This document shows positions 1 through 64,000 of a DNA stretch of 64,000 nucleotides, one piece after another (position 1 is the stretch's first letter; each line of letters begins with the position of its first letter). The translations under genes were made by a program, and so were the position numbers. Location of the stretch: assembly GCA_902810695.1 (NCBI GenBank), contig CADDYV010000004.1, forward strand, positions 1-64,000. The letters run 5' to 3'. A model generated the notes under the pieces. The model worked only from the letters and a program-made list of their open reading frames with translations, searched no databases and was not told the DNA's origin. The stretch comes from Actinomycetota bacterium (GTDB lineage Bacteria > Actinomycetota > Rubrobacteria > Rubrobacterales > Rubrobacteraceae).

Positions 1-91
1 TGTGCAGCCATAGAGCCGGACAAAGTTGCTTCGCCAGAGGCGGGATCGAAGTGGACTCGAAGCTTACGACCGGTGCTGGATCCCATAGGCG

Positions 92-120
92 TTGCGATGA
101 CCCGTTATTGGTAACATAAT
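92..120 (+). promoter_or_regulatory. Sigma-70-type promoter of the BTAD regulator gene
   Basis: A -35 element TTGCGA (92-97) and a -10 element CATAAT (115-120) are separated by 17 bases. The -10 ends nine bases before the ATG at 130, so the predicted transcript would start about three bases before the start codon and there is no Shine-Dalgarno sequence. The spacer holds an inverted repeat GTTA-TTGG-TAAC (104-115) whose halves resemble the CGTTAC repeats found before other genes here, which could mean autoregulation. Confidence 0.5.
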
Positions 121-129
121 TGTCTTATC

Positions 130-3030
130 ATGTCAGAAGACACGCGGGTTCTCTACGCCAAACTCTTCTTTCTGGGCTCGCCGCGCATCGAGCGAGCGGG
201 AGAAACGTTCGAGGTTGACACGCGCAAGGCTATCGCCCTCCTCGCTTACCTGGCTCTGGAAGGAGGCCGGCATAGCCGGGATGCGCTGGCGGCCCTGCTG
301 TGGCCGGAGCATGGACAGAGCAAAGCACGAGCCGCCCTCCGCCGCACCCTCTCCGCGCTAGGTGAGTTGCGCTCGGATGGCGTTTTGATCTCCGACCGGG
401 AGAGCGTCACCCTCGATCCCGGTGGGGTGTGGGTTGATGCAAACCGCTTCCAGAATCTGCTGGCGGAGTGTAAAAACCACGGCCACCCGGATAACGCCGT
501 GTGCTCCGCATGTCTGCCTCTGCTCTCCGAGGCAGCATCGCTGTACCGAGGCGACTTTCTATCGGGTTTTGGTCTGAGAGATAGCTTCAACTTCGACGAC
601 TGGCAATACTTTCAAGCCGAAGCTCTGCGTCGGGAGCTGGATGGCGCGCTGGACCGGTTGGTAAGAATTCATGGCGCAAGAGGTGAATGGGAAAAAGCCA
701 TCTCGTACGCCCGTAGACGGCTCAATCTGGACCCTTTGAGCGAATCTGCTCACCGCTCGCTGATGCGCGCCTACGCCCTCTCCGGCAACCGCGCCGCCGC
801 CCTGCGCCAGTACAGGGAGTGCGTGCGCTCTCTCGAAAAGGAGCTGGGAGTAGCGCCCCTGGAAGAGACCACCCAACTCTACCGAATCATCGAAGAGGGA
901 GAGAGGCCGGAGCCATTCGAGATGCACGCGGTGCCGGAGGAGCAGCCCCCGGAGGTCGCTCCCGAAGATAGAGGCTCCGCCAGCCTTCTGGTCGGCCGGG
1001 ACGAGGAGCTGCGAATACTGAGTGAAGTGTATGAAGAGTCCGGGGAAGGCCGCCTCGCTATTCTGGAAGGCGAGGCCGGGATAGGCAAGACACGCCTCGC
1101 CGAAGAGTTCATGGACATTGCCAGACGCAGAGGCGCGGTAACGCTCGCCGCGCGGTGCTACCCGGAAGAGGCCAGTCTGGCCTATGGACCGTTCATCGAG
1201 GCGCTGGAGCCCGCGCTGTCCCGACCGGAAGCCGCCGTGAGATTGGGCAACGTCCCGGCCAGATCTCTGGGCGAAGCGGCTAGGCTGCTGCCCGGACTAT
1301 CCAGTCTCTTTCCAGACCTCCCCCCCGTCCTGCCGCTCGAAGCGCCCGGTGCCCGGAGCCGCTTCTTCGAGGGCACGAGCCAGGTACTGCTCGCGGTCTG
1401 CGGGGATACGCCGCCGGGCATCTTGTTTCTCGACGACCTGCAATGGGCAGACGAGGCTTCGCTGGACCTGCTCGCCTACCTGGTAAGGAGGCTGCGCGGC
1501 AGGCCCCTGCTCGTGCTGGCAACCTGGCGCGGCGAAGAGGTTCCGGTAGGCCACCGTCTGCGCAGGCTCGCGCGCGAGGCCCAGCGCACAGGAAGCGCGA
1601 CCATCCTGACGCTTGAACGCCTGGATCGGGCCGCCGTCGCAGAGCTTTCCCGGTCCGTTACGGGCGAGCACGACGGTCTGCACCAGCGCCTGTATGACGA
1701 GACGGAAGGGTTGCCACTCTTCCTGACAGAGTACCTCGCGGCCATCGCAAACGGCGAGATCAAAGCCGAAAGCGGGGACTGGTCGCTACCCGGCGGAGTC
1801 CGGGATCTGCTGGAAGCGCGGCTGCAAACGTTGAGCGAGACAGGAAAGCAACTGGCCGACGCCGCTTCCGCCATCGGGCGCTCCTTCGACTTCGATACCG
1901 TGCGCGAGGCCAGTGGCCGCAGCGAAGAAGAGGCGGTATCCGCGCTGGAGGAGCTGATATCGCACAAGCTGATCCGGGAAATCGCAGGCGGCGAAGGATC
2001 TCCGACGTACGATTTCTCTCACGAGAAGCTGCGAGAGTACGTCTACGAGCAAACCAGCCTCGCCCGCAAACGTCTTTTGCACCGGCGCATCGCCGCGGCG
2101 CTCGCCACGCGCGCACGGCGCATTCGGGAGGTCGGCCCCCTGGCCGCACAGATCTCCCACCACTACCGGCTGGCGGGACAGGAAATCGAAGCGGCGGAGT
2201 ACGCAAAGCTCGCTGGCGAGCACGCCCGCGCCCTCTACGCCAACACCGAGGCTATATCCCACTTCCAGACGGCGCTCGCGCTCGGACACCCGGCCCAGGC
2301 AACCTTGCACGAAGCCATAGGAGACCTCTACACGCTGGCGGGAGAATACGGAACCGCCCTGACCAGCTACGAGACGACTGCCGCTTTATGCGAAGGACGA
2401 TCCCTCGCCAGAGTCGAACATAAGCTGGGCAACGTCCACGCACGCCGGGGTGAGTGGGAACTCGCCGAAGGCCACTACGAGGCAGCAAGACGCGAATACG
2501 GCGACTCCGGTGAAGAACTCGCCCGTCTGTACGCCGACGAGAGCCTGCTCGCCCGCAACCGGGGTAATAAAGGCGAGGCAAGGAGGCTCGCGCACCGGGC
2601 CCTGGAGCTCGCGGAAGCCTCGGGAGACGTTCAGGCGCTCACCCAGGCTCACAACATCCTGGGCATAATCGCCGGAGAGCAGGACCCCGAATCCTCCCGC
2701 CGCCACCTCGAACTCAGCCTGGCGCTATCGGACGAACTCGAAGATCCCGGCGCCAGGGTGGCAGCCCTCAACAATCTGGCCCTGGCGCTCAGGAGCAACG
2801 GAGAGATCGAGCGGGCACTCGAACTTACCCGTACCGCCCTGGAGCTTTGCTCGCATATCGGCGACCGCCACCGCGAGGCGGCGCTGCACAATAACCTGGC
2901 AGACCTTCTGCACGACGCCGGACACCGGGAAGATTCCATGGCACACCTGGAGCAGGCCGTGAAGATCTTCGCCGAGATCGGTGAAGAAGGAGAGCTGCAA
3001 CCCGAGATCTGGAAGCTCGTCGAGTGGTAA
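130..3030 (+). CDS. BTAD/AAA transcriptional regulator with TPR-like repeats (AfsR/SARP-type)
   Basis: This 966-residue protein is a large cytoplasmic transcription regulator. Residues 1 to about 100 form an OmpR-like winged helix and about 100-260 a bacterial transcriptional activator domain (BTAD), the pair that defines SARP/AfsR proteins. An AAA-type NTPase follows, with Walker A GEAGIGKT at 314-321 and a Walker B-like GILFLDDLQWADE at 430-442. The last 280 or so residues are helical repeats of TPR type. Known family members bind direct heptamer repeats with about 11-bp period and recruit RNA polymerase; the NTPase and TPR parts usually gate this activity. The ATG at 130 lacks a ribosome site but has a close -10 element, so translation may be leaderless. 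The ligand and targets are unknown; CGTAACG repeats at 3476-3505 and 20568-20586 are candidate sites. Confidence 0.85.
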   Translation: MSEDTRVLYAKLFFLGSPRIERAGETFEVDTRKAIALLAYLALEGGRHSRDALAALLWPEHGQSKARAALRRTLSALGELRSDGVLISDRESVTLDPGGVWVDANRFQNLLAECKNHGHPDNAVCSACLPLLSEAASLYRGDFLSGFGLRDSFNFDDWQYFQAEALRRELDGALDRLVRIHGARGEWEKAISYARRRLNLDPLSESAHRSLMRAYALSGNRAAALRQYRECVRSLEKELGVAPLEETTQLYRIIEEGERPEPFEMHAVPEEQPPEVAPEDRGSASLLVGRDEELRILSEVYEESGEGRLAILEGEAGIGKTRLAEEFMDIARRRGAVTLAARCYPEEASLAYGPFIEALEPALSRPEAAVRLGNVPARSLGEAARLLPGLSSLFPDLPPVLPLEAPGARSRFFEGTSQVLLAVCGDTPPGILFLDDLQWADEASLDLLAYLVRRLRGRPLLVLATWRGEEVPVGHRLRRLAREAQRTGSATILTLERLDRAAVAELSRSVTGEHDGLHQRLYDETEGLPLFLTEYLAAIANGEIKAESGDWSLPGGVRDLLEARLQTLSETGKQLADAASAIGRSFDFDTVREASGRSEEEAVSALEELISHKLIREIAGGEGSPTYDFSHEKLREYVYEQTSLARKRLLHRRIAAALATRARRIREVGPLAAQISHHYRLAGQEIEAAEYAKLAGEHARALYANTEAISHFQTALALGHPAQATLHEAIGDLYTLAGEYGTALTSYETTAALCEGRSLARVEHKLGNVHARRGEWELAEGHYEAARREYGDSGEELARLYADESLLARNRGNKGEARRLAHRALELAEASGDVQALTQAHNILGIIAGEQDPESSRRHLELSLALSDELEDPGARVAALNNLALALRSNGEIERALELTRTALELCSHIGDRHREAALHNNLADLLHDAGHREDSMAHLEQAVKIFAEIGEEGELQPEIWKLVEW

Positions 3031-3032
3031 GG

Positions 3033-3061
3033 AGCTATCGCCCGCTAGATTTGCGATAGCT
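3033..3061. terminator. Bidirectional hairpin between convergent genes
   Basis: A perfect 9-bp inverted repeat (AGCTATCGC at 3033-3041, GCGATAGCT at 3053-3061) with an 11-base loop sits between the stop codons of two convergent genes and includes the stop of the minus-strand gene. There is no T-run on either side, so intrinsic termination is plausible but not canonical. Confidence 0.5.
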
Positions 3062-3419
3062 GGCACAACGTAAGGGACCCGTCCTCGCCCAGATCTTCCC
3101 TTAGAGTCATGTCTTCCTCTAAGGAACTCTCCTCTTCGAGCATCTCCACCAGGATGTATCGGGCGCGCCCGTCGCCATACTCGAGAACCTTCGGGCCATC
3201 CGGGGCCGGGCGGCGGATGTAGAGCCCGATCATACCCACCAACAGCAGCATCATGGCGAACAAGATTAAACCTCCACCGACCGCGCCGTAGCCCGTCGGA
3301 GTTCCCTGGCTGAGGTAGGGGATGTAGACGGGCAGCCCCGAGAGGTCGGAGAGCACCATGAACAGCCCGCCCGCGATGGCCGCCGGACCGATCCACCGAA
3401 AGATCGTCGAGAACTTCAT
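3045..3419 (-). CDS. Small two-helix membrane protein of unknown function
   Basis: The 124-residue product has two hydrophobic segments (about residues 9-30 and 45-68), followed by a cytoplasmic-looking tail of about 55 residues rich in Glu and Asp. No family is recognised. The ATG at 3419 is preceded by GGGAG eight bases upstream. The gene is convergent with the BTAD regulator, and its promoter region carries three copies of a CGTAACG-like heptamer at 11-12 bp spacing, which makes it a candidate direct target of that regulator. A role in envelope stress or in signalling with the neighbouring regulator is speculation. Confidence 0.6.
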   Translation of the reverse strand: MKFSTIFRWIGPAAIAGGLFMVLSDLSGLPVYIPYLSQGTPTGYGAVGGGLILFAMMLLLVGMIGLYIRRPAPDGPKVLEYGDGRARYILVEMLEEESSLEEDMTLREDLGEDGSLTLCQLSQI

Positions 3420-3460
3420 CTCCGCTGCTCCCTTCTCGCTTGGAAAACGTTTCTGACTCC

Positions 3461-3505
3461 ATGCTACAGAGCAGCCGTTACGAGCTCGTTACAAAGAGCG
3501 TTACG
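3461..3505 (-). promoter_or_regulatory. Three tandem CGTAACG-like repeats with a downstream -10 element
   Basis: Read on the minus strand, CGTAACG (3499-3505), TGTAACG (3487-3493) and CGTAACG (3476-3482) are arranged head to tail with periods of 12 and 11 bp. A possible -10 TAGCAT (3461-3466) follows nine bases after the last repeat, and there is no good -35. Heptamers on one DNA face in place of a -35 resemble SARP-type activator sites. The stretch 3506-3665 holds no supported gene. Confidence 0.5.
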
Positions 3506-3665
3506 GGAGAACTTTTCTGGAAAATTTATCTTTATTTCCCGGATGAGCGCAGCCACCGAGCTCCCCTCGTCACACTTCCTGCGTTAGAAACTGCGGTTTA
3601 TGAACCCGTGCCCGGCCTTCTCAAGGCGTTGAAAGTACACAAAATTCTATAAATCAGGGCCGGCA

Positions 3666-4031
3666 CTACTCGAATATCAGCCAGGAACCTTTGATCTCCG
3701 CCTCTCTCCGGCCGCCCTCGCTGCCCGGAACCACGCCCACCAGCCGGGTATAGCCGTCTGCGAACTCCCGCAAGGCCTTTCCAGCCTCTTCGGAGTGCAC
3801 GACAAACACGACCTTGTGCTCTTTCACCGCTTCTTCCAGCGAAAGCTCGCGTTCTTCCTGCTCCTCGGTGGTCTGCACCAGCATTTTCTCGCGCTCGGCT
3901 GCCTCCGCCCACAGCTCATCCCGGTGCGCCTGAAGCTCAGTCTCGCGGGCCATCATCCGCCTCTGCCAGTCCTCCATGTGCTGCTCGATCCTGTGCAGCA
4001 ATCTCTCGATAGAGGTCCCTCGTTTGCTCAC
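3666..4031 (-). CDS. Coiled-coil hypothetical protein
   Basis: The 121-residue product is not recognised. Its first half (about residues 6-65) is a charged amphipathic helix with coiled-coil character, and its second half is a small alpha/beta-looking segment. The start is set at GTG 4031 because AAAGGAG lies six bases upstream; the TTG at 4037 would abut the ribosome site directly. The cytoplasm is the likely location, since there is no signal peptide or membrane helix. It is flanked by same-strand genes with gaps of 68 and 246 bases, so it may be transcribed alone or with the gene upstream. Confidence 0.6.
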   Translation of the reverse strand: MSKRGTSIERLLHRIEQHMEDWQRRMMARETELQAHRDELWAEAAEREKMLVQTTEEQEERELSLEEAVKEHKVVFVVHSEEAGKALREFADGYTRLVGVVPGSEGGRREAEIKGSWLIFE

Positions 4032-4099
4032 AACCAACTCCTTTCCTCGACTTTTTCACTTACATCAATAACGACCATAGCCATCGTGCTCACCGAGAA

Positions 4100-5557
4100 C
4101 TACATGCTACCCTGCTCCCACTCCGCCGCGCGCATTCCCTTTGAAATTCCATACCGTGATGAAACAACTACCAGGCCAAGGTCGCGGGCGATCTGACGTG
4201 CCGCTATCCCCACGATTGATGTAAACGTCGGGTAGGCCAGCTCGACATCCGCCAGATCTTCCACCGGCATATTCGCCCGCATGGCGGTTGCGACTATCTG
4301 GACGACCTCCACGGCCTGCTCGCCCACGATGTGCGCACCCAGCACGCGGCGCGAGGAGCGGCTCACGATGAGCTTGCAAAATCCCTCCGTACGCCCGTCT
4401 ATGACGCCGCGGTCCAGATCCGAGTACGGCACGACGGCAACAGCGCAATCGTGGTTCTCCCGCGCCTGGTGCTCGGTCAGGCCCACGCTGGCGTACTCCG
4501 GGTCGGTGAAGCCGCCGTGAGGTACGATCTCATGCTGGTAGACCCGCTCGCCCCCCAGAACCGCCTTCTCCGCAACCAGGTTACCCTCATAGGTCGCACT
4601 CTGCACCAGCATCATGCGCCCGGTTATATCCCCGGCAGCAAAGACGTGAGGCGCGCTGGTCCGCAAAGAGTTATCAACCTTGATGTAGCCGCCCTCGGTC
4701 TCCACACCCGCCGCACCGAGGTTCAGCCGCTCCAGGTTTCCGACCCATCCGACACAGAGCACCACAGCCTCCGTATCCAGCAGGCAGGTCTCACCCGCTC
4801 TCGTGTAGGCAAGCCTGAGTCCATCGCCGTCCTCTTCGATTCGCTCTATGCCGCCGATCCCGGTGATAACCTCGATCCCCCTCCGCTCGAACGCTTCCGT
4901 AACACCGCCAGAGATCACCTCATCCTCCGCAGCCAGGATGCGCGGAGCAACTTCCAACAGCCTCACCCGCGCCCCGAACGTGGCAAAGACCGAGGCCAGC
5001 TGGCAACCCGTTGCCGCTCCCCCTACCACCGCGACCGAGCGCGGCAGCTTCTCCAGCTTCCAGATGTCGCTGTGGGTCAGGGCGTACTCTCCTCCGGGCA
5101 GGGGTATCCTCCGGGCGTGCCCTCCGGCGCACAGGATAAACTTCTCTCCCCGCAAACTCGTTCCATCCTCAAGCGCGAGCATGTACGGTTCGACGAACCG
5201 GGCGTCTCCGGCCCGATCGAATACCCCCACCCCCGCCGCTTCGAGCCGGCCTTTGATCTGCTTTTTCTCCTGAACCTCGTATACGATGCGCTGCGTCCGG
5301 TTCAAGAGCCGCGCGAAATCCACTTCGGGCGGCCCGCCTTCGAGACCGTAGGCGGCGAACTGTCCGGCGTCGCGCACCAGCCTCGCGGCGTGTGCAAGCA
5401 CGCGGGTCGGGACGCATCCGTCGCCTACGCAGGTTCCTCCGAGATTGCCTCGCTCGACCAGCGCCACCGCCGCACCCAGCTCCCGCGCACGCAGCGCCGC
5501 CGTTACTCCGGCTGGTCCGCCCCCGATGACCACAATTTCAAACGCGGCGTCAACCAA
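4100..5557 (-). CDS. FAD-dependent pyridine nucleotide-disulfide oxidoreductase
   Basis: The 485-residue protein belongs to the class I pyridine nucleotide-disulfide oxidoreductases (dihydrolipoamide dehydrogenase, mercuric reductase, glutathione reductase). The FAD-binding GGGPAG lies near residue 12, the redox-active pair is C43 and C48 in a CVGDGC motif, the NAD(P)-binding VVGGAATG is near residue 178, and a second FAD motif with AAGD is near 310. The dimerisation domain has AYPTF where lipoamide dehydrogenases have AHPT, so the catalytic His of that group is replaced by Tyr. This argues against lipoamide dehydrogenase; the true substrate is unknown. The TTG start has GAGG seven bases upstream. 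It is separated by 154 bases from the membrane-paralogue run. Confidence 0.8.
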   Translation of the reverse strand: MVDAAFEIVVIGGGPAGVTAALRARELGAAVALVERGNLGGTCVGDGCVPTRVLAHAARLVRDAGQFAAYGLEGGPPEVDFARLLNRTQRIVYEVQEKKQIKGRLEAAGVGVFDRAGDARFVEPYMLALEDGTSLRGEKFILCAGGHARRIPLPGGEYALTHSDIWKLEKLPRSVAVVGGAATGCQLASVFATFGARVRLLEVAPRILAAEDEVISGGVTEAFERRGIEVITGIGGIERIEEDGDGLRLAYTRAGETCLLDTEAVVLCVGWVGNLERLNLGAAGVETEGGYIKVDNSLRTSAPHVFAAGDITGRMMLVQSATYEGNLVAEKAVLGGERVYQHEIVPHGGFTDPEYASVGLTEHQARENHDCAVAVVPYSDLDRGVIDGRTEGFCKLIVSRSSRRVLGAHIVGEQAVEVVQIVATAMRANMPVEDLADVELAYPTFTSIVGIAARQIARDLGLVVVSSRYGISKGMRAAEWEQGSM

Positions 5558-5711
5558 GACTTATCCTCATCTGAGATCTCCGGCTACTCATGGCCGGGGA
5601 TTGATGTTTCCATGTCTGCTCTCCTCTCATCTCTGCCCTGGCGTAACCAATGACCGTCCCCGAACGTTACGGAGAGCACTACCGAAGAAGTCTTCCGTAG
5701 AAGGTTCGACG

Positions 5712-6911
5712 CTACTCCCCAGGACGTAGCCACAGCGACACGTGCGCCGGGTGCACGGTTTCGTAAACCACGCCTATCAGATCTCTACTCAATGCGTCCA
5801 GGTCCGCCTCGCTCCGCAGTCTCCTGCCGAAGGCTTCGAGCGTCTTTTGCGCGTCGTATTTGCGGCGGTAGAAACGGCGGTCTATGAGGGTCTGTATGCG
5901 ATGGCGCAGGGGGTTGAACAGCGCCGCGATAGCCAGCGTCGAAGCTGCGACCGCGAGATGTGGCTGCCGCCCTACAACGTCGTGGAACACGTGCTGGAGC
6001 GATATCACACTGCCGAGGTAGATGAGTCCCAGCGAAACGCTCAAAGTCCCGTAGACCAGCGTGCGGTTGATGATCAAATCAATGTCGTAGAGCCGGTAGC
6101 GCAGAATGGCGATGGCGACTGCGGTGGGCAGCCCCACGATGCCCACTATGAACAGCGCGTAACCGCCCCACTTTACCCAGGGATCACCACCGGTAGCCTC
6201 GGCTATGGTATAGGTGAGGATGGCGCCGCTGGAAGCGAGTGCGGCGGCGTAGGCGAACCACTTGAGTTGCTGACGCTCCTCTGCCACCGCACGACGCATC
6301 CGCAAAAGCAGCGAGGCAGCGGCTACCAGCGTGGGAACGAGGACAAGCCAGTTGACCAGCCAGACGACATCCACGCCACCCGAAATCCCGAGCGGATTCT
6401 GTATCGAACCGAGCCCGTCAACAGGACCGGGTGAGAGGGCCGTCGCAACCGCCCCCAACAAGACCAGAGACACGCTCAGGTAGGCGAAGAATCTCCAGCG
6501 CGGAGAAGGCAGCCTCCCGTCGGGAAAGAGCAATCCCAGAAACACGAAAAGCCCGAGATAGAAAACCCAGATCCAGGCTCGCACCCACGCCGCCGCCTCT
6601 CCACCCGGCAGCGTGCCAGGCGCCGCCACAAGCGCATAGGTAGCGTACTCGGCAACGAAATGATCCGCGGCTACCGAGAGCCCTATCGCACAGAAGATCC
6701 ACCCGATAACGTTCTCGGGACGGCGAGAAGATATCACGGCTCCGATCACCGAGAAGACCGCCGCGATCACGGTGTCCTCCAACCAGTAGTCGAAGATGTG
6801 GACACCGGGATGCAGGCGGTTCAAAACCAGCAGAATGAGGCTAATCGCCGTCAGAGCAGTTGAGAGAACCCACGCCAGAAGGGCGATGCGGGGCACCCCC
6901 CGGGCTTTCAC
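5712..6911 (-). CDS. Membrane receptor paralogue 1 (type A) with half-GAF tail
   Basis: The 399-residue product has about ten hydrophobic segments and a cytoplasmic tail. Landmarks shared with six neighbours are RRPENVIGW after the second segment, LLFPDGRLPSPRW, a cytoplasmic loop with ERQQLKW, LYDIDLIINRTLVYG, and after the last segment FYRRKYDAQKTLEAF followed by VHPAHVSLWL close to the C-terminus. The tail of about 45 residues resembles the first helix and strand of a GAF domain, and then the protein stops. There is no kinase, phosphatase or cyclase domain. GTG at 6911 overlaps the TAG of the upstream gene by one base (TAGTG). It is the last gene of the run. A sensor role is inferred. Confidence 0.75.
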   Translation of the reverse strand: MKARGVPRIALLAWVLSTALTAISLILLVLNRLHPGVHIFDYWLEDTVIAAVFSVIGAVISSRRPENVIGWIFCAIGLSVAADHFVAEYATYALVAAPGTLPGGEAAAWVRAWIWVFYLGLFVFLGLLFPDGRLPSPRWRFFAYLSVSLVLLGAVATALSPGPVDGLGSIQNPLGISGGVDVVWLVNWLVLVPTLVAAASLLLRMRRAVAEERQQLKWFAYAAALASSGAILTYTIAEATGGDPWVKWGGYALFIVGIVGLPTAVAIAILRYRLYDIDLIINRTLVYGTLSVSLGLIYLGSVISLQHVFHDVVGRQPHLAVAASTLAIAALFNPLRHRIQTLIDRRFYRRKYDAQKTLEAFGRRLRSEADLDALSRDLIGVVYETVHPAHVSLWLRPGE

Positions 6912-8197
6912 TATTTTTCCTTGCCTTCAGGCTTACACAGCCACAGCGACACGTGTTCCGGTTGCATCGTCTCTCTTACGGTGGTCAGCAAATCCTGCTT
7001 TATTATGCGCAGGTCCGTCTCGTCGCGCAACCTGGCGCCGAAAGCGGAGAGCATCTTCCGGGCGTCGTACTTATCGCGGTAGAAGCGGTGGTCTATAAAA
7101 GCCTGGGTGCGGCCTCGCAGCGGGCTGAACAGGACCGCGATCGCGAGCGTCGAGGCAACCACCGCAAGCTCAGACTTCTGACCGATGAGCGCGAGCAAGG
7201 CGTATTGAAGCACTACGGTCCCGCCGATGTAGAGGGCCAGCAGCATCGCCGTCAGCAAACCGTAGACGAGCGTGCGGTTGATGATGAAGTCTATATCGAA
7301 GAGGCGGTAGCGGAGTATGGAAACCCCGACAGACAGCGGTATGAGCAACATGAACCCTATAGATGCCGTCGCGCTCGCGAAGTCCGCAAACGTCCCCGGT
7401 TGAAGAGATGGAAAAACAACCTGGAGTGCTATCACACCCAGATACCCTGCGATCGCCAGCGCAAAGCCGAAGGCGACCCACTTCGTCTGCTGACGCTCCA
7501 CGTGCCTAGACACCCGCCGGTAGCGGTGGACCTGCGCCACCACGCCGGTCAGCAGCCAGCCCATCAAGAAGAGCGTGTAAGGGAGAGCAGGCCAGTTATC
7601 CGCGATGAACCGGGAGCCCGGAAACAGCGAAGCGAGCACCGTATACGCGACGAGCAGCAAAGCCGCCCACCGCGTCCAGCGCGGCACAAAGCGCCCGTTC
7701 GGGAAAAGATAGAAGAAGACGAACACCAGCATAAAGCTGAGCGAACCAAGAAAGCCGTTCAACCAGCTCAATGCCGGATACGATTTCCCTAGCGCCTGGA
7801 TAGAACCTGGAAAAGTAGCTCCGAACAGCACCAGCAAGAGCGAGACCAAAAGCGCCATCCGGTCATAGGAACGCCGCCAGAAGATGACCGCACCCACCAC
7901 GAAGCACACGCTCGCCAACACCACACCCAGCGCGACGTAATACCAGGCATAGAACTCTACGGAGAGTCCCATGTGCTCCAGGTTGGCGCGGGCCAGTTCC
8001 CGGTAGGAGGCGTTATGGATGATAGACAGCGTGAGAAACTCGGCGTGGTAAGCGGGCAGACTCGCCGCGAACAGCACCACGGACAGCAACGCTATCGCCA
8101 GCCACACTACCCTGGCACCGGCAAGCCAGCCCCCGGATGACACGCTCCATCCGGAAACACCGCCTCCCGAAATGCCTCGACCACCCCGCCATCTCAT
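6911..8197 (-). CDS. Membrane receptor paralogue 2 (type B) with half-GAF tail
   Basis: This 428-residue paralogue differs from type A in its N-terminal half. A long loop of about 50 residues between the first two hydrophobic segments probably faces the outside, followed by AVIFWRRSYDRMALLVS and YLFPNGRFVPRWTRW. The second half matches the family: VERQQTKW, LFDIDFIINRTLVYG, FYRDKYDARKM, then a tail ending in ETMQPEHVSLWL plus nine residues. Its closest relative in the window is the 11143-12444 gene. The start is 54 bases downstream of the SnoaL-like gene, the only real gap within the receptor run. The extracytoplasmic loop is a candidate ligand-binding region; no ligand is known. Confidence 0.75.
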   Translation of the reverse strand: MRWRGGRGISGGGVSGWSVSSGGWLAGARVVWLAIALLSVVLFAASLPAYHAEFLTLSIIHNASYRELARANLEHMGLSVEFYAWYYVALGVVLASVCFVVGAVIFWRRSYDRMALLVSLLLVLFGATFPGSIQALGKSYPALSWLNGFLGSLSFMLVFVFFYLFPNGRFVPRWTRWAALLLVAYTVLASLFPGSRFIADNWPALPYTLFLMGWLLTGVVAQVHRYRRVSRHVERQQTKWVAFGFALAIAGYLGVIALQVVFPSLQPGTFADFASATASIGFMLLIPLSVGVSILRYRLFDIDFIINRTLVYGLLTAMLLALYIGGTVVLQYALLALIGQKSELAVVASTLAIAVLFSPLRGRTQAFIDHRFYRDKYDARKMLSAFGARLRDETDLRIIKQDLLTTVRETMQPEHVSLWLCKPEGKEK

Positions 8198-8251
8198 CGG
8201 TTTCTGCCCCTATTCATGCAGTCTGGCGCGCCTTTGTGCCCGCGTCTCAGG

Positions 8252-8692
8252 CTACCATCTCCAGGGAGGCCAGCGCCAGAACTGCGTACCGGGCTTGATC
8301 TCCTGCTCGGCAAGCAGGGCTTCCCACAGGAGCCAGGTCTCTTCGATCCTTCCCCCGGAAACGCGGCTGATGCTTATTCCGTTGAGCTCTAGTTGTCCAT
8401 CGCCGGAGGATGATTCCTGCGCCACATCCTGGGCTGGCACGTGGATCTTGAAGCGGGTTACCACTTTCCCCTCTTCCGCGGAGATTTGGTCCTCGATGGT
8501 GATCCTGGTGTCTGGCACGGCGGCCTGGACTTCAGAGAGAATCTCCCGCAGTCTGTCAACTCCGCGGTCTTTCCTGTCGGCCAGATCGTGGAGCACGTAG
8601 CCAGGAGCGAAGATGTCATCCATCGCCTCGAAGTTGCCCTGGTTGTACACCTCATCCCAGAACCTGTTGACGGTCTTCTCGTTTTCTTTCAT
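8252..8692 (-). CDS. SnoaL-like (NTF2-fold) protein embedded in the receptor array
   Basis: The 146-residue product looks like a SnoaL-like/ester-cyclase NTF2-fold protein: FWDEVYNQGNFEAMDDIFAP and YVLHDL at the N-terminus and a C-terminal strand pattern ending in WLLWEALLAEQ, typical of the family. The fold forms a small hydrophobic pocket and serves as an enzyme or a ligand-binding module. Its ATG overlaps the TGA of the upstream receptor gene by one base (TGATG), so the two are translationally coupled. Its placement between two receptor genes suggests that it acts with them, perhaps as a soluble small-molecule binder or modifying enzyme. That is inference. Confidence 0.7.
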   Translation of the reverse strand: MKENEKTVNRFWDEVYNQGNFEAMDDIFAPGYVLHDLADRKDRGVDRLREILSEVQAAVPDTRITIEDQISAEEGKVVTRFKIHVPAQDVAQESSSGDGQLELNGISISRVSGGRIEETWLLWEALLAEQEIKPGTQFWRWPPWRW

Positions 8693-9945
8693 CAGACTCC
8701 TCCTTTTTGTTCCGCGGGCAATCCCGCAGGCTTCGGGTTATCCAAAGACCGCAGCCACAACGAGGCGTGGGAAGGCTGCATCGTCTCCCGCACCACCCCT
8801 ACCAGGTCTTCGATCAAAACGTCCAGGTCCGTCTCCCTCTGCAACCTCTTTCCGAAAGCCTCAAGCGTCATGCGGGCATCGTACTTCCTACGGTAAAATC
8901 GCTGGTCTACCACGTCCTGAATACGACGTCTCAGAGGCTGGAACAGCGCGGCGATGATCAGCGTGGAGACGACGACTGCAGGCTGGGTGTTCTCTTCGAT
9001 AAGCGTACGGAAGAGCCCTTCGAGCAAAACTACGCTCCCGAAATACACCATCGCAAGAGAGGCAGTGAGCGCGCCGTAAACCAGGGTGCGGTTTATGACG
9101 AGGTCTATATCGTAGAGCCTGTAGCGCAGGATGGCGATACCGGCGGAGACCGGTACGGCGGCGACACCAAGGAGAAAAATGGTGGTCCAGATCCATCCGG
9201 GGACCGTAGGCGACCACACGATGGTGGGACCTGCAATAAAAACAGCAGCCAGGAAAGCTCCCGCGTAGGCAAACCATTTGATCTGCTGCCGCTCTAATCG
9301 GCGAGTGCGCCGGAAGCGCAAGACGAGCGAGACCACGGAGATGAGTATCGTCGCCAGCATCAGCGCGAACGCCGAAGACTCGAGGAGATTCCGGACGCTG
9401 GCGAGCGCCTCGATACCGAACGGGTTGGTGACTGAGGGGAAGTTGTTCCTGAGTGGACCGGGTCCAAAGGCGTGTGCGAAGGTGACCAACGCTATAGCGA
9501 TAGCGGTGGCCCACACGATGGGACGCCAGCGACGAGAGAGCAGCCGACCGTCGGGGAAGAGCAGGAGCAGGAACGCAAAAGTGCCTAGAAGGCCGGGGCC
9601 GCCAATCCATTCGGATACCCAGGCCATGACTCTACCCCCGGGAAGCGAGCCAGGCCACATGAAAAGGGTGAAGGAGGCGTATGCATCGGCGAAGCTCCCT
9701 GCGCCAAACGCCAGACCTACGGCGCAGAAGATCCAACCTATAGCGTTTTCGGGACGATGCGAGGCAACCAGCGCTCCGACGCTAGTGAAAGCCAGCGCGA
9801 CCGCGATCAGAGCACCAAAACCTATCAAATCACCTGCAGCGCCATGAGCAAGCCAACTGAGCGTCGCGAAGACGAAGCTTGATATCGCAAGCACCGCCGA
9901 GAGTGCCCACAGCAACCAAGCGAGGCGGGCGGTGTGACGGCTCAT
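8692..9945 (-). CDS. Membrane receptor paralogue 3 (type A) with half-GAF tail
   Basis: This 417-residue type A paralogue shows SHRPENAIGW, LLFPDGRLLSRRW, LERQQIKW, LYDIDLVINRTLVYG and FYRRKYDARMTLEAF, with the half-GAF tail ending in ETMQPSHASLWL followed by about 22 polar residues, the longest extension of the set. Its middle part (GPGPLRNNF and NPFGIEAL) is closest to the 12441-13727 paralogue. The gene overlaps the upstream receptor by four bases (ATGA) and the downstream SnoaL-like gene by one. No catalytic domain is present. Location is the cytoplasmic membrane. Confidence 0.75.
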   Translation of the reverse strand: MSRHTARLAWLLWALSAVLAISSFVFATLSWLAHGAAGDLIGFGALIAVALAFTSVGALVASHRPENAIGWIFCAVGLAFGAGSFADAYASFTLFMWPGSLPGGRVMAWVSEWIGGPGLLGTFAFLLLLFPDGRLLSRRWRPIVWATAIAIALVTFAHAFGPGPLRNNFPSVTNPFGIEALASVRNLLESSAFALMLATILISVVSLVLRFRRTRRLERQQIKWFAYAGAFLAAVFIAGPTIVWSPTVPGWIWTTIFLLGVAAVPVSAGIAILRYRLYDIDLVINRTLVYGALTASLAMVYFGSVVLLEGLFRTLIEENTQPAVVVSTLIIAALFQPLRRRIQDVVDQRFYRRKYDARMTLEAFGKRLQRETDLDVLIEDLVGVVRETMQPSHASLWLRSLDNPKPAGLPAEQKGGV

Positions 9946-11150
9946 CGCCTCTCCAGCTTATGTTCTGACTCCCGTAACCACAGCGAAACGTGCTCCGGTT
10001 GCATTGTTTGCCGTACTACGGCGAGCAACCTCGCATTCAGATCCGCGAGGTTTGTCTCCTCGCGGAGCACAGTAGAAAAGGCTTCGAGCGTCTTGGCCGC
10101 ATCATACTTTCTGCGGTAGAAACGCCGGTCTATGAAGGACTGCACCCTCCTGCGCCACGGCTGGAAGAGGGCTGCGATGGCAAGCGTAGAGACGACCACG
10201 GCGAGCTGGGACTCACTCCCCGTCAGGGCACGGAAAATGTTTTGCAGCACCACCACGCCGACAAAGTAGACCAATACCAGAGAAGCCGTAAGAGCACCGT
10301 AGACGAGGGTGCGGTTGACGATCACATCTATGTCGTAGAGACGGTACTTGAGAATAGCTATGCCGGTGGCCACCGGTAGAGCGGCGAGCAGGAGTCCAAA
10401 GCCCACCTCGTCCAGCCAATTGGGCAATCCAGAGGAGAAAACTATCGTCACGAGACAGATGGCCATCACGACGACGGCGTACACGAGCCACTTGAGCTGC
10501 TGGCGCTCATCACCGCGGGCCCGGTGGAAACGCAGAAACAGTGACGCCAAGCACACGAAGCTGGTAATGAAGAGCAGCGGCAGTCCGAAGCTGTCTACGG
10601 ATTCGAGCATACCGCCCTTATGCCCCACCCCGATCGGGTTGGTGCCATATTTGTTGAACGGGTCTTCGAGGTCGGGCTTGAATATATCCACCACGGTGAA
10701 GAACGTCATCAGACCGAGGGCTAACCACGCGACCGGGCGCCAGCGTGGTGAGGGCAGCCTGCCTGTCGGAAACAGCAGCGGCAAGAACAGCAGCAGCGCA
10801 CAGAAACCCGGGCGGTAGATCCAGCCCCCTACCCACGCCGCCAGCACTCCTCCGGGGAGCGCGCCATGCCGGGTAATGAGGGCGTAGCGCGCGTACTCGC
10901 TCATCAAAGCCCCGATAAAGAACGTAAAAACAACCGGGAACAGCCAGCTGATAGGGTTGCGCGGCTGGCGGGCGACGATCAGCATGCCGATCAACGGGTA
11001 CGATTGCGCCATTACGAGGGTAAACACCTGGGCACCGAACAACTTCCAGGGGTACCCGTTGAGATAGAGCAGAAGAAGCAACAGAGGACTGAGCAGCACG
11101 GAGAACACCCACAGCCCACGGGCAATCCGGATGAGCGTCCGGTCACTCAC
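9942..11150 (-). CDS. Membrane receptor paralogue 4 (type A) with half-GAF tail
   Basis: The 402-residue protein carries ARQPRNPISW, LLFPTGRLPSPRW, DERQQLKW, LYDIDVIVNRTLVYG and FYRRKYDAAKTLEAF, with the tail ending in QTMQPEHVSLWL. I place the start at GTG 11150, which overlaps the upstream stop within GTGAGTGA. An upstream ATG at 11261 would add 37 residues encoded entirely over the preceding gene that match nothing in the family, so it is rejected. The predicted product then begins with SDRTLIRIARGLWVFSVL, matching the length and first membrane helix of its siblings. It lacks any output domain. Confidence 0.75.
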   Translation of the reverse strand: MSDRTLIRIARGLWVFSVLLSPLLLLLLYLNGYPWKLFGAQVFTLVMAQSYPLIGMLIVARQPRNPISWLFPVVFTFFIGALMSEYARYALITRHGALPGGVLAAWVGGWIYRPGFCALLLFLPLLFPTGRLPSPRWRPVAWLALGLMTFFTVVDIFKPDLEDPFNKYGTNPIGVGHKGGMLESVDSFGLPLLFITSFVCLASLFLRFHRARGDERQQLKWLVYAVVVMAICLVTIVFSSGLPNWLDEVGFGLLLAALPVATGIAILKYRLYDIDVIVNRTLVYGALTASLVLVYFVGVVVLQNIFRALTGSESQLAVVVSTLAIAALFQPWRRRVQSFIDRRFYRRKYDAAKTLEAFSTVLREETNLADLNARLLAVVRQTMQPEHVSLWLRESEHKLERR

Positions 11151-12444
11151 GCGAGGCTTTCCGTTGCGGTTCTTGCAACCAGAGCGAGGCATACTCCGGC
11201 TGCATGGTTTGCTGAACGATCGAGACGAGGGCCCCCGCCAGTTCATTGAGATCCGTCTCATCCCTCAGCCTCGCCGAGAAGGTTTCGAGCATTTTTTGAG
11301 CGTCGTACTTGCGGCGATAGAAACGGCGGTCTATAAGCTCCTGGAAGCGTTTCCTGAGAGGGTGGAAGAGCGCAGCGATGGTCAGGGTAGTGGCCACAAC
11401 CGCCAGTTGTGACTCTCCCCCGGTCAACCTGCGAAATGCGTACTGCAGGGCGATCACCAGCCCAAGGTATGTCCCCGCCAGCGATGCTGTAAGTAAACCG
11501 TAGACGAGTGTGCGGTTGATGATGAAGTCTATGTCGAAGAGGCGCGAGCGGAGCATCGCGATCCCGATGGAGATTGGGATGAGCAGCATCGAGAGGTACA
11601 TCCCCGTATTCTGGAGAAGCGTTGCATAGGAGATACGCAGCGTACCGCCCGGTTCGGTGGCGAAATAGGGCAACACAAAAGCGAGAAAACCTGCGAGTGC
11701 CGCTATCGAGCCGAAAACGATCCATTTGGTCTGGTAGCGCTGCTCGGGCGTGGAGACGTAGCGGTAGCGGTAGACCTGGGCGACAAACAGGCTGGTGAGC
11801 AACCCCAGAAACAGCGCTACGGAGGCCGCATTCGACCAGTTCTCCGGGTTGAGAGGCGAGCTCGGAAAGAAGTATTGCGGCACCCGCATTGCCAGGTATG
11901 CCAGGGCAACCCAGCGGGTCCAGCCTGGTACGAAACGCCCGCTCGGGAAAGTGTAGAAGAACATGGTAAGGCAGATCTCACCGAGAAACTGCACGCTTTT
12001 GACCGGCAGCCAGAGCATCGGGTGGGTGGCGCCGAGCACCCCGGATGGACCGTTCAGCAAGGTCGCGGTGCCAAACACGACCAGAAAGAGAGCGACCAGA
12101 AGCGCCATCCAGTCATCGGAGCGGCGCCAGAAGATGACCGCTCCCATCCCGGCCCAGACCGCTCCGCAAAGGGCGGTGAGTATGACGCTGTATGCAGCGT
12201 AGAAGCCAGCGGGAAGACCCAGCGCATGCTGCTGTCGAAAGTTCCGGGCGGCGGGGAGATCGAGGTTCCTGCAGACTCTCGCACCCAGGTCGCAAGCTGC
12301 ATGAAGCTCTCTCCAGTAGGAGAACATCCCGGTAACGAAGAGCCCCACCGCCAGGAGCGCCACAATCAGCCAGGCTATCCGGACGATAGGCAGCAGATGT
12401 CCACGCAGTTGAGTATCCTTCGCCGGCATGGAGGCTCGGGTCAT
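11143..12444 (-). CDS. Membrane receptor paralogue 5 (type B) with half-GAF tail
   Basis: This 433-residue type B paralogue has a long loop (about residues 45-85) after the first membrane helix with two cysteines, in HAACDLGARVCRN, that could form an extracytoplasmic disulfide. It shares AVIFWRRSDDWMALLVA, YTFPSGRFVPGWTRW, LFDIDFIINRTLVYG and FYRRKYDAQKM with the other type B member at 6911-8197. The tail ends in QTMQPEYASLWL plus twelve residues. ATG at 12444 overlaps the upstream TGA by four bases. A ligand or redox sensor role for the loop is inference. Confidence 0.75.
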   Translation of the reverse strand: MTRASMPAKDTQLRGHLLPIVRIAWLIVALLAVGLFVTGMFSYWRELHAACDLGARVCRNLDLPAARNFRQQHALGLPAGFYAAYSVILTALCGAVWAGMGAVIFWRRSDDWMALLVALFLVVFGTATLLNGPSGVLGATHPMLWLPVKSVQFLGEICLTMFFYTFPSGRFVPGWTRWVALAYLAMRVPQYFFPSSPLNPENWSNAASVALFLGLLTSLFVAQVYRYRYVSTPEQRYQTKWIVFGSIAALAGFLAFVLPYFATEPGGTLRISYATLLQNTGMYLSMLLIPISIGIAMLRSRLFDIDFIINRTLVYGLLTASLAGTYLGLVIALQYAFRRLTGGESQLAVVATTLTIAALFHPLRKRFQELIDRRFYRRKYDAQKMLETFSARLRDETDLNELAGALVSIVQQTMQPEYASLWLQEPQRKASRE

Positions 12445-13727
12445 CTTTCTGCTTTAACCTTCCGGGGCTGCTGTGGCTCAAGGAGCCACAGCGAGACGTA
12501 CTCCGGCTGCATCGCCTCCTGCACGACCCCAACAAGTTCTTCGCTGAGCCGATCAAGCTCGGTCTCATCACGGAGCTTCGCCGATAGAATTTCGAGTGTT
12601 CTGGCGGCGTCATACTTGCGGCGGTAGAAAAGCCGGTCAATGAAGCTCTGCGCTCTCCGGCGCAGGGGGTTGAAGAGCGCGGCGATCACGAGCGTCGAAG
12701 CCACGATCGCAAGCTGCGAGCCGCTTCCGGTAAGGGCGTGGAAGATCGCCTGGGTCGCCGTGACGCTCCCGAAGTACACCGCTGCAAGAGAGGCTGTCAG
12801 AGACCCATAGACCAGGGTCCGGTTTATGAATATGTCTATGTCGTAGAGGCGGTACTTGAGGACGGCGAAGCCTATGGCTATTGGGATGCCCGCGTAGCTC
12901 AGCAGGAGCATGTCCTGAGAGATCGAAGCCCACAGCGGCGGCGCGCTGTCGCCGAGCAGGGCCTCCGGCATGAAGAGGTACTGGCCGAGCAGCCCGATCA
13001 GGTACACCAGGCCCACGAAAGAAGCGGCGAATGCGAGCCACTTGATCTGCTGGCGGACCTCTCTGCCAGAGTGCCTGTAGCGCAGGACCAGGCTCGTTGC
13101 CGCAGCGAGGATGCACAGCGGCAACAGCAACACCAGAAAAGCCCCCACGGTCTGTACCCAGGGATACCCTTCGATCCCCAGCGGGTTGCGTGCGCCGCCC
13201 CTGTTCGGCAGCGGTCCGGGGGAGAAAACTATGGCCACGGTGACCACCGCGATCACCGCTCCCGAGAACCAGGCCAGCGGGCGCCACCTCCTCGAAGGGA
13301 GCCCACCGTCCGGGAACAGCAGCACCATGTAGATCCCCAGCAACCCCACGGGTGGCACCCATATCCCCTGGGTCAGCGCGTCAATTATCACCGGGCCGGG
13401 TGCCGAGCCGGTGGTGGCAACGGTGTAGGCCGTGAACTGGTCGCTCGCGACGATGAGCATCCAGAAGAGGCCAACACTCAGACAGATCCAGCCGATAGGA
13501 TTTCCGGGACGCTTGGAAGCGATCAGAGCGCCAACGACCGGGAAGGCGAGGAAGGGTCCGAAGATCAAAAGCTCCCCGGCACCGCTGCTGGGGCCGTAGT
13601 CACCGGAATGTCCGGTGACCGAAGGCTCGGCGGAAAATGTCAGTAGCGCAAACGCAACGCCTGCAACGAACATGGCCACCGAGAGACCGGCGAGCGACCA
13701 GGCCAGCCAGGAGGCGCCCCGGATCAT
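12441..13727 (-). CDS. Membrane receptor paralogue 6 (type A) with half-GAF tail
   Basis: The 428-residue type A protein has SKRPGNPIGW, LLFPDGGLPSRRW, VRQQIKWLAFA, LYDIDIFINRTLVYG and FYRRKYDAARTLEIL, with the tail ending in EAMQPEYVSLWLLEP and a short basic end. Between the first two hydrophobic segments there is a Gly/Ser-rich loop of about 25 residues not found in the other type A members. Overlap with both neighbouring receptor genes is four bases (ATGA), giving tight translational coupling. It has no kinase or phosphatase domain. It is most like the 8692-9945 paralogue through its SPGPLPN and NPLGIEGY segment. Confidence 0.75.
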   Translation of the reverse strand: MIRGASWLAWSLAGLSVAMFVAGVAFALLTFSAEPSVTGHSGDYGPSSGAGELLIFGPFLAFPVVGALIASKRPGNPIGWICLSVGLFWMLIVASDQFTAYTVATTGSAPGPVIIDALTQGIWVPPVGLLGIYMVLLFPDGGLPSRRWRPLAWFSGAVIAVVTVAIVFSPGPLPNRGGARNPLGIEGYPWVQTVGAFLVLLLPLCILAAATSLVLRYRHSGREVRQQIKWLAFAASFVGLVYLIGLLGQYLFMPEALLGDSAPPLWASISQDMLLLSYAGIPIAIGFAVLKYRLYDIDIFINRTLVYGSLTASLAAVYFGSVTATQAIFHALTGSGSQLAIVASTLVIAALFNPLRRRAQSFIDRLFYRRKYDAARTLEILSAKLRDETELDRLSEELVGVVQEAMQPEYVSLWLLEPQQPRKVKAER

Positions 13728-14950
13728 CGCTTCACTCCGCTACTGGAAGGCTTGAGCCACAATGAGACGTGAGAAGGCTGCACCGTTTCCTTTACCACCG
13801 ACACCAGGTCTCCGGTTACGCGGTCGAGATCCGCCTCGTTGCGCAGCCTCGCCGAGAAAACCTCCAGCGTCTTTGCGGCGTCGTACTTCCTGCGATAGAA
13901 GATCCGGTCTATGAAGTTCTGGATGCGGCCTCTCAGAGGGTTGAACAGCGTGGCGATGGCGAGGGTCGAGGCCACAACGGCGAGCTGGTTGCCTTCGCCG
14001 AGGAATGGAGAGAGGAGCCTCTGCAGCCCTGCCACGCTACCGAGGTACACCAGCGCGAGCGTTACGGACAGCGAGCCGTAGACGAGAGTACGGTTTATGA
14101 TGCGGTCGATCTCGTAGAGGCGGTAGCGCAGGATGGCTATCCCTATAGAGAAAGTTATGGCCAGGCCTGCCGCCGTAAAGATCGCCGTGTCGGCCCATTC
14201 GAACCAGCGTGGTGCCTCGATCGCTAGGTTGATTACGTTGAGCACTACGCTTGCAGCGAATATCGCGACGGCATAGGCAAGCCATTTGATCTGCTGGCGC
14301 TCGATCCCTACGGCCCGGCGCAGCCGCACGAACACCGACAGGGCCGCTGCGGCGAACAGAAGTGGAGACGTGATGTACAGAACCGCTTTGTAGATGCTGG
14401 TGAAGCCCTCTATCCCGAGCGGGTTACGGATCGGGCCGAGAGAGCCCAGGTACGCTCCGGGAGAGAACGCGGAAGTGACCACTCCCACCACGATAAAAGC
14501 CACCGTCAGCCACGCCAACCATCTCCAGCGCCTGCCAGGCAATCGCCCCGTGGGGAACAGTAGAATGTAGAAGACCTGAAGGCCGATCATGACAGGAAGT
14601 AGCCAGGAGGCGAGCCAGGCCATCGCTTCACCCGCGGGCAGCGAGTCGGGTTGGACCAGCAGGGCGTAGATGGCGTACGCGGAGGCGAAGGTGCTCGTGC
14701 TTACGGCTACGTCGGATATGCACAGAAGCCAGCCCACGGGGTTCTCCGGTCGGCGCGAGGCCACGATGGCCCCCACGGTCACGTCTATCACGACGGTCGA
14801 GTTGCCGAGCCACCAGTCGAAGATGTGAGCGCCCGGGTGAGCGCGGGTCAGGGCCAGCAGAAGGAGGCTCAGCATCGTCAGCGTCACGCAGAGCGCCCAC
14901 AGCGACCAGGCAAGCCGACCGGCGATCCGTCTGCTCATCCAGGCGGTCAT
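13724..14950 (-). CDS. Membrane receptor paralogue 7 (type A) with half-GAF tail
   Basis: This 408-residue protein is the first receptor gene of the run. It has SRRPENPVGW, LLFPTGRLPGRRW, IERQQIKWLAYA, LYEIDRIINRTLVYG and FYRRKYDAAKTLEVF, and the tail ends in ETVQPSHVSLWLKP plus eight residues. The sequence is closest in feel to the 5712-6911 paralogue. It starts 27 bases after the CrtI-like oxidoreductase, which suggests that the receptors share its transcript. Its short external loops make membrane-embedded or lipophilic signals more likely than a soluble ligand, but this is conjecture. Confidence 0.75.
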   Translation of the reverse strand: MTAWMSRRIAGRLAWSLWALCVTLTMLSLLLLALTRAHPGAHIFDWWLGNSTVVIDVTVGAIVASRRPENPVGWLLCISDVAVSTSTFASAYAIYALLVQPDSLPAGEAMAWLASWLLPVMIGLQVFYILLFPTGRLPGRRWRWLAWLTVAFIVVGVVTSAFSPGAYLGSLGPIRNPLGIEGFTSIYKAVLYITSPLLFAAAALSVFVRLRRAVGIERQQIKWLAYAVAIFAASVVLNVINLAIEAPRWFEWADTAIFTAAGLAITFSIGIAILRYRLYEIDRIINRTLVYGSLSVTLALVYLGSVAGLQRLLSPFLGEGNQLAVVASTLAIATLFNPLRGRIQNFIDRIFYRRKYDAAKTLEVFSARLRNEADLDRVTGDLVSVVKETVQPSHVSLWLKPSSSGVKR

Positions 14951-14977
14951 CTCTCCGGCCTCCGTGGAGGGCTCCTT

Positions 14978-16435
14978 CTAGCTTCCCCGCGCCAGGTAGC
15001 GCAGCGCGGCGCGGGCGGCGAAGTAGCCGCACAGCCCGTGAACGGCCCCGCCCGGCGGCGTCGAAGAGGAGCAGATGTAGAGCCCCTTCACCGGGACCGC
15101 GTAGGGCACGAGCCGCGGGGTAGGACGGGTAAAGAGTTGCCAGAGATCCATAAGCCCCCCGTTTATGTCTCCGCCAATGAGGTTGGCGTTCTGGCGTTCG
15201 AGATCCTGCGGGCTGGAGACGCTTCTGGCGAGGATGCGGTCTCTGAAGCCGGGAGCGAAACGCTCTATCTGGGCTTCGATCCTCTCTGTCATGTCGAAGG
15301 TCGAGCCATTGGGGACGTGGCAGTAGGCCCACACGGTGTGCTTGCCCTCGGGCGCGCGCGTCGGGTCGAAGAGGCTCTGCTGCGCCAGGAGGACGAACGG
15401 ACGCTCGGGGTGTTTGCCGTCCGCCACCGCCCGCTCTCCGGCGGATATCTCATCGAGCGTGCCGCCGAGATGTACGGTCCCGGCCAGGGCGCACTCTTCC
15501 GCCTTCCACGGGATAGGCCCATCCAGGGCGTAGTCCAACTTGAAGACGCCGGGTCCGTAGCGGTATCGCTTGAGCTTTCTCGCGTACCCGGAGGGCAGGA
15601 CGTGGCCTGCGATCTCCAGCAGTTGCCGGGGCGTTACGTCGAAGAGCGCCACGCGCGCCGGCGGCAGTTGCTCTATAGATCCGACGCGAGCGCCGGTTAC
15701 GATCTCACCGCCCAGAGAGCGAAGGCAGGATGCCAGCGCATCGGCGATCTTCTGCGAACCGCCCTTCGGTATCGGCCAGCCCACGACGTGCCCGAGGGAC
15801 TGGAGAACCAGCCCGAAGGAGGCACTGGGCCGCTGATCTAGCGCCAAAAACGAGTGAGCGGCGTTGCCCGCGAAAAGAGCCCGAGCCCGTTCGCCTTTGA
15901 ACCAACCTCTCGCGAGGCTGCGGGCGCTCCTTATAGCCTGCATCCCGAAGTGGGAGAGCGCAATCGGATGACGCGGAGGACGCAGCGGTCCCTGCACGAG
16001 AGGCGATATCCTGTCCCAGTCGGAGACGATCGGCTCCATGAGTTTTTGGTAGGCGGCAGTATCCGGACCGAGAGCCGCGGCAGTATCTTCGATCGAGCGA
16101 TGCAGGATGGCCGCTGAACCACTATCCAGCGGGTGTGCCAGCGGCGCATCTGGTTGGATCCACTCCAATCCATGCTCCTCTAGCGGCAGCGAGCGGAAGA
16201 ACGGCGAGGCGAGCCCCATGGGATGGATCGCCGAGCCGAGGTCGTGGACGAAGCCGGGCAGGGTAAGCTCCGCCGAGCGCGCGCCGCCACCGATGGTATC
16301 CTCGGCCTCCAGCACCACCACCGAATATCCGTGGCGCGCCATCTCGATCGCCGCCGAGAGGCCGTTGGGACCCGCCCCCACCACGACGACGTCGTAGGAG
16401 TTGCGCCGGGTCATCTCCCGGATCGCAGGTCTCAT
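14978..16435 (-). CDS. CrtI/phytoene-desaturase-like FAD oxidoreductase
   Basis: The 485-residue flavoprotein has an N-terminal Rossmann FAD motif (VVVGAGPNGLSAA, about residues 17-29), then E-A-E-D at the end of the second strand and GGGARSAEL, which is the pattern of phytoene desaturase-related amine-oxidase-fold enzymes (CrtI/PYROXD2 type). The C-terminal FAD segment is GLYICSSSTPPGGAVHGLCGY, again CrtI-like. The substrate could be a carotenoid or another polyprenyl or lipid compound; no other carotenoid gene lies in the window. It sits 31 bases after the second DUF1990-like gene and 27 bases before the receptor run, apparently in the same operon, so it may make or modify the molecule that the receptors sense. 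Confidence 0.75.
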   Translation of the reverse strand: MRPAIREMTRRNSYDVVVVGAGPNGLSAAIEMARHGYSVVVLEAEDTIGGGARSAELTLPGFVHDLGSAIHPMGLASPFFRSLPLEEHGLEWIQPDAPLAHPLDSGSAAILHRSIEDTAAALGPDTAAYQKLMEPIVSDWDRISPLVQGPLRPPRHPIALSHFGMQAIRSARSLARGWFKGERARALFAGNAAHSFLALDQRPSASFGLVLQSLGHVVGWPIPKGGSQKIADALASCLRSLGGEIVTGARVGSIEQLPPARVALFDVTPRQLLEIAGHVLPSGYARKLKRYRYGPGVFKLDYALDGPIPWKAEECALAGTVHLGGTLDEISAGERAVADGKHPERPFVLLAQQSLFDPTRAPEGKHTVWAYCHVPNGSTFDMTERIEAQIERFAPGFRDRILARSVSSPQDLERQNANLIGGDINGGLMDLWQLFTRPTPRLVPYAVPVKGLYICSSSTPPGGAVHGLCGYFAARAALRYLARGS

Positions 16436-16466
16436 AAAATTTCTTTCTCTACGGTCTTCCGCAAGG

Positions 16467-17222
16467 CTATCGCCGGAGCAACCCGAAGATCCGGCGTCCC
16501 GGCGCTGAGACGGCGTAGATCATAGACCTCACGCTCGCGTTGTTCCAGACGTTGCCCACGTTCGACCACTGCAGCCTGGGGTCCACGCAGACTTTTTCGA
16601 GGCTTACCGGGTCATCCACGCCGAAGTGGGCTGCCAGAGACTTCAGGACGTGGGTCCAGATCCTCTCCTGCTCGGTCGAGCCGGCGAGGCGGAATCCCAT
16701 CTCGTAGATCGGGTCGTTGGCGCGCGCCAGCGACTGTATCTGAGCCACCGTATGCCCCTCTTCGTTCTGGTAGGCGGAGAACGTGTTCCATCCGCTTTCC
16801 GGATGCCCCTCGGGGGTCATTACGGTGAAGCATTCCTCATCAGCGTAGAGCACGATGACGCCGGTGTAGACCGGCATGCCCTTCATGGAGGCGTTTATGA
16901 GCAGCATCTCGCCCGGCTTGACCCCGGCCAGCGAGGGATAGAACCGGTTTTGCGGCGGCTGGAACTCGGAGAACTTCTCCTTCCAGACCCTGACTACTTC
17001 CTCCGGCGTAACGCCGGTTCCGAGGTAGATCCGGTACGTCTTCTGCCAGAGCTGGCCGAATCCCTGCAGCGCTCCGGCGGTGCGGCGTCCCTCGACGTTG
17101 AGGTTGATTGCCTCCGCGGGAACTTCCGAGACCTTCAGCTTCTCGACGTGTCGCGCCCAGTATGCGGCATCGCGCGGCTGCTTCTGCGCGGTGTGCTCCT
17201 CGGCTGGCGGTTTCTGTTCCAT
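16467..17222 (-). CDS. DUF1990-like protein, copy 2
   Basis: The 251-residue protein is a close paralogue of the next gene upstream. A charged N-terminus is followed by RDAAYWARHVEKLKVSEVP, NLNVEGRRTAGALQGFGQLW and a C-terminal half with TPEGHPESGW, an F, and later ARANDP. The GHPESG...F and aromatic/Arg pattern recalls DUF1990 (UPF0548) proteins, whose function is unknown. No signal peptide or membrane helix is visible. It lies 21 bases after its paralogue and 31 bases before the CrtI-like gene. A lipocalin- or START-like binding role is possible but unsupported. Confidence 0.65.
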   Translation of the reverse strand: MEQKPPAEEHTAQKQPRDAAYWARHVEKLKVSEVPAEAINLNVEGRRTAGALQGFGQLWQKTYRIYLGTGVTPEEVVRVWKEKFSEFQPPQNRFYPSLAGVKPGEMLLINASMKGMPVYTGVIVLYADEECFTVMTPEGHPESGWNTFSAYQNEEGHTVAQIQSLARANDPIYEMGFRLAGSTEQERIWTHVLKSLAAHFGVDDPVSLEKVCVDPRLQWSNVGNVWNNASVRSMIYAVSAPGRRIFGLLRR

Positions 17223-17243
17223 TTCTGCTCCTCTCTTCGGTCT

Positions 17244-18008
17244 CTAGTTCGTCGGCTTTCGTTCGCGCCGAGGGCGCATCGGGGCAAGCACCGCGTAGAT
17301 CATTGACCAGATGAGGGCGTTGTACCGGATATTCCCCGCCTGGGACCACTGCCGCCGGGGATCCAGACACGTTACCCTGCTCTCCACTTTCCCGCCTGTT
17401 CCGAAGTAGGACGCCAGAGAGCGCAGCGTGTGCTGCCAGGTTCTGTCCTCGATTCTGTGGAGTCCCACCGGCATCATGAGCTCGTAGAGCGGATCGTTGG
17501 CCCGGATGATGAGTTGGGCCTGCGCGACCGTCGTGCCCTCGTCATCGGCGTAGGAACTGAACGTGATCCAACCCGAAAAAGGATGTCCTTCGGGGGTCAT
17601 GTAGGTGAAGGACTCCTCGTCGGAGTAGAGCACCATTACACCGGTCGAGAACCACCTGCTTCCCGGCACGTCGCTGTTGATCAGGGCCACCGCACCAGGA
17701 GCTAGGCCGCCTTTCGGCGCGAGAAAGCGGTTGCCCGGCATCCAGAACTCCGGGAACCTCTCCTTCCAGACCTTGACTACCTCCGCGGGCGTTGCGCCGC
17801 TGCCCTCCAGTGGTATCCTGTAGGTCTTCTGCCACATCCTGCCGAACCCCTGCAGGGGACCCACGACCCGGCGGCCTTCCACGTTCAGATTGACCGCGCC
17901 CTCGGGAACCTCGGAGATCTTGAGTGCTTTTACGCCTTGGGCCCAGTAGGCAGCGTCGCGCGGGTTCTTTTGCAGATTTTCTTTTGGTTGTGGGGGTTGA
18001 CCGGCCAT
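17244..18008 (-). CDS. DUF1990-like protein, copy 1
   Basis: The 254-residue product shares the whole layout of its neighbour at 16467-17222: NPRDAAYWAQGVKALKISEVP, NLNVEGRRVVGPLQGFGRMW, TPEGHPFSGW, and a C-terminal part with DPRRQWSQAGNIRYN. The pair arose by tandem duplication. Family assignment to DUF1990 is by motif pattern only. ATG at 18008 is preceded by GAGGA five bases upstream (GAGGACCCATG). Its position between the STAS gene and the oxidoreductase suggests co-transcription with the signalling genes. Confidence 0.65.
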   Translation of the reverse strand: MAGQPPQPKENLQKNPRDAAYWAQGVKALKISEVPEGAVNLNVEGRRVVGPLQGFGRMWQKTYRIPLEGSGATPAEVVKVWKERFPEFWMPGNRFLAPKGGLAPGAVALINSDVPGSRWFSTGVMVLYSDEESFTYMTPEGHPFSGWITFSSYADDEGTTVAQAQLIIRANDPLYELMMPVGLHRIEDRTWQHTLRSLASYFGTGGKVESRVTCLDPRRQWSQAGNIRYNALIWSMIYAVLAPMRPRRERKPTN

Positions 18009-18046
18009 GGGTCCTCCTCAGTTGGGTTAGGGGATACTTGGACCCC

Positions 18047-18406
18047 TCACGCTTTGTTCGCCGCCCGGAGTGCCTCGGTCTCGGTGTCGTAGATGCTTAT
18101 GGCGTCGTCGAGGCGTGTGATCTGGAAGATGCTGCGGTAGTGGTCGGAGAGGCCGTAGGTCAGGAGCTTCTGCTTCTCGCGGTTCACCCGGATCAGGAGC
18201 GTAACCAGGAGCCCGATCCCACTGCTGTTCATATACTCCAGCCCCTCGAAGTTGAGGATTATGGCGCGGACGCCTCCATCGCTGGCCTCATCGTAGGCAG
18301 ACATCAAGACACCCTCCGCAAAGGCCGTAAGCTCGCCCTTTATGTCTATGACGCTGACCCCATCTCTGACCTTCCTGACGTCCATCGTTACCTGGGCCTG
18401 GGGCAT
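18047..18406 (-). CDS. STAS-domain anti-sigma-factor antagonist (second)
   Basis: The 119-residue STAS protein is of the SpoIIAA/RsbV type. The phosphorylation loop reads YMNSSGIGLLV, with Ser following Asn where the canonical motif has Asp-Ser. It shares GLSDHY and ITRL with the STAS protein upstream. The start is placed at ATG 18406 because GGAGG lies six bases before it; an ATG at 18412 overlaps that ribosome site, and longer readings to 18517 run through non-conserved sequence. It should be a substrate of the phosphatase and kinase domains encoded two genes upstream. A 112-base gap separates it from the first STAS gene. Confidence 0.85.
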   Translation of the reverse strand: MPQAQVTMDVRKVRDGVSVIDIKGELTAFAEGVLMSAYDEASDGGVRAIILNFEGLEYMNSSGIGLLVTLLIRVNREKQKLLTYGLSDHYRSIFQITRLDDAISIYDTETEALRAANKA

Positions 18407-18518
18407 GTTCATCCTCCTTATCCGAATTAGTTCGTGTATCCCTTGATGCTCGGCCCGCAAGCTCTGAAGCGAGCCTGGCAATGACACTCCATCTTCTTTC
18501 ACATCGCCCGTCATCATC

Positions 18519-18887
18519 TCAGGCTCCCGCGGATTTGGTCAGGGCGCTCTCCTCGTCGGGAAAAAGGCTCATGAAGTCCGAGAGGCGGGTGATGTTGAAG
18601 ATCTCCACGTAGTGATCCGAGAGCCCGCAGGCCAGAAGGCGTCGTCTGGAAGCCCGGGCCTTCGCGAGCAGGCCGACTATGAGCGCGATACCGGTCGAGT
18701 TTATGTAGTCCACCTCAGAGAAGTTGAGCAGGATGATGTCGGGGTCTCTGGACTCGGCTTCGGCATAGGCGGCGTCGAGGGCTTCCTGCGAGAACCCGTC
18801 TATCTCGCCGCGAAGTTCGATCACCGCCGCTCCGGCCCGCTCTCCGGGTGGGTATCGTACGCTCGCTTCAAGGTGCTTAGCTGGCAT
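18519..18887 (-). CDS. STAS-domain anti-sigma-factor antagonist (first)
   Basis: The 122-residue SpoIIAA/RsbV-like protein has the STAS core VIELRGEIDGFSQEAL, the loop YINSTGIALIVGLL with the predicted phospho-acceptor Ser or Thr, and the C-terminal GLSDHY...ITRL strand-helix. In partner-switching systems the unphosphorylated form binds an RsbW-type kinase and frees its target. The ATG at 18887 overlaps the phosphatase/kinase gene by 11 bases, so the two are coupled. Asn replaces the usual Asp before the acceptor Ser, as in its partner at 18047. Confidence 0.85.
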   Translation of the reverse strand: MPAKHLEASVRYPPGERAGAAVIELRGEIDGFSQEALDAAYAEAESRDPDIILLNFSEVDYINSTGIALIVGLLAKARASRRRLLACGLSDHYVEIFNITRLSDFMSLFPDEESALTKSAGA

Positions 18888-20532
18888 CGCCTTCTCCCTT
18901 CAGGTACAGGACCAGTTCGACGGTATGATGCTTCTCGTCGCTGGCAACATTCATCTCATCCACCATGCTCTCGATCAGGAAGAGCCCCCAGCCGCGCGGA
19001 GTCTGTAATCCCTCCAGCTTGGCCTCGAGATCCGGCACCTCCGACTTGGGAACGGGGCTTCCGCCCTGGTCGGTGATCCGCACCGAAAGAGCCTTGCCGG
19101 ATGAGAGCACCTCGATAACCACCGGCACCTCAGCCCTGTATTTGTTGCCGTGCTCCATGGCGTTCATCGTCGCCTCGGCCACAGCGGTCTTGAGCTTCTC
19201 CATCCTGCCGGGGTCGAGCCCCGCCTGCTTCGCGACTTCGGCCACCTTCTCCATGGCCTCTCTCTCGTTTCCCGGCTCGCTCGGCACGCTCAGCCGCTCT
19301 AGTGTCCGCCAGTTCTCCCCTCCCCCAGCTTCCTCCGAAGAACTGACTGCAGGCCCGTCCACACTCATAACTCCCTCCGATCTCTGCAGTGTTACCAGGG
19401 TGATGTCATCCTCCTGCTCCCAGCCTTCGCCGGTGAATTTCGCCAGTTCGTTCAGCAGAAATTCCACCAGCGTCCCCTCGCTGTTGGCGCCGTGATCCCC
19501 AATGAGCGCCTGCAGGTGCGGGAACCCGAACATTTCGCGTTCGGGGTTGTGCGCCTCGACCAGACCGTCGCTGTAGAAGAGAACGCTGTCCCCGTGGTCC
19601 AGCAGCACTTCTTTCTCCTCGTAGGCCATGCCGGGCATGAGTCCCAGCGGCATCCCCCGCGCCCTAAGCTCCTGCGCCCCCTCTTCGTATCGGCGGTAAG
19701 GCAGATCGTGCCCGGCGTTGGCGTAGCGCAGTACCCCGCTCTCCGGGTCGAGTATGGCGTACAGGCAGGTAACAAACATGTTCGGCGGGATGTCCGGATA
19801 GAGCACGTCGTTGGCTCTCTGGAGCACCTCTCCGGGCGAGTCGAAGCGCTGGGCGGCGGAACGCAGTATGGTGCGGGTGGTCGCCATAACCAGGGCCGCG
19901 GGCACGCCCTTGTCGGTAACGTCGCCTACCACGATCCCCAGACGGCCGTCTTCTAGCTCCATGAAGTCGTAGAAGTCGCCGCCGACCTCCCTCGCGGGCT
20001 GGTAGTGGGCAGCAATGCTCCAGCCTTCGAGCTGGGGCACGACCTTGGGCAAAAGCGTCTGCTGGATGAGGCGCGCGATCCTGAGCTCCTGCTCGATGCG
20101 CTCGCGTTCTTGTGCCTCAGCCTGCTGCTGGCGCACCAGTTGGGCGAGCCTCACAGCTGGCGCCGTCTGGGACGCGAGATCCGCGAGAAGCTTGCGGTCG
20201 TCGGCGGAGTATTCCTGCTGGCTCATGCGAGGCCCCAGGTTCAGAACCCCGATCAACTCCCCCTGGCTCACCAGCGGAATCGCCATCTTCACCCCGGCAG
20301 ACTTCATCTCCCGCAGCGCGGGAGAGTCCAGCTCCAGCTTCTCCACGTCAACGATCCCCGCAACATTCTGGAAGTACGCCAGGATGGGATCGTTAGGGGC
20401 TATCTCCGGCGCCGGAACCTCGGTAGAGCGCACGCGCTCTTCGGTTGCCGGTGCGATCACCTGCGCCTCGCGGCTGCCCTGTCCCAGAACCGTCCGCCAC
20501 AGTCTCCAACGATTTTTGCCTCTCTTCATCAT
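18877..20532 (-). CDS. SpoIIE/PP2C phosphatase with partial GAF and RsbW-like ATPase domains
   Basis: The 551-residue protein is cytoplasmic. Residues 46-133 match the second half of a GAF domain (GVKMAIPLVSQGELIGVLNLG, then YSADDRKLL and an A-rich helix), but the first helix and strand are missing. A helical linker (133-160) leads to a SpoIIE-type PP2C domain with GGDFYDF (184-190), GDVTDKG (203-209) and DDITLV (375-380), all metal-binding positions present. Residues 410-551 form an RsbW-type HATPase with N-box EATMNAMEHGN (453-463), TDQGG and RGWGLFLI. It can thus both phosphorylate and dephosphorylate STAS partners, two of which are encoded next. It is the first gene of the run that ends with seven membrane proteins carrying the complementary GAF start. 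Confidence 0.85.
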   Translation of the reverse strand: MMKRGKNRWRLWRTVLGQGSREAQVIAPATEERVRSTEVPAPEIAPNDPILAYFQNVAGIVDVEKLELDSPALREMKSAGVKMAIPLVSQGELIGVLNLGPRMSQQEYSADDRKLLADLASQTAPAVRLAQLVRQQQAEAQERERIEQELRIARLIQQTLLPKVVPQLEGWSIAAHYQPAREVGGDFYDFMELEDGRLGIVVGDVTDKGVPAALVMATTRTILRSAAQRFDSPGEVLQRANDVLYPDIPPNMFVTCLYAILDPESGVLRYANAGHDLPYRRYEEGAQELRARGMPLGLMPGMAYEEKEVLLDHGDSVLFYSDGLVEAHNPEREMFGFPHLQALIGDHGANSEGTLVEFLLNELAKFTGEGWEQEDDITLVTLQRSEGVMSVDGPAVSSSEEAGGGENWRTLERLSVPSEPGNEREAMEKVAEVAKQAGLDPGRMEKLKTAVAEATMNAMEHGNKYRAEVPVVIEVLSSGKALSVRITDQGGSPVPKSEVPDLEAKLEGLQTPRGWGLFLIESMVDEMNVASDEKHHTVELVLYLKGEGDAS

Positions 20533-20867
20533 TTGAACCTCATTCTAAGTAGCGAGCGTCTCCACAGCGTTACGAAAAACGTTACGAAAAACAAAATTTC
20601 AAAAAGTTCAAAAGTTATATGATTCCCTGGATGCTACACCACCGCCAGCTTCGCGGCGACCTGCGCAGCAGCGAGTGGTGTCCTGGCTGCCGTTGTGGGG
20701 CGAGTTCGAAAGGCTCTGCCCGAGATACCCAGGAGCCTCTGTTCAGCGCCGTAAGCGATGCCTTGAGGGAGTATCCTTAATTCTCCTCTTCTAAAGAGAC
20801 CTTTGTACAGGCACCCCAGAGCACACGGCAGCCAGAACGGCTGCAACGGGCACAGGTTGGGCTCGCT
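20533..20867. other. Intergenic stretch without a supported gene
   Basis: This 335-base gap separates the receptor operon from the GMC dehydrogenase operon. Apart from the CGTAACG repeats and AT-rich tract near 20568-20620, it contains only a short minus-strand open frame (20634-20846) with no ribosome site and no family resemblance. It may be a decayed remnant; I see no RNA gene in it. Confidence 0.4.
20542..20586 (-). promoter_or_regulatory. Two tandem CGTAACG repeats before the receptor operon
   Basis: On the minus strand, two identical CGTAACG heptamers (20580-20586 and 20568-20574) lie 12 bp apart in an otherwise AT-rich tract. A possible -10 TAGAAT (20542-20547) sits 20 bases after the second copy and nine bases before the first ATG of the phosphatase gene, with GAGG in between. 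The same heptamer occurs three times before the 3045-3419 gene. Binding by the BTAD regulator is inferred, not shown. Confidence 0.45.
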
Positions 20868-22619
20868 TTAGCCGATAAGGCGCTCCCGATTGGTCGTGAA
20901 CCTGGTAAGCACTCCACCGTTTTCGGTCTCGCGTTTTATGTGCTCTGCCGTCCAGAACGCGATAGCCTGGATGGTCTCAGTGGGATTGTAGCCGTTGTAG
21001 GTAGGAAAGACACCACCGCCGACCAGGAACAGATTCGGAACCTCGTGGGAGCGGCAAAAGGGATCTACCACCGATTCGCCTGGATCGGTGCCCATAATGT
21101 GCGTGCCCATCTCGTGGGTGGTTATGTGGTAGGGAGGCAGCAACGGGGCTTCCCAGGTCTTGGTGGCTCCCATCTCGCGGGCGATGTCGTGCTTGATGCG
21201 GTTCAGCCACAAGCCCGCCTTGCGGTCGTTCTCTCCCCAGTCGTGGGTGATCCTCAACGCCGGCTGGCCCCACTTATCCTTTACTTTGGGGTCCAGATCG
21301 ACGAAGTTGGTTTCCATCGGCAGGGTAGCCATCTGGGAGAACATCGCGAAGAAGTGCCGGTTGACGTGCTTCAGCCAGTCCTTGAATCCCTGTCCCCACC
21401 TCGGGATGTCCGGGGGGAGGTTGTTGGCGATCTCGATCGGCTGGTAGTCGCCGCCGAAGAACATTATGGGCGTGCCCCCCAGGAATCCCAACTCGCTGCG
21501 GTCAATGAAGTCTGCGTTCGTGTCGTCAATGGCCCACCCGGCAACCGCCGGTCCGGCGTAGACGTGGGTTTCCTCGGGCAGAGTACCGCTGAACCAGCCG
21601 TAGTTGTGTATGGTGAAGCGCTTGCCGACCATCCCGTTCTTGTTCAACCCGGAGACCAGCATCAGGCGGGTGTTCTCCAAAGAGTAGGCCGAAAGGATCA
21701 CCAGGTCCCCGCTCGCCTCGCGCAGCTCACCTTTGGCGTCTACGTAGCTCACCGAACGGGCGAGCCCCTCGGCATCAACGTTCACGCGCTGGACGCGGCA
21801 GTTGGTCAGGAGTTCCAGGTTTCCGGTTGCCAGGGCTGGTGGGATCATGGTATCGAGCGTGTTGCTCTTAGCGCCGACGTGGCAGCCGTAGTCGCGGCAG
21901 AACCCGCAGTACGTGCAGGCCTTGCGCTCTCTCCAGACCTCGCTCAGTATGGCAGCCGGAGCCGGGAAAGGATGGTAGCCGAGCTTCCTGGTAGCCTCGA
22001 CGAAAGGCTTGTTGGCGGCGCTGGGCCGCAGCGGCGGGAAGCGGTAGGGACGCTTGCGCGGGGCCTCGAAGGGGTTACCTCCCTCCCGAATCTCACCTCC
22101 CACGTTGCCCGCGCGGCCAGAGACCCCGATCTCGTACTCCACGCGCTCGTAGTGAGGTTCGAGATCGTCGTAGGTTATGGGCCAGTCCACTATATGGGAA
22201 CCCTCGGGGAGCGCGTCTTCCCCGTAGCGGCTGACCCACTCCGTACGCTGGCGGAAGTCCTCCCGCAACTGGCGCCACGACCAGCAGGCCCAGTGGATCG
22301 AACCCCCACCAACCCCCACCGACGGTGGCAGCCACAGCGGGTTCAGGGGGAGTGGACCAACCGCCCACGGGCAAATTTGGGCTCCGGTTCGCGCGTTCGG
22401 ACGCCAGGTTATGGGGTCGGTATCCATGGTGGGCGAGAGTCCAGCCCTCACCGAGTAGCGCAGCTCGTCGAACTTTAGCCAGAAGTCGTCGGAATGGTAG
22501 TAGGGACCCTTGTCTATCCCGAGAACGGTGAAACCGGCCTCTGTAAGCTCTCGCGCCAGGATCGCCCCGGACGCTCCCAACCCGACTATCAATACATCGG
22601 CATGCTTGTTGGGCATCAC
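20868..22619 (-). CDS. GMC-family sugar dehydrogenase, large subunit
   Basis: The 583-residue flavoprotein is a GMC oxidoreductase similar to the catalytic subunits of gluconate 2-dehydrogenase and bacterial FAD glucose dehydrogenase. It has the FAD motif GLGASG (13-18), SVGVGGGSIHW, and a C-terminal THEMGTHIMG and GYNPTETIQA that carry the usual catalytic His/Asn region. C235, C238, C241 and C246 form a CxxCxxCxxxxC cluster, consistent with an iron-sulfur centre as known in related dehydrogenases. There is no Tat signal on this subunit. It starts 24 bases after the subunit-3 gene. The likely reaction is oxidation of a sugar or sugar acid; the substrate cannot be read from sequence. Confidence 0.85.
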   Translation of the reverse strand: MMPNKHADVLIVGLGASGAILARELTEAGFTVLGIDKGPYYHSDDFWLKFDELRYSVRAGLSPTMDTDPITWRPNARTGAQICPWAVGPLPLNPLWLPPSVGVGGGSIHWACWSWRQLREDFRQRTEWVSRYGEDALPEGSHIVDWPITYDDLEPHYERVEYEIGVSGRAGNVGGEIREGGNPFEAPRKRPYRFPPLRPSAANKPFVEATRKLGYHPFPAPAAILSEVWRERKACTYCGFCRDYGCHVGAKSNTLDTMIPPALATGNLELLTNCRVQRVNVDAEGLARSVSYVDAKGELREASGDLVILSAYSLENTRLMLVSGLNKNGMVGKRFTIHNYGWFSGTLPEETHVYAGPAVAGWAIDDTNADFIDRSELGFLGGTPIMFFGGDYQPIEIANNLPPDIPRWGQGFKDWLKHVNRHFFAMFSQMATLPMETNFVDLDPKVKDKWGQPALRITHDWGENDRKAGLWLNRIKHDIAREMGATKTWEAPLLPPYHITTHEMGTHIMGTDPGESVVDPFCRSHEVPNLFLVGGGVFPTYNGYNPTETIQAIAFWTAEHIKRETENGGVLTRFTTNRERLIG

Positions 22620-22643
22620 CCTCCTTTCCCTCGTCAGCGTACT

Positions 22644-23306
22644 CTACTGTCCCGGTCCCATGGGCTCTCCAGGCTCCCGTGGCGGTTGGGGAACCCCGGG
22701 CGTTTCCTCCTCGGGAGCCGCCGGTTCCGGTCCGGGGCGATGGTAGAAGAGCTCTGGTTTTTCCCGGGCAAGCTGCCTCACGCCGGCCAGGGTCACGATT
22801 TCCTTGGCCGAGAGATCCGCCCCGTAACGCATCTCTTCGGCGCTGTAGCCGTACTGAGCGCCGGGAAAGCCGACCATCCTCCACCCCAGGGCGTCGCGGT
22901 TGCCCCCGTAGACCGGGTCGCTGAACATCCCCTCGACGGTGTGCGCCCAGATCATGGTGAAGAACGCCTCCGAGCTGGAGTCGCCGAATCCAGGGATTTC
23001 GTCTCGCTCCATGGCGGCGATGATCGTGTCCTGCTCCTCTTCGGAAAGCTCGAAGAATTTCTTGCCGTACCGTTGTCTCGTGTAGAGGTTGAGTGTCCGC
23101 ACGCCTTCGCGGTAGGCTCCCTGCCATCTGGAGTAAGCCCCGGAGAGTGCCCGATCTATGTACCTCAGCACCCCGGCCTCGCGGGCGCCGGGATCCTCTG
23201 AGTCTCCGGGGATGATCCGGGCGCAGAGTGCCTCGACGGTATCGGCTTCGTCCAGGAAGAAGAACGTAAGCCCGGTAGTATCCGTCGTTTTCGGGGGTCG
23301 TACCAT
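22644..23306 (-). CDS. Gluconate 2-dehydrogenase subunit 3-like protein
   Basis: The 220-residue protein matches the small subunit-3 family that partners GMC dehydrogenases: FFFLDEADTVEALCARIIPGD near the start and YGGNRDALGWRMVGFPG in the middle. It probably stabilises the large subunit and may guide export, but no twin-arginine signal is visible at its N-terminus. The start is ATG 23306, preceded by GGGAGG; a longer frame from 23345 is less likely. The C-terminal 30 residues are a Pro/Gly/Glu-rich tail. The cytochrome c subunit of classical complexes is not encoded nearby. Confidence 0.8.
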   Translation of the reverse strand: MVRPPKTTDTTGLTFFFLDEADTVEALCARIIPGDSEDPGAREAGVLRYIDRALSGAYSRWQGAYREGVRTLNLYTRQRYGKKFFELSEEEQDTIIAAMERDEIPGFGDSSSEAFFTMIWAHTVEGMFSDPVYGGNRDALGWRMVGFPGAQYGYSAEEMRYGADLSAKEIVTLAGVRQLAREKPELFYHRPGPEPAAPEEETPGVPQPPREPGEPMGPGQ

Positions 23307-23473
23307 TGTTCCTCCCTTCCCCTGATTCAGCCCCAAGTCTATCAACCGCGCGGGCAGAGTCCTCTTATGGTACTCGCTTGCGCCTCGATGCTCTAGTCAA
23401 GGGCTGCCGCAAGCAGCGCCAACACGTCAGCACCGAGGTTCTTCGCGTCCGAGGAGATCAGCCAGAATGATTA

Positions 23474-23502
23474 TTGACGCCGCCAGTAAATTTGATTACA
23501 CT
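23474..23502 (+). promoter_or_regulatory. Promoter of the transporter-dehydratase cluster
   Basis: TTGACG (23474-23479) and TACACT (23497-23502) are spaced by 17 bases, a good sigma-70 promoter facing the MFS gene. The predicted leader is about 70 bases. The rest of the 23307-23577 gap shows no gene. Confidence 0.55.
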
Positions 23503-23577
23503 CTTCGACCCTAAACATTGCCTCGTGCGCAGGGGCAAATTCCGGGACGGATGGGGCGGTCAAAGGGGAGGGGCAAT

Positions 23578-24969
23578 ATGCAAGCGGACAGAGGTAGAGA
23601 AGTCTCTCGATCTCGCGACGGGAGTGGTAGAAGACTCTTTTTCGGGGTATCGAGGTATTCGTGGTTCGCGATGCTGGCCTTGTGGCTTGTGTTCGCGATG
23701 AACTCGAACTTCCGAAACTTCCTGTTCCTCGTGCAGCCGCCCATAATCAAGGAGTTCCACACCAACGCCCAGACCATGGGGATTATCGCGGCGGTAGCCA
23801 CGCTTGCCCAGTCGGTTCTCGTGTTACCGGGGTCCGCCTGGTCGGACAGAGGCGGACACGGATGGGCGCGAAAGTACAGAGAGATCCCGATGGCCCTCGG
23901 CTACATGGTCTTCTCCATTTTGACGGGCATCAAGGGTTTGACCACGACCCTGACCAGCATAACCATCCTGCAATCAATAAAGAACATGTTCGGCGGCGCC
24001 GGAGAAGCCATCGAGGTAACCGCCATCGCGGAGTGGTGGCCGATAGAGCGGCGGGGGTTTGCCCAGGGACTGCACCACACGGCGTATCCATGGGGTACGC
24101 TGCTGGGAGGATTTGCAGTATCGGCGATTCTGGGGGCGTTCGGCCCCGAAAACTGGCGGTATGTGTTCTTGATCCTCCCCTGGGTTACCCTTCCCGTCCT
24201 CGTCTTCTTCTGGATCTACTCGAAGCAAAATCGCTACAGAGCATTCGTCGAGGATACAGAGCATGCCAACATGACGCCCCCGAATATTGGTGAAGAAGGA
24301 AGAGGCACGCCTCCGGGGGCTCTTAAACAAACCCTCAAAACTCCCAACGTGCTCGTTACGGCCATTTGCTCTGCGATAGGCGTCGGAATGTACACCGGGA
24401 TAACGTTCTGGCTGCCGCTGTTCCTGCACTACATCGCTGACTACAAGGCGGCCTCGGTAGCCTGGGAGAGCGTCGTATTCACCGTTACCGGTGGGGTCGG
24501 ACAGATATCCTGGGGAGGCGTATCCGATAAGATCGGCAGGAAATATGCTCTGATCGCCTGCCTGCTGTGGTTGACCGTGGGCCTCATTTTGCTGCAATTT
24601 ACGAACATCAGCATCCTGTGGCTAATCGTCATAGAGCTTTTCGCCGGGCTGGCGACGAACGGCATGTTCCCGGTGTTGTATACGTTCTCATCGGATTCGA
24701 GTGCGGTAGGCACCGCTGGCGTCGCCAACGGAATGCAAATGCTCGGGCAGGGCATCGGGGGAGCCATAGTGCCTCTGATCCTCGGTCAGTTGATTGGCCT
24801 CGGTGGTGGATTCAACAGCGAGTCGGGCTATCTTTATGGTCTTTACCTTATGGCGGGGCTGGTGCTGCTGGGCGCGGTTCTTGTAGCGTTGTTCACCAGA
24901 GAAACCATAGGGATTTTCAAAGATCGAGACAGGGCACTCGTATCGAGGGGCACAGCCAGTGTAGACTGA
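23578..24969 (+). CDS. MFS transporter, sugar-acid or carboxylate type
   Basis: The 463-residue protein has about twelve hydrophobic segments. Motifs typical of the major facilitator superfamily are SAWSDRGGHGWARKY after the second segment, IGGVSDKIGRKY-like WGGVSDKIGRKYALI after the eighth, and a long central loop near residues 215-250. Family members often move sugar acids or organic acids with protons. The start is ATG 23578, with GGGGAGGGG seven bases upstream; an open frame from 23518 lacks such a site. It is followed 55 bases later by a sugar-acid dehydratase, which supports uptake of the substrate of that pathway. Confidence 0.8.
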   Translation: MQADRGREVSRSRDGSGRRLFFGVSRYSWFAMLALWLVFAMNSNFRNFLFLVQPPIIKEFHTNAQTMGIIAAVATLAQSVLVLPGSAWSDRGGHGWARKYREIPMALGYMVFSILTGIKGLTTTLTSITILQSIKNMFGGAGEAIEVTAIAEWWPIERRGFAQGLHHTAYPWGTLLGGFAVSAILGAFGPENWRYVFLILPWVTLPVLVFFWIYSKQNRYRAFVEDTEHANMTPPNIGEEGRGTPPGALKQTLKTPNVLVTAICSAIGVGMYTGITFWLPLFLHYIADYKAASVAWESVVFTVTGGVGQISWGGVSDKIGRKYALIACLLWLTVGLILLQFTNISILWLIVIELFAGLATNGMFPVLYTFSSDSSAVGTAGVANGMQMLGQGIGGAIVPLILGQLIGLGGGFNSESGYLYGLYLMAGLVLLGAVLVALFTRETIGIFKDRDRALVSRGTASVD

Positions 24970-25024
24970 GGCAAAGATCTATAGAACGTATGATCGCTTT
25001 GTTAATTACACAACGAGGAACCAT

Positions 25025-26746
25025 TTGCCGCACATGTCAGTGAGACCAGAAACCGCCAGCGCACAACAAACGAACCAGAAATTCACTTCTTATGGAGATC
25101 TGGGCTTCAGCCGCTTCATCAGGATGGCCTTCGCCCGGCACACCGGGCTTGGACCCGAGGACTACGAGAAGCCGGTGGTCGGGATCTGCGACACCACGAG
25201 CGATATCAACCGCTGCCATACCCACTTCGGTCCGATCATCGAGGCCATAAAGCGGGGGATTCTCATGGAAGGCGGCATCCCGCTGGGCTTCCCGACGATC
25301 TCGCTCGGGGAGGTATTTACCAGCCCAACCACGATGCTCTACCGCAACCTGGCTGCGATGGACACGGAGGAGATGATCCGGGCGCAGCCCCTTGATGGTG
25401 TGGTGCTGCTCGGCGGATGCGACAAGACCACTCCCGCGCAGTTGATGGGCGCGGCGAGCGCCGACGTGCCGGCGATCCAGTTCACCGGCGGCCCCATGGC
25501 CAACGGCGAATACGAGGGCAGAACTTTAGGAGCCTGCTCCGACTGCCGCTACTTCTGGCAGGAGTACCGCGCCGGAGAGGTAACCGAGGAGGAGCTGGAC
25601 GCGATAAACAAATCGCTCGCTCCCACAGCCGGGCACTGCATGGTCATGGGCAGCGCCAGCACGATGGCGGTGGTGAGCGAGGCTCTCGGGATGATGCTCC
25701 CTGGTGCGGCGGCTATTCCCGCCACGGATAACCGGAGATTAGAAGCGGCCCAGCAGACAGGCCGCCTAATAGTCCGTCTCGTCCAGAGCGGCACCAGGCC
25801 TTCGGACATCATGACCAGACGCGCTTTCGAGAACGCCATCCGGCTCTTGATGGCCGTCGGGGGATCTACGAATGCGGTCATACATTTGGTGGCCATAGCC
25901 GGCAGGCTGGGAATAGAGCTTCCGCTCGCGCTCTTCGACGAGCTGGGCAAAAGCACGCCGCTGGTAGCAAACCTCAGGCCGGCGGGTAAATACCAGATGG
26001 AGGAGTTTTTCCGCGCCGGGGGAGCCCCGGCGGTCATGCAGGAGATATCGGACCTCCTGCACCTGGAGGAGCCTACGGTGACGGGACATACCCTCGGGGA
26101 GAACATAAAGGATGCTGGTGTTCCCCCGGCGTATCGCGACATCATCCGCTCCGCCAGAGAGCCGCTGCATCGGGATGGGGGGATCGCCGTGCTCAGGGGC
26201 AATCTGGCACCCGGCGGCGCGGTGATCAAATCCAAAGCAGCCTCTCCTTCCCTGATGAAACACCGGGGGCGGGCTGTGGTTTTCTCCGGCATCGAGGATC
26301 TGCAGGAGCGAATAGATGACCCGGAGCTCGATGTCGAGGCCGATGACGTACTGGTGCTCAAGAACGCCGGACCGGTCGGTGCTCCGGGGATGCCGGAGGC
26401 CGGGCTGTTGCCGATCCCGAAGAAGCTGCTGGAGCGCGGCGTCAGAGATATGGTCAGGATCTCCGACTGCCGGATGAGCGGTACTGCCTCTGGTACCATC
26501 GTGCTGCACGTCGCCCCCGAAGCTGCCATCGGAGGGCCGCTCGTGCTGGTGCAAACGGGAGATGAGATCGAGATGGACGTCGAGACGCGGCGTCTGCAAC
26601 TCCTGGTTGACGAGAAGGAACTGGCAAGGAGAAAGAAAAGCTGGCAACCGCCGCCGAAAGTGGAGCGTGGCTACACGCGCCTCTACCAGGAGCACGTGCT
26701 CCAGGCGAACGAAGGCTGCGACTTCGACTTCCTGAGGAGGGTCTAG
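25025..26746 (+). CDS. IlvD/Edd-family dehydratase, sugar-acid type
   Basis: The 573-residue enzyme belongs to the IlvD/Edd iron-sulfur dehydratases. The three cluster-ligand cysteines fall at C64 (DINRC), C132 (GGCDKTT) and C205 (GHCMVMGSAS). The C-terminal motif is SDCRMSGTASGT, seen in arabinonate, xylonate and galactonate dehydratases, instead of the TDGRFSGG of branched-chain amino acid IlvD. It probably converts a sugar acid to a 2-keto-3-deoxy acid in the cytoplasm. The TTG at 25025 has GAGG six bases upstream; an ATG at 25034 is an alternative start. It forms a cluster with the MFS transporter before it and the LarA-like gene five bases after it. Confidence 0.85.
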   Translation: MPHMSVRPETASAQQTNQKFTSYGDLGFSRFIRMAFARHTGLGPEDYEKPVVGICDTTSDINRCHTHFGPIIEAIKRGILMEGGIPLGFPTISLGEVFTSPTTMLYRNLAAMDTEEMIRAQPLDGVVLLGGCDKTTPAQLMGAASADVPAIQFTGGPMANGEYEGRTLGACSDCRYFWQEYRAGEVTEEELDAINKSLAPTAGHCMVMGSASTMAVVSEALGMMLPGAAAIPATDNRRLEAAQQTGRLIVRLVQSGTRPSDIMTRRAFENAIRLLMAVGGSTNAVIHLVAIAGRLGIELPLALFDELGKSTPLVANLRPAGKYQMEEFFRAGGAPAVMQEISDLLHLEEPTVTGHTLGENIKDAGVPPAYRDIIRSAREPLHRDGGIAVLRGNLAPGGAVIKSKAASPSLMKHRGRAVVFSGIEDLQERIDDPELDVEADDVLVLKNAGPVGAPGMPEAGLLPIPKKLLERGVRDMVRISDCRMSGTASGTIVLHVAPEAAIGGPLVLVQTGDEIEMDVETRRLQLLVDEKELARRKKSWQPPPKVERGYTRLYQEHVLQANEGCDFDFLRRV

Positions 26747-26751
26747 CAAGC

Positions 26752-28011
26752 ATGGACCAACTGCGGCTGGTCAAGGTAAGGCAGAGCTTCGAGGCTCCGG
26801 TGGTTCACGACCTGGCCGGACGGGTACGGCAAGAGACGCTGAAGCTCCTTGGGAAATATCCGCTAGAGCCGGCCTCGCGGGTCGGGATCACCGCCGGAAG
26901 CCGAGGGATACGCGATGCCGTCGAGGTGTATCAAGCAGTAGTCCGGACCCTCAAGGAAGAGGGCCACGAGCCGTTTCTCTTCGCCGCGATGGGTAGCCAC
27001 GGACGCGGCACGGCGGAGGGGCAGAGAGACCTGCTGCAAAGCCTGGGTGTTACGCAGGAGAAGGTGGGTGCGCCGGTCGTGTGCTCCGATGAAGTGGTGA
27101 TGCTGAGTGAGACCGAGGCCCCGATCTCCGGTCTTCCGGTATACGCCGCCCGGGAAGCGTCAGAGGCAGACGCGGTGCTCGTGGTCAACCGGGTCAAACC
27201 ACACACCTCTTTTCACGGCACGTACGAGAGCGGCCTGATGAAGATGCTCGCGGTCGGGATGGGCAGGGCCAGGGGAGCCACGATGGTGCACCGTCTGGGT
27301 TGGAGATCAATGGTCGGGGCCATAGAGTCCATTGCGAGTGTCGTGCTGGAGCGACTGCCGGTGATGGGCGGGATCGCAATCGTCGAGAACGCCCGCGAAC
27401 AGACAGCGAGAGTCGAAGGTCTCACCGCTCCAGAGATCCCCGAAGGCGAGCAAGAACTGCTGGGAGTCGCCCGCTCGTACATGCCGTCCCTGCCGATCAA
27501 AGAGCTAGACCTCTGTGTGGTGCGGGAGATGGGCAAAAACCTCAGCGGAACCGGGATGGACACCAACATCATCGGCCGCTTGCGACTCCAGGGTCTACCC
27601 GAACCGGAGGAGCCGTTCATACAGTATCTGGCGGTCCTCGATCTCTCGGAGGCTTCGCACGGCAACGCGACCGGGATCGGCCTGGCCGACTTCACGACCC
27701 GGAGGTTGGTGGAAAAAATAGACTACGAGGCGACCTACATCAACTGTCTGACCAGCGGCGGTCCCGTACGGGCCGCAGTACCGATGACCCTACCCGACGA
27801 CAGATCTCTCTTCGACGCCGTGTGGAAGGCGCTCAAACCGGAGCGGCTGGAGCAGGTGCGGATGGCGGTAGTCGAGAACACCCTGCACCTGGAAGAGTTG
27901 TGGGTGTCGGAGAACCTTCTTAATGAACTGGACGGAAACACAGAACCCCTCAGCGAACCTTTCCCACTGGACTTCGAGGCACAGGGCCGATTGGTTCTGG
28001 AGGAAAAGTAG
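26752..28011 (+). CDS. Lactate racemase (LarA)-like protein, DUF2088 type
   Basis: The 419-residue protein resembles the N-terminal domain of nickel-dependent lactate racemase (DUF2088): ITAGSRGIRD, AAMGSHGRGTAEGQ, VNRVKPHTSFHGTYESGLMK with conserved Lys and His. LarA enzymes use a nickel-pincer nucleotide made by LarB, LarC and LarE, none of which is seen in this window. Many DUF2088 paralogues act on other 2-hydroxy acids. Lying five bases after a sugar-acid dehydratase, this one could epimerise a sugar acid or hydroxy acid; the substrate is unknown. Confidence 0.75.
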   Translation: MDQLRLVKVRQSFEAPVVHDLAGRVRQETLKLLGKYPLEPASRVGITAGSRGIRDAVEVYQAVVRTLKEEGHEPFLFAAMGSHGRGTAEGQRDLLQSLGVTQEKVGAPVVCSDEVVMLSETEAPISGLPVYAAREASEADAVLVVNRVKPHTSFHGTYESGLMKMLAVGMGRARGATMVHRLGWRSMVGAIESIASVVLERLPVMGGIAIVENAREQTARVEGLTAPEIPEGEQELLGVARSYMPSLPIKELDLCVVREMGKNLSGTGMDTNIIGRLRLQGLPEPEEPFIQYLAVLDLSEASHGNATGIGLADFTTRRLVEKIDYEATYINCLTSGGPVRAAVPMTLPDDRSLFDAVWKALKPERLEQVRMAVVENTLHLEELWVSENLLNELDGNTEPLSEPFPLDFEAQGRLVLEEK

Positions 28012-28159
28012 GTCGCAACGGTAGACCTTCCGATGCGCGGCGGCATAGGGACTCCAGATAACGACCAGCCCTCACATGCTAGACACAAGAATGTTTTCGG
28101 AACGGGCACCATCGCTTGTTGAACTTTTCTCAACGCCGGTACCGTGAAAGGAGGCATAC

Positions 28160-28933
28160 ATGTACAGTCTTGATGTGATCATGCAGGGATATCCCGGAAA
28201 AGCCGTACACCACGGCGGGCTCGGATGGAGCACGGTCTCGCTGCTGAGGAGCCGCGAGGAAACCATCCTGATAGACACCGGCTCGTACGGGTATCGGGAC
28301 CCGTTGATCAAAGGGCTTGAGCGGTTAGGTCTGGGGCGTGAGGATATTACGAGCGTGGTGGTAACCCACTGCCACTGGGATCACCTTTGCAACTATCCTC
28401 TGTTCCCCAGGGCGAAAATCTTCGTGCCCCAGGAAGATCTCGAATGGGCCTCAAATCAACCGGCGGGCACCTGGCACATACCCGAGTTTCACGTAGAGAA
28501 TCTGAACCAGGACACCCGTGTACTCCGCATCAGGGATGGCGATGAGTTCCTCCCCGGACTGCAGGCGATCGCCACACCCGGGCATACTCCAGGGCACTGC
28601 GCCTTCGTCGCAAGAGGCGAGGAAGCGGATATCATCTTCGCCGGAGACGCAGCAAAGAACCAGGCCGAGTTGTTGAGCGGCGAGGTGGACATGACCCTCG
28701 ATGCGGAGGCAAGCCGGAGAAGCATAACCAGGCTGCAGAGATTGGCTGCAGAGAATCCCGCCAACGTGCTTATCTGCGGCCACGACAGACTCTTTGGCCT
28801 GCGGGAAGGCAAGGTCGTGCACCGTTCTCATCTGAAAGCTGCGATTGCGGCCAGGCTTTCGACTGAATTCAACGAAGAATCTACGTTTGACCTTTCTCAC
28901 AGTACAAGCGAAATCCAACCCTACTGCCCGTAA
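28160..28933 (+). CDS. Metallo-beta-lactamase-fold hydrolase, lactonase-like
   Basis: The 257-residue enzyme has the metal-binding motif HCHWDH (H70, H72, D74, H75), then PGHTPGHC, FAGDAAK and CGHD, a complete set of zinc ligands for the fold. The pattern is that of N-acyl homoserine lactone lactonases and related lactone hydrolases. In this context it may open a sugar lactone made by a dehydrogenase such as the GMC enzyme, though quorum-signal hydrolysis cannot be excluded. AAAGGAGG lies five bases before the ATG. A 148-base gap separates it from the LarA-like gene, so it may have its own promoter. Confidence 0.8.
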   Translation: MYSLDVIMQGYPGKAVHHGGLGWSTVSLLRSREETILIDTGSYGYRDPLIKGLERLGLGREDITSVVVTHCHWDHLCNYPLFPRAKIFVPQEDLEWASNQPAGTWHIPEFHVENLNQDTRVLRIRDGDEFLPGLQAIATPGHTPGHCAFVARGEEADIIFAGDAAKNQAELLSGEVDMTLDAEASRRSITRLQRLAAENPANVLICGHDRLFGLREGKVVHRSHLKAAIAARLSTEFNEESTFDLSHSTSEIQPYCP

Positions 28934-29031
28934 TAAAGAGCACAAACGTAGAGGGCATAGTCCTCGCACCGTTCGGACCATTTGCGCTCCCACTCGGGCT
29001 GGGAAGGTTAGATCTGCAGGTATTTCAGGAG

Positions 29032-29105
29032 CGCGCCCGGCAGGATTCGAACCTGCGACCCGAGGATTAGAAGTCCCCTGCTCTGTCCGGCTGAGCTACG
29101 GGCGC
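29032..29105 (-). tRNA. tRNA-Arg(TCT)
   Basis: The minus strand folds as a full cloverleaf with acceptor GCGCCCG/CGGGCGC, D-stem GCTC/GAGC, an anticodon loop CTTCTAA giving anticodon TCT, and a TTCGAAT T-loop. CCA is not encoded. Confidence 0.93.
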
Positions 29106-29120
29106 CCGGACTCCCGAAAG

Positions 29121-29191
<71 letters not shown>

Positions 29192-29210
29192 AGGATGGGC
29201 TTCTCTCTAC

Positions 29211-29286
<76 letters not shown>

Positions 29287-29330
29287 CCGAAGCCGGCACA
29301 TAGTATAACAAAACAGGCTATCTCTCACGA

Positions 29331-30146
29331 TCACTGCAACACGGTGGCGGGGGCGACAGCCTCTATTTTCTCTTCAAGGAAGCGGCTCCCCAGAACCGCG
29401 AACTCCTCCGGATCTGCGCTGCATACGAAAATGGACTTTCCGAGGTCCTCGGCATCACGTGGACGCCTCAAGTATCCTCTCCGGGAGAGGATCTTTCCAA
29501 CCTCCAGAGCCGTCTGGCCCGCGGAGGAGATCAGACGCACCCCCGGTCCCATGATGCGGTTTATGGTGGCGGAGATCAGCGGGTAGTGCGTGCAGCCCAG
29601 GATGACCGCATCCACCTCTTTTTCTATGAGAGGATTCAGGTAGCTTTGGGCTATCGTTTCCAGATCCGGTCCCTCCACGATGCCTCGCTCTATCATGGGA
29701 ACGAACTCGGGGGCCGCCTGCTCGTAGACTTCGATACCCGCATCCAGGGCGTGCACCGCCCGCCGGTAGGCGCCGCTCTCGACCGTGAGCTTCGTCGCCA
29801 GCACGCCCACACGCCGGTTTCTGGTGTCAAGAACCGCAGCCCGCGCACCCGGCTCTATGACCCCTATGATCGGCACGGAGAACCGCGTCTGCACCGCCTC
29901 CAGCGCAGCCGCCGTCGCCGCGTTGCAGGCGATAACGACCAGTTTCACGTCCAGGCTCACCAGGTACTCGACGATCTCGAACGCGAACCCGCGTACCTCG
30001 GTGATATCCCGCGGCCCGTAGGGAACCCGCGCGGTATCTCCGAAGTAGACGGTGTGCTCGTAGGGCAGGCGGTCCTGGATCTCGGCCAGCACCGTCAGCC
30101 CGCCGACCCCCGAGTCGAAGACTCCTATGGGACGTGGATCGCTCAC
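29331..30146 (-). CDS. murI: Glutamate racemase
   Basis: The 271-residue enzyme makes D-glutamate for peptidoglycan from L-glutamate without a cofactor. The catalytic cysteines are C74 in IACNAATAAA and C185 in GCTHYPL, and the N-terminal FDSGVGG substrate loop is intact. Length is normal for the family. The GTG start at 30146 has no ribosome site and lies eight bases after a TATAAT, so a leaderless message is likely. It stands alone between the tRNA genes and tmRNA. Confidence 0.95.
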   Translation of the reverse strand: MSDPRPIGVFDSGVGGLTVLAEIQDRLPYEHTVYFGDTARVPYGPRDITEVRGFAFEIVEYLVSLDVKLVVIACNAATAAALEAVQTRFSVPIIGVIEPGARAAVLDTRNRRVGVLATKLTVESGAYRRAVHALDAGIEVYEQAAPEFVPMIERGIVEGPDLETIAQSYLNPLIEKEVDAVILGCTHYPLISATINRIMGPGVRLISSAGQTALEVGKILSRRGYLRRPRDAEDLGKSIFVCSADPEEFAVLGSRFLEEKIEAVAPATVLQ

Positions 30147-30154
30147 GGGGTTGG

Positions 30155-30160
30155 ATTATA
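30155..30160 (-). promoter_or_regulatory. -10 element of murI, close to the start codon
   Basis: A perfect TATAAT on the minus strand ends eight bases before the murI GTG at 30146. Transcription would begin one or two bases before the start codon. No convincing -35 is visible. Confidence 0.5.
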
Positions 30161-30239
30161 TATAGTTTGCAGAAGCTTTTTATCAGAGCAGCGAGAAAAG
30201 GAAACCGGCTCACCCATTGGAATGAGCCGGAAATAGTAG

Positions 30240-30603
30240 TGGAGGCGGCGGGAGTCGAACCCGCGTCCGCGAGCGCGCCATCCGTGAGATTGTACGAGCG
30301 TCGCACCCGGTTTGCTTTTCGCCCTCCTCTGCGAACCGGGGCCTCGCAGAGGGGCTAGCCCTTTTCAGGAATGTCCCTCAAGGGTTCCGGGCCAGAACCC
30401 AAGAGGTTAGCCCACTAAACCGACACCGGCAACCGGGCCGCGGGCCTCCCGGACCGATGGGCTACCTTTGTTTTAGGCAGCCAGCGCCATCTCCTGATGA
30501 TCGTTGGCGTGTATGTTTAGGTACCGGCGTTTTACGAGTCTCCGGTGAACTCGGCTCGTCTCACAGGACGCTGTCCGCTCCCGTCGAAGCCTATTACGCC
30601 CCC
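30240..30603 (-). ncRNA. ssrA: tmRNA
   Basis: The ends form the tRNA-like part, with acceptor GGGGGCG at the 5' end pairing with CGCCTCC at the 3' end and a GGTTCGACTCC T-arm. The 5' GGCTTCGACGGG segment is typical of tmRNA. The tag reading frame (30473-30508) encodes ANDHQEMALAA followed by TAA, with the expected ALAA end for proteases. The RNA rescues stalled ribosomes with SmpB, whose gene lies just upstream. Confidence 0.95.
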
Positions 30604-30615
30604 GTTGAGGTCTAT

Positions 30616-30643
30616 ATTGTACCACCTAGAGCGCTTCCATCAA
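30616..30643 (-). promoter_or_regulatory. Promoter of ssrA
   Basis: On the minus strand, TTGATG (30638-30643) and TACAAT (30616-30621) are spaced by 16 bases and point into ssrA. The -35 overlaps the smpB stop codon. Confidence 0.65.
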
Positions 30644-31092
30644 CGCCTAAGGCGTTCTTTGACGGCCCGCTCCATCTCGCGCTCGGCGGTTTTGCGGGCG
30701 ATCTCACGCCGCTTGTCGTACTGCTTCTTGCGGCTGGCAACGGCTATCTCCAGCTTTATGTTGCCGTTTTTGGAGTAGAACCTGAGCGGCACCAGCGTCT
30801 TGCCCTGCTCCTGGCTCTTTCCAGCGAGCCGGTCTATCTCCTTCCTGTGCAGAAGCAGCTTGCGCTCGCGGGTGGGCAGTTGCTCGACGTTGGTCGCGTT
30901 CTTGTAAGGGGAGATGTGGGCCCCGATCAAGAACACCTCTCCCCCCCTCACCCTGGCGTAGCTCTCTTTGAGGTTCGCCCGGCCCTGCCGGATGGATTTG
31001 ACTTCCGGACCGGTCAGCGATATCCCCGCCTCGTAGGTCTCTTCGATTGTGAAATCGTGCAATGCTTTCCTGTTGCGTGCAAAATCCGTCAT
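30640..31092 (-). CDS. smpB: SsrA-binding protein SmpB
   Basis: The 150-residue protein binds the tRNA-like part of tmRNA in trans-translation. It shows the OB-fold pattern of the family: GISLTGPEVKSIRQGRANLKESY, then FLIGAHISPY, and a C-terminal basic helix with KKQYDKRREIARKTAEREM. Length is standard. Its GTG/ATG-type start overlaps rnr by four bases, and its RNA partner ssrA follows directly, giving a compact rnr-smpB-ssrA module. Confidence 0.96.
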   Translation of the reverse strand: MTDFARNRKALHDFTIEETYEAGISLTGPEVKSIRQGRANLKESYARVRGGEVFLIGAHISPYKNATNVEQLPTRERKLLLHRKEIDRLAGKSQEQGKTLVPLRFYSKNGNIKLEIAVASRKKQYDKRREIARKTAEREMERAVKERLRR

Positions 31093-32774
31093 AATCTCTT
31101 CACCACTCTGAGTTCTGCCCGCTGGTATAGCGGCGAGATGTCCATAAGTTCGACCAGAACCCTGTCTCCCACCCGGTAGGAAGCTCCGATCTCATCGTTC
31201 GAGAGCACGACGCCGTTATCCTCAAGCTCCCACCACCCGGGCAGCTTGCTGACGTGGACCAGTCCCGTAGCCCCGGTCTCCAGCTCGACGAAGAGCCCGA
31301 AAGAGGCCGTACTGACTATTGTACCCTCGATCACATCCCCCACCCGATCGCGCATCAGCCACATCAGCGTGTACTCGTCGGCGGTGCGCTCGCAGATCAT
31401 GCTCGCAAACTCCCTCTCCGAGATGTGCGCCGCGATTCCGGAGAGGTCCCCGGTTTCTCCACCGTCCAGGAGCGCCCGGTGGACCAGAACGTCGGCGTAG
31501 CGCCGGATCGGGGATGTAAAGTGCGTGTAGTTCTCCAGCGCCAGCCCGTAGTGCCCGGTGTTGGAAGGCGAGTAGAAGGCCCGCGGGATGGAGCGCAGGA
31601 TCAGGTAGTTCACCGCATCCGACTTCGCCTTCTGGGATATGGCCCCGAGGTTCTCCGGTGTCGGCTCCGCCTGGAACCCGATGGCGGAGAGCTTCTTGCC
31701 CAGATCTTCGAGGGCTTCGGTGTCCGGCCGCTCGTGCACCCGGAAAACTCCTCCCTCGCGGCGCAGGATCATCTTCGCAACCGACTCGTTGGCGAGGATC
31801 ATCAACTCTTCTATCAGCTCCCTCGCGGGCGTCGAAGTCCGCAGTCCCGCGCTGACGGGAAATCCCTCGGCGTCTATCTCGTACTCCGGCTCCCGCCCGC
31901 CCAGTTCCAGCTTGCCCCTCACGGCGGCTCTCGTCTTCAGCTTCCGGGAGAGTTCGTGCGCCAGACCCACCAGTTCTGGCTGCTCGATCTCCTTCTTTCC
32001 GCTCAGGAAAGCGTCCACGTCTTCGTAGGTCAGCCGCGCATCGCTTACGATGAGGCTCCTGAAAGCCCTCGCCGACCGCGTCTCGCCGCTGATCCCGACC
32101 TCCATCTCGACCGTTACGGCGGCCCTCTCTACACCCGATTTGAGGGAGCACACATCCGACGAGAGGCGCGCCGGGAGCATGGGAGCCACCGTACCCGGCA
32201 GGTACACCGAATTAGCTCTGCGGGCTGCCTCCTCGTCCAGAGCACCGCCCGGCTCCACGTAGTGGGTTACGTCCGCGATGTGCACCCACAGCCTGTATCC
32301 TTCGCCAGTGCGCTCTACGGATATCGCATCGTCGAAGTCCTTGGCGTCAGCCCCGTCAATGGTTACGGTGGGAAGCTCCGTGAGATCCTCGCGATCTCCG
32401 GGCTCCTTTTTCGCCGCCGCTTCGGCCTCTTCCTCTACCCTCTTGGGAAATCCTCTGGAAGTCTCGATGGAGGCGAAAAGAGCGTCATAGACGTTGCGCG
32501 GGTCTTCCGAGGTGCCTATGACGCGCACGACCTCGCCGCGCAGGGAACGTTTCTTCTCGCGGACGCGGACCAGGACGATATCCCCCGCCTCAGCGCCCCG
32601 GCGGAGCTTACGGGCGATCAGCACCGGGCGATTCTCCTCGACGAAGAGAGGATCGGCCACCGAATACTTGCCGCGCCGGACCAGAACTGCAGGCAGGATC
32701 ACGGTTCGATTTCCAGATGAAACCCCATGCAAAGCACGGCTTGAGTCTAACACGGCTTCTAAGCTATCAGCCAT
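31089..32774 (-). CDS. rnr: Ribonuclease R-type 3'-5' exoribonuclease
   Basis: The 561-residue enzyme degrades RNA 3' to 5', including non-stop messages released by trans-translation. A short N-terminal cold-shock-like part (residues 25-90) leads into the RNB domain with TIDGADAKDFDDAISV, whose aspartates hold the metals, and the later YTHFTSPIRRYADVLVHR. A C-terminal S1 domain follows (VIEGTIVSTASFGLFVEL). The protein is much shorter than the E. coli enzyme because most of the N-terminal helical and cold-shock region is missing; this compact form occurs in other Gram-positive-type bacteria. The ribosome site before the ATG is weak. Confidence 0.9.
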   Translation of the reverse strand: MADSLEAVLDSSRALHGVSSGNRTVILPAVLVRRGKYSVADPLFVEENRPVLIARKLRRGAEAGDIVLVRVREKKRSLRGEVVRVIGTSEDPRNVYDALFASIETSRGFPKRVEEEAEAAAKKEPGDREDLTELPTVTIDGADAKDFDDAISVERTGEGYRLWVHIADVTHYVEPGGALDEEAARRANSVYLPGTVAPMLPARLSSDVCSLKSGVERAAVTVEMEVGISGETRSARAFRSLIVSDARLTYEDVDAFLSGKKEIEQPELVGLAHELSRKLKTRAAVRGKLELGGREPEYEIDAEGFPVSAGLRTSTPARELIEELMILANESVAKMILRREGGVFRVHERPDTEALEDLGKKLSAIGFQAEPTPENLGAISQKAKSDAVNYLILRSIPRAFYSPSNTGHYGLALENYTHFTSPIRRYADVLVHRALLDGGETGDLSGIAAHISEREFASMICERTADEYTLMWLMRDRVGDVIEGTIVSTASFGLFVELETGATGLVHVSKLPGWWELEDNGVVLSNDEIGASYRVGDRVLVELMDISPLYQRAELRVVKRL

Positions 32775-32798
32775 CCAGGCAATAGCAGAAGCTGGGGT

Positions 32799-33683
32799 CT
32801 ACACCCTCAAAAAGCGCCTAACCGAAAGATAGCTTCCCAGAACCCCGATCATGGCACCAAGTCCCACCAGTACGGCGAGCACGTACAGGATGCTCACGTC
32901 GCTGCCGGAGATCGGGAAGAAAGGCAGGGCGTTGTGCGCCCACTCTACGAACAGCGAGTTCGCCCAGATAACGGCTATGGCGGCGATCACCGCCCCGACC
33001 AGACCCTGCACCAGACCTTCGATCACGAATGGCGTACGCACGAAGCTGTCCGAGGCCCCGACGAGCTTCATCACCTCGATCTCCTTGCGTCGGGCGAAGA
33101 TGGAGAGCCGGATAGTATTCGAGATCAAAAGCACGCTCGCCGCCAGAAAAAGCGCCGTAGCCCCGCGCAGCCCCCAGACAATGTAGTCCGTAACCCGGTT
33201 GAGCCGGTTTATGGTCTGCTGCGGGTAGCTGAGGTCTTTCGGGGCGAACCCTTCGGACTCAAGCTTTCTGGCTACCACCCCGGCGTCTTTGGGGTTCTTG
33301 AGCTTTATCTCCAGCGATGCCGGGAGAAAGTCGCTGCCGAGATCCTGGTAGACCTGCGGGTTGTCCTTGAACCTCTTCTTGAAGTTTTCGTACGCCTGCT
33401 GCTTGGAGACGAACTTGACGCTCCCGACTTGGGGGTAATTTTCGACCGAGTTACGCACGCTGTCCATCTTCTTCTGCGAGGCGTCCTGCGGGAAGAAGGC
33501 GCTGATCGTAACATCCTGACGCACAGAGCTTATAAGAGAGCTGACATGCGCGCTGATCAGGATAGCCGCCCCCAACACCAGGATGCAGATGAACGTCGTC
33601 GTCACCGCTGTAATGCTCATGAGCAGGTTGAGGCGGACGTTTTTCAGAGCTTCACGCACGAAAAACCTCGGGTTAAACTTCAC
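32799..33683 (-). CDS. ftsX: Cell division ABC transporter permease FtsX
   Basis: The 294-residue membrane protein has four helices in the FtsX layout: one near residues 22-45, a periplasmic loop of about 120 residues, then three helices near 170-290. FtsX with FtsE activates cell-wall hydrolases during division. GTG at 33683 overlaps ftsE by 11 bases. The external loop (DVTISAFFPQDASQ onward) is the expected hydrolase-binding region. Confidence 0.93.
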   Translation of the reverse strand: MKFNPRFFVREALKNVRLNLLMSITAVTTTFICILVLGAAILISAHVSSLISSVRQDVTISAFFPQDASQKKMDSVRNSVENYPQVGSVKFVSKQQAYENFKKRFKDNPQVYQDLGSDFLPASLEIKLKNPKDAGVVARKLESEGFAPKDLSYPQQTINRLNRVTDYIVWGLRGATALFLAASVLLISNTIRLSIFARRKEIEVMKLVGASDSFVRTPFVIEGLVQGLVGAVIAAIAVIWANSLFVEWAHNALPFFPISGSDVSILYVLAVLVGLGAMIGVLGSYLSVRRFLRV

Positions 33684-34359
33684 CGGCGTACGCCCCCTTC
33701 ACCTCGTCGCGGACGATGCGGCCCCTGTCCAGCGCTATCACCCGCCTGCGCATCTCGTTTACCATGTCCCTGTCGTGGGTCGCCACCAGAACCGTCGTCC
33801 CGATGCGGTTGATCCTCTCCAGAAGCTGCATGAGGCTCACGCTCGTGTCGGGGTCGAGGTTTCCGGTCGGCTCGTCGGCGATGAGTATGGGCGGCTGGGA
33901 GACGAACGCCCTGGCTATGGAGACGCGCTGCTGCTCGCCGCCGGAGAGCTCTTCGGGATACCTGTCCCGCTTCTCGCTCAACCCCACGAGCTCCAGGATC
34001 TGAGGAACTTTAGCGCGAATAGAACGCCGCCGCTGTCCGGTAACCTCCATCGCGTAGGCCACGTTCTCGGCGGCAGTCTTGTTCGGCAGTAGCTTGAAGT
34101 CCTGAAACACGCATCCGATGTTGCGCCGGTGCTGCGGGATCTTGCGCCGCGGTATCGAAGAGAGCCTGGTGCCGCCCACGTATACCGCCCCCGCCGAGGG
34201 CTCCGTCTCCTTCAAGATAAGCCTCACGACCGTGGACTTCCCCGAACCGCTTGCCCCGACCAGAAACGCGAACTCCCCCTCGCCTATTTCGAGGTTAACC
34301 CGCTCCAGGGCTACGGTGTCCCGGCCATAGACCTTCGTTACGTTATCGAAACGAATCAT
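33673..34359 (-). CDS. ftsE: Cell division ATP-binding protein FtsE
   Basis: The 228-residue ABC ATPase has Walker A GASGSGKST (35-43), signature LSGGEQQRV, Walker B ILIADEPTGNLD and the switch His in ATHDRDMV. FtsE partners FtsX at the septum and couples ATP turnover to peptidoglycan hydrolysis. The ATG has GGAG six bases upstream. It is separated from the upstream DUF2993 gene by 102 bases with a strong hairpin. Confidence 0.95.
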   Translation of the reverse strand: MIRFDNVTKVYGRDTVALERVNLEIGEGEFAFLVGASGSGKSTVVRLILKETEPSAGAVYVGGTRLSSIPRRKIPQHRRNIGCVFQDFKLLPNKTAAENVAYAMEVTGQRRRSIRAKVPQILELVGLSEKRDRYPEELSGGEQQRVSIARAFVSQPPILIADEPTGNLDPDTSVSLMQLLERINRIGTTVLVATHDRDMVNEMRRRVIALDRGRIVRDEVKGAYAGEV

Positions 34360-34395
34360 TGCTTCTCCAAAACGTCCGGGAGGCTTTCGGCCTAA

Positions 34396-34425
34396 CGGCG
34401 GAGTTCCCCTCCCAAAACTCCGCCG
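34396..34425 (-). terminator. Hairpin between the DUF2993 gene and ftsE
   Basis: A perfect 10-bp stem (34396-34405 with 34416-34425, CGGCGGAGTT/AACTCCGCCG) closes a 10-base loop. No T-run follows on the minus strand, so it could be a weak terminator or a processing site. Confidence 0.4.
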
Positions 34426-34461
34426 GCCACGGAAAACAATAGCAGTAAAGGGGCCGCTTAG

Positions 34462-35190
34462 TCAACCACTCAAAAGCCTGATGTCGCCGGAGAGGATCAG
34501 ATGGTCCTTCAACACCCGTATGCCCGTGATCTTCGCCTTCAAGGGCAGATCCCTTAGCCGGTACGAAAACTCCGCCCCTATTAAAAACCTCTTGGAAAGG
34601 TTCTCCGGCACAGCAAACCCGAAGGCGGAAACCCGATCCGGCCTGAAGATCAGAGCATTATCGCGAACCCCGAGCCTGCCCCCGACGGAGATCGGGATGC
34701 TCGTGTTCAGAAGCTCGATCCGGGTTCTCAGCAACACGCCGCCTTTTTCGAGGTTAATGCTCCCGATGGGAAGCGTCTTTATCCTGGATGCAACGATCCG
34801 GTTCACCTCTCGTTGGGAGAGCTCCATCCTCGCCTTACCGGAGAGCGGCTCTCTGCTCTTCAGATCTCCGCTGGCTAGGCTCTCGATCATGTTCAGGTCG
34901 AACGGCGCAAGGTTTATCTTCACCCAATCGGGCTGCACGTTACCGAAACTCGCCTTTCGAATTACTATCCGTCCGCGCGAGAACTTTCCCACGAGCATCT
35001 TGTATGGTGGATCGCTCTTGAGCGCAATATCCGGGGCTTTGGGAAGATTCATCTGCCTCTCGATACTGCGTGCGAAAACTCCGCCCAGAAGATGTGGCAA
35101 AAAGGTGTACGGACTGCTGAGAACTATCGCGGCGGCAACCAGAACCGCGATGACTCCCAGCTTCGGAATGACGGACGGCCTCTTCCTCAA
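34462..35190 (-). CDS. DUF2993 (LmeA-like) lipid-binding protein
   Basis: The 242-residue protein has one N-terminal hydrophobic segment (about 10-30), an anchor or signal, and then a beta-rich region with LKSDPPYKMLVGKFSRGRI and repeated strands typical of DUF2993. The mycobacterial member LmeA binds phospholipid in the periplasm and helps make envelope lipoglycans; the same role here is inference. The TTG start lies four bases after the prfB stop, so the two are coupled. Confidence 0.8.
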   Translation of the reverse strand: MRKRPSVIPKLGVIAVLVAAAIVLSSPYTFLPHLLGGVFARSIERQMNLPKAPDIALKSDPPYKMLVGKFSRGRIVIRKASFGNVQPDWVKINLAPFDLNMIESLASGDLKSREPLSGKARMELSQREVNRIVASRIKTLPIGSINLEKGGVLLRTRIELLNTSIPISVGGRLGVRDNALIFRPDRVSAFGFAVPENLSKRFLIGAEFSYRLRDLPLKAKITGIRVLKDHLILSGDIRLLSG

Positions 35191-35194
35191 GCCG

Positions 35195-36367
35195 CTAGAC
35201 CGCTGGAGACCTGTTCTTTAGGTAGGCGTAGATGAATGCGTCGAGGTCTCCGTCCAGCACCCTCTCCACGTCGCTCGTCTCCTCGCCGGTGCGGTGGTCC
35301 TTGACGAGCTTGTACGGGTGCAGGACGTAGGAGCGGATCTGGGATCCCCATTCTATATCGGCCTTCTCTCCGCTCTGGGCGGCGATCTCCTGCTCGCGCT
35401 TCTCGCGTTCGAGCTCGAAGAGCCGAGCCCTCAAGACCCGCATGGCGACCTCGCGGTTCTGGTGCTGGCTCCGCTCGTTCTGGCACTGCACCACAATACC
35501 GGTCGGCAGATGCGTAATTCGTACCGCCGAGTCGGTTTTGTTGACGTGCTGTCCGCCCGCTCCCGAGGCGCGGTAGGTATCTACCTTGAGGTCTTTCTCG
35601 TCTATCTCGACCTCGACCGCGTCGCTCACCACCGGGGCCACCGCAACGGAAGCGAAGCTCGTGTGCCTCCTTGCCCCCGCGTCGAACGGGCTGATCCTGA
35701 CGAGCCGGTGCACCCCCCGCTCCGCCGAGAGGAGCCCGAAGGCGTACTCCCCACTCACGGTGAAGGTGGCGCTCTTTATCCCGGCCTCTTCTCCCTCGGT
35801 GTACTCGATGACTTCTATGTCGAATTCGTGGCGCTCCGCCCACCGCCGGTACATCCGGGCGAGCATCTCCGCCCAGTCCTGGGAGTCCACCCCGCCCGCC
35901 CCGGAGTTTATCGTGAGGATCGCCGCCCCCTCGTCATACTCGCCGGAGAAGAGCCTGGCAACCTCCTGCTCTTCCAGGACGCTTTCTATCCTCCTTAGCT
36001 CCTCCTCGACCTCCGGCAGGAGATCCCCTTCTTCCTCGGCCAGATCCAGGATCTCCTCGGAGTCGGAGAGCCGTCTGCGCAGGTCTTGCAGAAGCCGCAG
36101 CCTGTCCTGCACCCGCGAGAACCGGGAGGAAACTTGCTTGGCCTCTTCTGGATCTCCCCAGAAGTCGGGACGACTCATCTCCCCGGCAAGCTTCTCCGCC
36201 TCGGCCTGCAGGCTCTCCACGTCGAAGAACTCCTCAAGCTCCGAAAGGCGGTACTCCAGGTCGGCGATTTTCTCGCGCGGCTCCGTCGTTAACCACCTAC
36301 CTGCAGAGTGGGAGCGCCCGGGCGACCGTGGCACTTTTTGTACTTCTTGCCGCTCCCGCACGGGCAC
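35195..36367 (-). CDS. prfB: Peptide chain release factor 2
   Basis: The protein terminates translation at UGA and UAA. It has the RF2 codon-recognition SPF tripeptide in [15 protein letters not shown] and the catalytic GGQ in [17 protein letters not shown]. The full frame is 390 residues from GTG 36367, but its first 25 or so residues lie over the end of secA and have no RF2 likeness; conserved sequence begins at [15 protein letters not shown]. No ATG, GTG or TTG lies at that point. An AGGTAGG six bases before an ACG codon (36286) raises the chance of a rare ACG start. The usual programmed frameshift site is absent: the place where CTTTGAC is normally found reads CTTCGAC, in frame. Confidence 0.9.
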
Positions 36368-38985
36368 GGGTCGTTGCGCCCGACCTTCTGGTTCGCCCGG
36401 CGCGGGCTCTTGGGAGCAGGGTTGGGCTCCTCGTCCCCGCCGCTGTAGGAGAGCTGTTCCAGATCCGTCTCCGTAAGCTGGATGTTCTCGACGCGGTAGA
36501 TGTAGGTTACGTAGTCTTCCTTGAGACCCTGCTCCATCTCCTGGAACATCTCGTAACCCTCGCGCTTGTACTCGACCAGTGGGTCTCTCTGCCCCAGACC
36601 ACGCCAGCCGATTCCTTCACGCAGATACTCCATGTCGTAGAGGTGCTCGCGCCACCGCTGGTCCACTATGGACAAAAGCGTCCTGCGCTCGGCCTCCTCG
36701 AAGGAGTCCAGCCCGTCCTCGCGCACGAGCCCGAGCCGGTCCAGCTCTTCGGTTCTCTCCTCCCACTCGGCCTTTCTCTCTTCGAGTCGCTCGCGGGCGT
36801 CTTCGAGAACCATCTCCAGGACCTGCTCGCTCGTCATCTCCTCGACATCGAGCCCCTTGAAGTCTATGGAGCTCGGGTAGAAGCGTTTGATCTCCGTCTC
36901 CAGCGCCTCCATGTCCCAGTCCTCCGGGTAGGCGTTATCGGAGACGTAGCGGCCCACCACATCCGAGAGGACTTCCTCGACGTAGGCCATCGTGTCCACC
37001 TTCCCGCCCATCAAGATGTCGCGCCGGATGGCGTAGATGACCTCGCGCTGCTTGTTCAGCACGTCGTCGTATTCCAGGATCCTCTTGCGGGCCTGGAAGT
37101 TCTGGCTCTCGACCTGCTCCTGCGCCCGCCTCACCGAGCCGGAGACCATGCCAGCCTCTATTGGCACGTTCTCCTCCAGCCCGATGCGGTTGACGAGGTT
37201 CTGCATCCTCTCTCCGCCGAAGAGCCGCAAGAGGTCGTCCTCGAAAGACAGATAGAACCGGGACTCGCCCGGATCCCCCTGCCTGCCCGAACGTCCGCGG
37301 AGTTGGTTGTCTATCCGGCGCGACTCGTGCCGCTCGGTCCCGAGGACGTAGAGTCCACCCAGGTTAACCACCTTCAGCGATTCCAGCGTGCGTCCCTCCA
37401 GCATGTCCCGGCTGATGGTCGGGTACTTGTCCATGATCTCCTCAGCCAGACGCTCGTGCTCCTCGGTCCACTCCTCGTCAACTTCTTCGGAGCCGCCGAG
37501 CTTGATGTCTGTCCCGCGTCCGGCCATGTTGGTGGCGATGGTAACGGCACCGAGCTTACCGGCTTCGGCGATTATCTCCGCCTCGCGCTCGTGCTGCTTG
37601 GCGTTGAGGACGTTGTGCCGGATCCCGCGCCGCTTGAGCATCCCCGAAAGATGCTCGGAGACCTCGACCGAGACCGTACCGATAAGAATCGGTTGTCCCT
37701 TCTCGTGACGCTCCATGATGTCCTCGACGGTGGCGTTGTACTTGGACTTCTTGGAGCGGTAGACGAGATCGTCTTTGTCTTTCCGGATCATCTCCCGGTG
37801 CGTCGGGATGGAGACGACCTCCATCTTGTAGATGTGCATGAACTCGTCGGCCTCGGTCGCCGCCGTACCGGTCATGCCCGCGAGCTTGTCGTACATGCGG
37901 AAGTAGTTCTGGATGGTGATGGTGGCGACCGTCTGGTTCTCTTCCTTGATCGCCACTCCCTCTTTGGCTTCTATGGCCTGGTGAAGCCCCTCAGAGTAGC
38001 GCCGTCCCTCCAGGATGCGCCCGGTGAACTCGTCCACGATCAGGACCTCGCCGTCGCGCACGATGTACTCATCATCCCGCTTGAACAGCGTGTGCGCCCT
38101 GAGCGCCTGGTTGAGGTGGTTGACCAGGTTTGCGTTCACATCTTCGTAAAGATTTTCTATCCCCAGAGCCTTCTCGACCTTGGCGACGCCCTCTTCGGTC
38201 GGGGCGACCTGCTGCTTCTTCTCGTCCACCTCGTAGTCCTCGCCTTCCTTGAGCGTCGGGACCACGGCGGCGAAGCGGTAGTAGGTGTCGGCCGCGCTCT
38301 CCGGGATGCCGGAGATGATGAGCGGCGTCCTGGCCTCGTCTATGAGGATGGAGTCAACCTCGTCCACGATGGCGTACCTGAGGTCACGCTGCACGAGTTG
38401 ATCCGGCGAGGTAGCGAGGTTGTCCCGCAGGTAGTCGAAGCCAAACTGGGTGTTGGTGCCGTAGGTTACGTCTGCGGCGTAGGCTTCCTTACGCTCGTCG
38501 AAGTCCATCCAGTCCTGGACGACGCCGACCTTGAGTCCCAGGAAGTCGTAGATCGGACCCATCCACTCAGCGTCGCGGCGGGCCAGGTAGTCGTTGACGG
38601 TGACGACGTGGACGCCTTCTCCGGCGAGCGCGTTGAGGTAAACGGGCATCGTGGCCGCCAGAGTTTTACCTTCACCGGTCTTCATCTCGGCGATCTTGCC
38701 CTGGTGCAGAACGATCCCACCCATCACCTGCACGTCGAAAGGCCGTAAGCCCAGGGTGCGCTTTGCGACCTCTCTTACGACCGCGAACGCCTCGTTCATG
38801 ATGTCATCGAGCGTCTCACCGCCCCCGAGCCGTTCGCGGAACTCTTCTGTCTTGGCGCGGAGCTCCTCGTCGGAGAGCTTTGAGATCTCCGGTTCGAGCG
38901 CCGAGACTTCCTCGACTTCGCCCCAGAGAGCTTTGACCTTGCGGCCTTCGCCCATGCGCAGGATTTTGGTCAAAAGGTTAGCCAC
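36289..38985 (-). CDS. secA: Preprotein translocase ATPase SecA
   Basis: The 898-residue motor drives proteins through SecYEG. Walker A is MKTGEGKT (101-108), followed by [14 protein letters not shown] and [20 protein letters not shown] of the DEAD motor, then [11 protein letters not shown] and the [11 protein letters not shown] motif VI. The C-terminus carries the zinc-binding SEC-C motif [19 protein letters not shown] at 38985 has GAGG nine bases upstream. It is followed by prfB with an overlap and preceded by hpf, a common arrangement. Confidence 0.97.
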
Positions 38986-39012
38986 TATTAATTACCTCGC
39001 CGGATTTCTCGA

Positions 39013-39582
39013 CTATCTTGCGGGCTCGATGAGCCCGTAGTTTCCATCACGACGCCGGTATACCACATTTATGTCGCCTGTTTCGGCACTGGTGAACACG
39101 TAAAAGTCATGGTCCAGAAGCTCCATCTGCAGAGCCGCCTCCTCGGGGCTCATCGGTTTCATCTGAAATTGCTTGGTCCGCACTATTTTAGCGCCGATCT
39201 CGTCTTCTTCATCCACCACAAAGGGTTGCGGCGAGTGCGGCTCCTGGGAAGCTTTCTTGAGCTGGCCGTGCCAGCGGTCGATCTGACGCCCCCGATAGCG
39301 CCTCACCTGCCGCTCCAGTTTGTCGCTCATCAAGTCTATCGAGGCGTACATGTCTGGCGAGGCTTCCCGTGCCTTCAGAACCGTCCCGTTTATGAACATG
39401 GTCGTCTCCGCTACCTCGGGCTCCGGGATCGAAGGGTTGCGCTCGTGGATCAACTCCACCTCGGCCCGCGAGACGCTGCGCTCCTCATCGAAGAACTTGC
39501 CGAGGCGCTCGACTTTCTCCCGCGCATACCGCTCCAGCGCCTCGGTAAGCGAGATATTGCGTCCCTTGACCGCTACCTCCAC
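39013..39582 (-). CDS. hpf: Ribosome hibernation promoting factor, long form
   Basis: The 189-residue protein joins ribosomes into inactive dimers under starvation. The N-terminal domain binds the small subunit (VAVKGRNISLTEALERYA), and a C-terminal dimerisation domain (IVRTKQFQMKPMSPEEAALQMELLDHDFYVF) defines the long form. I choose GTG 39582, which has GGAGG five bases upstream; a frame starting at 39612 would abut the preceding gene. It lies between the ComF-like gene and secA on the same strand. Confidence 0.93.
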   Translation of the reverse strand: MEVAVKGRNISLTEALERYAREKVERLGKFFDEERSVSRAEVELIHERNPSIPEPEVAETTMFINGTVLKAREASPDMYASIDLMSDKLERQVRRYRGRQIDRWHGQLKKASQEPHSPQPFVVDEEDEIGAKIVRTKQFQMKPMSPEEAALQMELLDHDFYVFTSAETGDINVVYRRRDGNYGLIEPAR

Positions 39583-39596
39583 CGCATCCTCCTTTC

Positions 39597-40277
39597 CTAG
39601 CACGTCCTGCAAAAGCTCAGAGCGTGAACTTCCCTGGCTCCCGCTTTAATCAACGCACCAGCACACGAACTCATGGTCGCCCCGGTAGTAAAAACGTCGT
39701 CAACCAGCAGAACTTTCCCCGCAACCGGTCCCCTGGCTCCAAATGCGCCACTCACGTTCACCCACCGTTCAGAGCCGGAGAGCTCCACCTGGTCCCTGGT
39801 TCTCCTCACGGCTACGAGTTTATCCGATATGGGAGAGTTTATCTTCTCTGACAGACCACGCGCCATAAGCTCTGCCTGATTGAATCCCCTTCTCCTGAGC
39901 CGCGAGCGGTGCAACGGCACCGGCACCACAAGGTCGAACTTCCCCTGTACCATCTCCAGCATGAGCGGAACCATCAACCTCTCCACCACCCTTATATACC
40001 CCCGATACTTGAGGGCGTGGACGATCTCTTTTCCCACCCCCTCGTACTTCAGCGGTGCCCGGGCACTCTCGAACTTGTAGTCGGCGTTCTTGCAGTTTTC
40101 GCAGACGAAGGTCTCGAAAGCCGTCGGCGCCCCGCAACGCTGGCAAAAGGGGTGCTTGATCTCGGGAAGTTCCGCAAAACACCTCTCGCAGAGCAGATCG
40201 CTCGCCCGCCGGCCGCAGCCGACGCAGTGCTGCGGATAGAAGAGATCAGCCAGAGCCGAGAGGTAAGCTCGGTACAT
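39597..40277 (-). CDS. ComF-family phosphoribosyltransferase-like protein
   Basis: The 226-residue protein has an N-terminal double zinc finger (CVGCGRR, CERCF, CQRCG, CENC) followed by a phosphoribosyltransferase fold with VLLVDDVFTTGATM as PRPP loop. This is the ComF/GntX layout. Relatives take part in DNA uptake in competent bacteria, but the family is found widely in non-competent ones. GAGG lies five bases before the ATG. The hpf start follows 14 bases later. Confidence 0.85.
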   Translation of the reverse strand: MYRAYLSALADLFYPQHCVGCGRRASDLLCERCFAELPEIKHPFCQRCGAPTAFETFVCENCKNADYKFESARAPLKYEGVGKEIVHALKYRGYIRVVERLMVPLMLEMVQGKFDLVVPVPLHRSRLRRRGFNQAELMARGLSEKINSPISDKLVAVRRTRDQVELSGSERWVNVSGAFGARGPVAGKVLLVDDVFTTGATMSSCAGALIKAGAREVHALSFCRTC

Positions 40278-40312
40278 ATTTACCTCAAAGCCGACAGTTG
40301 GTCGTTAAAAGC

Positions 40313-41416
40313 TCAAAAACTCAGGCTGCGAGGAGAAAGGACAACGCCGGGGTTCACGCGGATACCCTGATCCAGGATGTTGCCCTCGCCGATCACGCAC
40401 TCCGCGCCCAGCACAGAGAGCCCTCGAACGATGGCTCTCTGTCCCACTCGCGCGCCGGGACCAATGATCGAACCCCGCACCACGGCTCCTGCCTCTACCT
40501 CCGCGCCGTCGAGCAGGATACTCCCTTCCACGACCGCTCCCTCCCCGATACGGCACCCATACCCCAGCGACGACCTTCCGCCGATGGTCGCCCGGTGTCC
40601 GATCCTGCACCCCGCCGCAACCGAGACCGGAGGGAGTATCTTCACGTTTTTGCCCACCTCGGTAGAGTCATCCACGCTGAGATACTCGAAGTTCTCATCC
40701 GCTCCCACCGCGCCAGAGAGTGCGTCGTGGGAGGCGGCGAGGTAGCTGCGCGGCGTCCCGATGTCCCGCCAATACGCGCTGGATACGTAGGCCCGCAGCT
40801 TCCCCTGCTCCTGCAGGCGGGGGAAGATCTCGCGCTCTATCGAGACCTCACGGCCTTTGGGGATCATATCCAGAACTCCCGGTTCGAGAACGTAGACGCC
40901 AGCGTTGATCAGGTTGGTCGTGATCTCATCGTAGGCTGGCTTCTCTATGAAGCGGTGGACCAGCATCTCGTGGTCCACCTCGACAAGCCCGTAGGCCGTC
41001 GGGTCCTCGACGCTGGTCAGCGTGATCGTCGCGAAAGCCCCGGACTCCTGGTGCGTCCGGATGGCTTCTTTCAGATCCAGCCCCGAGAGCACATCCCCGT
41101 TTACCACGACGAGCGGATCGCCTTTAAGGTATTTCTCAGCGTTTTTGATCCCGCCCGCCGTCCCGAGGGGATGGTCCTCCACGGCGTAGTCAATCTTGAA
41201 GTCGTCCAGGTCTTTACGCTTGGCGAAATACGCCTGGATCGGGTCCGGCAGGTAGCCCATGGAGAGCACCGCCCCATCCAGCCCGCCGGATCGCAGGAAC
41301 TTCACCATGTAGCTCATAAACGGTTCGTTCCGCAGGGGAACGAGGGCCTTGGGAATATGATAGGTGATCGGTCTGAGCCGCGTACCTTTTCCGCCGACGA
41401 GTATTACTGCTTGCAT
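40313..41416 (-). CDS. NDP-sugar nucleotidyltransferase with left-handed beta-helix
   Basis: The 367-residue enzyme transfers a nucleotide to a sugar 1-phosphate. The N-terminal domain has the nucleotide loop GGKGTRLRPIT and PKALVPL, then VVNGDVLSG as metal site and IEKPAY. From about residue 255 hexapeptide repeats form a beta-helix (VAAGCRIGHRATIGG onward). It looks like a mannose-1-phosphate guanylyltransferase or glucose-1-phosphate thymidylyltransferase relative; sugar and nucleotide cannot be told. It is 12 bases from nuoN, probably on the nuo transcript. Confidence 0.85.
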   Translation of the reverse strand: MQAVILVGGKGTRLRPITYHIPKALVPLRNEPFMSYMVKFLRSGGLDGAVLSMGYLPDPIQAYFAKRKDLDDFKIDYAVEDHPLGTAGGIKNAEKYLKGDPLVVVNGDVLSGLDLKEAIRTHQESGAFATITLTSVEDPTAYGLVEVDHEMLVHRFIEKPAYDEITTNLINAGVYVLEPGVLDMIPKGREVSIEREIFPRLQEQGKLRAYVSSAYWRDIGTPRSYLAASHDALSGAVGADENFEYLSVDDSTEVGKNVKILPPVSVAAGCRIGHRATIGGRSSLGYGCRIGEGAVVEGSILLDGAEVEAGAVVRGSIIGPGARVGQRAIVRGLSVLGAECVIGEGNILDQGIRVNPGVVLSPRSLSF

Positions 41417-41428
41417 AGGAGCCCCAGC

Positions 41429-42868
41429 TTACAACAAACCGGAAGACCCCGCCACTGCCGCGAGCGGGATTATGATGATGAAGAACAGCACCGTGATAAT
41501 CGCCAGCGCATAGACGGAGAACTTGAGCGGCCCTTCACCTTTGGTCTCGCCGGTACCCGCGACTGGCTCCTCGAAGATCATGTTGCGGACGATGCCGAAG
41601 TAGTACGGAACCGAGAGGACCGTATTCACCACCAGCACCCCGACGGTAACGTAGGTGAGGATGGACCCGGACCCTGTGCCCGCGATGATGATCCAGAGCT
41701 TGCCCCAGAAACCCGACAGGGGCGGAATCCCCACGAGCGCGGCCATGAACAAGAACATGCTCGCCGCCACCATGGGGCGGGTGCGAATCAAACCGTTAAA
41801 GCTCTTGGTGTCCTCGCCCACGAGGTCTATCACCAGGAACGCCCCGAGGTTCATCGCTGCGTACGCGGCGGAGTAGATCATGACCGCCTGCACCGCCTCC
41901 GCCTTTGCTCCCCCCTGCAGGGCCGCGAACGCCGTCAGCACGTACCCCGAGTGGGCCACCGAGCTGTATGCGAGCATCCTGCGGACGTTGCTTTGTCTTA
42001 AGGCAAACAGGTTTCCAGTGAACATGGTAACGATCGCCAGGACCGCCGCGATAGCCGTCCACACCCGCGCCTCGCCCGGCATCCCCTCGACGAGTATCCT
42101 GAGCAGGATGGCGAAGGTCGCCGCCTTCGGTGCGACCGACAGGAATGCCGCCGCGCTGGTCGGCGCACCCTGGTAGGCATCCGGAGTCCAGAAGTGAAAC
42201 GGCGCCGCCGAGACCTTGAACGCGAAGCCGCTGAGCAGCAGGATCAGACCGAGCAGGGCGACCGGCGAGGCATGTCCAGAGGAGAAGGCTTTCGCCACTC
42301 CCGAGAGGTTCGCGGAGCTGGATGCGCCGTAGATCAGGACTATACCGTACAGCAAGACCGATGATGCTACAGCGCCCGTGATGATGTACTTCATTCCGCC
42401 CTCGGCGCTCTCGCGGCGGCTCCGGTCGAAGGCCACCATAGCGTACGAAGGTATCGTCGCCAGCTCCAGAGCCAGGAATACCCCGAACAGATCCCGCATC
42501 GAGACCAGCAATAAAGCCCCCAGAACCACCGAGAGGATGAGGGTAAGGTACTCGGTTGCATCACCAGTACCCTGCGCCCAACGCGTGGCTGCCAGGCTCG
42601 CGAAGAACGCGGATCCCGCCACGACCAGCTTGAAGTAGAGCGCGAACCCGTCCACCACGTATCCGCCGCCGAAGAAGCTACCATGAAAACCGCTAGCCAG
42701 GAGCCACGCCGAGCTCGCGAAGATCAACACCGTCCCCAGAGCGGTGATCCCGCTAACCAGTCCTGCGGCGCGTTCGGCGAAGACTCCGACCATCAGCACG
42801 AGCAGCAAGAAGATAGCCGCGATGATCTCCGGGATCAGGCCGACGAAAGTCTCTGCTGAGTACGGCAC
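41429..42868 (-). CDS. nuoN: NADH-quinone oxidoreductase subunit N
   Basis: The 479-residue, about 14-helix antiporter-like subunit of complex I pumps protons in the membrane arm. Conserved Lys and Glu lie in hydrophobic helices, and FKVSAAPFHFWTPDAYQGAP is the family signature. GTG at 42868 overlaps the nuoM stop by one base (TAGTG). It is the last nuo gene of the operon. Confidence 0.95.
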   Translation of the reverse strand: MPYSAETFVGLIPEIIAAIFLLLVLMVGVFAERAAGLVSGITALGTVLIFASSAWLLASGFHGSFFGGGYVVDGFALYFKLVVAGSAFFASLAATRWAQGTGDATEYLTLILSVVLGALLLVSMRDLFGVFLALELATIPSYAMVAFDRSRRESAEGGMKYIITGAVASSVLLYGIVLIYGASSSANLSGVAKAFSSGHASPVALLGLILLLSGFAFKVSAAPFHFWTPDAYQGAPTSAAAFLSVAPKAATFAILLRILVEGMPGEARVWTAIAAVLAIVTMFTGNLFALRQSNVRRMLAYSSVAHSGYVLTAFAALQGGAKAEAVQAVMIYSAAYAAMNLGAFLVIDLVGEDTKSFNGLIRTRPMVAASMFLFMAALVGIPPLSGFWGKLWIIIAGTGSGSILTYVTVGVLVVNTVLSVPYYFGIVRNMIFEEPVAGTGETKGEGPLKFSVYALAIITVLFFIIIIPLAAVAGSSGLL

Positions 42869-44328
42869 TAGCTACCCCCTATCACGGTAAGCACGGACTC
42901 GACCGCATGACGCTGCACGAGAACGAGCAGGTCCGGGAAGAAGCCCAGGAGTACCAGCAGTACAGCCAGCGGCACTATCGCGGTCATTTCGATGAGGCTG
43001 GCGTCCTGTATCCCTTCGTAGGCCGGGTTCTTTATGGGACCGAATATGGCGCGGGCGAGCATGTACAGGAAGTAGAATGCGCCGAGTATGATTCCCAGAG
43101 CCGCGAGTATGCCCTGGACCGGGAACGTGGTGAACCCGCCGATTATGCTCATGAACTCCGAGGAGAAAACGGCAAGACCGGGAAGCCCCATCGCCGCGAG
43201 AGACCCTACGGCAAAGATCCCACCCGCCCACGGCATCCGCCCGATCAGACCGCCCAGCTCGGAGATCTTGCGCGTCCCCGTCCGAGCGTAGAAGATCCCA
43301 ACCGAGATAAACAGCAGCGCCGAGTAGAGCCCGTGGGTAAACTGCTGCAGCACCGCGCCGTTGAGTCCGACCGCGTTGCCCGAGGACATCCCGAGCAGGA
43401 TAAACCCGAGCGTTCCGATCGAAGAGTAAGCTACCAGCGCCTTCAGATCCTCTTGCATGAACCCTACGAACGCTCCGTAGATGATGTTGATGACGCCGAG
43501 GATGGCGATGTACGGCAATAACGGGTGCATCCCCTGCGGCAGAAGCGGTATCGCTATCTGCAGCAGGCCGAAAGTTCCCAGTTTCGGCAGTATCCCGGAG
43601 AGCACCACGTTGGTAGAGACCGGGCTGGAGACGTAGACATCCAGAAGCCAGCTATGCAGTGGAACCGCCGGGACTTTTATCAGGAGTCCCAGCGCTATCG
43701 GGGCGGCGACTGCTATCTGCGCCGTCCGCGAGAGCCCATCCCCGGCGCTTAGGGCACTGAAGGAGAAGCTCTTGGCCAGAATGCCGAACGCCAGGAAACC
43801 GGCGAGCATGATCGTGCTGCCCAGGAAGGTGTAGATGAAGAATTTGATCGCTGCCTGCCGCCGGTTCTCGTCGCCCCAGATGCCCACCAGCAGATACATC
43901 GGCACGAGCGTCAGCTCGAAGAAGATGTAGAACAGGACCAGATCCCGGGCCGCGAACACCCCGAGCATCCCCACCTCGGCTACGAAGAGGATGGCGTAGT
44001 ACTGCTTGAGGTTCTCCCGCACATCCCAGGAGGCGATAACGGCGATAAGCGTCAACAGGGCCGAGAGGAGAAACATCCCGAACCCCAGCCCGTCGAGGCC
44101 CACCCGGTAGCCGATATCCAGAGAGCTGATCCAGGTCGCACTCTGCGTGAGAACGGAAGAGCCGAGGTTATTCCTGAAGGCGAAGTAGATGTAGAGTGCG
44201 AGCGCGAGCGGAACCGCCGCCACGCCGATTGCCCCGCCACGGATGATGCGTTCGTCCAGATCCTCGGGCAACAGCATGATAAACACGGCCCCGAGCAGCG
44301 GGATGAAGATGGTTACCGTCGTTATCAC
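42868..44328 (-). CDS. nuoM: NADH-quinone oxidoreductase subunit M
   Basis: The 486-residue antiporter-like membrane subunit carries LFYIFFELTLVPMYLLVGIWG with the conserved Glu and KVPAVPLHSWLLDVYVSSP as signature. GTG at 44328 overlaps nuoL by four bases (GTGA). It forms the middle of the proton-pumping arm between L and N. Confidence 0.95.
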   Translation of the reverse strand: MITTVTIFIPLLGAVFIMLLPEDLDERIIRGGAIGVAAVPLALALYIYFAFRNNLGSSVLTQSATWISSLDIGYRVGLDGLGFGMFLLSALLTLIAVIASWDVRENLKQYYAILFVAEVGMLGVFAARDLVLFYIFFELTLVPMYLLVGIWGDENRRQAAIKFFIYTFLGSTIMLAGFLAFGILAKSFSFSALSAGDGLSRTAQIAVAAPIALGLLIKVPAVPLHSWLLDVYVSSPVSTNVVLSGILPKLGTFGLLQIAIPLLPQGMHPLLPYIAILGVINIIYGAFVGFMQEDLKALVAYSSIGTLGFILLGMSSGNAVGLNGAVLQQFTHGLYSALLFISVGIFYARTGTRKISELGGLIGRMPWAGGIFAVGSLAAMGLPGLAVFSSEFMSIIGGFTTFPVQGILAALGIILGAFYFLYMLARAIFGPIKNPAYEGIQDASLIEMTAIVPLAVLLVLLGFFPDLLVLVQRHAVESVLTVIGGS

Positions 44329-46322
44329 AGCCGGGCCCCCACCGCCGCAGCGACCACCGAGAAGGCCACGACCAGGGCGACCACCAGGAACGAGTACTGC
44401 GCGCTCGCGATGATGGCGATGATAAGCGCGCCGAGCAGGACGGCGAACGCGTAGTTCTGCACCCCGCCGGTCTGCAAAGCTCTCAACCGCTCCCCGCTCC
44501 AGGACACGGCCCCGCCGATCCCGCTGACCAGCCCGCCGAAGCCCCGCAGATCGAAGTCCCTCACCGCGCCCCCCAGAGCTTTCGCCGGACGCACGAAGAG
44601 CCTGTCATAGACGAGGTCGAAGTACCAGCCGTTGAGCAGGAACGCGTGCACCCTCGGGAACGTCCGCCCCACAGCAGTCGCCCACTGCGGCCTCGCTACG
44701 ACCACGGTGTACGCGAGCCAGATCCCTATAACCCCGAAGAGCACCGAGATCCCGGCCATCACGAAGCTGAAGTTCTGCGGCGTGGCGTGCAGCGTCTTCT
44801 GGGCGAAGCTGCTCGGTTGGACGAAGTCCCCGAAAACATCTTTGATCGGGAGCCCGAACCCCTTCGGGATACCGACCCACCCGCTCACGATGGAGAGGAA
44901 GGCCAGTATGATCATGGGCACCGTCATGATGCTCGGCACCTCGACGGCTTTGCGCGCCTCCTCGCTCCTGGGCTCGCCCCAGAAACATATAAAGATCCCC
45001 CGGAAGATATAGAGCGCCGTCAGGAAGACCGTGAAGAGCGCCAGAGCAAAAAGGACGTAGTGCCCCTCGTCGTAGGCGGCCGCGATGATCGCATCCTTAC
45101 TCCAGAAACCGCTGAAGGGGAAGATACCGGCGAGCGAGAGTCCGGCTATCACGAACGCCCAGTAGGTTACGGGCATCCGCTTCTTCAGGCCGCCCATGAC
45201 ACCCATATCGGAGGATCCCCCCACCGCATATCCGAGGCTCGCCGCCAGGAGGAACAGAAGCGACTTGAACAGCGCGTGGTTGTAGATGTGAAAGACCCCC
45301 GCCGTGAACGCCCCTTCTCCGAGCCCCAGCATCACGTAGCCGAACTGGGAGATGGTCGAGTAGGCTATGATCTGCTTGATGTCCTTCTGGGCTATCGCCA
45401 TCGTCGCCGACATGAACGCGGTGAAAGCCCCGACGATGGCAACCACCTCCATCGCTGTGGGGCTCTGGACGAAGATGTTGTACGTCCTGGAGACGAGGTA
45501 GACGCCCGAGACGATCATTGCCGCCGCGTGGATCAGGGCCGAGAGCGGCGTCGGGCCCTGCATAGCGTTCGAGAGCCACACGTGCAGCGGGAACTGCGCG
45601 CTCTTGCCCGTCGCCCCCAGAAAGACGAACAGCGACGCAGCCGTCAGCGTCGTGCTCCCGATGAACCCGGCATGCGCCGCGCTTGCGATCCCGGAGAACG
45701 AGGTCGTACCCGTCTCGCGCCAGAAGATGATGATCCCTATAAAAAGAGCCGCGTCCGCGACGCGGTTGACGATAAACGCCTTCTCGGCGGCGTAGGTGGC
45801 CGCGGGCTTCTCGAAGTAGAAGCCGTGGATCAGGTACGAAGTCCCGCCGACCAGCTCCCAGAAAAAGTACGCCTGGATAAAGTTCGGCGAGACGACGAGC
45901 CCGAGCATCGAGCCGGTGAAGATGCTGACCACCGCGTAGTACCAGGCGAAGCGCGGGTGTCCCTCCATGTACCCGCCGGAGAAGATCTGGACCATAAGGC
46001 TCACGAAGCACACGATGATGAGCATGACCGCCGCCCAGTGGTCTATGTCGACCCCCATCGAGAAAGACCCGCCCGGCCCCAGGTCTATCCAGTGCACCGA
46101 GAACTGGATAGAACTTCCCTCTCCGGGGACGTTGCCGGGGAGAAGCCCGGCGACGTACGCCAGCGCGAAGCACGAGAAGACCAGCGATATCAGGACGCAG
46201 AAGGTTCCCACGTACTGGGCATTCTCCTTCAGGCGGCGCCCGAAGAGCACGCATATCAGGAAGGCCATGAACGGTAGCCCGACAATGGCCGCGATGATGA
46301 GTTGTGAGCTAACGGTGTTCAC
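44325..46322 (-). CDS. nuoL: NADH-quinone oxidoreductase subunit L
   Basis: The 665-residue subunit is the most distal antiporter-like pump of complex I and has the long lateral helix at its C-terminus. FFWELVGGTSYLIHGFYFEKP and KSAQFPLHVWLSNAMQGPTP are the family signatures. GTG at 46322 follows nuoK by 16 bases. Confidence 0.96.
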   Translation of the reverse strand: MNTVSSQLIIAAIVGLPFMAFLICVLFGRRLKENAQYVGTFCVLISLVFSCFALAYVAGLLPGNVPGEGSSIQFSVHWIDLGPGGSFSMGVDIDHWAAVMLIIVCFVSLMVQIFSGGYMEGHPRFAWYYAVVSIFTGSMLGLVVSPNFIQAYFFWELVGGTSYLIHGFYFEKPAATYAAEKAFIVNRVADAALFIGIIIFWRETGTTSFSGIASAAHAGFIGSTTLTAASLFVFLGATGKSAQFPLHVWLSNAMQGPTPLSALIHAAAMIVSGVYLVSRTYNIFVQSPTAMEVVAIVGAFTAFMSATMAIAQKDIKQIIAYSTISQFGYVMLGLGEGAFTAGVFHIYNHALFKSLLFLLAASLGYAVGGSSDMGVMGGLKKRMPVTYWAFVIAGLSLAGIFPFSGFWSKDAIIAAAYDEGHYVLFALALFTVFLTALYIFRGIFICFWGEPRSEEARKAVEVPSIMTVPMIILAFLSIVSGWVGIPKGFGLPIKDVFGDFVQPSSFAQKTLHATPQNFSFVMAGISVLFGVIGIWLAYTVVVARPQWATAVGRTFPRVHAFLLNGWYFDLVYDRLFVRPAKALGGAVRDFDLRGFGGLVSGIGGAVSWSGERLRALQTGGVQNYAFAVLLGALIIAIIASAQYSFLVVALVVAFSVVAAAVGARL

Positions 46323-46338
46323 CCGGCAGCCTTCCTCT

Positions 46339-46650
46339 CTAGCCCTTCATCGAGTTGATCTCATCTATATTCACCGTCCGGCGCGTGCGGAACACGGCGA
46401 GCACTATAGCAAGTCCTACGGCGACTTCAGCGGCGGCTATGGCGATGACCAGCACCGCGTACCCGGTCCCGGCCCCGTGCGCCTTCGGCAGGTAATCCGA
46501 GAAGGCCACGAGCGTCAGGTTGACGGCGTTTATCATCAGCTCCACGCACATAAAAACGACCACCGCGTTGCGCCGGATCATAGCCCCCCACGCCCCGATG
46601 GCGAACATCATCGCCGCGACTATCAGGTACCAGACGAGCGTTACCGACAC
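46339..46650 (-). CDS. nuoK: NADH-quinone oxidoreductase subunit K
   Basis: The 103-residue subunit has three membrane helices with the conserved Glu in FMCVELMINAVNL and a second in AAAEVAVGLAI. The start is GTG 46650, with GGAGGAG four bases upstream; a longer frame to 46746 lies over nuoJ and is rejected. It begins one base after the nuoJ stop. Confidence 0.95.
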   Translation of the reverse strand: MSVTLVWYLIVAAMMFAIGAWGAMIRRNAVVVFMCVELMINAVNLTLVAFSDYLPKAHGAGTGYAVLVIAIAAAEVAVGLAIVLAVFRTRRTVNIDEINSMKG

Positions 46651-46651
46651 C

Positions 46652-47188
46652 CTACTCCTCCGCTCTCCGCTCGACGCCCTCGCCGGTCTTGCGGCGGCTG
46701 ATGACGATCGCCGCGACCACCGCCACCAGAAGCAGGATAGAGGCAACCTCGAAGAGCAGCGCGAAGATGTCCGTCCCCGAACTCACGCCAACCAGGATGC
46801 GGCCGAGGGAAGCCACCGTCCTCGGCCCGTGCCCGGCGCTGGTAGAGCCCCAATCCTGCTGCAGAAACACGTAGATCAGGAGCGCACCCACGAAGAGAGC
46901 GACGGTAAAACCGGCCCCCACCTGGCGGTTGAGGATCGTGCGGAAGCGCCGCACCTGCGGCCGCTGGGTGAACATGATCCCGAAGAGGATCACCACCGTA
47001 ACGGCCCCGACGTAGATCAGAACCTGCAGCGCCGCGAGCGCCGGAGAGTGGAGCATCGCGAAGAACCCCGCGACACCGAGAAACGCCCCCGACATGAACA
47101 GGGCCGAGTGGACCACGTTGCGGCTTATCACGACCCCGAACGAGGAGATAAGGGTTATCGCCGAGAGCACTATGAAGACGAAGATCAA
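46652..47188 (-). CDS. nuoJ: NADH-quinone oxidoreductase subunit J
   Basis: The 178-residue membrane subunit has five hydrophobic segments and the conserved AALQVLIYVGAVTVVILFGI helix. TTG at 47188 overlaps nuoI by four bases (TTGA). Confidence 0.94.
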   Translation of the reverse strand: MIFVFIVLSAITLISSFGVVISRNVVHSALFMSGAFLGVAGFFAMLHSPALAALQVLIYVGAVTVVILFGIMFTQRPQVRRFRTILNRQVGAGFTVALFVGALLIYVFLQQDWGSTSAGHGPRTVASLGRILVGVSSGTDIFALLFEVASILLLVAVVAAIVISRRKTGEGVERRAEE

Positions 47189-47700
47189 GCGGCCTCTTCC
47201 TTCTTTTCCTTTTTCTTGGCGGCGGCTTTATCACCCTTGCCCTTTGCGGCAGGCTTCTTTTTCTTCTTTCCGGATGGTCGGGGGTCTATCGTCGGATCAA
47301 CGGGGCGCTCGCCGAACTGCCGGGCGAGTTCCAGCCGGTTGTACGCCTGCGCCTCGAACTCCTCGGTGTGGTAGATGCAGTTGACCGGGCAGACCTCGAC
47401 GCACAGCGAGCAGTACATGCAGCGCGAGTCGTCTATCACGAACCCTACGGCGTAGGGCTTGGGCTTTCCGGAGCCGTCGAAGTCGCGCTTGGTCTGCTCG
47501 ATGGAGATGCAGTGGTCGGGGCAGATCCTCATGCACTGCAGACATGCGATGCACCGGTCCATGTCCACCGTGAGCATCCCGCGGCTCCTCTCGGGCATCT
47601 CGCGCTTGTACTCGGGATACTGGCGTGTGATCTTCTTGGAGAAGAGGTGCTTGAGGGTGATCCCCATACCCTTCAAAGTGCCCTGTCCTAGCTGCGGCAT
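47185..47700 (-). CDS. nuoI: NADH-quinone oxidoreductase subunit I with Lys-rich tail
   Basis: The 171-residue ferredoxin-like subunit binds two [4Fe-4S] clusters through CIACLQCMRICP and CMYCSLCVEVCP and passes electrons towards NuoB. After about residue 145 there is an unusual tail of Lys, Ala and Glu (GKKKKKPAAKGKGD onward) not part of the usual fold. The start is ATG 47700. It follows nuoH by 12 bases. Confidence 0.95.
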   Translation of the reverse strand: MPQLGQGTLKGMGITLKHLFSKKITRQYPEYKREMPERSRGMLTVDMDRCIACLQCMRICPDHCISIEQTKRDFDGSGKPKPYAVGFVIDDSRCMYCSLCVEVCPVNCIYHTEEFEAQAYNRLELARQFGERPVDPTIDPRPSGKKKKKPAAKGKGDKAAAKKKEKKEEAA

Positions 47701-47712
47701 ATAATCCTCTCC

Positions 47713-48717
47713 TTAATGAATTATTAGCGTTCCTGCGGCCGTAACGAACAGCCAGACGAGTGAGAGCGGCACCAGAAACTTCCAGCCGAAGTCCATGAGC
47801 TGGTCCATCCTCAAGCGCGGTACGCTCCACCTTATCCACTGGAAAGTGAACATGATGATCGCCGTCTTCAGGCCGAACCAGATCCAGTTGAAGTTCCCGA
47901 AGTCCAGGAAGTCGAAGGGCGGCTGCCACCCTCCGAGGAAAAGCGTCGTGGTGATCGCCGACATCAGGCCCATCGAGGCGAACTCGGAAGCCTGGATCAG
48001 AGCCCACGTCATCCCGGAGTACTCGATCATGAATCCGCCGACGATCTCGCTCTCCCCCTCTGGCAGATCGAAAGGTATTCTTTTGACCTCCGCGATCCCG
48101 GCTATGTAAAACGTCGCGAACATGGGAAGCTGCGACCAGATGTACCAGTGCCAGAACCCCCCGGCCTGATTGTTGACCACGTTTACCAGCGAGAGGCTGC
48201 CGGTCAGGATGATGACCCCGAGAAGGCTCAGGATCAGGGGCACCTCGTAGGAGATCATCTGCGCCGCGCCCCTCAGAGCTCCCAGAAGCGAGAAGTTCGA
48301 GCGGCTGCCGTACCCGGCCATGACCACACCCAGAGCCCCGATAGAGGTGGTCGAAACGACGAACAACAGCCCGATGTTGAGGTTCGTCACCACCGCTTTG
48401 GGGGCGAACGGGACGACCATCCAGATGACCGCCGCCGGTATGAACATGGCTATCGGAGCGGCGAGAAACACCCACACATCCGCCCGACCCGGCGAGAGGT
48501 TCTCCTTGGTAAACAGCTTCAAGACGTCGGCCATCGGCTGCAGGACCCCGCGCGGCCCCACCCGGTTCGGCCCGTAGCGTAGCTGGATATAGCCCGCCAC
48601 CTTCCGCTCGGCGAAAGTCAGGACGGCCGCCACGTTGAGCGTCAGGAATATGATCGCCAGAAGCGAGATGATAAAGCGCCAGGGTTCCTGGTCCAGGGCG
48701 TTGACGAAGGCGCTCAC
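47713..48717 (-). CDS. nuoH: NADH-quinone oxidoreductase subunit H
   Basis: The 334-residue membrane subunit forms part of the quinone chamber. AERKVAGYIQLRYGPNRVGP and FDLPEGESEIVGGFMIEYSG are the two classic signatures, with the acidic residues of the proton path. GTG at 48717 lies one base after the nuoD stop. In canonical 14-gene operons nuoEFG stand between D and H; here they do not. Confidence 0.96.
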   Translation of the reverse strand: MSAFVNALDQEPWRFIISLLAIIFLTLNVAAVLTFAERKVAGYIQLRYGPNRVGPRGVLQPMADVLKLFTKENLSPGRADVWVFLAAPIAMFIPAAVIWMVVPFAPKAVVTNLNIGLLFVVSTTSIGALGVVMAGYGSRSNFSLLGALRGAAQMISYEVPLILSLLGVIILTGSLSLVNVVNNQAGGFWHWYIWSQLPMFATFYIAGIAEVKRIPFDLPEGESEIVGGFMIEYSGMTWALIQASEFASMGLMSAITTTLFLGGWQPPFDFLDFGNFNWIWFGLKTAIIMFTFQWIRWSVPRLRMDQLMDFGWKFLVPLSLVWLFVTAAGTLIIH

Positions 48718-48718
48718 C

Positions 48719-49909
48719 TTACTTGTCCCACCCGCCGGAGACCGGATCTACGAGGCCCATTATCGGCATGATGTCGGGCAGGTAGTGGCCCGGCACTATC
48801 TCCTGCAAAAGCTGCATGTTGACGAAGCTCGGGTCGCGATAATGCACCCGGTAGGGTATGTCCGAGCCGTCGGAGACGACGTGCACCGCGAACTCTCCGC
48901 GTGGCCCCTCGACGCGCCCGAATCCCTCGCCCTCTGGTGGGCGCAGCCTGCGCCCCAGGTCGGCCATGACCGCTCCCTCGGGCATCTTCTCCAGAACCTG
49001 CTTGATGATCCTGATGCTCTGGTAGCACTCCTTTATTCGAACCCGATAGGAAGCCTCGACATCTCCGGCCTCGTCTGTGACCACGTCGAAATCCAGCTCG
49101 GGGTAGATGCTGTAGGGGTAGTCGCGCCGAACGTCGAAGTCAACGCCGGTACACCGCAGGGGCGGGCCGGTAAGTCCCATCTCGACGGCTTTCTCCTGGC
49201 TCATCTTCCCCACGCCGCGGGTACGGGAGATGAAGATTTCGTTGCCTTCAATGAGGTCTATAAAGTCCCTCTTGAATGTTTTTTCGAGGTCCTCGACGTA
49301 GTTCCAGATCTTCTCCGGCATATCCTCCGGCAGATCGGCCTTGACGCCGCCGATGCGGATGTAGTGGAACATCATCCGGGCGCCGGTTACAGCCTCGAAG
49401 ATGTTCTGTATCCGCTCCCGCTCTCGAAAACCGTACAGTATCGGGGTGAACGCCCCTAGCTCCAGCAGCAGGAACCCTACCGAGGGGATGTGGCTCGCCA
49501 GCCGCATCAGCTCGCACATGAGCACCCGGATGTACTCGGCCCGCGGCGGAATCTCGATGTCCATGAGATCCTCAACCGCCAGGCAGTAGCCGTGCTCGTT
49601 GTGCATGTTGGCGAAGTAGTCGAGCCTGTCGGTGAGCGGGATGACTGACGGGTACATCCTGTTTTCGGCGATCTTCTCCTGACAGCGGTGCAGATAACCC
49701 ATCACCGGGTCGCATCTCACCACGGTCTCGCCGTCCAGCTCCAGGATGAGCCGCAGAAGCCCGTGCATCGAGGGATGCTGCGGCCCCATGTTCATGTCCA
49801 TCGTCTCCAGGCCGAACTCGTCCCGGATGTCGGGGCGGGAGAGCCTCTCGCTCTCCCTGCCGCTCAGGGTTATGGTTTCTGTACGGTGTCTTCTCTCTTC
49901 CTGAAGCAT
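48719..49909 (-). CDS. nuoD: NADH-quinone oxidoreductase subunit D
   Basis: The 396-residue subunit lines the quinone site. [12 protein letters not shown] near residue 42 carries the quinone-binding His, and [14 protein letters not shown] and a C-terminal DPVSGGWDK replace the hydrogenase-type metal ligands as expected. AGGTAGGT lies right before ATG 49909, two bases after the nuoC stop. Confidence 0.96.
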
Positions 49910-49911
49910 AC

Positions 49912-50403
49912 CTACCTCAACCCTTCGAATGTCCGCTTGGTGCTGATCTCAAAGCTCTTCAAAAGCGGGTGGTGGTCGAAGTGATCCTGCCACATGTACG
50001 GCCGCCTGAGATCCGGGTGCCCCCGGAAGGCGATGCCGAACATGTCGTAAGCCTCCCGCTCGTGCCAGTTGGCCGTCGGGTAGATCCTGGCAACGCTCTC
50101 GATCACCGGCTCCTCGCCTTCGATAGCCGTCTTGACCTTCACGATCCCGCCACGCAGATCCAGAAGCTCGTAGGTGAGATCGAACGATCCTTCCCGGTCC
50201 ACAACCGTGATGAACGAGAGATGCAGGATGTTCAGCGCCTCGCGCGCTGTGGTCAGCACGGCGGGCACATCTTCTGGTTTGACCGCGACGCGCACCACGT
50301 TACCCTCGATCTCCTCTTCCTCAAGCTCGTGGTGGTCGCGGAACTTTCCGAGATACCGCTCCAGACGGTCCTGGAGATTTCCTTCCGGCAACCTTACGGC
50401 CAT
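49912..50403 (-). CDS. nuoC: NADH-quinone oxidoreductase subunit C
   Basis: The 163-residue subunit is the 30-kDa-type peripheral-arm protein, with [20 protein letters not shown] as signature. The start is ATG 50403, one base after the nuoB stop, with GGAGG nine bases upstream; a longer frame to 50460 overlaps nuoB and is rejected. Confidence 0.95.
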
Positions 50404-50404
50404 C

Positions 50405-51190
50405 TCAGGAGCCCTCCTTACCCTCGGAAGATTCGGCCTTGCCGTTCTTTCCGCCGCCATCTTCGCGAGCAGCTTTCTCGGCCTTCTCTTTCTCCTTGAG
50501 CTTCTTCCTTACTTCCTTCGGGACCCAACCGACGTCCGTCATGCTCTTGGGCGGCATCCCCTTGCGCTGGAAGACGTAGGTGCGTCTGATCGGCTTTATC
50601 CCCGGAAGGCGGGTGGCCTTGCCCTCGCTGATGTTGGTGTACTCGCGCTCCGGCAGGTACTCCTGGATATTGCCTTCTTCATCCACCAGAGCCGGACGCG
50701 GCTTCTTCTCGTAGCCGACCTGCTGCTCGCGCTCGATCTTCTTCTGCAGCGTCATGATCCCGAAGATGAGAGCCTCCGGCCTCGGCGGGCACCCCGGTAC
50801 GTACACGTCAACCGGGATCACGCGGTCCGCCCCCATCAAGACCGAGTAGCCTTCCAGGAATGGCCCGCCGGAGATGGCGCACGCTCCCATCGCTATCACC
50901 CACTTCGGCTCGGCCATCTGCTCGTAGAGCCTCGTCATCCTCTCTGCCATCTTGGTCGAGACGGTGCCGCTCACGATCATGACATCCGCCTGCCGCGGCG
51001 AGCCCACGAAGAACCCCGCCCCGAAGCGGTCGAGATCGTTGTGGGCCATACCCGTGGACATCATCTCTATCGCGCAGCACGCGAGCCCGAACTGCAGAGG
51101 CCACAAGGAGTTCTTGCGCGCCCAGTTGAAGAGCTTGTCCGTGCTCGTCGTGAGGATGTTCGGCTCGTTGAACTGCTGCATCACACCCAT
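50405..51190 (-). CDS. nuoB: NADH-quinone oxidoreductase subunit B with charged C-terminal extension
   Basis: The 261-residue subunit carries cluster N2, the last step before quinone, through [14 protein letters not shown] and PGCPPRPE. The family usually ends near 160-220 residues; here a tail after about residue 180 ends in a Lys/Glu-rich low-complexity stretch ([16 protein letters not shown]). ATG 51190 has GGGAG seven bases upstream and overlaps nuoA by ten bases; ATG 51181 is an alternative. A longer frame from 51382 lies over nuoA and is rejected. Confidence 0.94.
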
Positions 51191-51543
51191 TTGAGGGCTC
51201 CCTTCTTCCAGGCGTAGACCAGACCGGCGGCCAGGATCACCACGAAGACAACCATCTCGACGAACCCGTAGACGCCTAAAGTACGGTAGATCACCGCCCA
51301 GGGATACAAGAAGGCGGTCTCGACATCGAAGATCAAAAATAAAAGCGCGAATACATAGTAGCGCACCGGAAACGGCCGCCACGGGTCCGTAACGCTGGAC
51401 TCGCCGGTCTCGTAAACCTTGCTCTTGGACGCAGATCGGCGGCTCGGAGAGAGCATACGCGCCAGCATCAAAACCGCCGATACGAAACCCGCCACCAGCA
51501 ACATGAAGAGCCCCACGTACAGATAGAGCGCGCCGTAGGACAT
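51181..51543 (-). CDS. nuoA: NADH-quinone oxidoreductase subunit A
   Basis: The 120-residue membrane subunit has three helices and the conserved [20 protein letters not shown]. It is the first gene of an 11-gene operon. ATG 51543 matches the normal family length; a TTG at 51558, with AAGG shortly upstream, is an alternative start. A promoter lies about 60 bases upstream. Confidence 0.93.
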
Positions 51544-51601
51544 CTGTTGTACCAGCCCAAGCGTCAAACTGCGCCTTTCTCTCCCTGGAAACTGTTTAAA
51601 A

Positions 51602-51630
51602 AATATACCTGTGAAACAACCAACTTTCAA
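51602..51630 (-). promoter_or_regulatory. Promoter of the nuo operon
   Basis: On the minus strand, TTGAAA (51625-51630) and TATATT (51602-51607) are spaced by exactly 17 bases. Predicted start near 51595 gives a leader of about 52 bases before nuoA. Confidence 0.65.
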
Positions 51631-51657
51631 GAAGCTACTATCAGTAGCAAGCAGCAG

Positions 51658-52743
51658 TTAATGGTTACTTCCGTTGCGACCGAGGATCTGGACGAACTGC
51701 ACGAGCATTTCGCGGTAGGTTTCCAAAGAGTCGGAGACGACGTACTCATTGGGTCCGTGGTGTCCGCCGCCGATGGGGCCGAATTCGACGCCGGGGACGC
51801 CTGCGCGCTGGAAGAAGACGATGTCCGAGGCTCCGTGGCGACCGACGCTCAGAGGGTTGCTGCGGACGTGACGGGTGACGACCTCGCGGAGAGTTCTGAC
51901 GAACGGGTTTTTGCGGGAGACGTAGGTTGGTTCGCGGACGAAGAGGACTTTCACGTCGGCGGGGAGGTCTACGGAGCGGACCTGGCGTACGATCTCCTCG
52001 GGGTTCTGCTCTGGCAGGTAGCGGATGTCGAGATCATAGGTGCAGCGATCGGGGACGCGGTTTATCACGTCGCCGCCGATAATGCGGGCCAGGTTGACGC
52101 TCGGGTACGGGAAAAGTTCGCTCCGCTCCCTGGCGAAAGGCAATTTCAACACCTGCTGGTAGTGTTCTGTCGCCAGGAGTACCGCGTTCTTGCCGAGCCA
52201 GGGTCTGGAGCCGTGGGCGCTCTTTCCGAAGAGCGTTATCCGCAGGTCCAGTACGCCTTTCGCCTGGGTGCCGATATGAAAGTCTGTCGGCTCGCCCGTG
52301 ATCAGGAAGTCTCCCACATGGCCGTTTTGAATCAGGATCTCCGCTCCTGTCGGGCCGTCGTACTCCCTTTCCTCGTCCGGTACGACCAGAAGGTCCACGG
52401 TGGCGTCGCAGCCGATCTCGTTCAGGTCCTCGATGGCGTACATCATGGCCGCCAGTGCGCCCTTCATATCGTAGGCGCCGCGCCCGTAGAGTTCCCCATT
52501 CTCCTCGTAAGGCTCGAACTGGAGATCCTCTGCCGGTACCACATCCGCGTGCCCGTGCAAGAGTATCCGCGGTTCCCCGGAGCCAACTCGCACCACCAGA
52601 GTCGTCAGCTCTCCGTGCGGTCCTGCACCCTTGTACCGGATGGGCTCCAGACCTCGCGCCTCGAACCAGCTTCCTATGAAATCTACGGCAGATTGCGTGG
52701 CGTTCGGCATATAAGAGCGGTAGCGCACGAGGGTCTTGGTCAA
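51658..52743 (-). CDS. M20-family metallopeptidase (ArgE/DapE-type)
   Basis: The 361-residue protein is a di-zinc amidohydrolase. LLHGHADVVP gives the first His and Asp, GRGAYDMKGALAAMM the bridging Asp, VPDEEREYDG the catalytic Glu pair, and GGGHHGPNEYV the last His. Members include acetylornithine deacetylase, succinyl-diaminopimelate desuccinylase and carboxypeptidases; the substrate is not clear from sequence. TTG at 52743 starts the frame. It lies between murA and the nuo promoter, probably as a single gene. Confidence 0.85.
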   Translation of the reverse strand: MTKTLVRYRSYMPNATQSAVDFIGSWFEARGLEPIRYKGAGPHGELTTLVVRVGSGEPRILLHGHADVVPAEDLQFEPYEENGELYGRGAYDMKGALAAMMYAIEDLNEIGCDATVDLLVVPDEEREYDGPTGAEILIQNGHVGDFLITGEPTDFHIGTQAKGVLDLRITLFGKSAHGSRPWLGKNAVLLATEHYQQVLKLPFARERSELFPYPSVNLARIIGGDVINRVPDRCTYDLDIRYLPEQNPEEIVRQVRSVDLPADVKVLFVREPTYVSRKNPFVRTLREVVTRHVRSNPLSVGRHGASDIVFFQRAGVPGVEFGPIGGGHHGPNEYVVSDSLETYREMLVQFVQILGRNGSNH

Positions 52744-52872
52744 CGCAAAAACCTCCGTGCTCTCTACCCTGACCGCCAGCTTACAGCTCCCTCGCAGACT
52801 TCACACGCAACTTTAGATCTTCAAGCGGATCCAAAGCACTATTTTACAGTCAGTTTTCCCGGAGAGATGGCG

Positions 52873-54165
52873 TTAATGCGCTACGGACGCCCCCTGAACT
52901 AGCTGGAAGGCAACGGCAGCGCCGAGCATGGTGAGTTTCTCCTCGAAGTTCTCGTAGCCGCGCAGGATGTGATGAGCCTCCTCGACCACGGTAGTGCCCT
53001 CAGCCACCATTCCGGCTATCACCAGGGCGGCTCCGCCGCGCAGTTCGGGCGCCTGAACCACCGCCCCGGAGAGCTTCTTCGGTCCCCTGACGAGTGCCCG
53101 ATGCCCCCCGAAGAGGTCTATCCCCGCCCCCATCCGGTTCAACTCCTCAGCCACCCGGAAGCGGTTCTCGAAGATATTTTCAGTGATGATTCCGGTCCCC
53201 GAAGCCTGGGTCAGAAGCACCATCATCTGCGCCTGGTGATCGGTGGCGAAACCGGGGAAAGGCAAGGTCGAGATGTCCACGCTCGAAAGCTCCGCCGGGT
53301 CTTCCACCCGAACCCGGACGCCGGGAGTTCCCTCCGCTGCCTGGATGTCTGCGCCCATCTCGCGCAGCTTCTCGAGCTCCATCTTGAGATGCTCAGGTAT
53401 AGCGTTCTTCACCAGTACGTCTCCGCCGGTGGTAGCGGCGGCCATGATGAAGGTTCCGGACTCGATCCGGTCTGGCATAACCGCGTACTCGATGGGATGC
53501 AGTTCCTCGACGCCCTCGATCACGATGCGGCCCGTCCCGGCGCCCTCGATGCGCGCCCCCATCGCTTTCAAAAACTCGGCGAGCGCGACGATCTCCGGCT
53601 CGCGTGCGCCGTTTTCCACCACGGTTGTGCCCGAAGCGAGGACGGCGGCCATCATGACGTTCTCGGTAGCCGTTACGCTTGGGTAGTCGAAGATCACCTC
53701 CGCCCCATAGAGCTTGCCGGGCGCGGTAGCCTTGATAAAGCCGTGGTCCAGTTCGATCTCCGCGCCCAGAGCCCGCAAACCGTCGAGGTGGAAGTTGAAC
53801 TTCCTCAATCCCAGGTTGCATCCGCCCGGCGCGGAAACCTCCGCCTCCCCAAAGCGTGTCACGAGCGGGCCGAGGACCACCAGGCTCGCCCGCATCTGGC
53901 GCACCAGTTCATAGGGAGCAGTGTACGAATGGATATCGGTGGTGTCTATCTCCAGCGTGTTGCCGGAAAAATCCGAGGATGCCCCGAGACTATCCATCAC
54001 GGCGCGCATCGTATTCACGTCTTTGATGCGCGGTACGTTATAGAGTGTGGTGCGCCCCGGCGCGAGCAGCGAGGCGGCGATGAGTTTCAGGGCCAGGTTC
54101 TTGGCACCGGAGACCTCAACCTCACCAAAAAGTTTTCTCCCTCCCTCGACCAGGAATCTCTCCAA
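52873..54165 (-). CDS. murA: UDP-GlcNAc 1-carboxyvinyltransferase-like enzyme
   Basis: The 430-residue enolpyruvyl transferase makes the first committed peptidoglycan precursor. K22 and N23 (SGAKN), the catalytic C116 (PGGCNLG), and the later ATDHQAQ and RGYENFEEKL are all present. The stretch after the Cys reads RKFNFHLDGL, whereas MurA proteins normally have RP-hydrophobic-D-x-H there; in known structures this loop contacts the uracil of the substrate. Nucleotide specificity might therefore be altered. TTG is the start. It lies 45 bases after atpC, as often in Gram-positive-type genomes. Confidence 0.85.
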   Translation of the reverse strand: MERFLVEGGRKLFGEVEVSGAKNLALKLIAASLLAPGRTTLYNVPRIKDVNTMRAVMDSLGASSDFSGNTLEIDTTDIHSYTAPYELVRQMRASLVVLGPLVTRFGEAEVSAPGGCNLGLRKFNFHLDGLRALGAEIELDHGFIKATAPGKLYGAEVIFDYPSVTATENVMMAAVLASGTTVVENGAREPEIVALAEFLKAMGARIEGAGTGRIVIEGVEELHPIEYAVMPDRIESGTFIMAAATTGGDVLVKNAIPEHLKMELEKLREMGADIQAAEGTPGVRVRVEDPAELSSVDISTLPFPGFATDHQAQMMVLLTQASGTGIITENIFENRFRVAEELNRMGAGIDLFGGHRALVRGPKKLSGAVVQAPELRGGAALVIAGMVAEGTTVVEEAHHILRGYENFEEKLTMLGAAVAFQLVQGASVAH

Positions 54166-54210
54166 GATCGCTTCCTCCCCTTTAGCTTTTCGGGTCAGCG
54201 CCCGATTATC

Positions 54211-54660
54211 TCAGCCCTGCTCTCCGTGCCGGCGCGCGACCAGAACCATGTTCTCCTCGACGCCGCGGCGGCGTTCGATCTCCTTTTCTATCCTCTCCCA
54301 GTCGGGCCTGCCTCTATCTAGCTCGGCAAGCTCCCTTTCGGCCTCTTCGATCTGGTGCTCGGCCTCCTCGATGTCTATGTCCTCCGGCCTGACAGCTCTC
54401 TCCACCAGGATCTGAACCAGGTTCTCAGAGGTTTTGAAGAACCCGTCAGAGGTCGCAAAGATAACGGTCTCCTCGCCCTGCCGCACCCGGACCTCCCCGA
54501 TCTCGACCGTCGAGATCGTAGGGGCGTGCTGCGCGAGCACGCCGATGTCGCCGTCCGCGATGCGGGCGATCACCATATCGGCCTCTTCGTCGAAGACCAC
54601 GCCTTCGGGCGTTATGACCCGGCAGTAGAGCTGCCGCTCGTCACCCTGTTGCTCAGACAC
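54211..54660 (-). CDS. atpC: ATP synthase epsilon chain
   Basis: The 149-residue subunit has an N-terminal beta-sandwich (CRVITPEGVVFDEEADMV, DGDIGVLAQHAPTIS) and a C-terminal helical pair rich in Glu. It links the rotor to the catalytic head and can inhibit ATP hydrolysis. It starts directly after the atpD stop. The C-terminal helix is long and charged. Confidence 0.93.
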   Translation of the reverse strand: MSEQQGDERQLYCRVITPEGVVFDEEADMVIARIADGDIGVLAQHAPTISTVEIGEVRVRQGEETVIFATSDGFFKTSENLVQILVERAVRPEDIDIEEAEHQIEEAERELAELDRGRPDWERIEKEIERRRGVEENMVLVARRHGEQG

Positions 54661-57061
<2,401 letters not shown>

Positions 57062-57064
57062 AGG

Positions 57065-58630
57065 CTATTCCCTCCCTCCAGAGGCGCCGGCGGCGATCTC
57101 GGACTCCGGCGGCTCGTAGTTCTCGTTGAAGCGCGAGATAGCTTCCTTGAGCTTCTCGGTGGTCTCGTCAGAGAGGTCCTGCTCTTCCCGGATCGCACCG
57201 AGGATATCCTCATGGTTGCTCCTCAGGTAATCCAGGAACTGCCCCTCCCAGTCGGGAACGTTATCCACTTCCACCTCGTCGAGAAAACCGTTGGTTACGG
57301 CGTAGATGACGACGACCTGCTCCTCGACGGGCATGGGGACCCGCTCGCCCTGTCTGAGTATGGCGAGTGTTCTCTGCCCGCGGGCGAGCGCATCCTGGGT
57401 GGCTTTATCGAGGTCGCTGCCAAACTGGGCGAAGCTCTCCAACTCACGGTACTGCGAGAGGTCCAGCCTCAAAGTCCCGGCGACCTTCTTCATCGCCCGG
57501 ATCTGGGCGGATCCCCCCACGCGCGAGACCGAGTTGCCCACGTTGATCGCGGGCCGCTGGTTGGCGTTGAACAGGTCGGTCTCCAGGAAGATCTGGCCGT
57601 CCGTGATCGAGATGACGTTCGTCGGGATGTACGCCGAGATGTCCCCGGCCTTCGTCTCCACGATCGGCAGGGCCGTCAACGACCCGCCGCCGTACTCGTC
57701 CGCCATGCGGGCGGCGCGTTCCAGAAGCCGCGAGTGCAGGTAGAAAATGTCTCCCGGATACGCCTCGCGACCCGGCGGACGCCGGAGAAGGAGCATCATC
57801 TGCCGGTAGGCGACGGCGTGCTTGCTGAGGTCGTCGTAGATAACCAGGGCATCCTCGCCCTGCTGCATGAAGTACTCGCCGATGGCGCACCCGGCGTAAG
57901 GAGCCAGATACTGCAGCGTCGCCGACTGCGAGGCCGAGGCGTTGATGACGGTCGTGTACTCCATCGCTCCGGCCTCCTCCAAGGCGGCCACCACGCCCGC
58001 CACCGAAGAGTCCTTCTGCCCGACGGCGACGTAGATGCACTTCACGTCCTGGTCGTGCTGGTTGAGGATGGTGTCGAGGACTATCGAGGTCTTTCCGGTC
58101 TTGCGGTCGCCGATTATGAGCTCCCGCTGACCACGCCCGATGGGGATCATCGAGTCTATGGCCTTGATGCCGGTCTGGAGCGGCACGTTGACCGGCTGGC
58201 GCCGGATGACGCCCGGAGCGACGATCTCGACGGGGCGGTCGCCTTCGGACTCGATCTCACCTTTCCCGTCCATCGGCGCACCCAGCGCGTTGATGACCCT
58301 GCCCAGGACGTTGCGGCCCACGGGGACGCTCGCCAGCTCTCCTGTGCGGCGGACGGTCGAGCCTTCCTGGATATAGCGGTCATCGCCCGCGATGATTACG
58401 CCGACGTTATCCTCCTCGAGGTTTAGCGCGAGCCCGATTATCTTCTCGCCCCGGACATCCTCGAACTCGAGCATCTCCTGATACATGGCGTTGGTCAGGC
58501 CGTGCACGCGAGCGATACCATCACCGACTTCAAGCACCTGTCCTACTTCTTCGGTGCGGACCCGGTTTTCGTAGTCGGTGATCGCACCCTTCAGGATGGA
58601 AGAGATCTCTTCCGGTCTCAGCCTGCCCAT
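57065..58630 (-). CDS. atpA: ATP synthase alpha chain
   Basis: The 521-residue subunit has the nucleotide loop [22 protein letters not shown] and the [21 protein letters not shown] end region. Length is normal. Its ATG overlaps the atpH stop by one base (TAATG). Confidence 0.97.
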
Positions 58631-59169
58631 TATGCAACACCTCTCTCGACCATTGTTTCGCGGAGACCTTCGAGTTGCCCCCGCACGCTACCGTCAATCA
58701 TTCTGTCCTCGAATCTGAAAACCGCCCCGCCCAGTATCTCCGGGTCTACAGAGGTATGGAGGATAACCTCCCGGCCTTCGAGTATCCTGCCCAGCCTGCT
58801 CTTTATCTGCTCCAGCATGTTCTCGGAGAGATCCACCGCCGTTGTAACCTCGACCTCCACGCGCCGGAAATGTTCCTTCACCAGTTCCTCGTAGCGCCGC
58901 AGAACATCCGGCAGGATCTCCGTCCGGCCGTTATCCGAGAGAACTTTCAGGAAATTGCGCGTCGAGGTTCGCATACCTTCGGTGAGGCCATCTATCACCC
59001 GGCGCTTCTCGCGCTCCCCGAGCTGGGCACCGTAGAAAAACATCCGCAGTTCCGCGCTCTCTTCGAGTGCTTCCACGAAGCTCTTGAGATCCTCCAGGAC
59101 CTCTTCGAGCTCGTCCCGCTCGCTGGCGGCGGCGAAAAGGGCTTCGGCGTAGGTGGATACTGCGCTCAA
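58630..59169 (-). CDS. atpH: ATP synthase delta chain
   Basis: The 179-residue subunit joins the peripheral stalk to the head. [22 protein letters not shown] and the C-terminal [20 protein letters not shown] are family patterns. The start is TTG 59169, with GGAGG four bases upstream and one base after the atpF stop; a longer frame to 59208 overlaps atpF and is rejected. Confidence 0.93.
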
Positions 59170-59170
59170 A

Positions 59171-59692
59171 CTACCTCCTGCCCGCGGAGCCCGCCACCTC
59201 GGCCTCAAGGTTGTCCAGAGCGGCTTCTATCAGGCGCTCGTGCTCGTCGCGGTCTATCTCCCGTCCCAAAACCTGCTGGGAGGCCTGGATCACCATGTCG
59301 GCGACTTCCTGGCGCACCTCGCGCAGGGCCATGTCGCGCTCGCGTCCGATCTCCTCGCGGGCCTGGCGGATGATGCGGTCGCCTTCCTGGCGCGCCTCGT
59401 TCTTTATGCGCTCGCGCTGGGCCTCGCCCTGCTTGCGGGACTCGTCCAGGATGCGCCGCGCCTCGTGGCGAGCCTCCTCCATCTGCCTGCGGTACTCTTC
59501 CAGGAGCTCCCGCGCCTCGTTGCGCGTCTTCTCCGCCTCGTCTATGGCCTCCTCGATCTCGGCCTGGCGGCGCTGTATCTGGTCCCGTATCGGGGGATAG
59601 ACGAACTTGTAGAGCAACAGGAGCAGGATCAGGAAGCTGATGATCTCCCAGAAGATCAGGCTCGTGTTGGTCAGATCAACAATGGTGCCCAC
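59171..59692 (-). CDS. atpF: ATP synthase subunit b
   Basis: The 173-residue stalk subunit has one N-terminal membrane helix (about 10-30) and then a long charged helix, EEAIDEAEKTRNEARELLEEY onward, forming the dimeric stator. The gene has 12 bases to atpE. GTG/ATG-type start at 59692 is near an AGAGGAGA site. Confidence 0.94.
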   Translation of the reverse strand: MGTIVDLTNTSLIFWEIISFLILLLLLYKFVYPPIRDQIQRRQAEIEEAIDEAEKTRNEARELLEEYRRQMEEARHEARRILDESRKQGEAQRERIKNEARQEGDRIIRQAREEIGRERDMALREVRQEVADMVIQASQQVLGREIDRDEHERLIEAALDNLEAEVAGSAGRR

Positions 59693-59704
59693 AGGCTCTC
59701 CTCT

Positions 59705-60010
59705 CTACAGGACGAAAGCTATGAGGAGGGCAAAGACTATGCCATAGAGCGCGAACGCCTCGACCAGCCCGATGCCGAGGAACATCAGTCCCCTGGTCTG
59801 CTCGAACGCCTCCGGCTGGCGGTGGATGGACGCGATGGTCTGACCGATCAGATAACCCATCCCTGCGCCCGAACCGATAACCGCCGTACCCGCAGCGACG
59901 CCCGTGCCCACGTACCGTAGCCCTTGAGAACTCGACTGGAGGAGGGCCAGCGCACCGCCAAAATGCCCTCCCTGGAACAGCGCCAGAACGCTAGCTACCG
60001 CTTCCAACAT
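59705..60010 (-). CDS. atpE: ATP synthase subunit c with N-terminal extension
   Basis: The 101-residue rotor subunit has two helices, VGTGVAAGTAVIGSGAGMGY and GLMFLGIGLVEAFALYGIVF, with the ion-binding Glu in GLVEAF and a polar RQPEAFEQ loop. Ala after the Glu, instead of Ser or Thr, fits proton over sodium use. About 32 residues precede the first helix, where most c subunits have only a few; AAGGAG before ATG 60010 supports this start. The extension is moderately hydrophobic. Confidence 0.94.
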   Translation of the reverse strand: MLEAVASVLALFQGGHFGGALALLQSSSQGLRYVGTGVAAGTAVIGSGAGMGYLIGQTIASIHRQPEAFEQTRGLMFLGIGLVEAFALYGIVFALLIAFVL

Positions 60011-60076
60011 ATGCCAACTCTCCTTTCTCTCCTCTCTTCACAACTTCCTGTTACAAAAACTTGCCGATACCTGGAA

Positions 60077-60880
60077 CTAACCCTCTCCGTATATGGCTAT
60101 CTCTATATAGACCTGAGTGAGTATAGCGAATATGTACGCCTGGATGACCGCGACGAAGATCTCGAATGCATAGAACACTACGGCTGCGGGCACCGAGACG
60201 ATCGCGAAGAAAGTCCCGAAATACAGGATAAAGCTCAGGAAGACGAAGATGATCAGGTGCCCCGATATGATATTTGCGTAGAGTCGGACGGCAAGCGTGA
60301 GGGGCTTGGTGAATTCCTGGATCAGACGCAGAAACCACATGGCAGGCCACAAGACCGCCTTGGCTGGCAGGTCGGGCGGTGCGAAGTCCTTGAGGTATCC
60401 ACGTAGTCCGTGATGCTTTACGCCCTGGTACTGGGTAATAAGGAACGTCAGTATGGCCAGCACTCCGGTAAAAGATAGGTTGGTGGTTACGGGATAGGTG
60501 TTCGGGATGAGGGCCATCAGGTTCAGCACCAGCAGAAGAACGAAGATGGCAAGCGTGTACGGAAACCACCTGTATCCTTCCTCCCCGATCTGGCCCTTAC
60601 CGCCACCGCCGAGCATGTTGCGCCCGAAGCCGTAAGTCTCCTCCACGAGCACCTGGTAGGCGCCGGGCCGGTCTTTCAGGAGCCGGCTTCCGATGAACAA
60701 AAACAGGAAGGTTATCGCCACCCCGATGAACAGGAACCATTCGATCTTGGAGATCGAGATGTCTATCGGGCCTATATGTATCGGGATGACCCACTTATGC
60801 TTGCTGGTGTTCCAGATGTGGAGTATTTCTTCCCGCAACTGCTCATGGCTGAGCTTCATCAGCGCCAGCGTGCCAGTCAA
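60077..60880 (-). CDS. atpB: ATP synthase subunit a
   Basis: The 267-residue membrane subunit forms the proton half-channels. The essential Arg is in LAVRLYANIISGHL, and FEIFVAVIQAYIFAILTQVYI follows. The TTG start has GGAGG eight bases upstream and overlaps the AtpI-like gene by four bases. Confidence 0.95.
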   Translation of the reverse strand: MTGTLALMKLSHEQLREEILHIWNTSKHKWVIPIHIGPIDISISKIEWFLFIGVAITFLFLFIGSRLLKDRPGAYQVLVEETYGFGRNMLGGGGKGQIGEEGYRWFPYTLAIFVLLLVLNLMALIPNTYPVTTNLSFTGVLAILTFLITQYQGVKHHGLRGYLKDFAPPDLPAKAVLWPAMWFLRLIQEFTKPLTLAVRLYANIISGHLIIFVFLSFILYFGTFFAIVSVPAAVVFYAFEIFVAVIQAYIFAILTQVYIEIAIYGEG

Positions 60881-61305
60881 GCTTCTACCCTCCGCTCCAC
60901 ATTTTCGTTCACAGAACCTCCGGTCTTGCGCTTTACGCTAAGATCTCCCATTACCCTCGGCAAAAGAACCGTGTTCTCTATCAGGTAAACCCCCGCAAAA
61001 CCACCCAGCATGGCGGCTACCGGCCAGAGCCCCAGGTAAGCAGGAATCCCGAGCGAACCCGCCGCAAAACCGTAGCGGCCAGCGAACGTTGCTACCCCTG
61101 CCGCTCGCCAGGCGTAGGAGTGCTTCATTAATAGCGAGACCGTAAGGGCCGTGGAAACTATGCTCACCAGGCCCATACCAGCGCCGTAGAAAAAGGCTCC
61201 AGAGTAAGCCTCACCGTAGATGAACCAGATCACGATCCCCAGCGCGGCGGCGAGCACGGCTATGCATGCCGCATTTTGAAGGGCCATCCGCCAGTGAGCA
61301 CTCAC
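60877..61305 (-). CDS. AtpI-like ATP synthase assembly protein
   Basis: The 142-residue membrane protein has four hydrophobic segments and sits just before atpB, the usual place of atpI, whose product helps to assemble the c ring or carries magnesium. Sequence likeness is weak, so the name rests mainly on layout. GTG 61305 overlaps the atpZ stop by four bases; a longer frame to 61386 lies over atpZ. Confidence 0.75.
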   Translation of the reverse strand: MSAHWRMALQNAACIAVLAAALGIVIWFIYGEAYSGAFFYGAGMGLVSIVSTALTVSLLMKHSYAWRAAGVATFAGRYGFAAGSLGIPAYLGLWPVAAMLGGFAGVYLIENTVLLPRVMGDLSVKRKTGGSVNENVERRVEA

Positions 61306-61529
61306 CCGCCACCTAACTTTCCGAGCGAATGGTACACGTAATATAGCCCCGCGACGAAACCCGCCACGAGGCCGATTATCAAGCACAAAGGCAGAGTCTC
61401 GGCTGTTCTGTCCACGAGGAAACCCAGCACGGCTAGAACACCAAGTGTGCCTATAAAAGTAAACCCAACGCTTATGTATCGGGCATACTTGCCACTTGGA
61501 CCGTTTTTACGGGGATCGGCATTCACCAT
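61302..61529 (-). CDS. atpZ: AtpZ-like membrane protein
   Basis: The 75-residue protein has two helices (about residues 18-40 and 48-68), with GFLVDR between and GLVAGFVAGLYYVY in the second, the pattern of AtpZ (putative F0F1-ATPase subunit). It opens the atp operon. ATG 61529 lies seven bases after the -10 element; a TTG at 61535 is less likely. No ribosome site is present, so the message may be leaderless. Confidence 0.8.
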   Translation of the reverse strand: MVNADPRKNGPSGKYARYISVGFTFIGTLGVLAVLGFLVDRTAETLPLCLIIGLVAGFVAGLYYVYHSLGKLGGG

Positions 61530-61536
61530 TTTCAAG

Positions 61537-61565
61537 ACTATACCTTACGGGTTAAACCGTTGCAA
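61537..61565 (-). promoter_or_regulatory. Promoter of the atp operon
   Basis: On the minus strand, TTGCAA (61560-61565) and TATAGT (61537-61542) are 17 bases apart. The -10 ends seven bases before the atpZ ATG, so transcription is predicted to begin at or next to the start codon. Confidence 0.6.
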
Positions 61566-61716
61566 AGGGTTTCAAACACCTGTTTCTCTAAAAACCGGAG
61601 GCGCTATACATGAAACTCGGCGATATGCCATTCGAGGCTGGTCAGCACCATCAGCAAGGTTCCAGCAGCACGCAGTAATCCCCGCATCGGTCGATCAGAA
61701 GTAGAAATTATCTGCT

Positions 61717-62184
61717 CTATTCCGGGGCCTCGTATTTGACCATCCTCAGCCCACCCTCGGTGGCAAGCTCTCTGGCGAGAGGGTCGGGATAGCCGCCGGC
61801 GTAATAGATCTCTTCGATGCCAGCGTTCATGATCATCTTGACGCAGAGCAGACACGGCTGGTGGGTGCAGTAAATGCTCGCGTTGCCCACGCTGACACCG
61901 TGGTAGGCTGCCTGGATGAGGGCGTTTTGCTCCGCGTGCAACGTTCTCTGGCAGCTCTCGCGGCCATCCACGATGCGGATGAGGCACCCCACCTCGTCGC
62001 AGTGGGGCATCCCGGAGGGGCTGCCGTTGTAGCCGGTGGTCAGTATCCGTTTGTCCCGCACGATCACGGCTCCCACAGCCAGACGCGGACACGTCGAGCG
62101 TGTGGCGACCTCGTGCGCGATGCGCATGAAGTACTCGTCCCAGGATGGCCGCTCCCGACGGGCAGACTCCCTAGAGGGTTCCAT
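61717..62184 (-). CDS. Deoxycytidylate (dCMP) deaminase
   Basis: The 155-residue enzyme converts dCMP to dUMP for thymidylate synthesis. The zinc motif is HAEQNALI with CTHQPCLLCVKM, and GYNGSPSGMPHCDEVGC adds the second zinc site usual for this family. ComEB proteins of competent bacteria look alike. Its start overlaps upp by 14 bases, so both nucleotide-salvage genes are coupled. Confidence 0.92.
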   Translation of the reverse strand: MEPSRESARRERPSWDEYFMRIAHEVATRSTCPRLAVGAVIVRDKRILTTGYNGSPSGMPHCDEVGCLIRIVDGRESCQRTLHAEQNALIQAAYHGVSVGNASIYCTHQPCLLCVKMIMNAGIEEIYYAGGYPDPLARELATEGGLRMVKYEAPE

Positions 62185-62806
62185 AGAGCCTGTCTCCCGC
62201 GTCTCCCAATCCCGGCACTATAAAGGCGTTCTCGTCCAGTTCAGGGTCCACGGCAGCGGTGTAGAAGTGCACGTCGGGGTGCTCGCGGGTCAAACGCTCG
62301 ACACCCGGTACGGCAGCCACCGCATGCAGGCAGGATATCCAGGTGGCTCCCTCCTCCTTGAGTTTGCCCAGGGTTGCCGAGAGGCTGCCGCCGGTCGCGA
62401 GCATCGGGTCGAGCACCAGAACGAAGTAGTCCTCCAGGTTGCGGGGCAGATTGACGTAATACTCGATGGGCTCGGCGGTTCTCTCATCACGAAAGAGGCC
62501 CATAAAACCCACTGTCGCCTCCGGCAGAAGGGCCAGGGCGCCGTCGAGCATCCCCAACCCCGCGCGCAGAACGGGGACCAGGCACACGGGACCTGATATC
62601 TCCTGTACCTCCGTCTGTGCCAGGGGTGTCCGCACCGGGACGCTGTTCGTCGGCATCCGGCGGGTGGCTTCGCCGACCAGGATCAGGGCCAACTCCCGCA
62701 TCGCCTGGCGAAACTCGCGGTAGCGGGTCCGTTCGTCGCGCAGTACGGCGAGCTTGTGCTGGCTAAGAGGCTGGTCAACGACGTAGAGGTTTCTGGCCTC
62801 AAGCAT
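62171..62806 (-). CDS. upp: Uracil phosphoribosyltransferase
   Basis: The 211-residue enzyme makes UMP from uracil and PRPP. The PRPP loop is [15 protein letters not shown], and [14 protein letters not shown] and [12 protein letters not shown] are family signatures. ATG at 62806 overlaps glyA by eight bases, a glyA-upp order common in Gram-positive-type bacteria. Confidence 0.96.
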
Positions 62807-64000
62807 ACAGCGGAAACGCCTCCGTCAACTCAGTTACCCGCTCCTTCAAGCCCGCGGTATCGCCGCGCGCGGCACTGATGATTATAGCCGCGATCTCACG
62901 CATCTCTTCGGGGCCCATTCCGCGGGTCGTCATCGCAGCGGTGCCGAGCCGGATGCCGCTCGTCACCGTCGGCGGCTCGGGGTCGTTCGGGATCATGTTC
63001 TTGTTGCACGTAACTCCCACAGAGTCGAGCCGCTCTTCGAGTTCCTTGCCGGTAGTACCCGTGCCGTGCAAGTCTACGAGGAGTAGATGGTTGTCCGTAC
63101 CACCGGAGACCAGGTTCATCCCGCCTTCGAGCAGAGCCTCAGACATCGCCTGCGCGTTCTCCACGATCCGGCGGGCGTAGTCTCCGAACTCGGGTCTCAG
63201 AGCTTCACCCAGGGCAACGGCTTTGCCCGCGACAGCGTGCATCAAGGGTCCCCCCTGCATCCCCGGAAAGACCCGGCTGTCGAGCTTTTTGGCGAACTCC
63301 TCGCGGCAGAGGACCATGCCTCCGCGCGCCCCGCGCAGCGTCTTGTGGGTGGTTGTAGTTACGACCTCGCAGTAAGGAACCGGCGAGGGGTGTACGTCTG
63401 CCGCGACGAGCCCGGCGATGTGGGCCATGTCCACTAACAGATACGCCCCTACATCGTCGGCGATCTTGCGGAAGAGATCGAAGCGGATGGTGCGCGGGTA
63501 GGCGCTTGCCCCGGCGAGGATCATGCGCGGCCTCTCCCGGCGCGCTATCTCGCGGACCTCGTTGTGGTCTATGTAGCCGTCCTCTCCCACGCCGTAGTGT
63601 ACGAAGCGGTAAGTTCTGCCGCTGAAGTTGAGCTTCATGCCGTGCGTCAGGTGTCCGCCGTGGGCGAGGTCCATCGAAAGTACCTTGTCTCCCGGTTCGA
63701 GCAGCGTCGCGTAGGCTGCCTCGTTGGCCTGGCTGCCGGAGTGGGGCTGCACGTTCACGTGCTCCGCGCCGAAAAGCTCCTTCGCCCTTTGGATGGCGAG
63801 TCTCTCCACCTTATCAACCTGCTCGCAGCCTCCGTAGTACCGCTTGCCGGGATAGCCCTCGGCGTACTTGTTCGTCAATACCGAGCCCTGCGCCGCGAGA
63901 ACTGCTGGAGAAGCGAAGTTTTCGCTGGCGATAAGCTCTATCGTGGTGCGCTGGCGCTCTAGCTCTCCATCGAGCGCATCCTGGACTTCTTCGTCTACCT
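62799..64000 (-). CDS. glyA: Serine hydroxymethyltransferase, cut by the window end
   Basis: The frame is open to the right edge and lacks only the first residues. The enzyme moves a one-carbon unit between serine and tetrahydrofolate with [16 protein letters not shown] lies near the edge, followed by [17 protein letters not shown], and the PLP-binding Lys is in [16 protein letters not shown]. The TTG at 63878 is internal, not the start. Confidence 0.96.

Follow-up and report, generated by a model that had tools for sequence, protein, structure and literature searches.

Partner switches that carry phosphatase and kinase on one chain have been described before. Rv1364c of Mycobacterium tuberculosis (PDB 3ke6) combines an RsbU-type PP2C with an RsbW-type kinase; according to the available part of PMC12143880, its chain also includes a STAS domain and senses through a PAS domain. 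HsbR of P. aeruginosa and CrsR of Shewanella also join PP2C and kinase, with a separate STAS protein as target (HsbA and CrsA, respectively); FlgM and a diguanylate cyclase are among the partners of HsbA (PMC6482189, available part). The icfG operon of Synechocystis (IcfG, Slr1861, Slr1856, Slr1859) encodes a PP2C, an RsbW-type kinase, and two STAS proteins, along with an isoamylase gene (PMC12329169, available part). RsbU-type phosphatases, whether RsbU with RsbT or GAF-PP2C proteins such as RsbZ, are reported to be controlled via an N-terminal helical linker (PMC12143880, same part).

The locus considered here lies in a 64,000-nt stretch of DNA (the window; Table 1). Its PP2C-kinase has Rv1364c as best match in both sequence and structure, with the same one-chain pairing, but no PAS or STAS match was found on the chain; it has a partial GAF domain instead, and two separate STAS proteins. 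HsbR and CrsR, as described in the same part of their source, take input through an N-terminal receiver domain and act on one STAS protein, whereas a partial GAF was the only such domain found on the PP2C-kinase, and there are two STAS partners. The icfG cluster resembles the module in having one PP2C, one kinase, two STAS proteins, and no sigma gene named there in the available text, but its kinase and phosphatase are separate, the kinase was shown to control SigC, and that text does not mention a split GAF. RsbU and RsbZ, in the part of the source available, rely on the activator RsbT or on a tandem GAF on the chain, while here a GAF part would come from membrane proteins. With Rv1364c and HsbR already known, a one-chain kinase-phosphatase is not in itself a novelty, and PP2C and kinase are on separate frames in 12 of 69 relatives with both domains readable (some of these may be frameshifts). 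Among the papers listed on partial GAF domains, on DUF1990/UPF0548, on partner switching with GAF or SpoIIE, on RsbW/RsbU fusions, and on STAS or SpoIIE in Rubrobacter, Ktedonobacter, and Chloroflexi, none had a title or opening of its abstract that pointed to the module.

Table 1. Features of the module and its flanks (positions in the window).
Feature	Position	Strand	Remarks
BTAD-AAA-TPR (SARP-type) regulator	130..3030	+	divergent
Pyridine-nucleotide disulphide oxidoreductase-like flavoprotein	4100..5557	-	
Multi-pass membrane protein 7	5712..6911	-	type as 1
Multi-pass membrane protein 6	6911..8197	-	type as 1
Multi-pass membrane protein 5	8692..9945	-	type as 1
Multi-pass membrane protein 4	9942..11261	-	type as 1
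Multi-pass membrane protein 3	11143..12444	-	type as 1
Multi-pass membrane protein 2	12441..13727	-	type as 1
Multi-pass membrane protein 1	13724..14950	-	C-terminus aligns with GAF start
CrtI/CrtO-like FAD oxidoreductase	14978..16435	-	
DUF1990-like protein b	16467..17222	-	paralogue of a
DUF1990-like protein a	17244..18008	-	Bet v1/START-type fold
STAS2 ORF	18047..18517	-	156 aa; motif YMNSSGIG (N97-S98)
STAS1	18519..18887	-	122 aa; motif YINSTGIA (N63-S64)
PP2C-kinase	18877..20532	-	551 aa; partial GAF, long helix, SpoIIE-type PP2C, RsbW/SpoIIAB-type ATPase
RsbW/SpoIIAB-type ATPase (kinase) domain	18910..19287	-	residues 416-541
PP2C (SpoIIE/RsbU) phosphatase domain	19381..19950	-	residues 195-384
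GAF, C-terminal part	20128..20406	-	residues ~43-135; from AF2, HMM start, Pfam GAF_2

A first-pass annotation of the window had described a single chain with complete PP2C and RsbW-type ATPase sites, followed by two STAS genes with Asn ahead of the acceptor Ser, and all of this was borne out. The chain is an intact ORF with SpoIIE/PP2C (PF07228; E 3.8e-52, 177.5 bits against a gathering score of 25) and HATPase_c_2 (PF13581; E 5.1e-23, 81.9 bits against 27.4) domains. In 39 of 39 aligned PP2C-kinases, the PP2C residues D186, D204, D322, D375 (the metal-binding Asp residues), and D376 are identical, as are the ATPase residues E453, N457, H461, D488, G490, G514, and G516, which include those of the N, G1, and G2 boxes; we take all of these to be the catalytic positions of their families. 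Scores and residues together place the two domains in the SpoIIE/RsbU-type phosphatases and the RsbW/SpoIIAB-type kinases, respectively, with scores below the equivalog models (spIIAB, 42 against 135; RsbW, 41.5 against 145). Since both sites are intact and invariant, the natural reading is that the enzyme would act both ways on the STAS proteins, adding and removing phosphate.

Both small proteins have a STAS domain (Pfam E 1.3e-13 and 1.2e-14). STAS1 begins within the PP2C-kinase gene, overlapping its 3′ end by 11 bases; the true start of STAS2 is most likely at 18406, giving 119 aa, because AAGGAGG precedes an ATGCCC there and several homologues begin at this point. In the loci of the best 80 of 187 STAS1 matches, Asn precedes the acceptor Ser in 80/80 STAS1 (79 found by pattern, plus L077, where the true motif was read directly) and 71/71 STAS2 proteins. 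Both proteins exceed the TIGR00377 (anti-sigma factor antagonist) score of 53.45, at 56.0 and 61.1, but with Asn rather than Asp before the Ser; among the matches listed, four of five solved homologues have Asp at this place. One could imagine from this that phosphorylation is inert, through the Asn or the ATPase, leaving the two STAS proteins as a structural scaffold. This seems very improbable, with the Ser kept in 150 of 150 STAS proteins (151 with one further pattern-found protein) and the catalytic positions of both enzyme domains invariant.

The PP2C-kinase and STAS genes belong to something larger, a conserved operon. The first-pass annotation ended the unit at 18047, but the operon continues to about 4100: the Bet v1-fold genes, the flavoenzyme gene, the seven membrane-protein genes, and the partial nature of the GAF had been missed. 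The module comprises the PP2C-kinase, STAS1, STAS2, one or two Bet v1-fold (DUF1990-like) proteins, a CrtI/CrtO-like flavoenzyme, and multi-pass membrane proteins, of which the window has seven in tandem, all without a kinase; “multi-pass” here means 8–13 partly overlapping segments per window protein in a crude hydropathy scan, or about 7–9 when merged by eye. Module records range from Rubrobacter to Chloroflexota, with organism labels (e.g., Pleurocapsa, Proteobacteria) as deposited; among cultured relatives, Ktedonobacter racemifer carries the module (L031).

Gene order was compared in the best 80 of 187 STAS1 matches, a selection biased towards near relatives, and counted in eligible loci only. 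STAS2 follows STAS1 in 68 of 73; further downstream, a DUF1990-like gene is found in 62/71 and the FAD enzyme in 49/58. Upstream of STAS1 are the ATPase (74/75), PP2C (69/70), and the GAF part (64/66). A membrane-protein gene is upstream in 40/56 and absent in 16/56; in 26 of 43 loci having that gene, its gap to the PP2C-kinase ORF is at most 200 bases. This recurrence makes it more than a chance arrangement. Relatives of two flanking genes also adjoin some of these 80 modules: the disulphide oxidoreductase-like flavoprotein in 14 (13 at ≥55% identity), and the SARP-type regulator in 23 (one at only 28% identity), making a transcriptional link between this regulator and the module possible. 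A second module in one locus (L203) keeps STAS1, STAS2, and the DUF1990-like protein, but has a PP2C with a DUF7134 sensor and the kinase on its own ORF, indicating an exchanged input and a retained output.

The input side of the module centers on the GAF domain. By alignment, a GAF domain has just begun where the membrane proteins end, and the PP2C-kinase opens with the remaining part. One-chain membrane-GAF histidine kinases (PrsK-like; one is encoded on contig C2 of the same genome) have the same membrane part and GAF region but an unsplit GAF and a histidine kinase output. In an HMM built from 22 such kinases of the same membrane type, matches of 71 membrane proteins (from the window and module loci) run from position 1 to a median of 131, with 67 ending at 124–142, while matches of 65 PP2C-kinases start at a median of 145, with 64 beginning at 130 or later; the window PP2C-kinase aligns from 145. 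Most membrane-protein ORFs (140 of 144 distinct) stop within 50 aa of the end of the match, although these ORFs were mostly obtained via module genes or by similarity to short proteins, which favors short ones. One natural fusion (L199:1347-4037, 896 aa), outside the HMM training set, spans HMM positions 1–201 and has a PF01590 GAF over the whole model (1–133 of 133) plus PP2C. PF01590 alone covers this domain, GAF_2 and GAF_3 matching the C-terminal part only, and an insertion of about 55 residues separates the two GAF parts. It is the only true fusion found; long frames at two other loci were dropped, one (L197) with its membrane-protein gene in a different frame, the other (L198) with no match to the membrane-protein family. 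Because this fusion and the 22 one-chain kinases carry both parts, the sensor GAF domain looks to be divided between receptor and enzyme.

Controls show which evidence bears on this. The GAF_2 match of the PP2C-kinase (model 89–135 of 136) is not diagnostic: in nine one-chain histidine kinases scanned with Pfam, a GAF match reaches the model start in one (L223), and the others match the C-terminal part only, as the PP2C-kinase does, which weakens Pfam coverage as evidence for a split. Nor is the HMM start alone proof of a missing N-terminal part, since a control with a complete GAF (the PAS-GAF-PP2C protein of the same genome, L129; GAF_3, 7–129 of 129) also aligns only from 142. The case for a missing part relies instead on the L199 fusion and on the AF2 model, where the partial GAF shows only strands 83–89 and 92–99 and seems to lack its first helix and strand.

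These controls also lend themselves to another explanation, in which the membrane proteins end in a GAF-like stub that serves dimerization in general, the PP2C-kinase senses separately in the cytoplasm through a reduced GAF of its own, and the genes cluster for expression only. The N-terminal part of the PP2C-kinase has high AF2 pLDDT by itself (about 90 over residues 41–100), and the same genome encodes five further short membrane proteins of this type elsewhere (three on C8, one each on C50 and C16). We consider this explanation unlikely, in view of the sharp complementary boundaries in both sets of proteins, the complete GAF in the natural fusion, and the distribution of the family. Among 197 Actinomycetota (best 7–8 candidates per genome), the membrane-protein family is found in 19/19 genomes with the PP2C-kinase (E ≤ 1e-170, after which per-genome best matches drop to about 1e-47) and 13/178 others. 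Among the frames listed, short and long ones number 95 and 10 in the former against 10 and 19 in the latter, where short frames persist in three of the 13 genomes without a close PP2C-kinase (G145, G017, and G193); lengths were measured from stop to stop, frames cut at contig ends were counted as short, and four of 521–639 aa were left out.

On the output side, a classical Rsb/SpoIIA operon includes a sigma gene; none was found in the window. The first-pass annotation had seen neither sigma nor anti-sigma gene there, and a tblastn search with five sigma proteins and an RsbW-like protein from the same genome agreed, with no match at E 0.01. The sole listed Sigma70_r4 match on the contig is at 81063, beyond the window, and on the whole contig HATPase_c_2 matches no protein other than the PP2C-kinase. 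Likewise, 77 of the best 80 of 187 loci have no sigma gene and three have an ECF-type match; no SigB/F/G-, WhiG-, or RpoD-type match was found in these 80, save a weak WhiG match on an ECF gene.

An ordinary partner switch could nevertheless work at a distance, with the RsbW-like domain as anti-sigma factor for an unlinked sigma factor, released by the STAS proteins, and the rest of the operon as regulon. One gene in the same genome (C8:31983) is a clear SigB/F/G type, while a second candidate (C8:51053) falls below the cut-off. No full RsbW-like gene was seen beside either, which favors such a switch. The protein encoded immediately upstream of the SigB/F/G gene is small and resembles RsbW by eye, but Pfam gives no match at E 0.5, and its similarity to the RsbW-like protein of the same genome is at chance level. 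There is also precedent: Slr1861 turned out to act as an anti-sigma factor for SigC, with no mention of a sigma gene for its operon in the available part of the source (PMC12329169). SigB/F/G factors exceed the cut-off in all 19 actinobacterial module genomes as well. None does so in the nine non-actinobacterial module genomes, however, where STAS1 is kept at 50–65% identity; all nine have sub-threshold sigma matches at the RpoD level, and in two, frames below 270 aa (141 and 114 bits) could be divergent factors. (The survey had matches in 22 genomes, about 20 of them distinct; G207 and G208 share coordinates with G135 and G194, respectively, and probably duplicate those assemblies.) A further candidate anti-sigma factor is encoded by the isolated RsbW-like gene on C38. 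Together with the lack of SigB/F/G-type matches in the 80 loci, these points make the ordinary switch somewhat unlikely as a general account, with a sigma output possible in actinobacteria. The suggestion that the output may not be transcription thus gains support from the non-actinobacterial genomes, less so from the genome at hand.

The DUF1990-like proteins are another candidate for the output. Their DUF1990 scores (PF09348) straddle the gathering score of 23 (protein b, 23.4; protein a, 17.8). The AF2 model (pLDDT 91) has a Bet v1/START-type fold, with a best Foldseek E of 3.3e-5 and 7–18% identity among the matches listed; a VIA comparison gave Z 12.2 and rmsd 3.1 over 137 aligned residues, indicating a shared fold only. 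A DUF1990-like protein occurs in 18/19 module genomes and 1/178 others of the 197 Actinomycetota. The flavoenzyme is in 16/19 (two only distant, at 48%) and 57/178 (best 7–8 candidates per genome): the presence of the Bet v1-fold protein follows that of the module, the presence of the flavoenzyme much less so.

The combination of Bet v1 fold, PP2C, and carotenoid-type enzyme partly recalls plant abscisic acid signaling. SGLPA, the gate motif of the PYR/PYL abscisic acid receptors, is found in 0 of 54 sequences; membership of the DUF1990-like protein in that receptor family was therefore rejected, and the resemblance is not put forward as kinship.

Lipids and isoprenoids are common ligands of Bet v1/START folds, which is compatible with direct metabolic control: STAS1 and STAS2 would bind the flavoenzyme and switch the oxidation of an isoprenoid or a lipid, and the Bet v1-fold protein would serve as lipid carrier. 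The downstream flavoenzymes, frequent as they are in the best 80 of 187 loci, are 49–72% identical to the window enzyme. That 57 genomes without the module have the enzyme, though, means that it works independently and weakens it as a module-specific output, and its CrtO beta-carotene ketolase score (NF045689) is 143.8 bits against a curated cut-off of 1000. Direct control of this kind seems quite unlikely.

Our preferred reading, held tentatively and at somewhat less than even confidence, is receptor-gated partner switching, with the GAF domain completed between receptor and enzyme and a target other than a SigB/F/G sigma factor. It builds on the genes present and their conserved order, on the intact catalytic residues, on protein ends that match each other, and on co-occurrence; from these we infer that receptor and enzyme complement each other physically, that the STAS proteins are phosphorylated, and which protein is the target. 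The C-terminus of a membrane protein would supply the first helix and strand of the GAF (by alignment), and the single soluble PP2C-kinase the rest, so that receptor and enzyme would form one domain (domain complementation). The state of the completed GAF may be relayed along the long helix (110–160) to the PP2C domain, as reported for RsbU-type phosphatases. Phosphorylation of the Ser that follows the invariant Asn in each STAS protein would fall to the fused RsbW-like domain, and its dephosphorylation to the PP2C domain; several receptors could compete for, or be integrated by, one PP2C-kinase. The module-specific Bet v1-fold protein is the leading candidate for the target that the STAS proteins would bind in one phospho-state, and it may in turn act on the operon's CrtI/CrtO-like flavoenzyme. 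The fuller version, in which seven or more receptors complete one phosphatase-kinase in turn and the target of the Asn-Ser STAS proteins is the Bet v1-fold protein with the carotenoid-type flavoenzyme rather than a sigma factor, is more doubtful.

If receptor-gated switching is correct, one soluble phosphatase-kinase would hear many membrane receptors, each completing its sensor domain. By record labels, the module would then be a partner switch shared by at least two phyla whose output is not SigB/F/G. It would also assign functions to the short membrane proteins and the DUF1990-like proteins, families for which the searches here returned none.

The core of the module is as the first-pass annotation described it: ORF reading and domain matches confirm its three genes, with complete PP2C and RsbW/SpoIIAB-type ATPase domains in the 551-residue PP2C-kinase, and two STAS proteins. 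The positions listed as catalytic (PP2C D186, D204, D322, D375, and D376; ATPase E453, N457, H461, D488, G490, G514, and G516) show no variation in 39 of 39 aligned relatives. The Asn noted earlier ahead of the acceptor Ser is present in 80 of 80 STAS1 and 71 of 71 STAS2 relatives, and is thus a fixed feature, not decay; the solved homologues with an alignment shown have Asp here (four of five) or, in RsfB, Gly. A STAS2 start at 18406 has a strong ribosome-binding site and support from homologues.

The unit first proposed was too small: the operon reaches past STAS2 through two DUF1990-like genes, a CrtI/CrtO-like flavoenzyme, seven tandem membrane-protein genes, and a disulphide-oxidoreductase-like flavoprotein.

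Coordinates of the module genes, their neighbours, and other loci discussed
Feature	Record	Coordinates	Strand
PP2C-kinase	window	18877-20532	-
STAS1	window	18519-18887	-
STAS2 ORF	window	18047-18517	-
Last flavoprotein of operon	window	ends 4100	
BTAD-AAA-TPR regulator	window	130-3030	divergent
GMC oxidoreductase, gluconate 2-dehydrogenase subunit 3-like genes	window	20868-23345	-
PAS-GAF-PP2C gene	L129	694-4275	
STAS, first	L130	7146-7862	
STAS, second	L130	17089-17502	
95-aa protein	L132	6625-6912	
Three tandem membrane-protein genes	L154	6229-10203	
896-aa fusion	L199	1347-4037	
CHASE-PP2C-kinase	L202	368-2749	
SnoaL-PP2C	L202	5451-6728	
DUF7134-PP2C and kinase ORF	L203	1155-5310	

Relatives were fetched by STAS1 similarity and the 80 best of 187 matches retained, with labels including Rubrobacter, Ktedonobacteria, Anaerolineae, Thermobaculum, and Thermoleophilaceae; three records (L029, L042, L046) are labelled Proteobacteria and Pleurocapsa, perhaps wrongly. 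Gene order was counted in one frame-independent search, over those loci with enough flank. Among these best 80, STAS1 is preceded by the ATPase part (74/75), PP2C (69/70), the GAF part (64/66), and a membrane-protein gene (40/56), and followed by STAS2 (68/73), a DUF1990-like gene (62/71), and the flavoenzyme (49/58). Relatives of the divergent BTAD-AAA-TPR regulator adjoin 23 of the 80 modules and those of the last flavoprotein 14 (in each case with one match below 30% identity). The GMC oxidoreductase and gluconate 2-dehydrogenase subunit 3-like genes upstream of the module in the window are not among the genes conserved in these 80 loci. The two enzyme domains were both readable in 69 loci of this set; they share one frame in 57 and occupy two in 12 (five with a Rubrobacter or Rubrobacteraceae label, two with an Actinobacteria label, and possible frameshifts among the rest), so the single-chain arrangement is optional. 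It is also already known, from Rv1364c, HsbR, and CrsR.

Close PP2C-kinases (E 1e-170 or lower) were found in 19 of 197 Actinomycetota genomes surveyed. The membrane-protein family (E 1e-20) is present in all 19 vs. 13 of the 178 others (p 2.6e-18), the DUF1990-like family (E 1e-10) in 18 vs. one (p 2.6e-23), and the flavoenzyme (E 1e-90) in 16 vs. 57 (p 1.3e-5), these p-values being descriptive and taking no account of genome relatedness. Among listed membrane-protein frames, the ratio of short to long is 95:10 in PP2C-kinase genomes vs. 10:19 elsewhere (p 3e-9).

The membrane proteins are called multi-pass on the basis of a crude hydropathy scan (8-13 partly overlapping segments per protein, about 7-9 once merged by eye); no Pfam family scored above cut-off on the four of the window's seven that were scanned. 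The genome encodes 13 family members. Twelve are short: seven in the window, three on contig C8, and single ones on C50 and C16; the thirteenth, on C2, is a one-chain histidine kinase. Outside the window, three tandem short genes of the same type (L154, same genome) have no adjoining PP2C-kinase.

These proteins are proposed to end with the start of a GAF domain whose remainder begins the PP2C-kinase. In the NCBIfam PrsK kinase model, matches to the three scanned membrane proteins stop at position 348-350, and that of the PP2C-kinase covers 408-470; each is weak (E 2e-8 to 0.003) and far under cut-off. An HMM was built from 22 one-chain relatives, each of which has a histidine-kinase motif, LHDG or IHDG (HisKA_3 in nine of nine scanned); 71 membrane proteins match it from 1 to median 131, and 65 PP2C-kinases from median 145 onward. 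The N-terminal part of this GAF is nevertheless poorly conserved, since a control from the same genome with a GAF complete by Pfam (L129; GAF_3 7-129 of 129) aligns to the HMM only from 142, and among nine one-chain kinases scanned the Pfam match reaches the model start in L223 only; partial GAF matches on the PP2C-kinase alone therefore prove nothing. The case for a split is carried instead by sharp membrane-protein ends, an AF2 model, and one natural fusion. The distance from the RxKYD motif to the protein end is 43-77 residues in 44 of 44 membrane proteins among those listed; nearly all of them stop right after a strand-like VSLWL, with one from L014 apparently frameshifted. Of 144 distinct ORFs, 140 terminate no more than 50 residues beyond the match. 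The PP2C-kinase model (mean pLDDT 86, pTM 0.56) has residues 1-40 mostly at low confidence, then helices 49-56 and 71-78 and strands 83-89 and 92-99. In the 896-aa fusion (L199), which lacks a kinase domain, the membrane part continues directly into the PP2C part, and PF01590 GAF spans its whole model (1-133 of 133, residues 469-614), with an insertion of about 55 residues between the two parts; GAF_2 and GAF_3 match the C-part only.

Activation of RsbU-type phosphatases works via dimerisation through a helical linker, and models of GAF-PP2C examples show the same mechanism (PMC12143880); helix 110-160, which leads into the PP2C domain in the AF2 model, fits such activation.

Other sensors occur. 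One module (L203) retains STAS1, STAS2, and the DUF1990-like gene, although its PP2C has a DUF7134 sensor and its kinase has an ORF of its own; this links the DUF1990-like protein with the STAS end, not with the membrane/GAF sensor. PP2C(-kinase) relatives with CHASE and SnoaL sensors are found at L202. The PAS-GAF-PP2C gene at L129 adjoins another gene that looks phytoene-dehydrogenase-like by eye, a second pairing of PP2C with a carotenoid-type enzyme in this genome. Asn also precedes the acceptor position (MNSRG) in two further STAS proteins (L130). By eye, the N-terminal part of the first contains cysteine, and a gene encoding a similar part on its own comes before the second; the two are separated by CheB/CheR-like and histidine kinase genes.

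A sigma factor is one possible output. As first reported, none is evident in the window (no SigB/F/G, WhiG, or RpoD-type match), nor in the 80 loci (best 80 of 187 matches), apart from a weak WhiG match on an ECF gene; ECF-type matches occur in three of these loci. The icfG cluster similarly has two STAS proteins, PP2C, and kinase with no named sigma gene, and warns that an unlinked factor may still be the target (PMC12329169). All 19 actinobacterial genomes with the module have a match to the SigB/F/G model that exceeds its cut-off, as does another Rubrobacteraceae genome, G206 (G207 and G208 probably duplicate G135 and G194). Nine other genomes carrying the module have none, which makes a SigB/F/G factor unlikely as the conserved target. 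Matches in these nine are all sub-cut-off (best 148 bits, vs. 143 for the RpoD of the genome studied here); frames under 270 aa in two (141 or 114 bits) and of 307-341 aa in others may be divergent SigB/F/G-type factors. Directly upstream of this genome's own SigB/F/G gene is a 95-aa protein with no Pfam match (L132), possibly a small regulator of that factor.

Structure prediction gives the DUF1990-like protein (pLDDT 91) a Bet v1/START fold (Foldseek E 3.3e-5, Z 12.2), which often serves lipid or isoprenoid ligands. We infer that it is most likely the STAS target, directly or indirectly, with the flavoenzyme a possible effector. Judged by titles and abstract starts in the literature searched, two features are new as far as the listings show: the proposed division of a GAF domain between the enzyme and the membrane proteins, and the module's conserved association with a Bet v1-fold protein.
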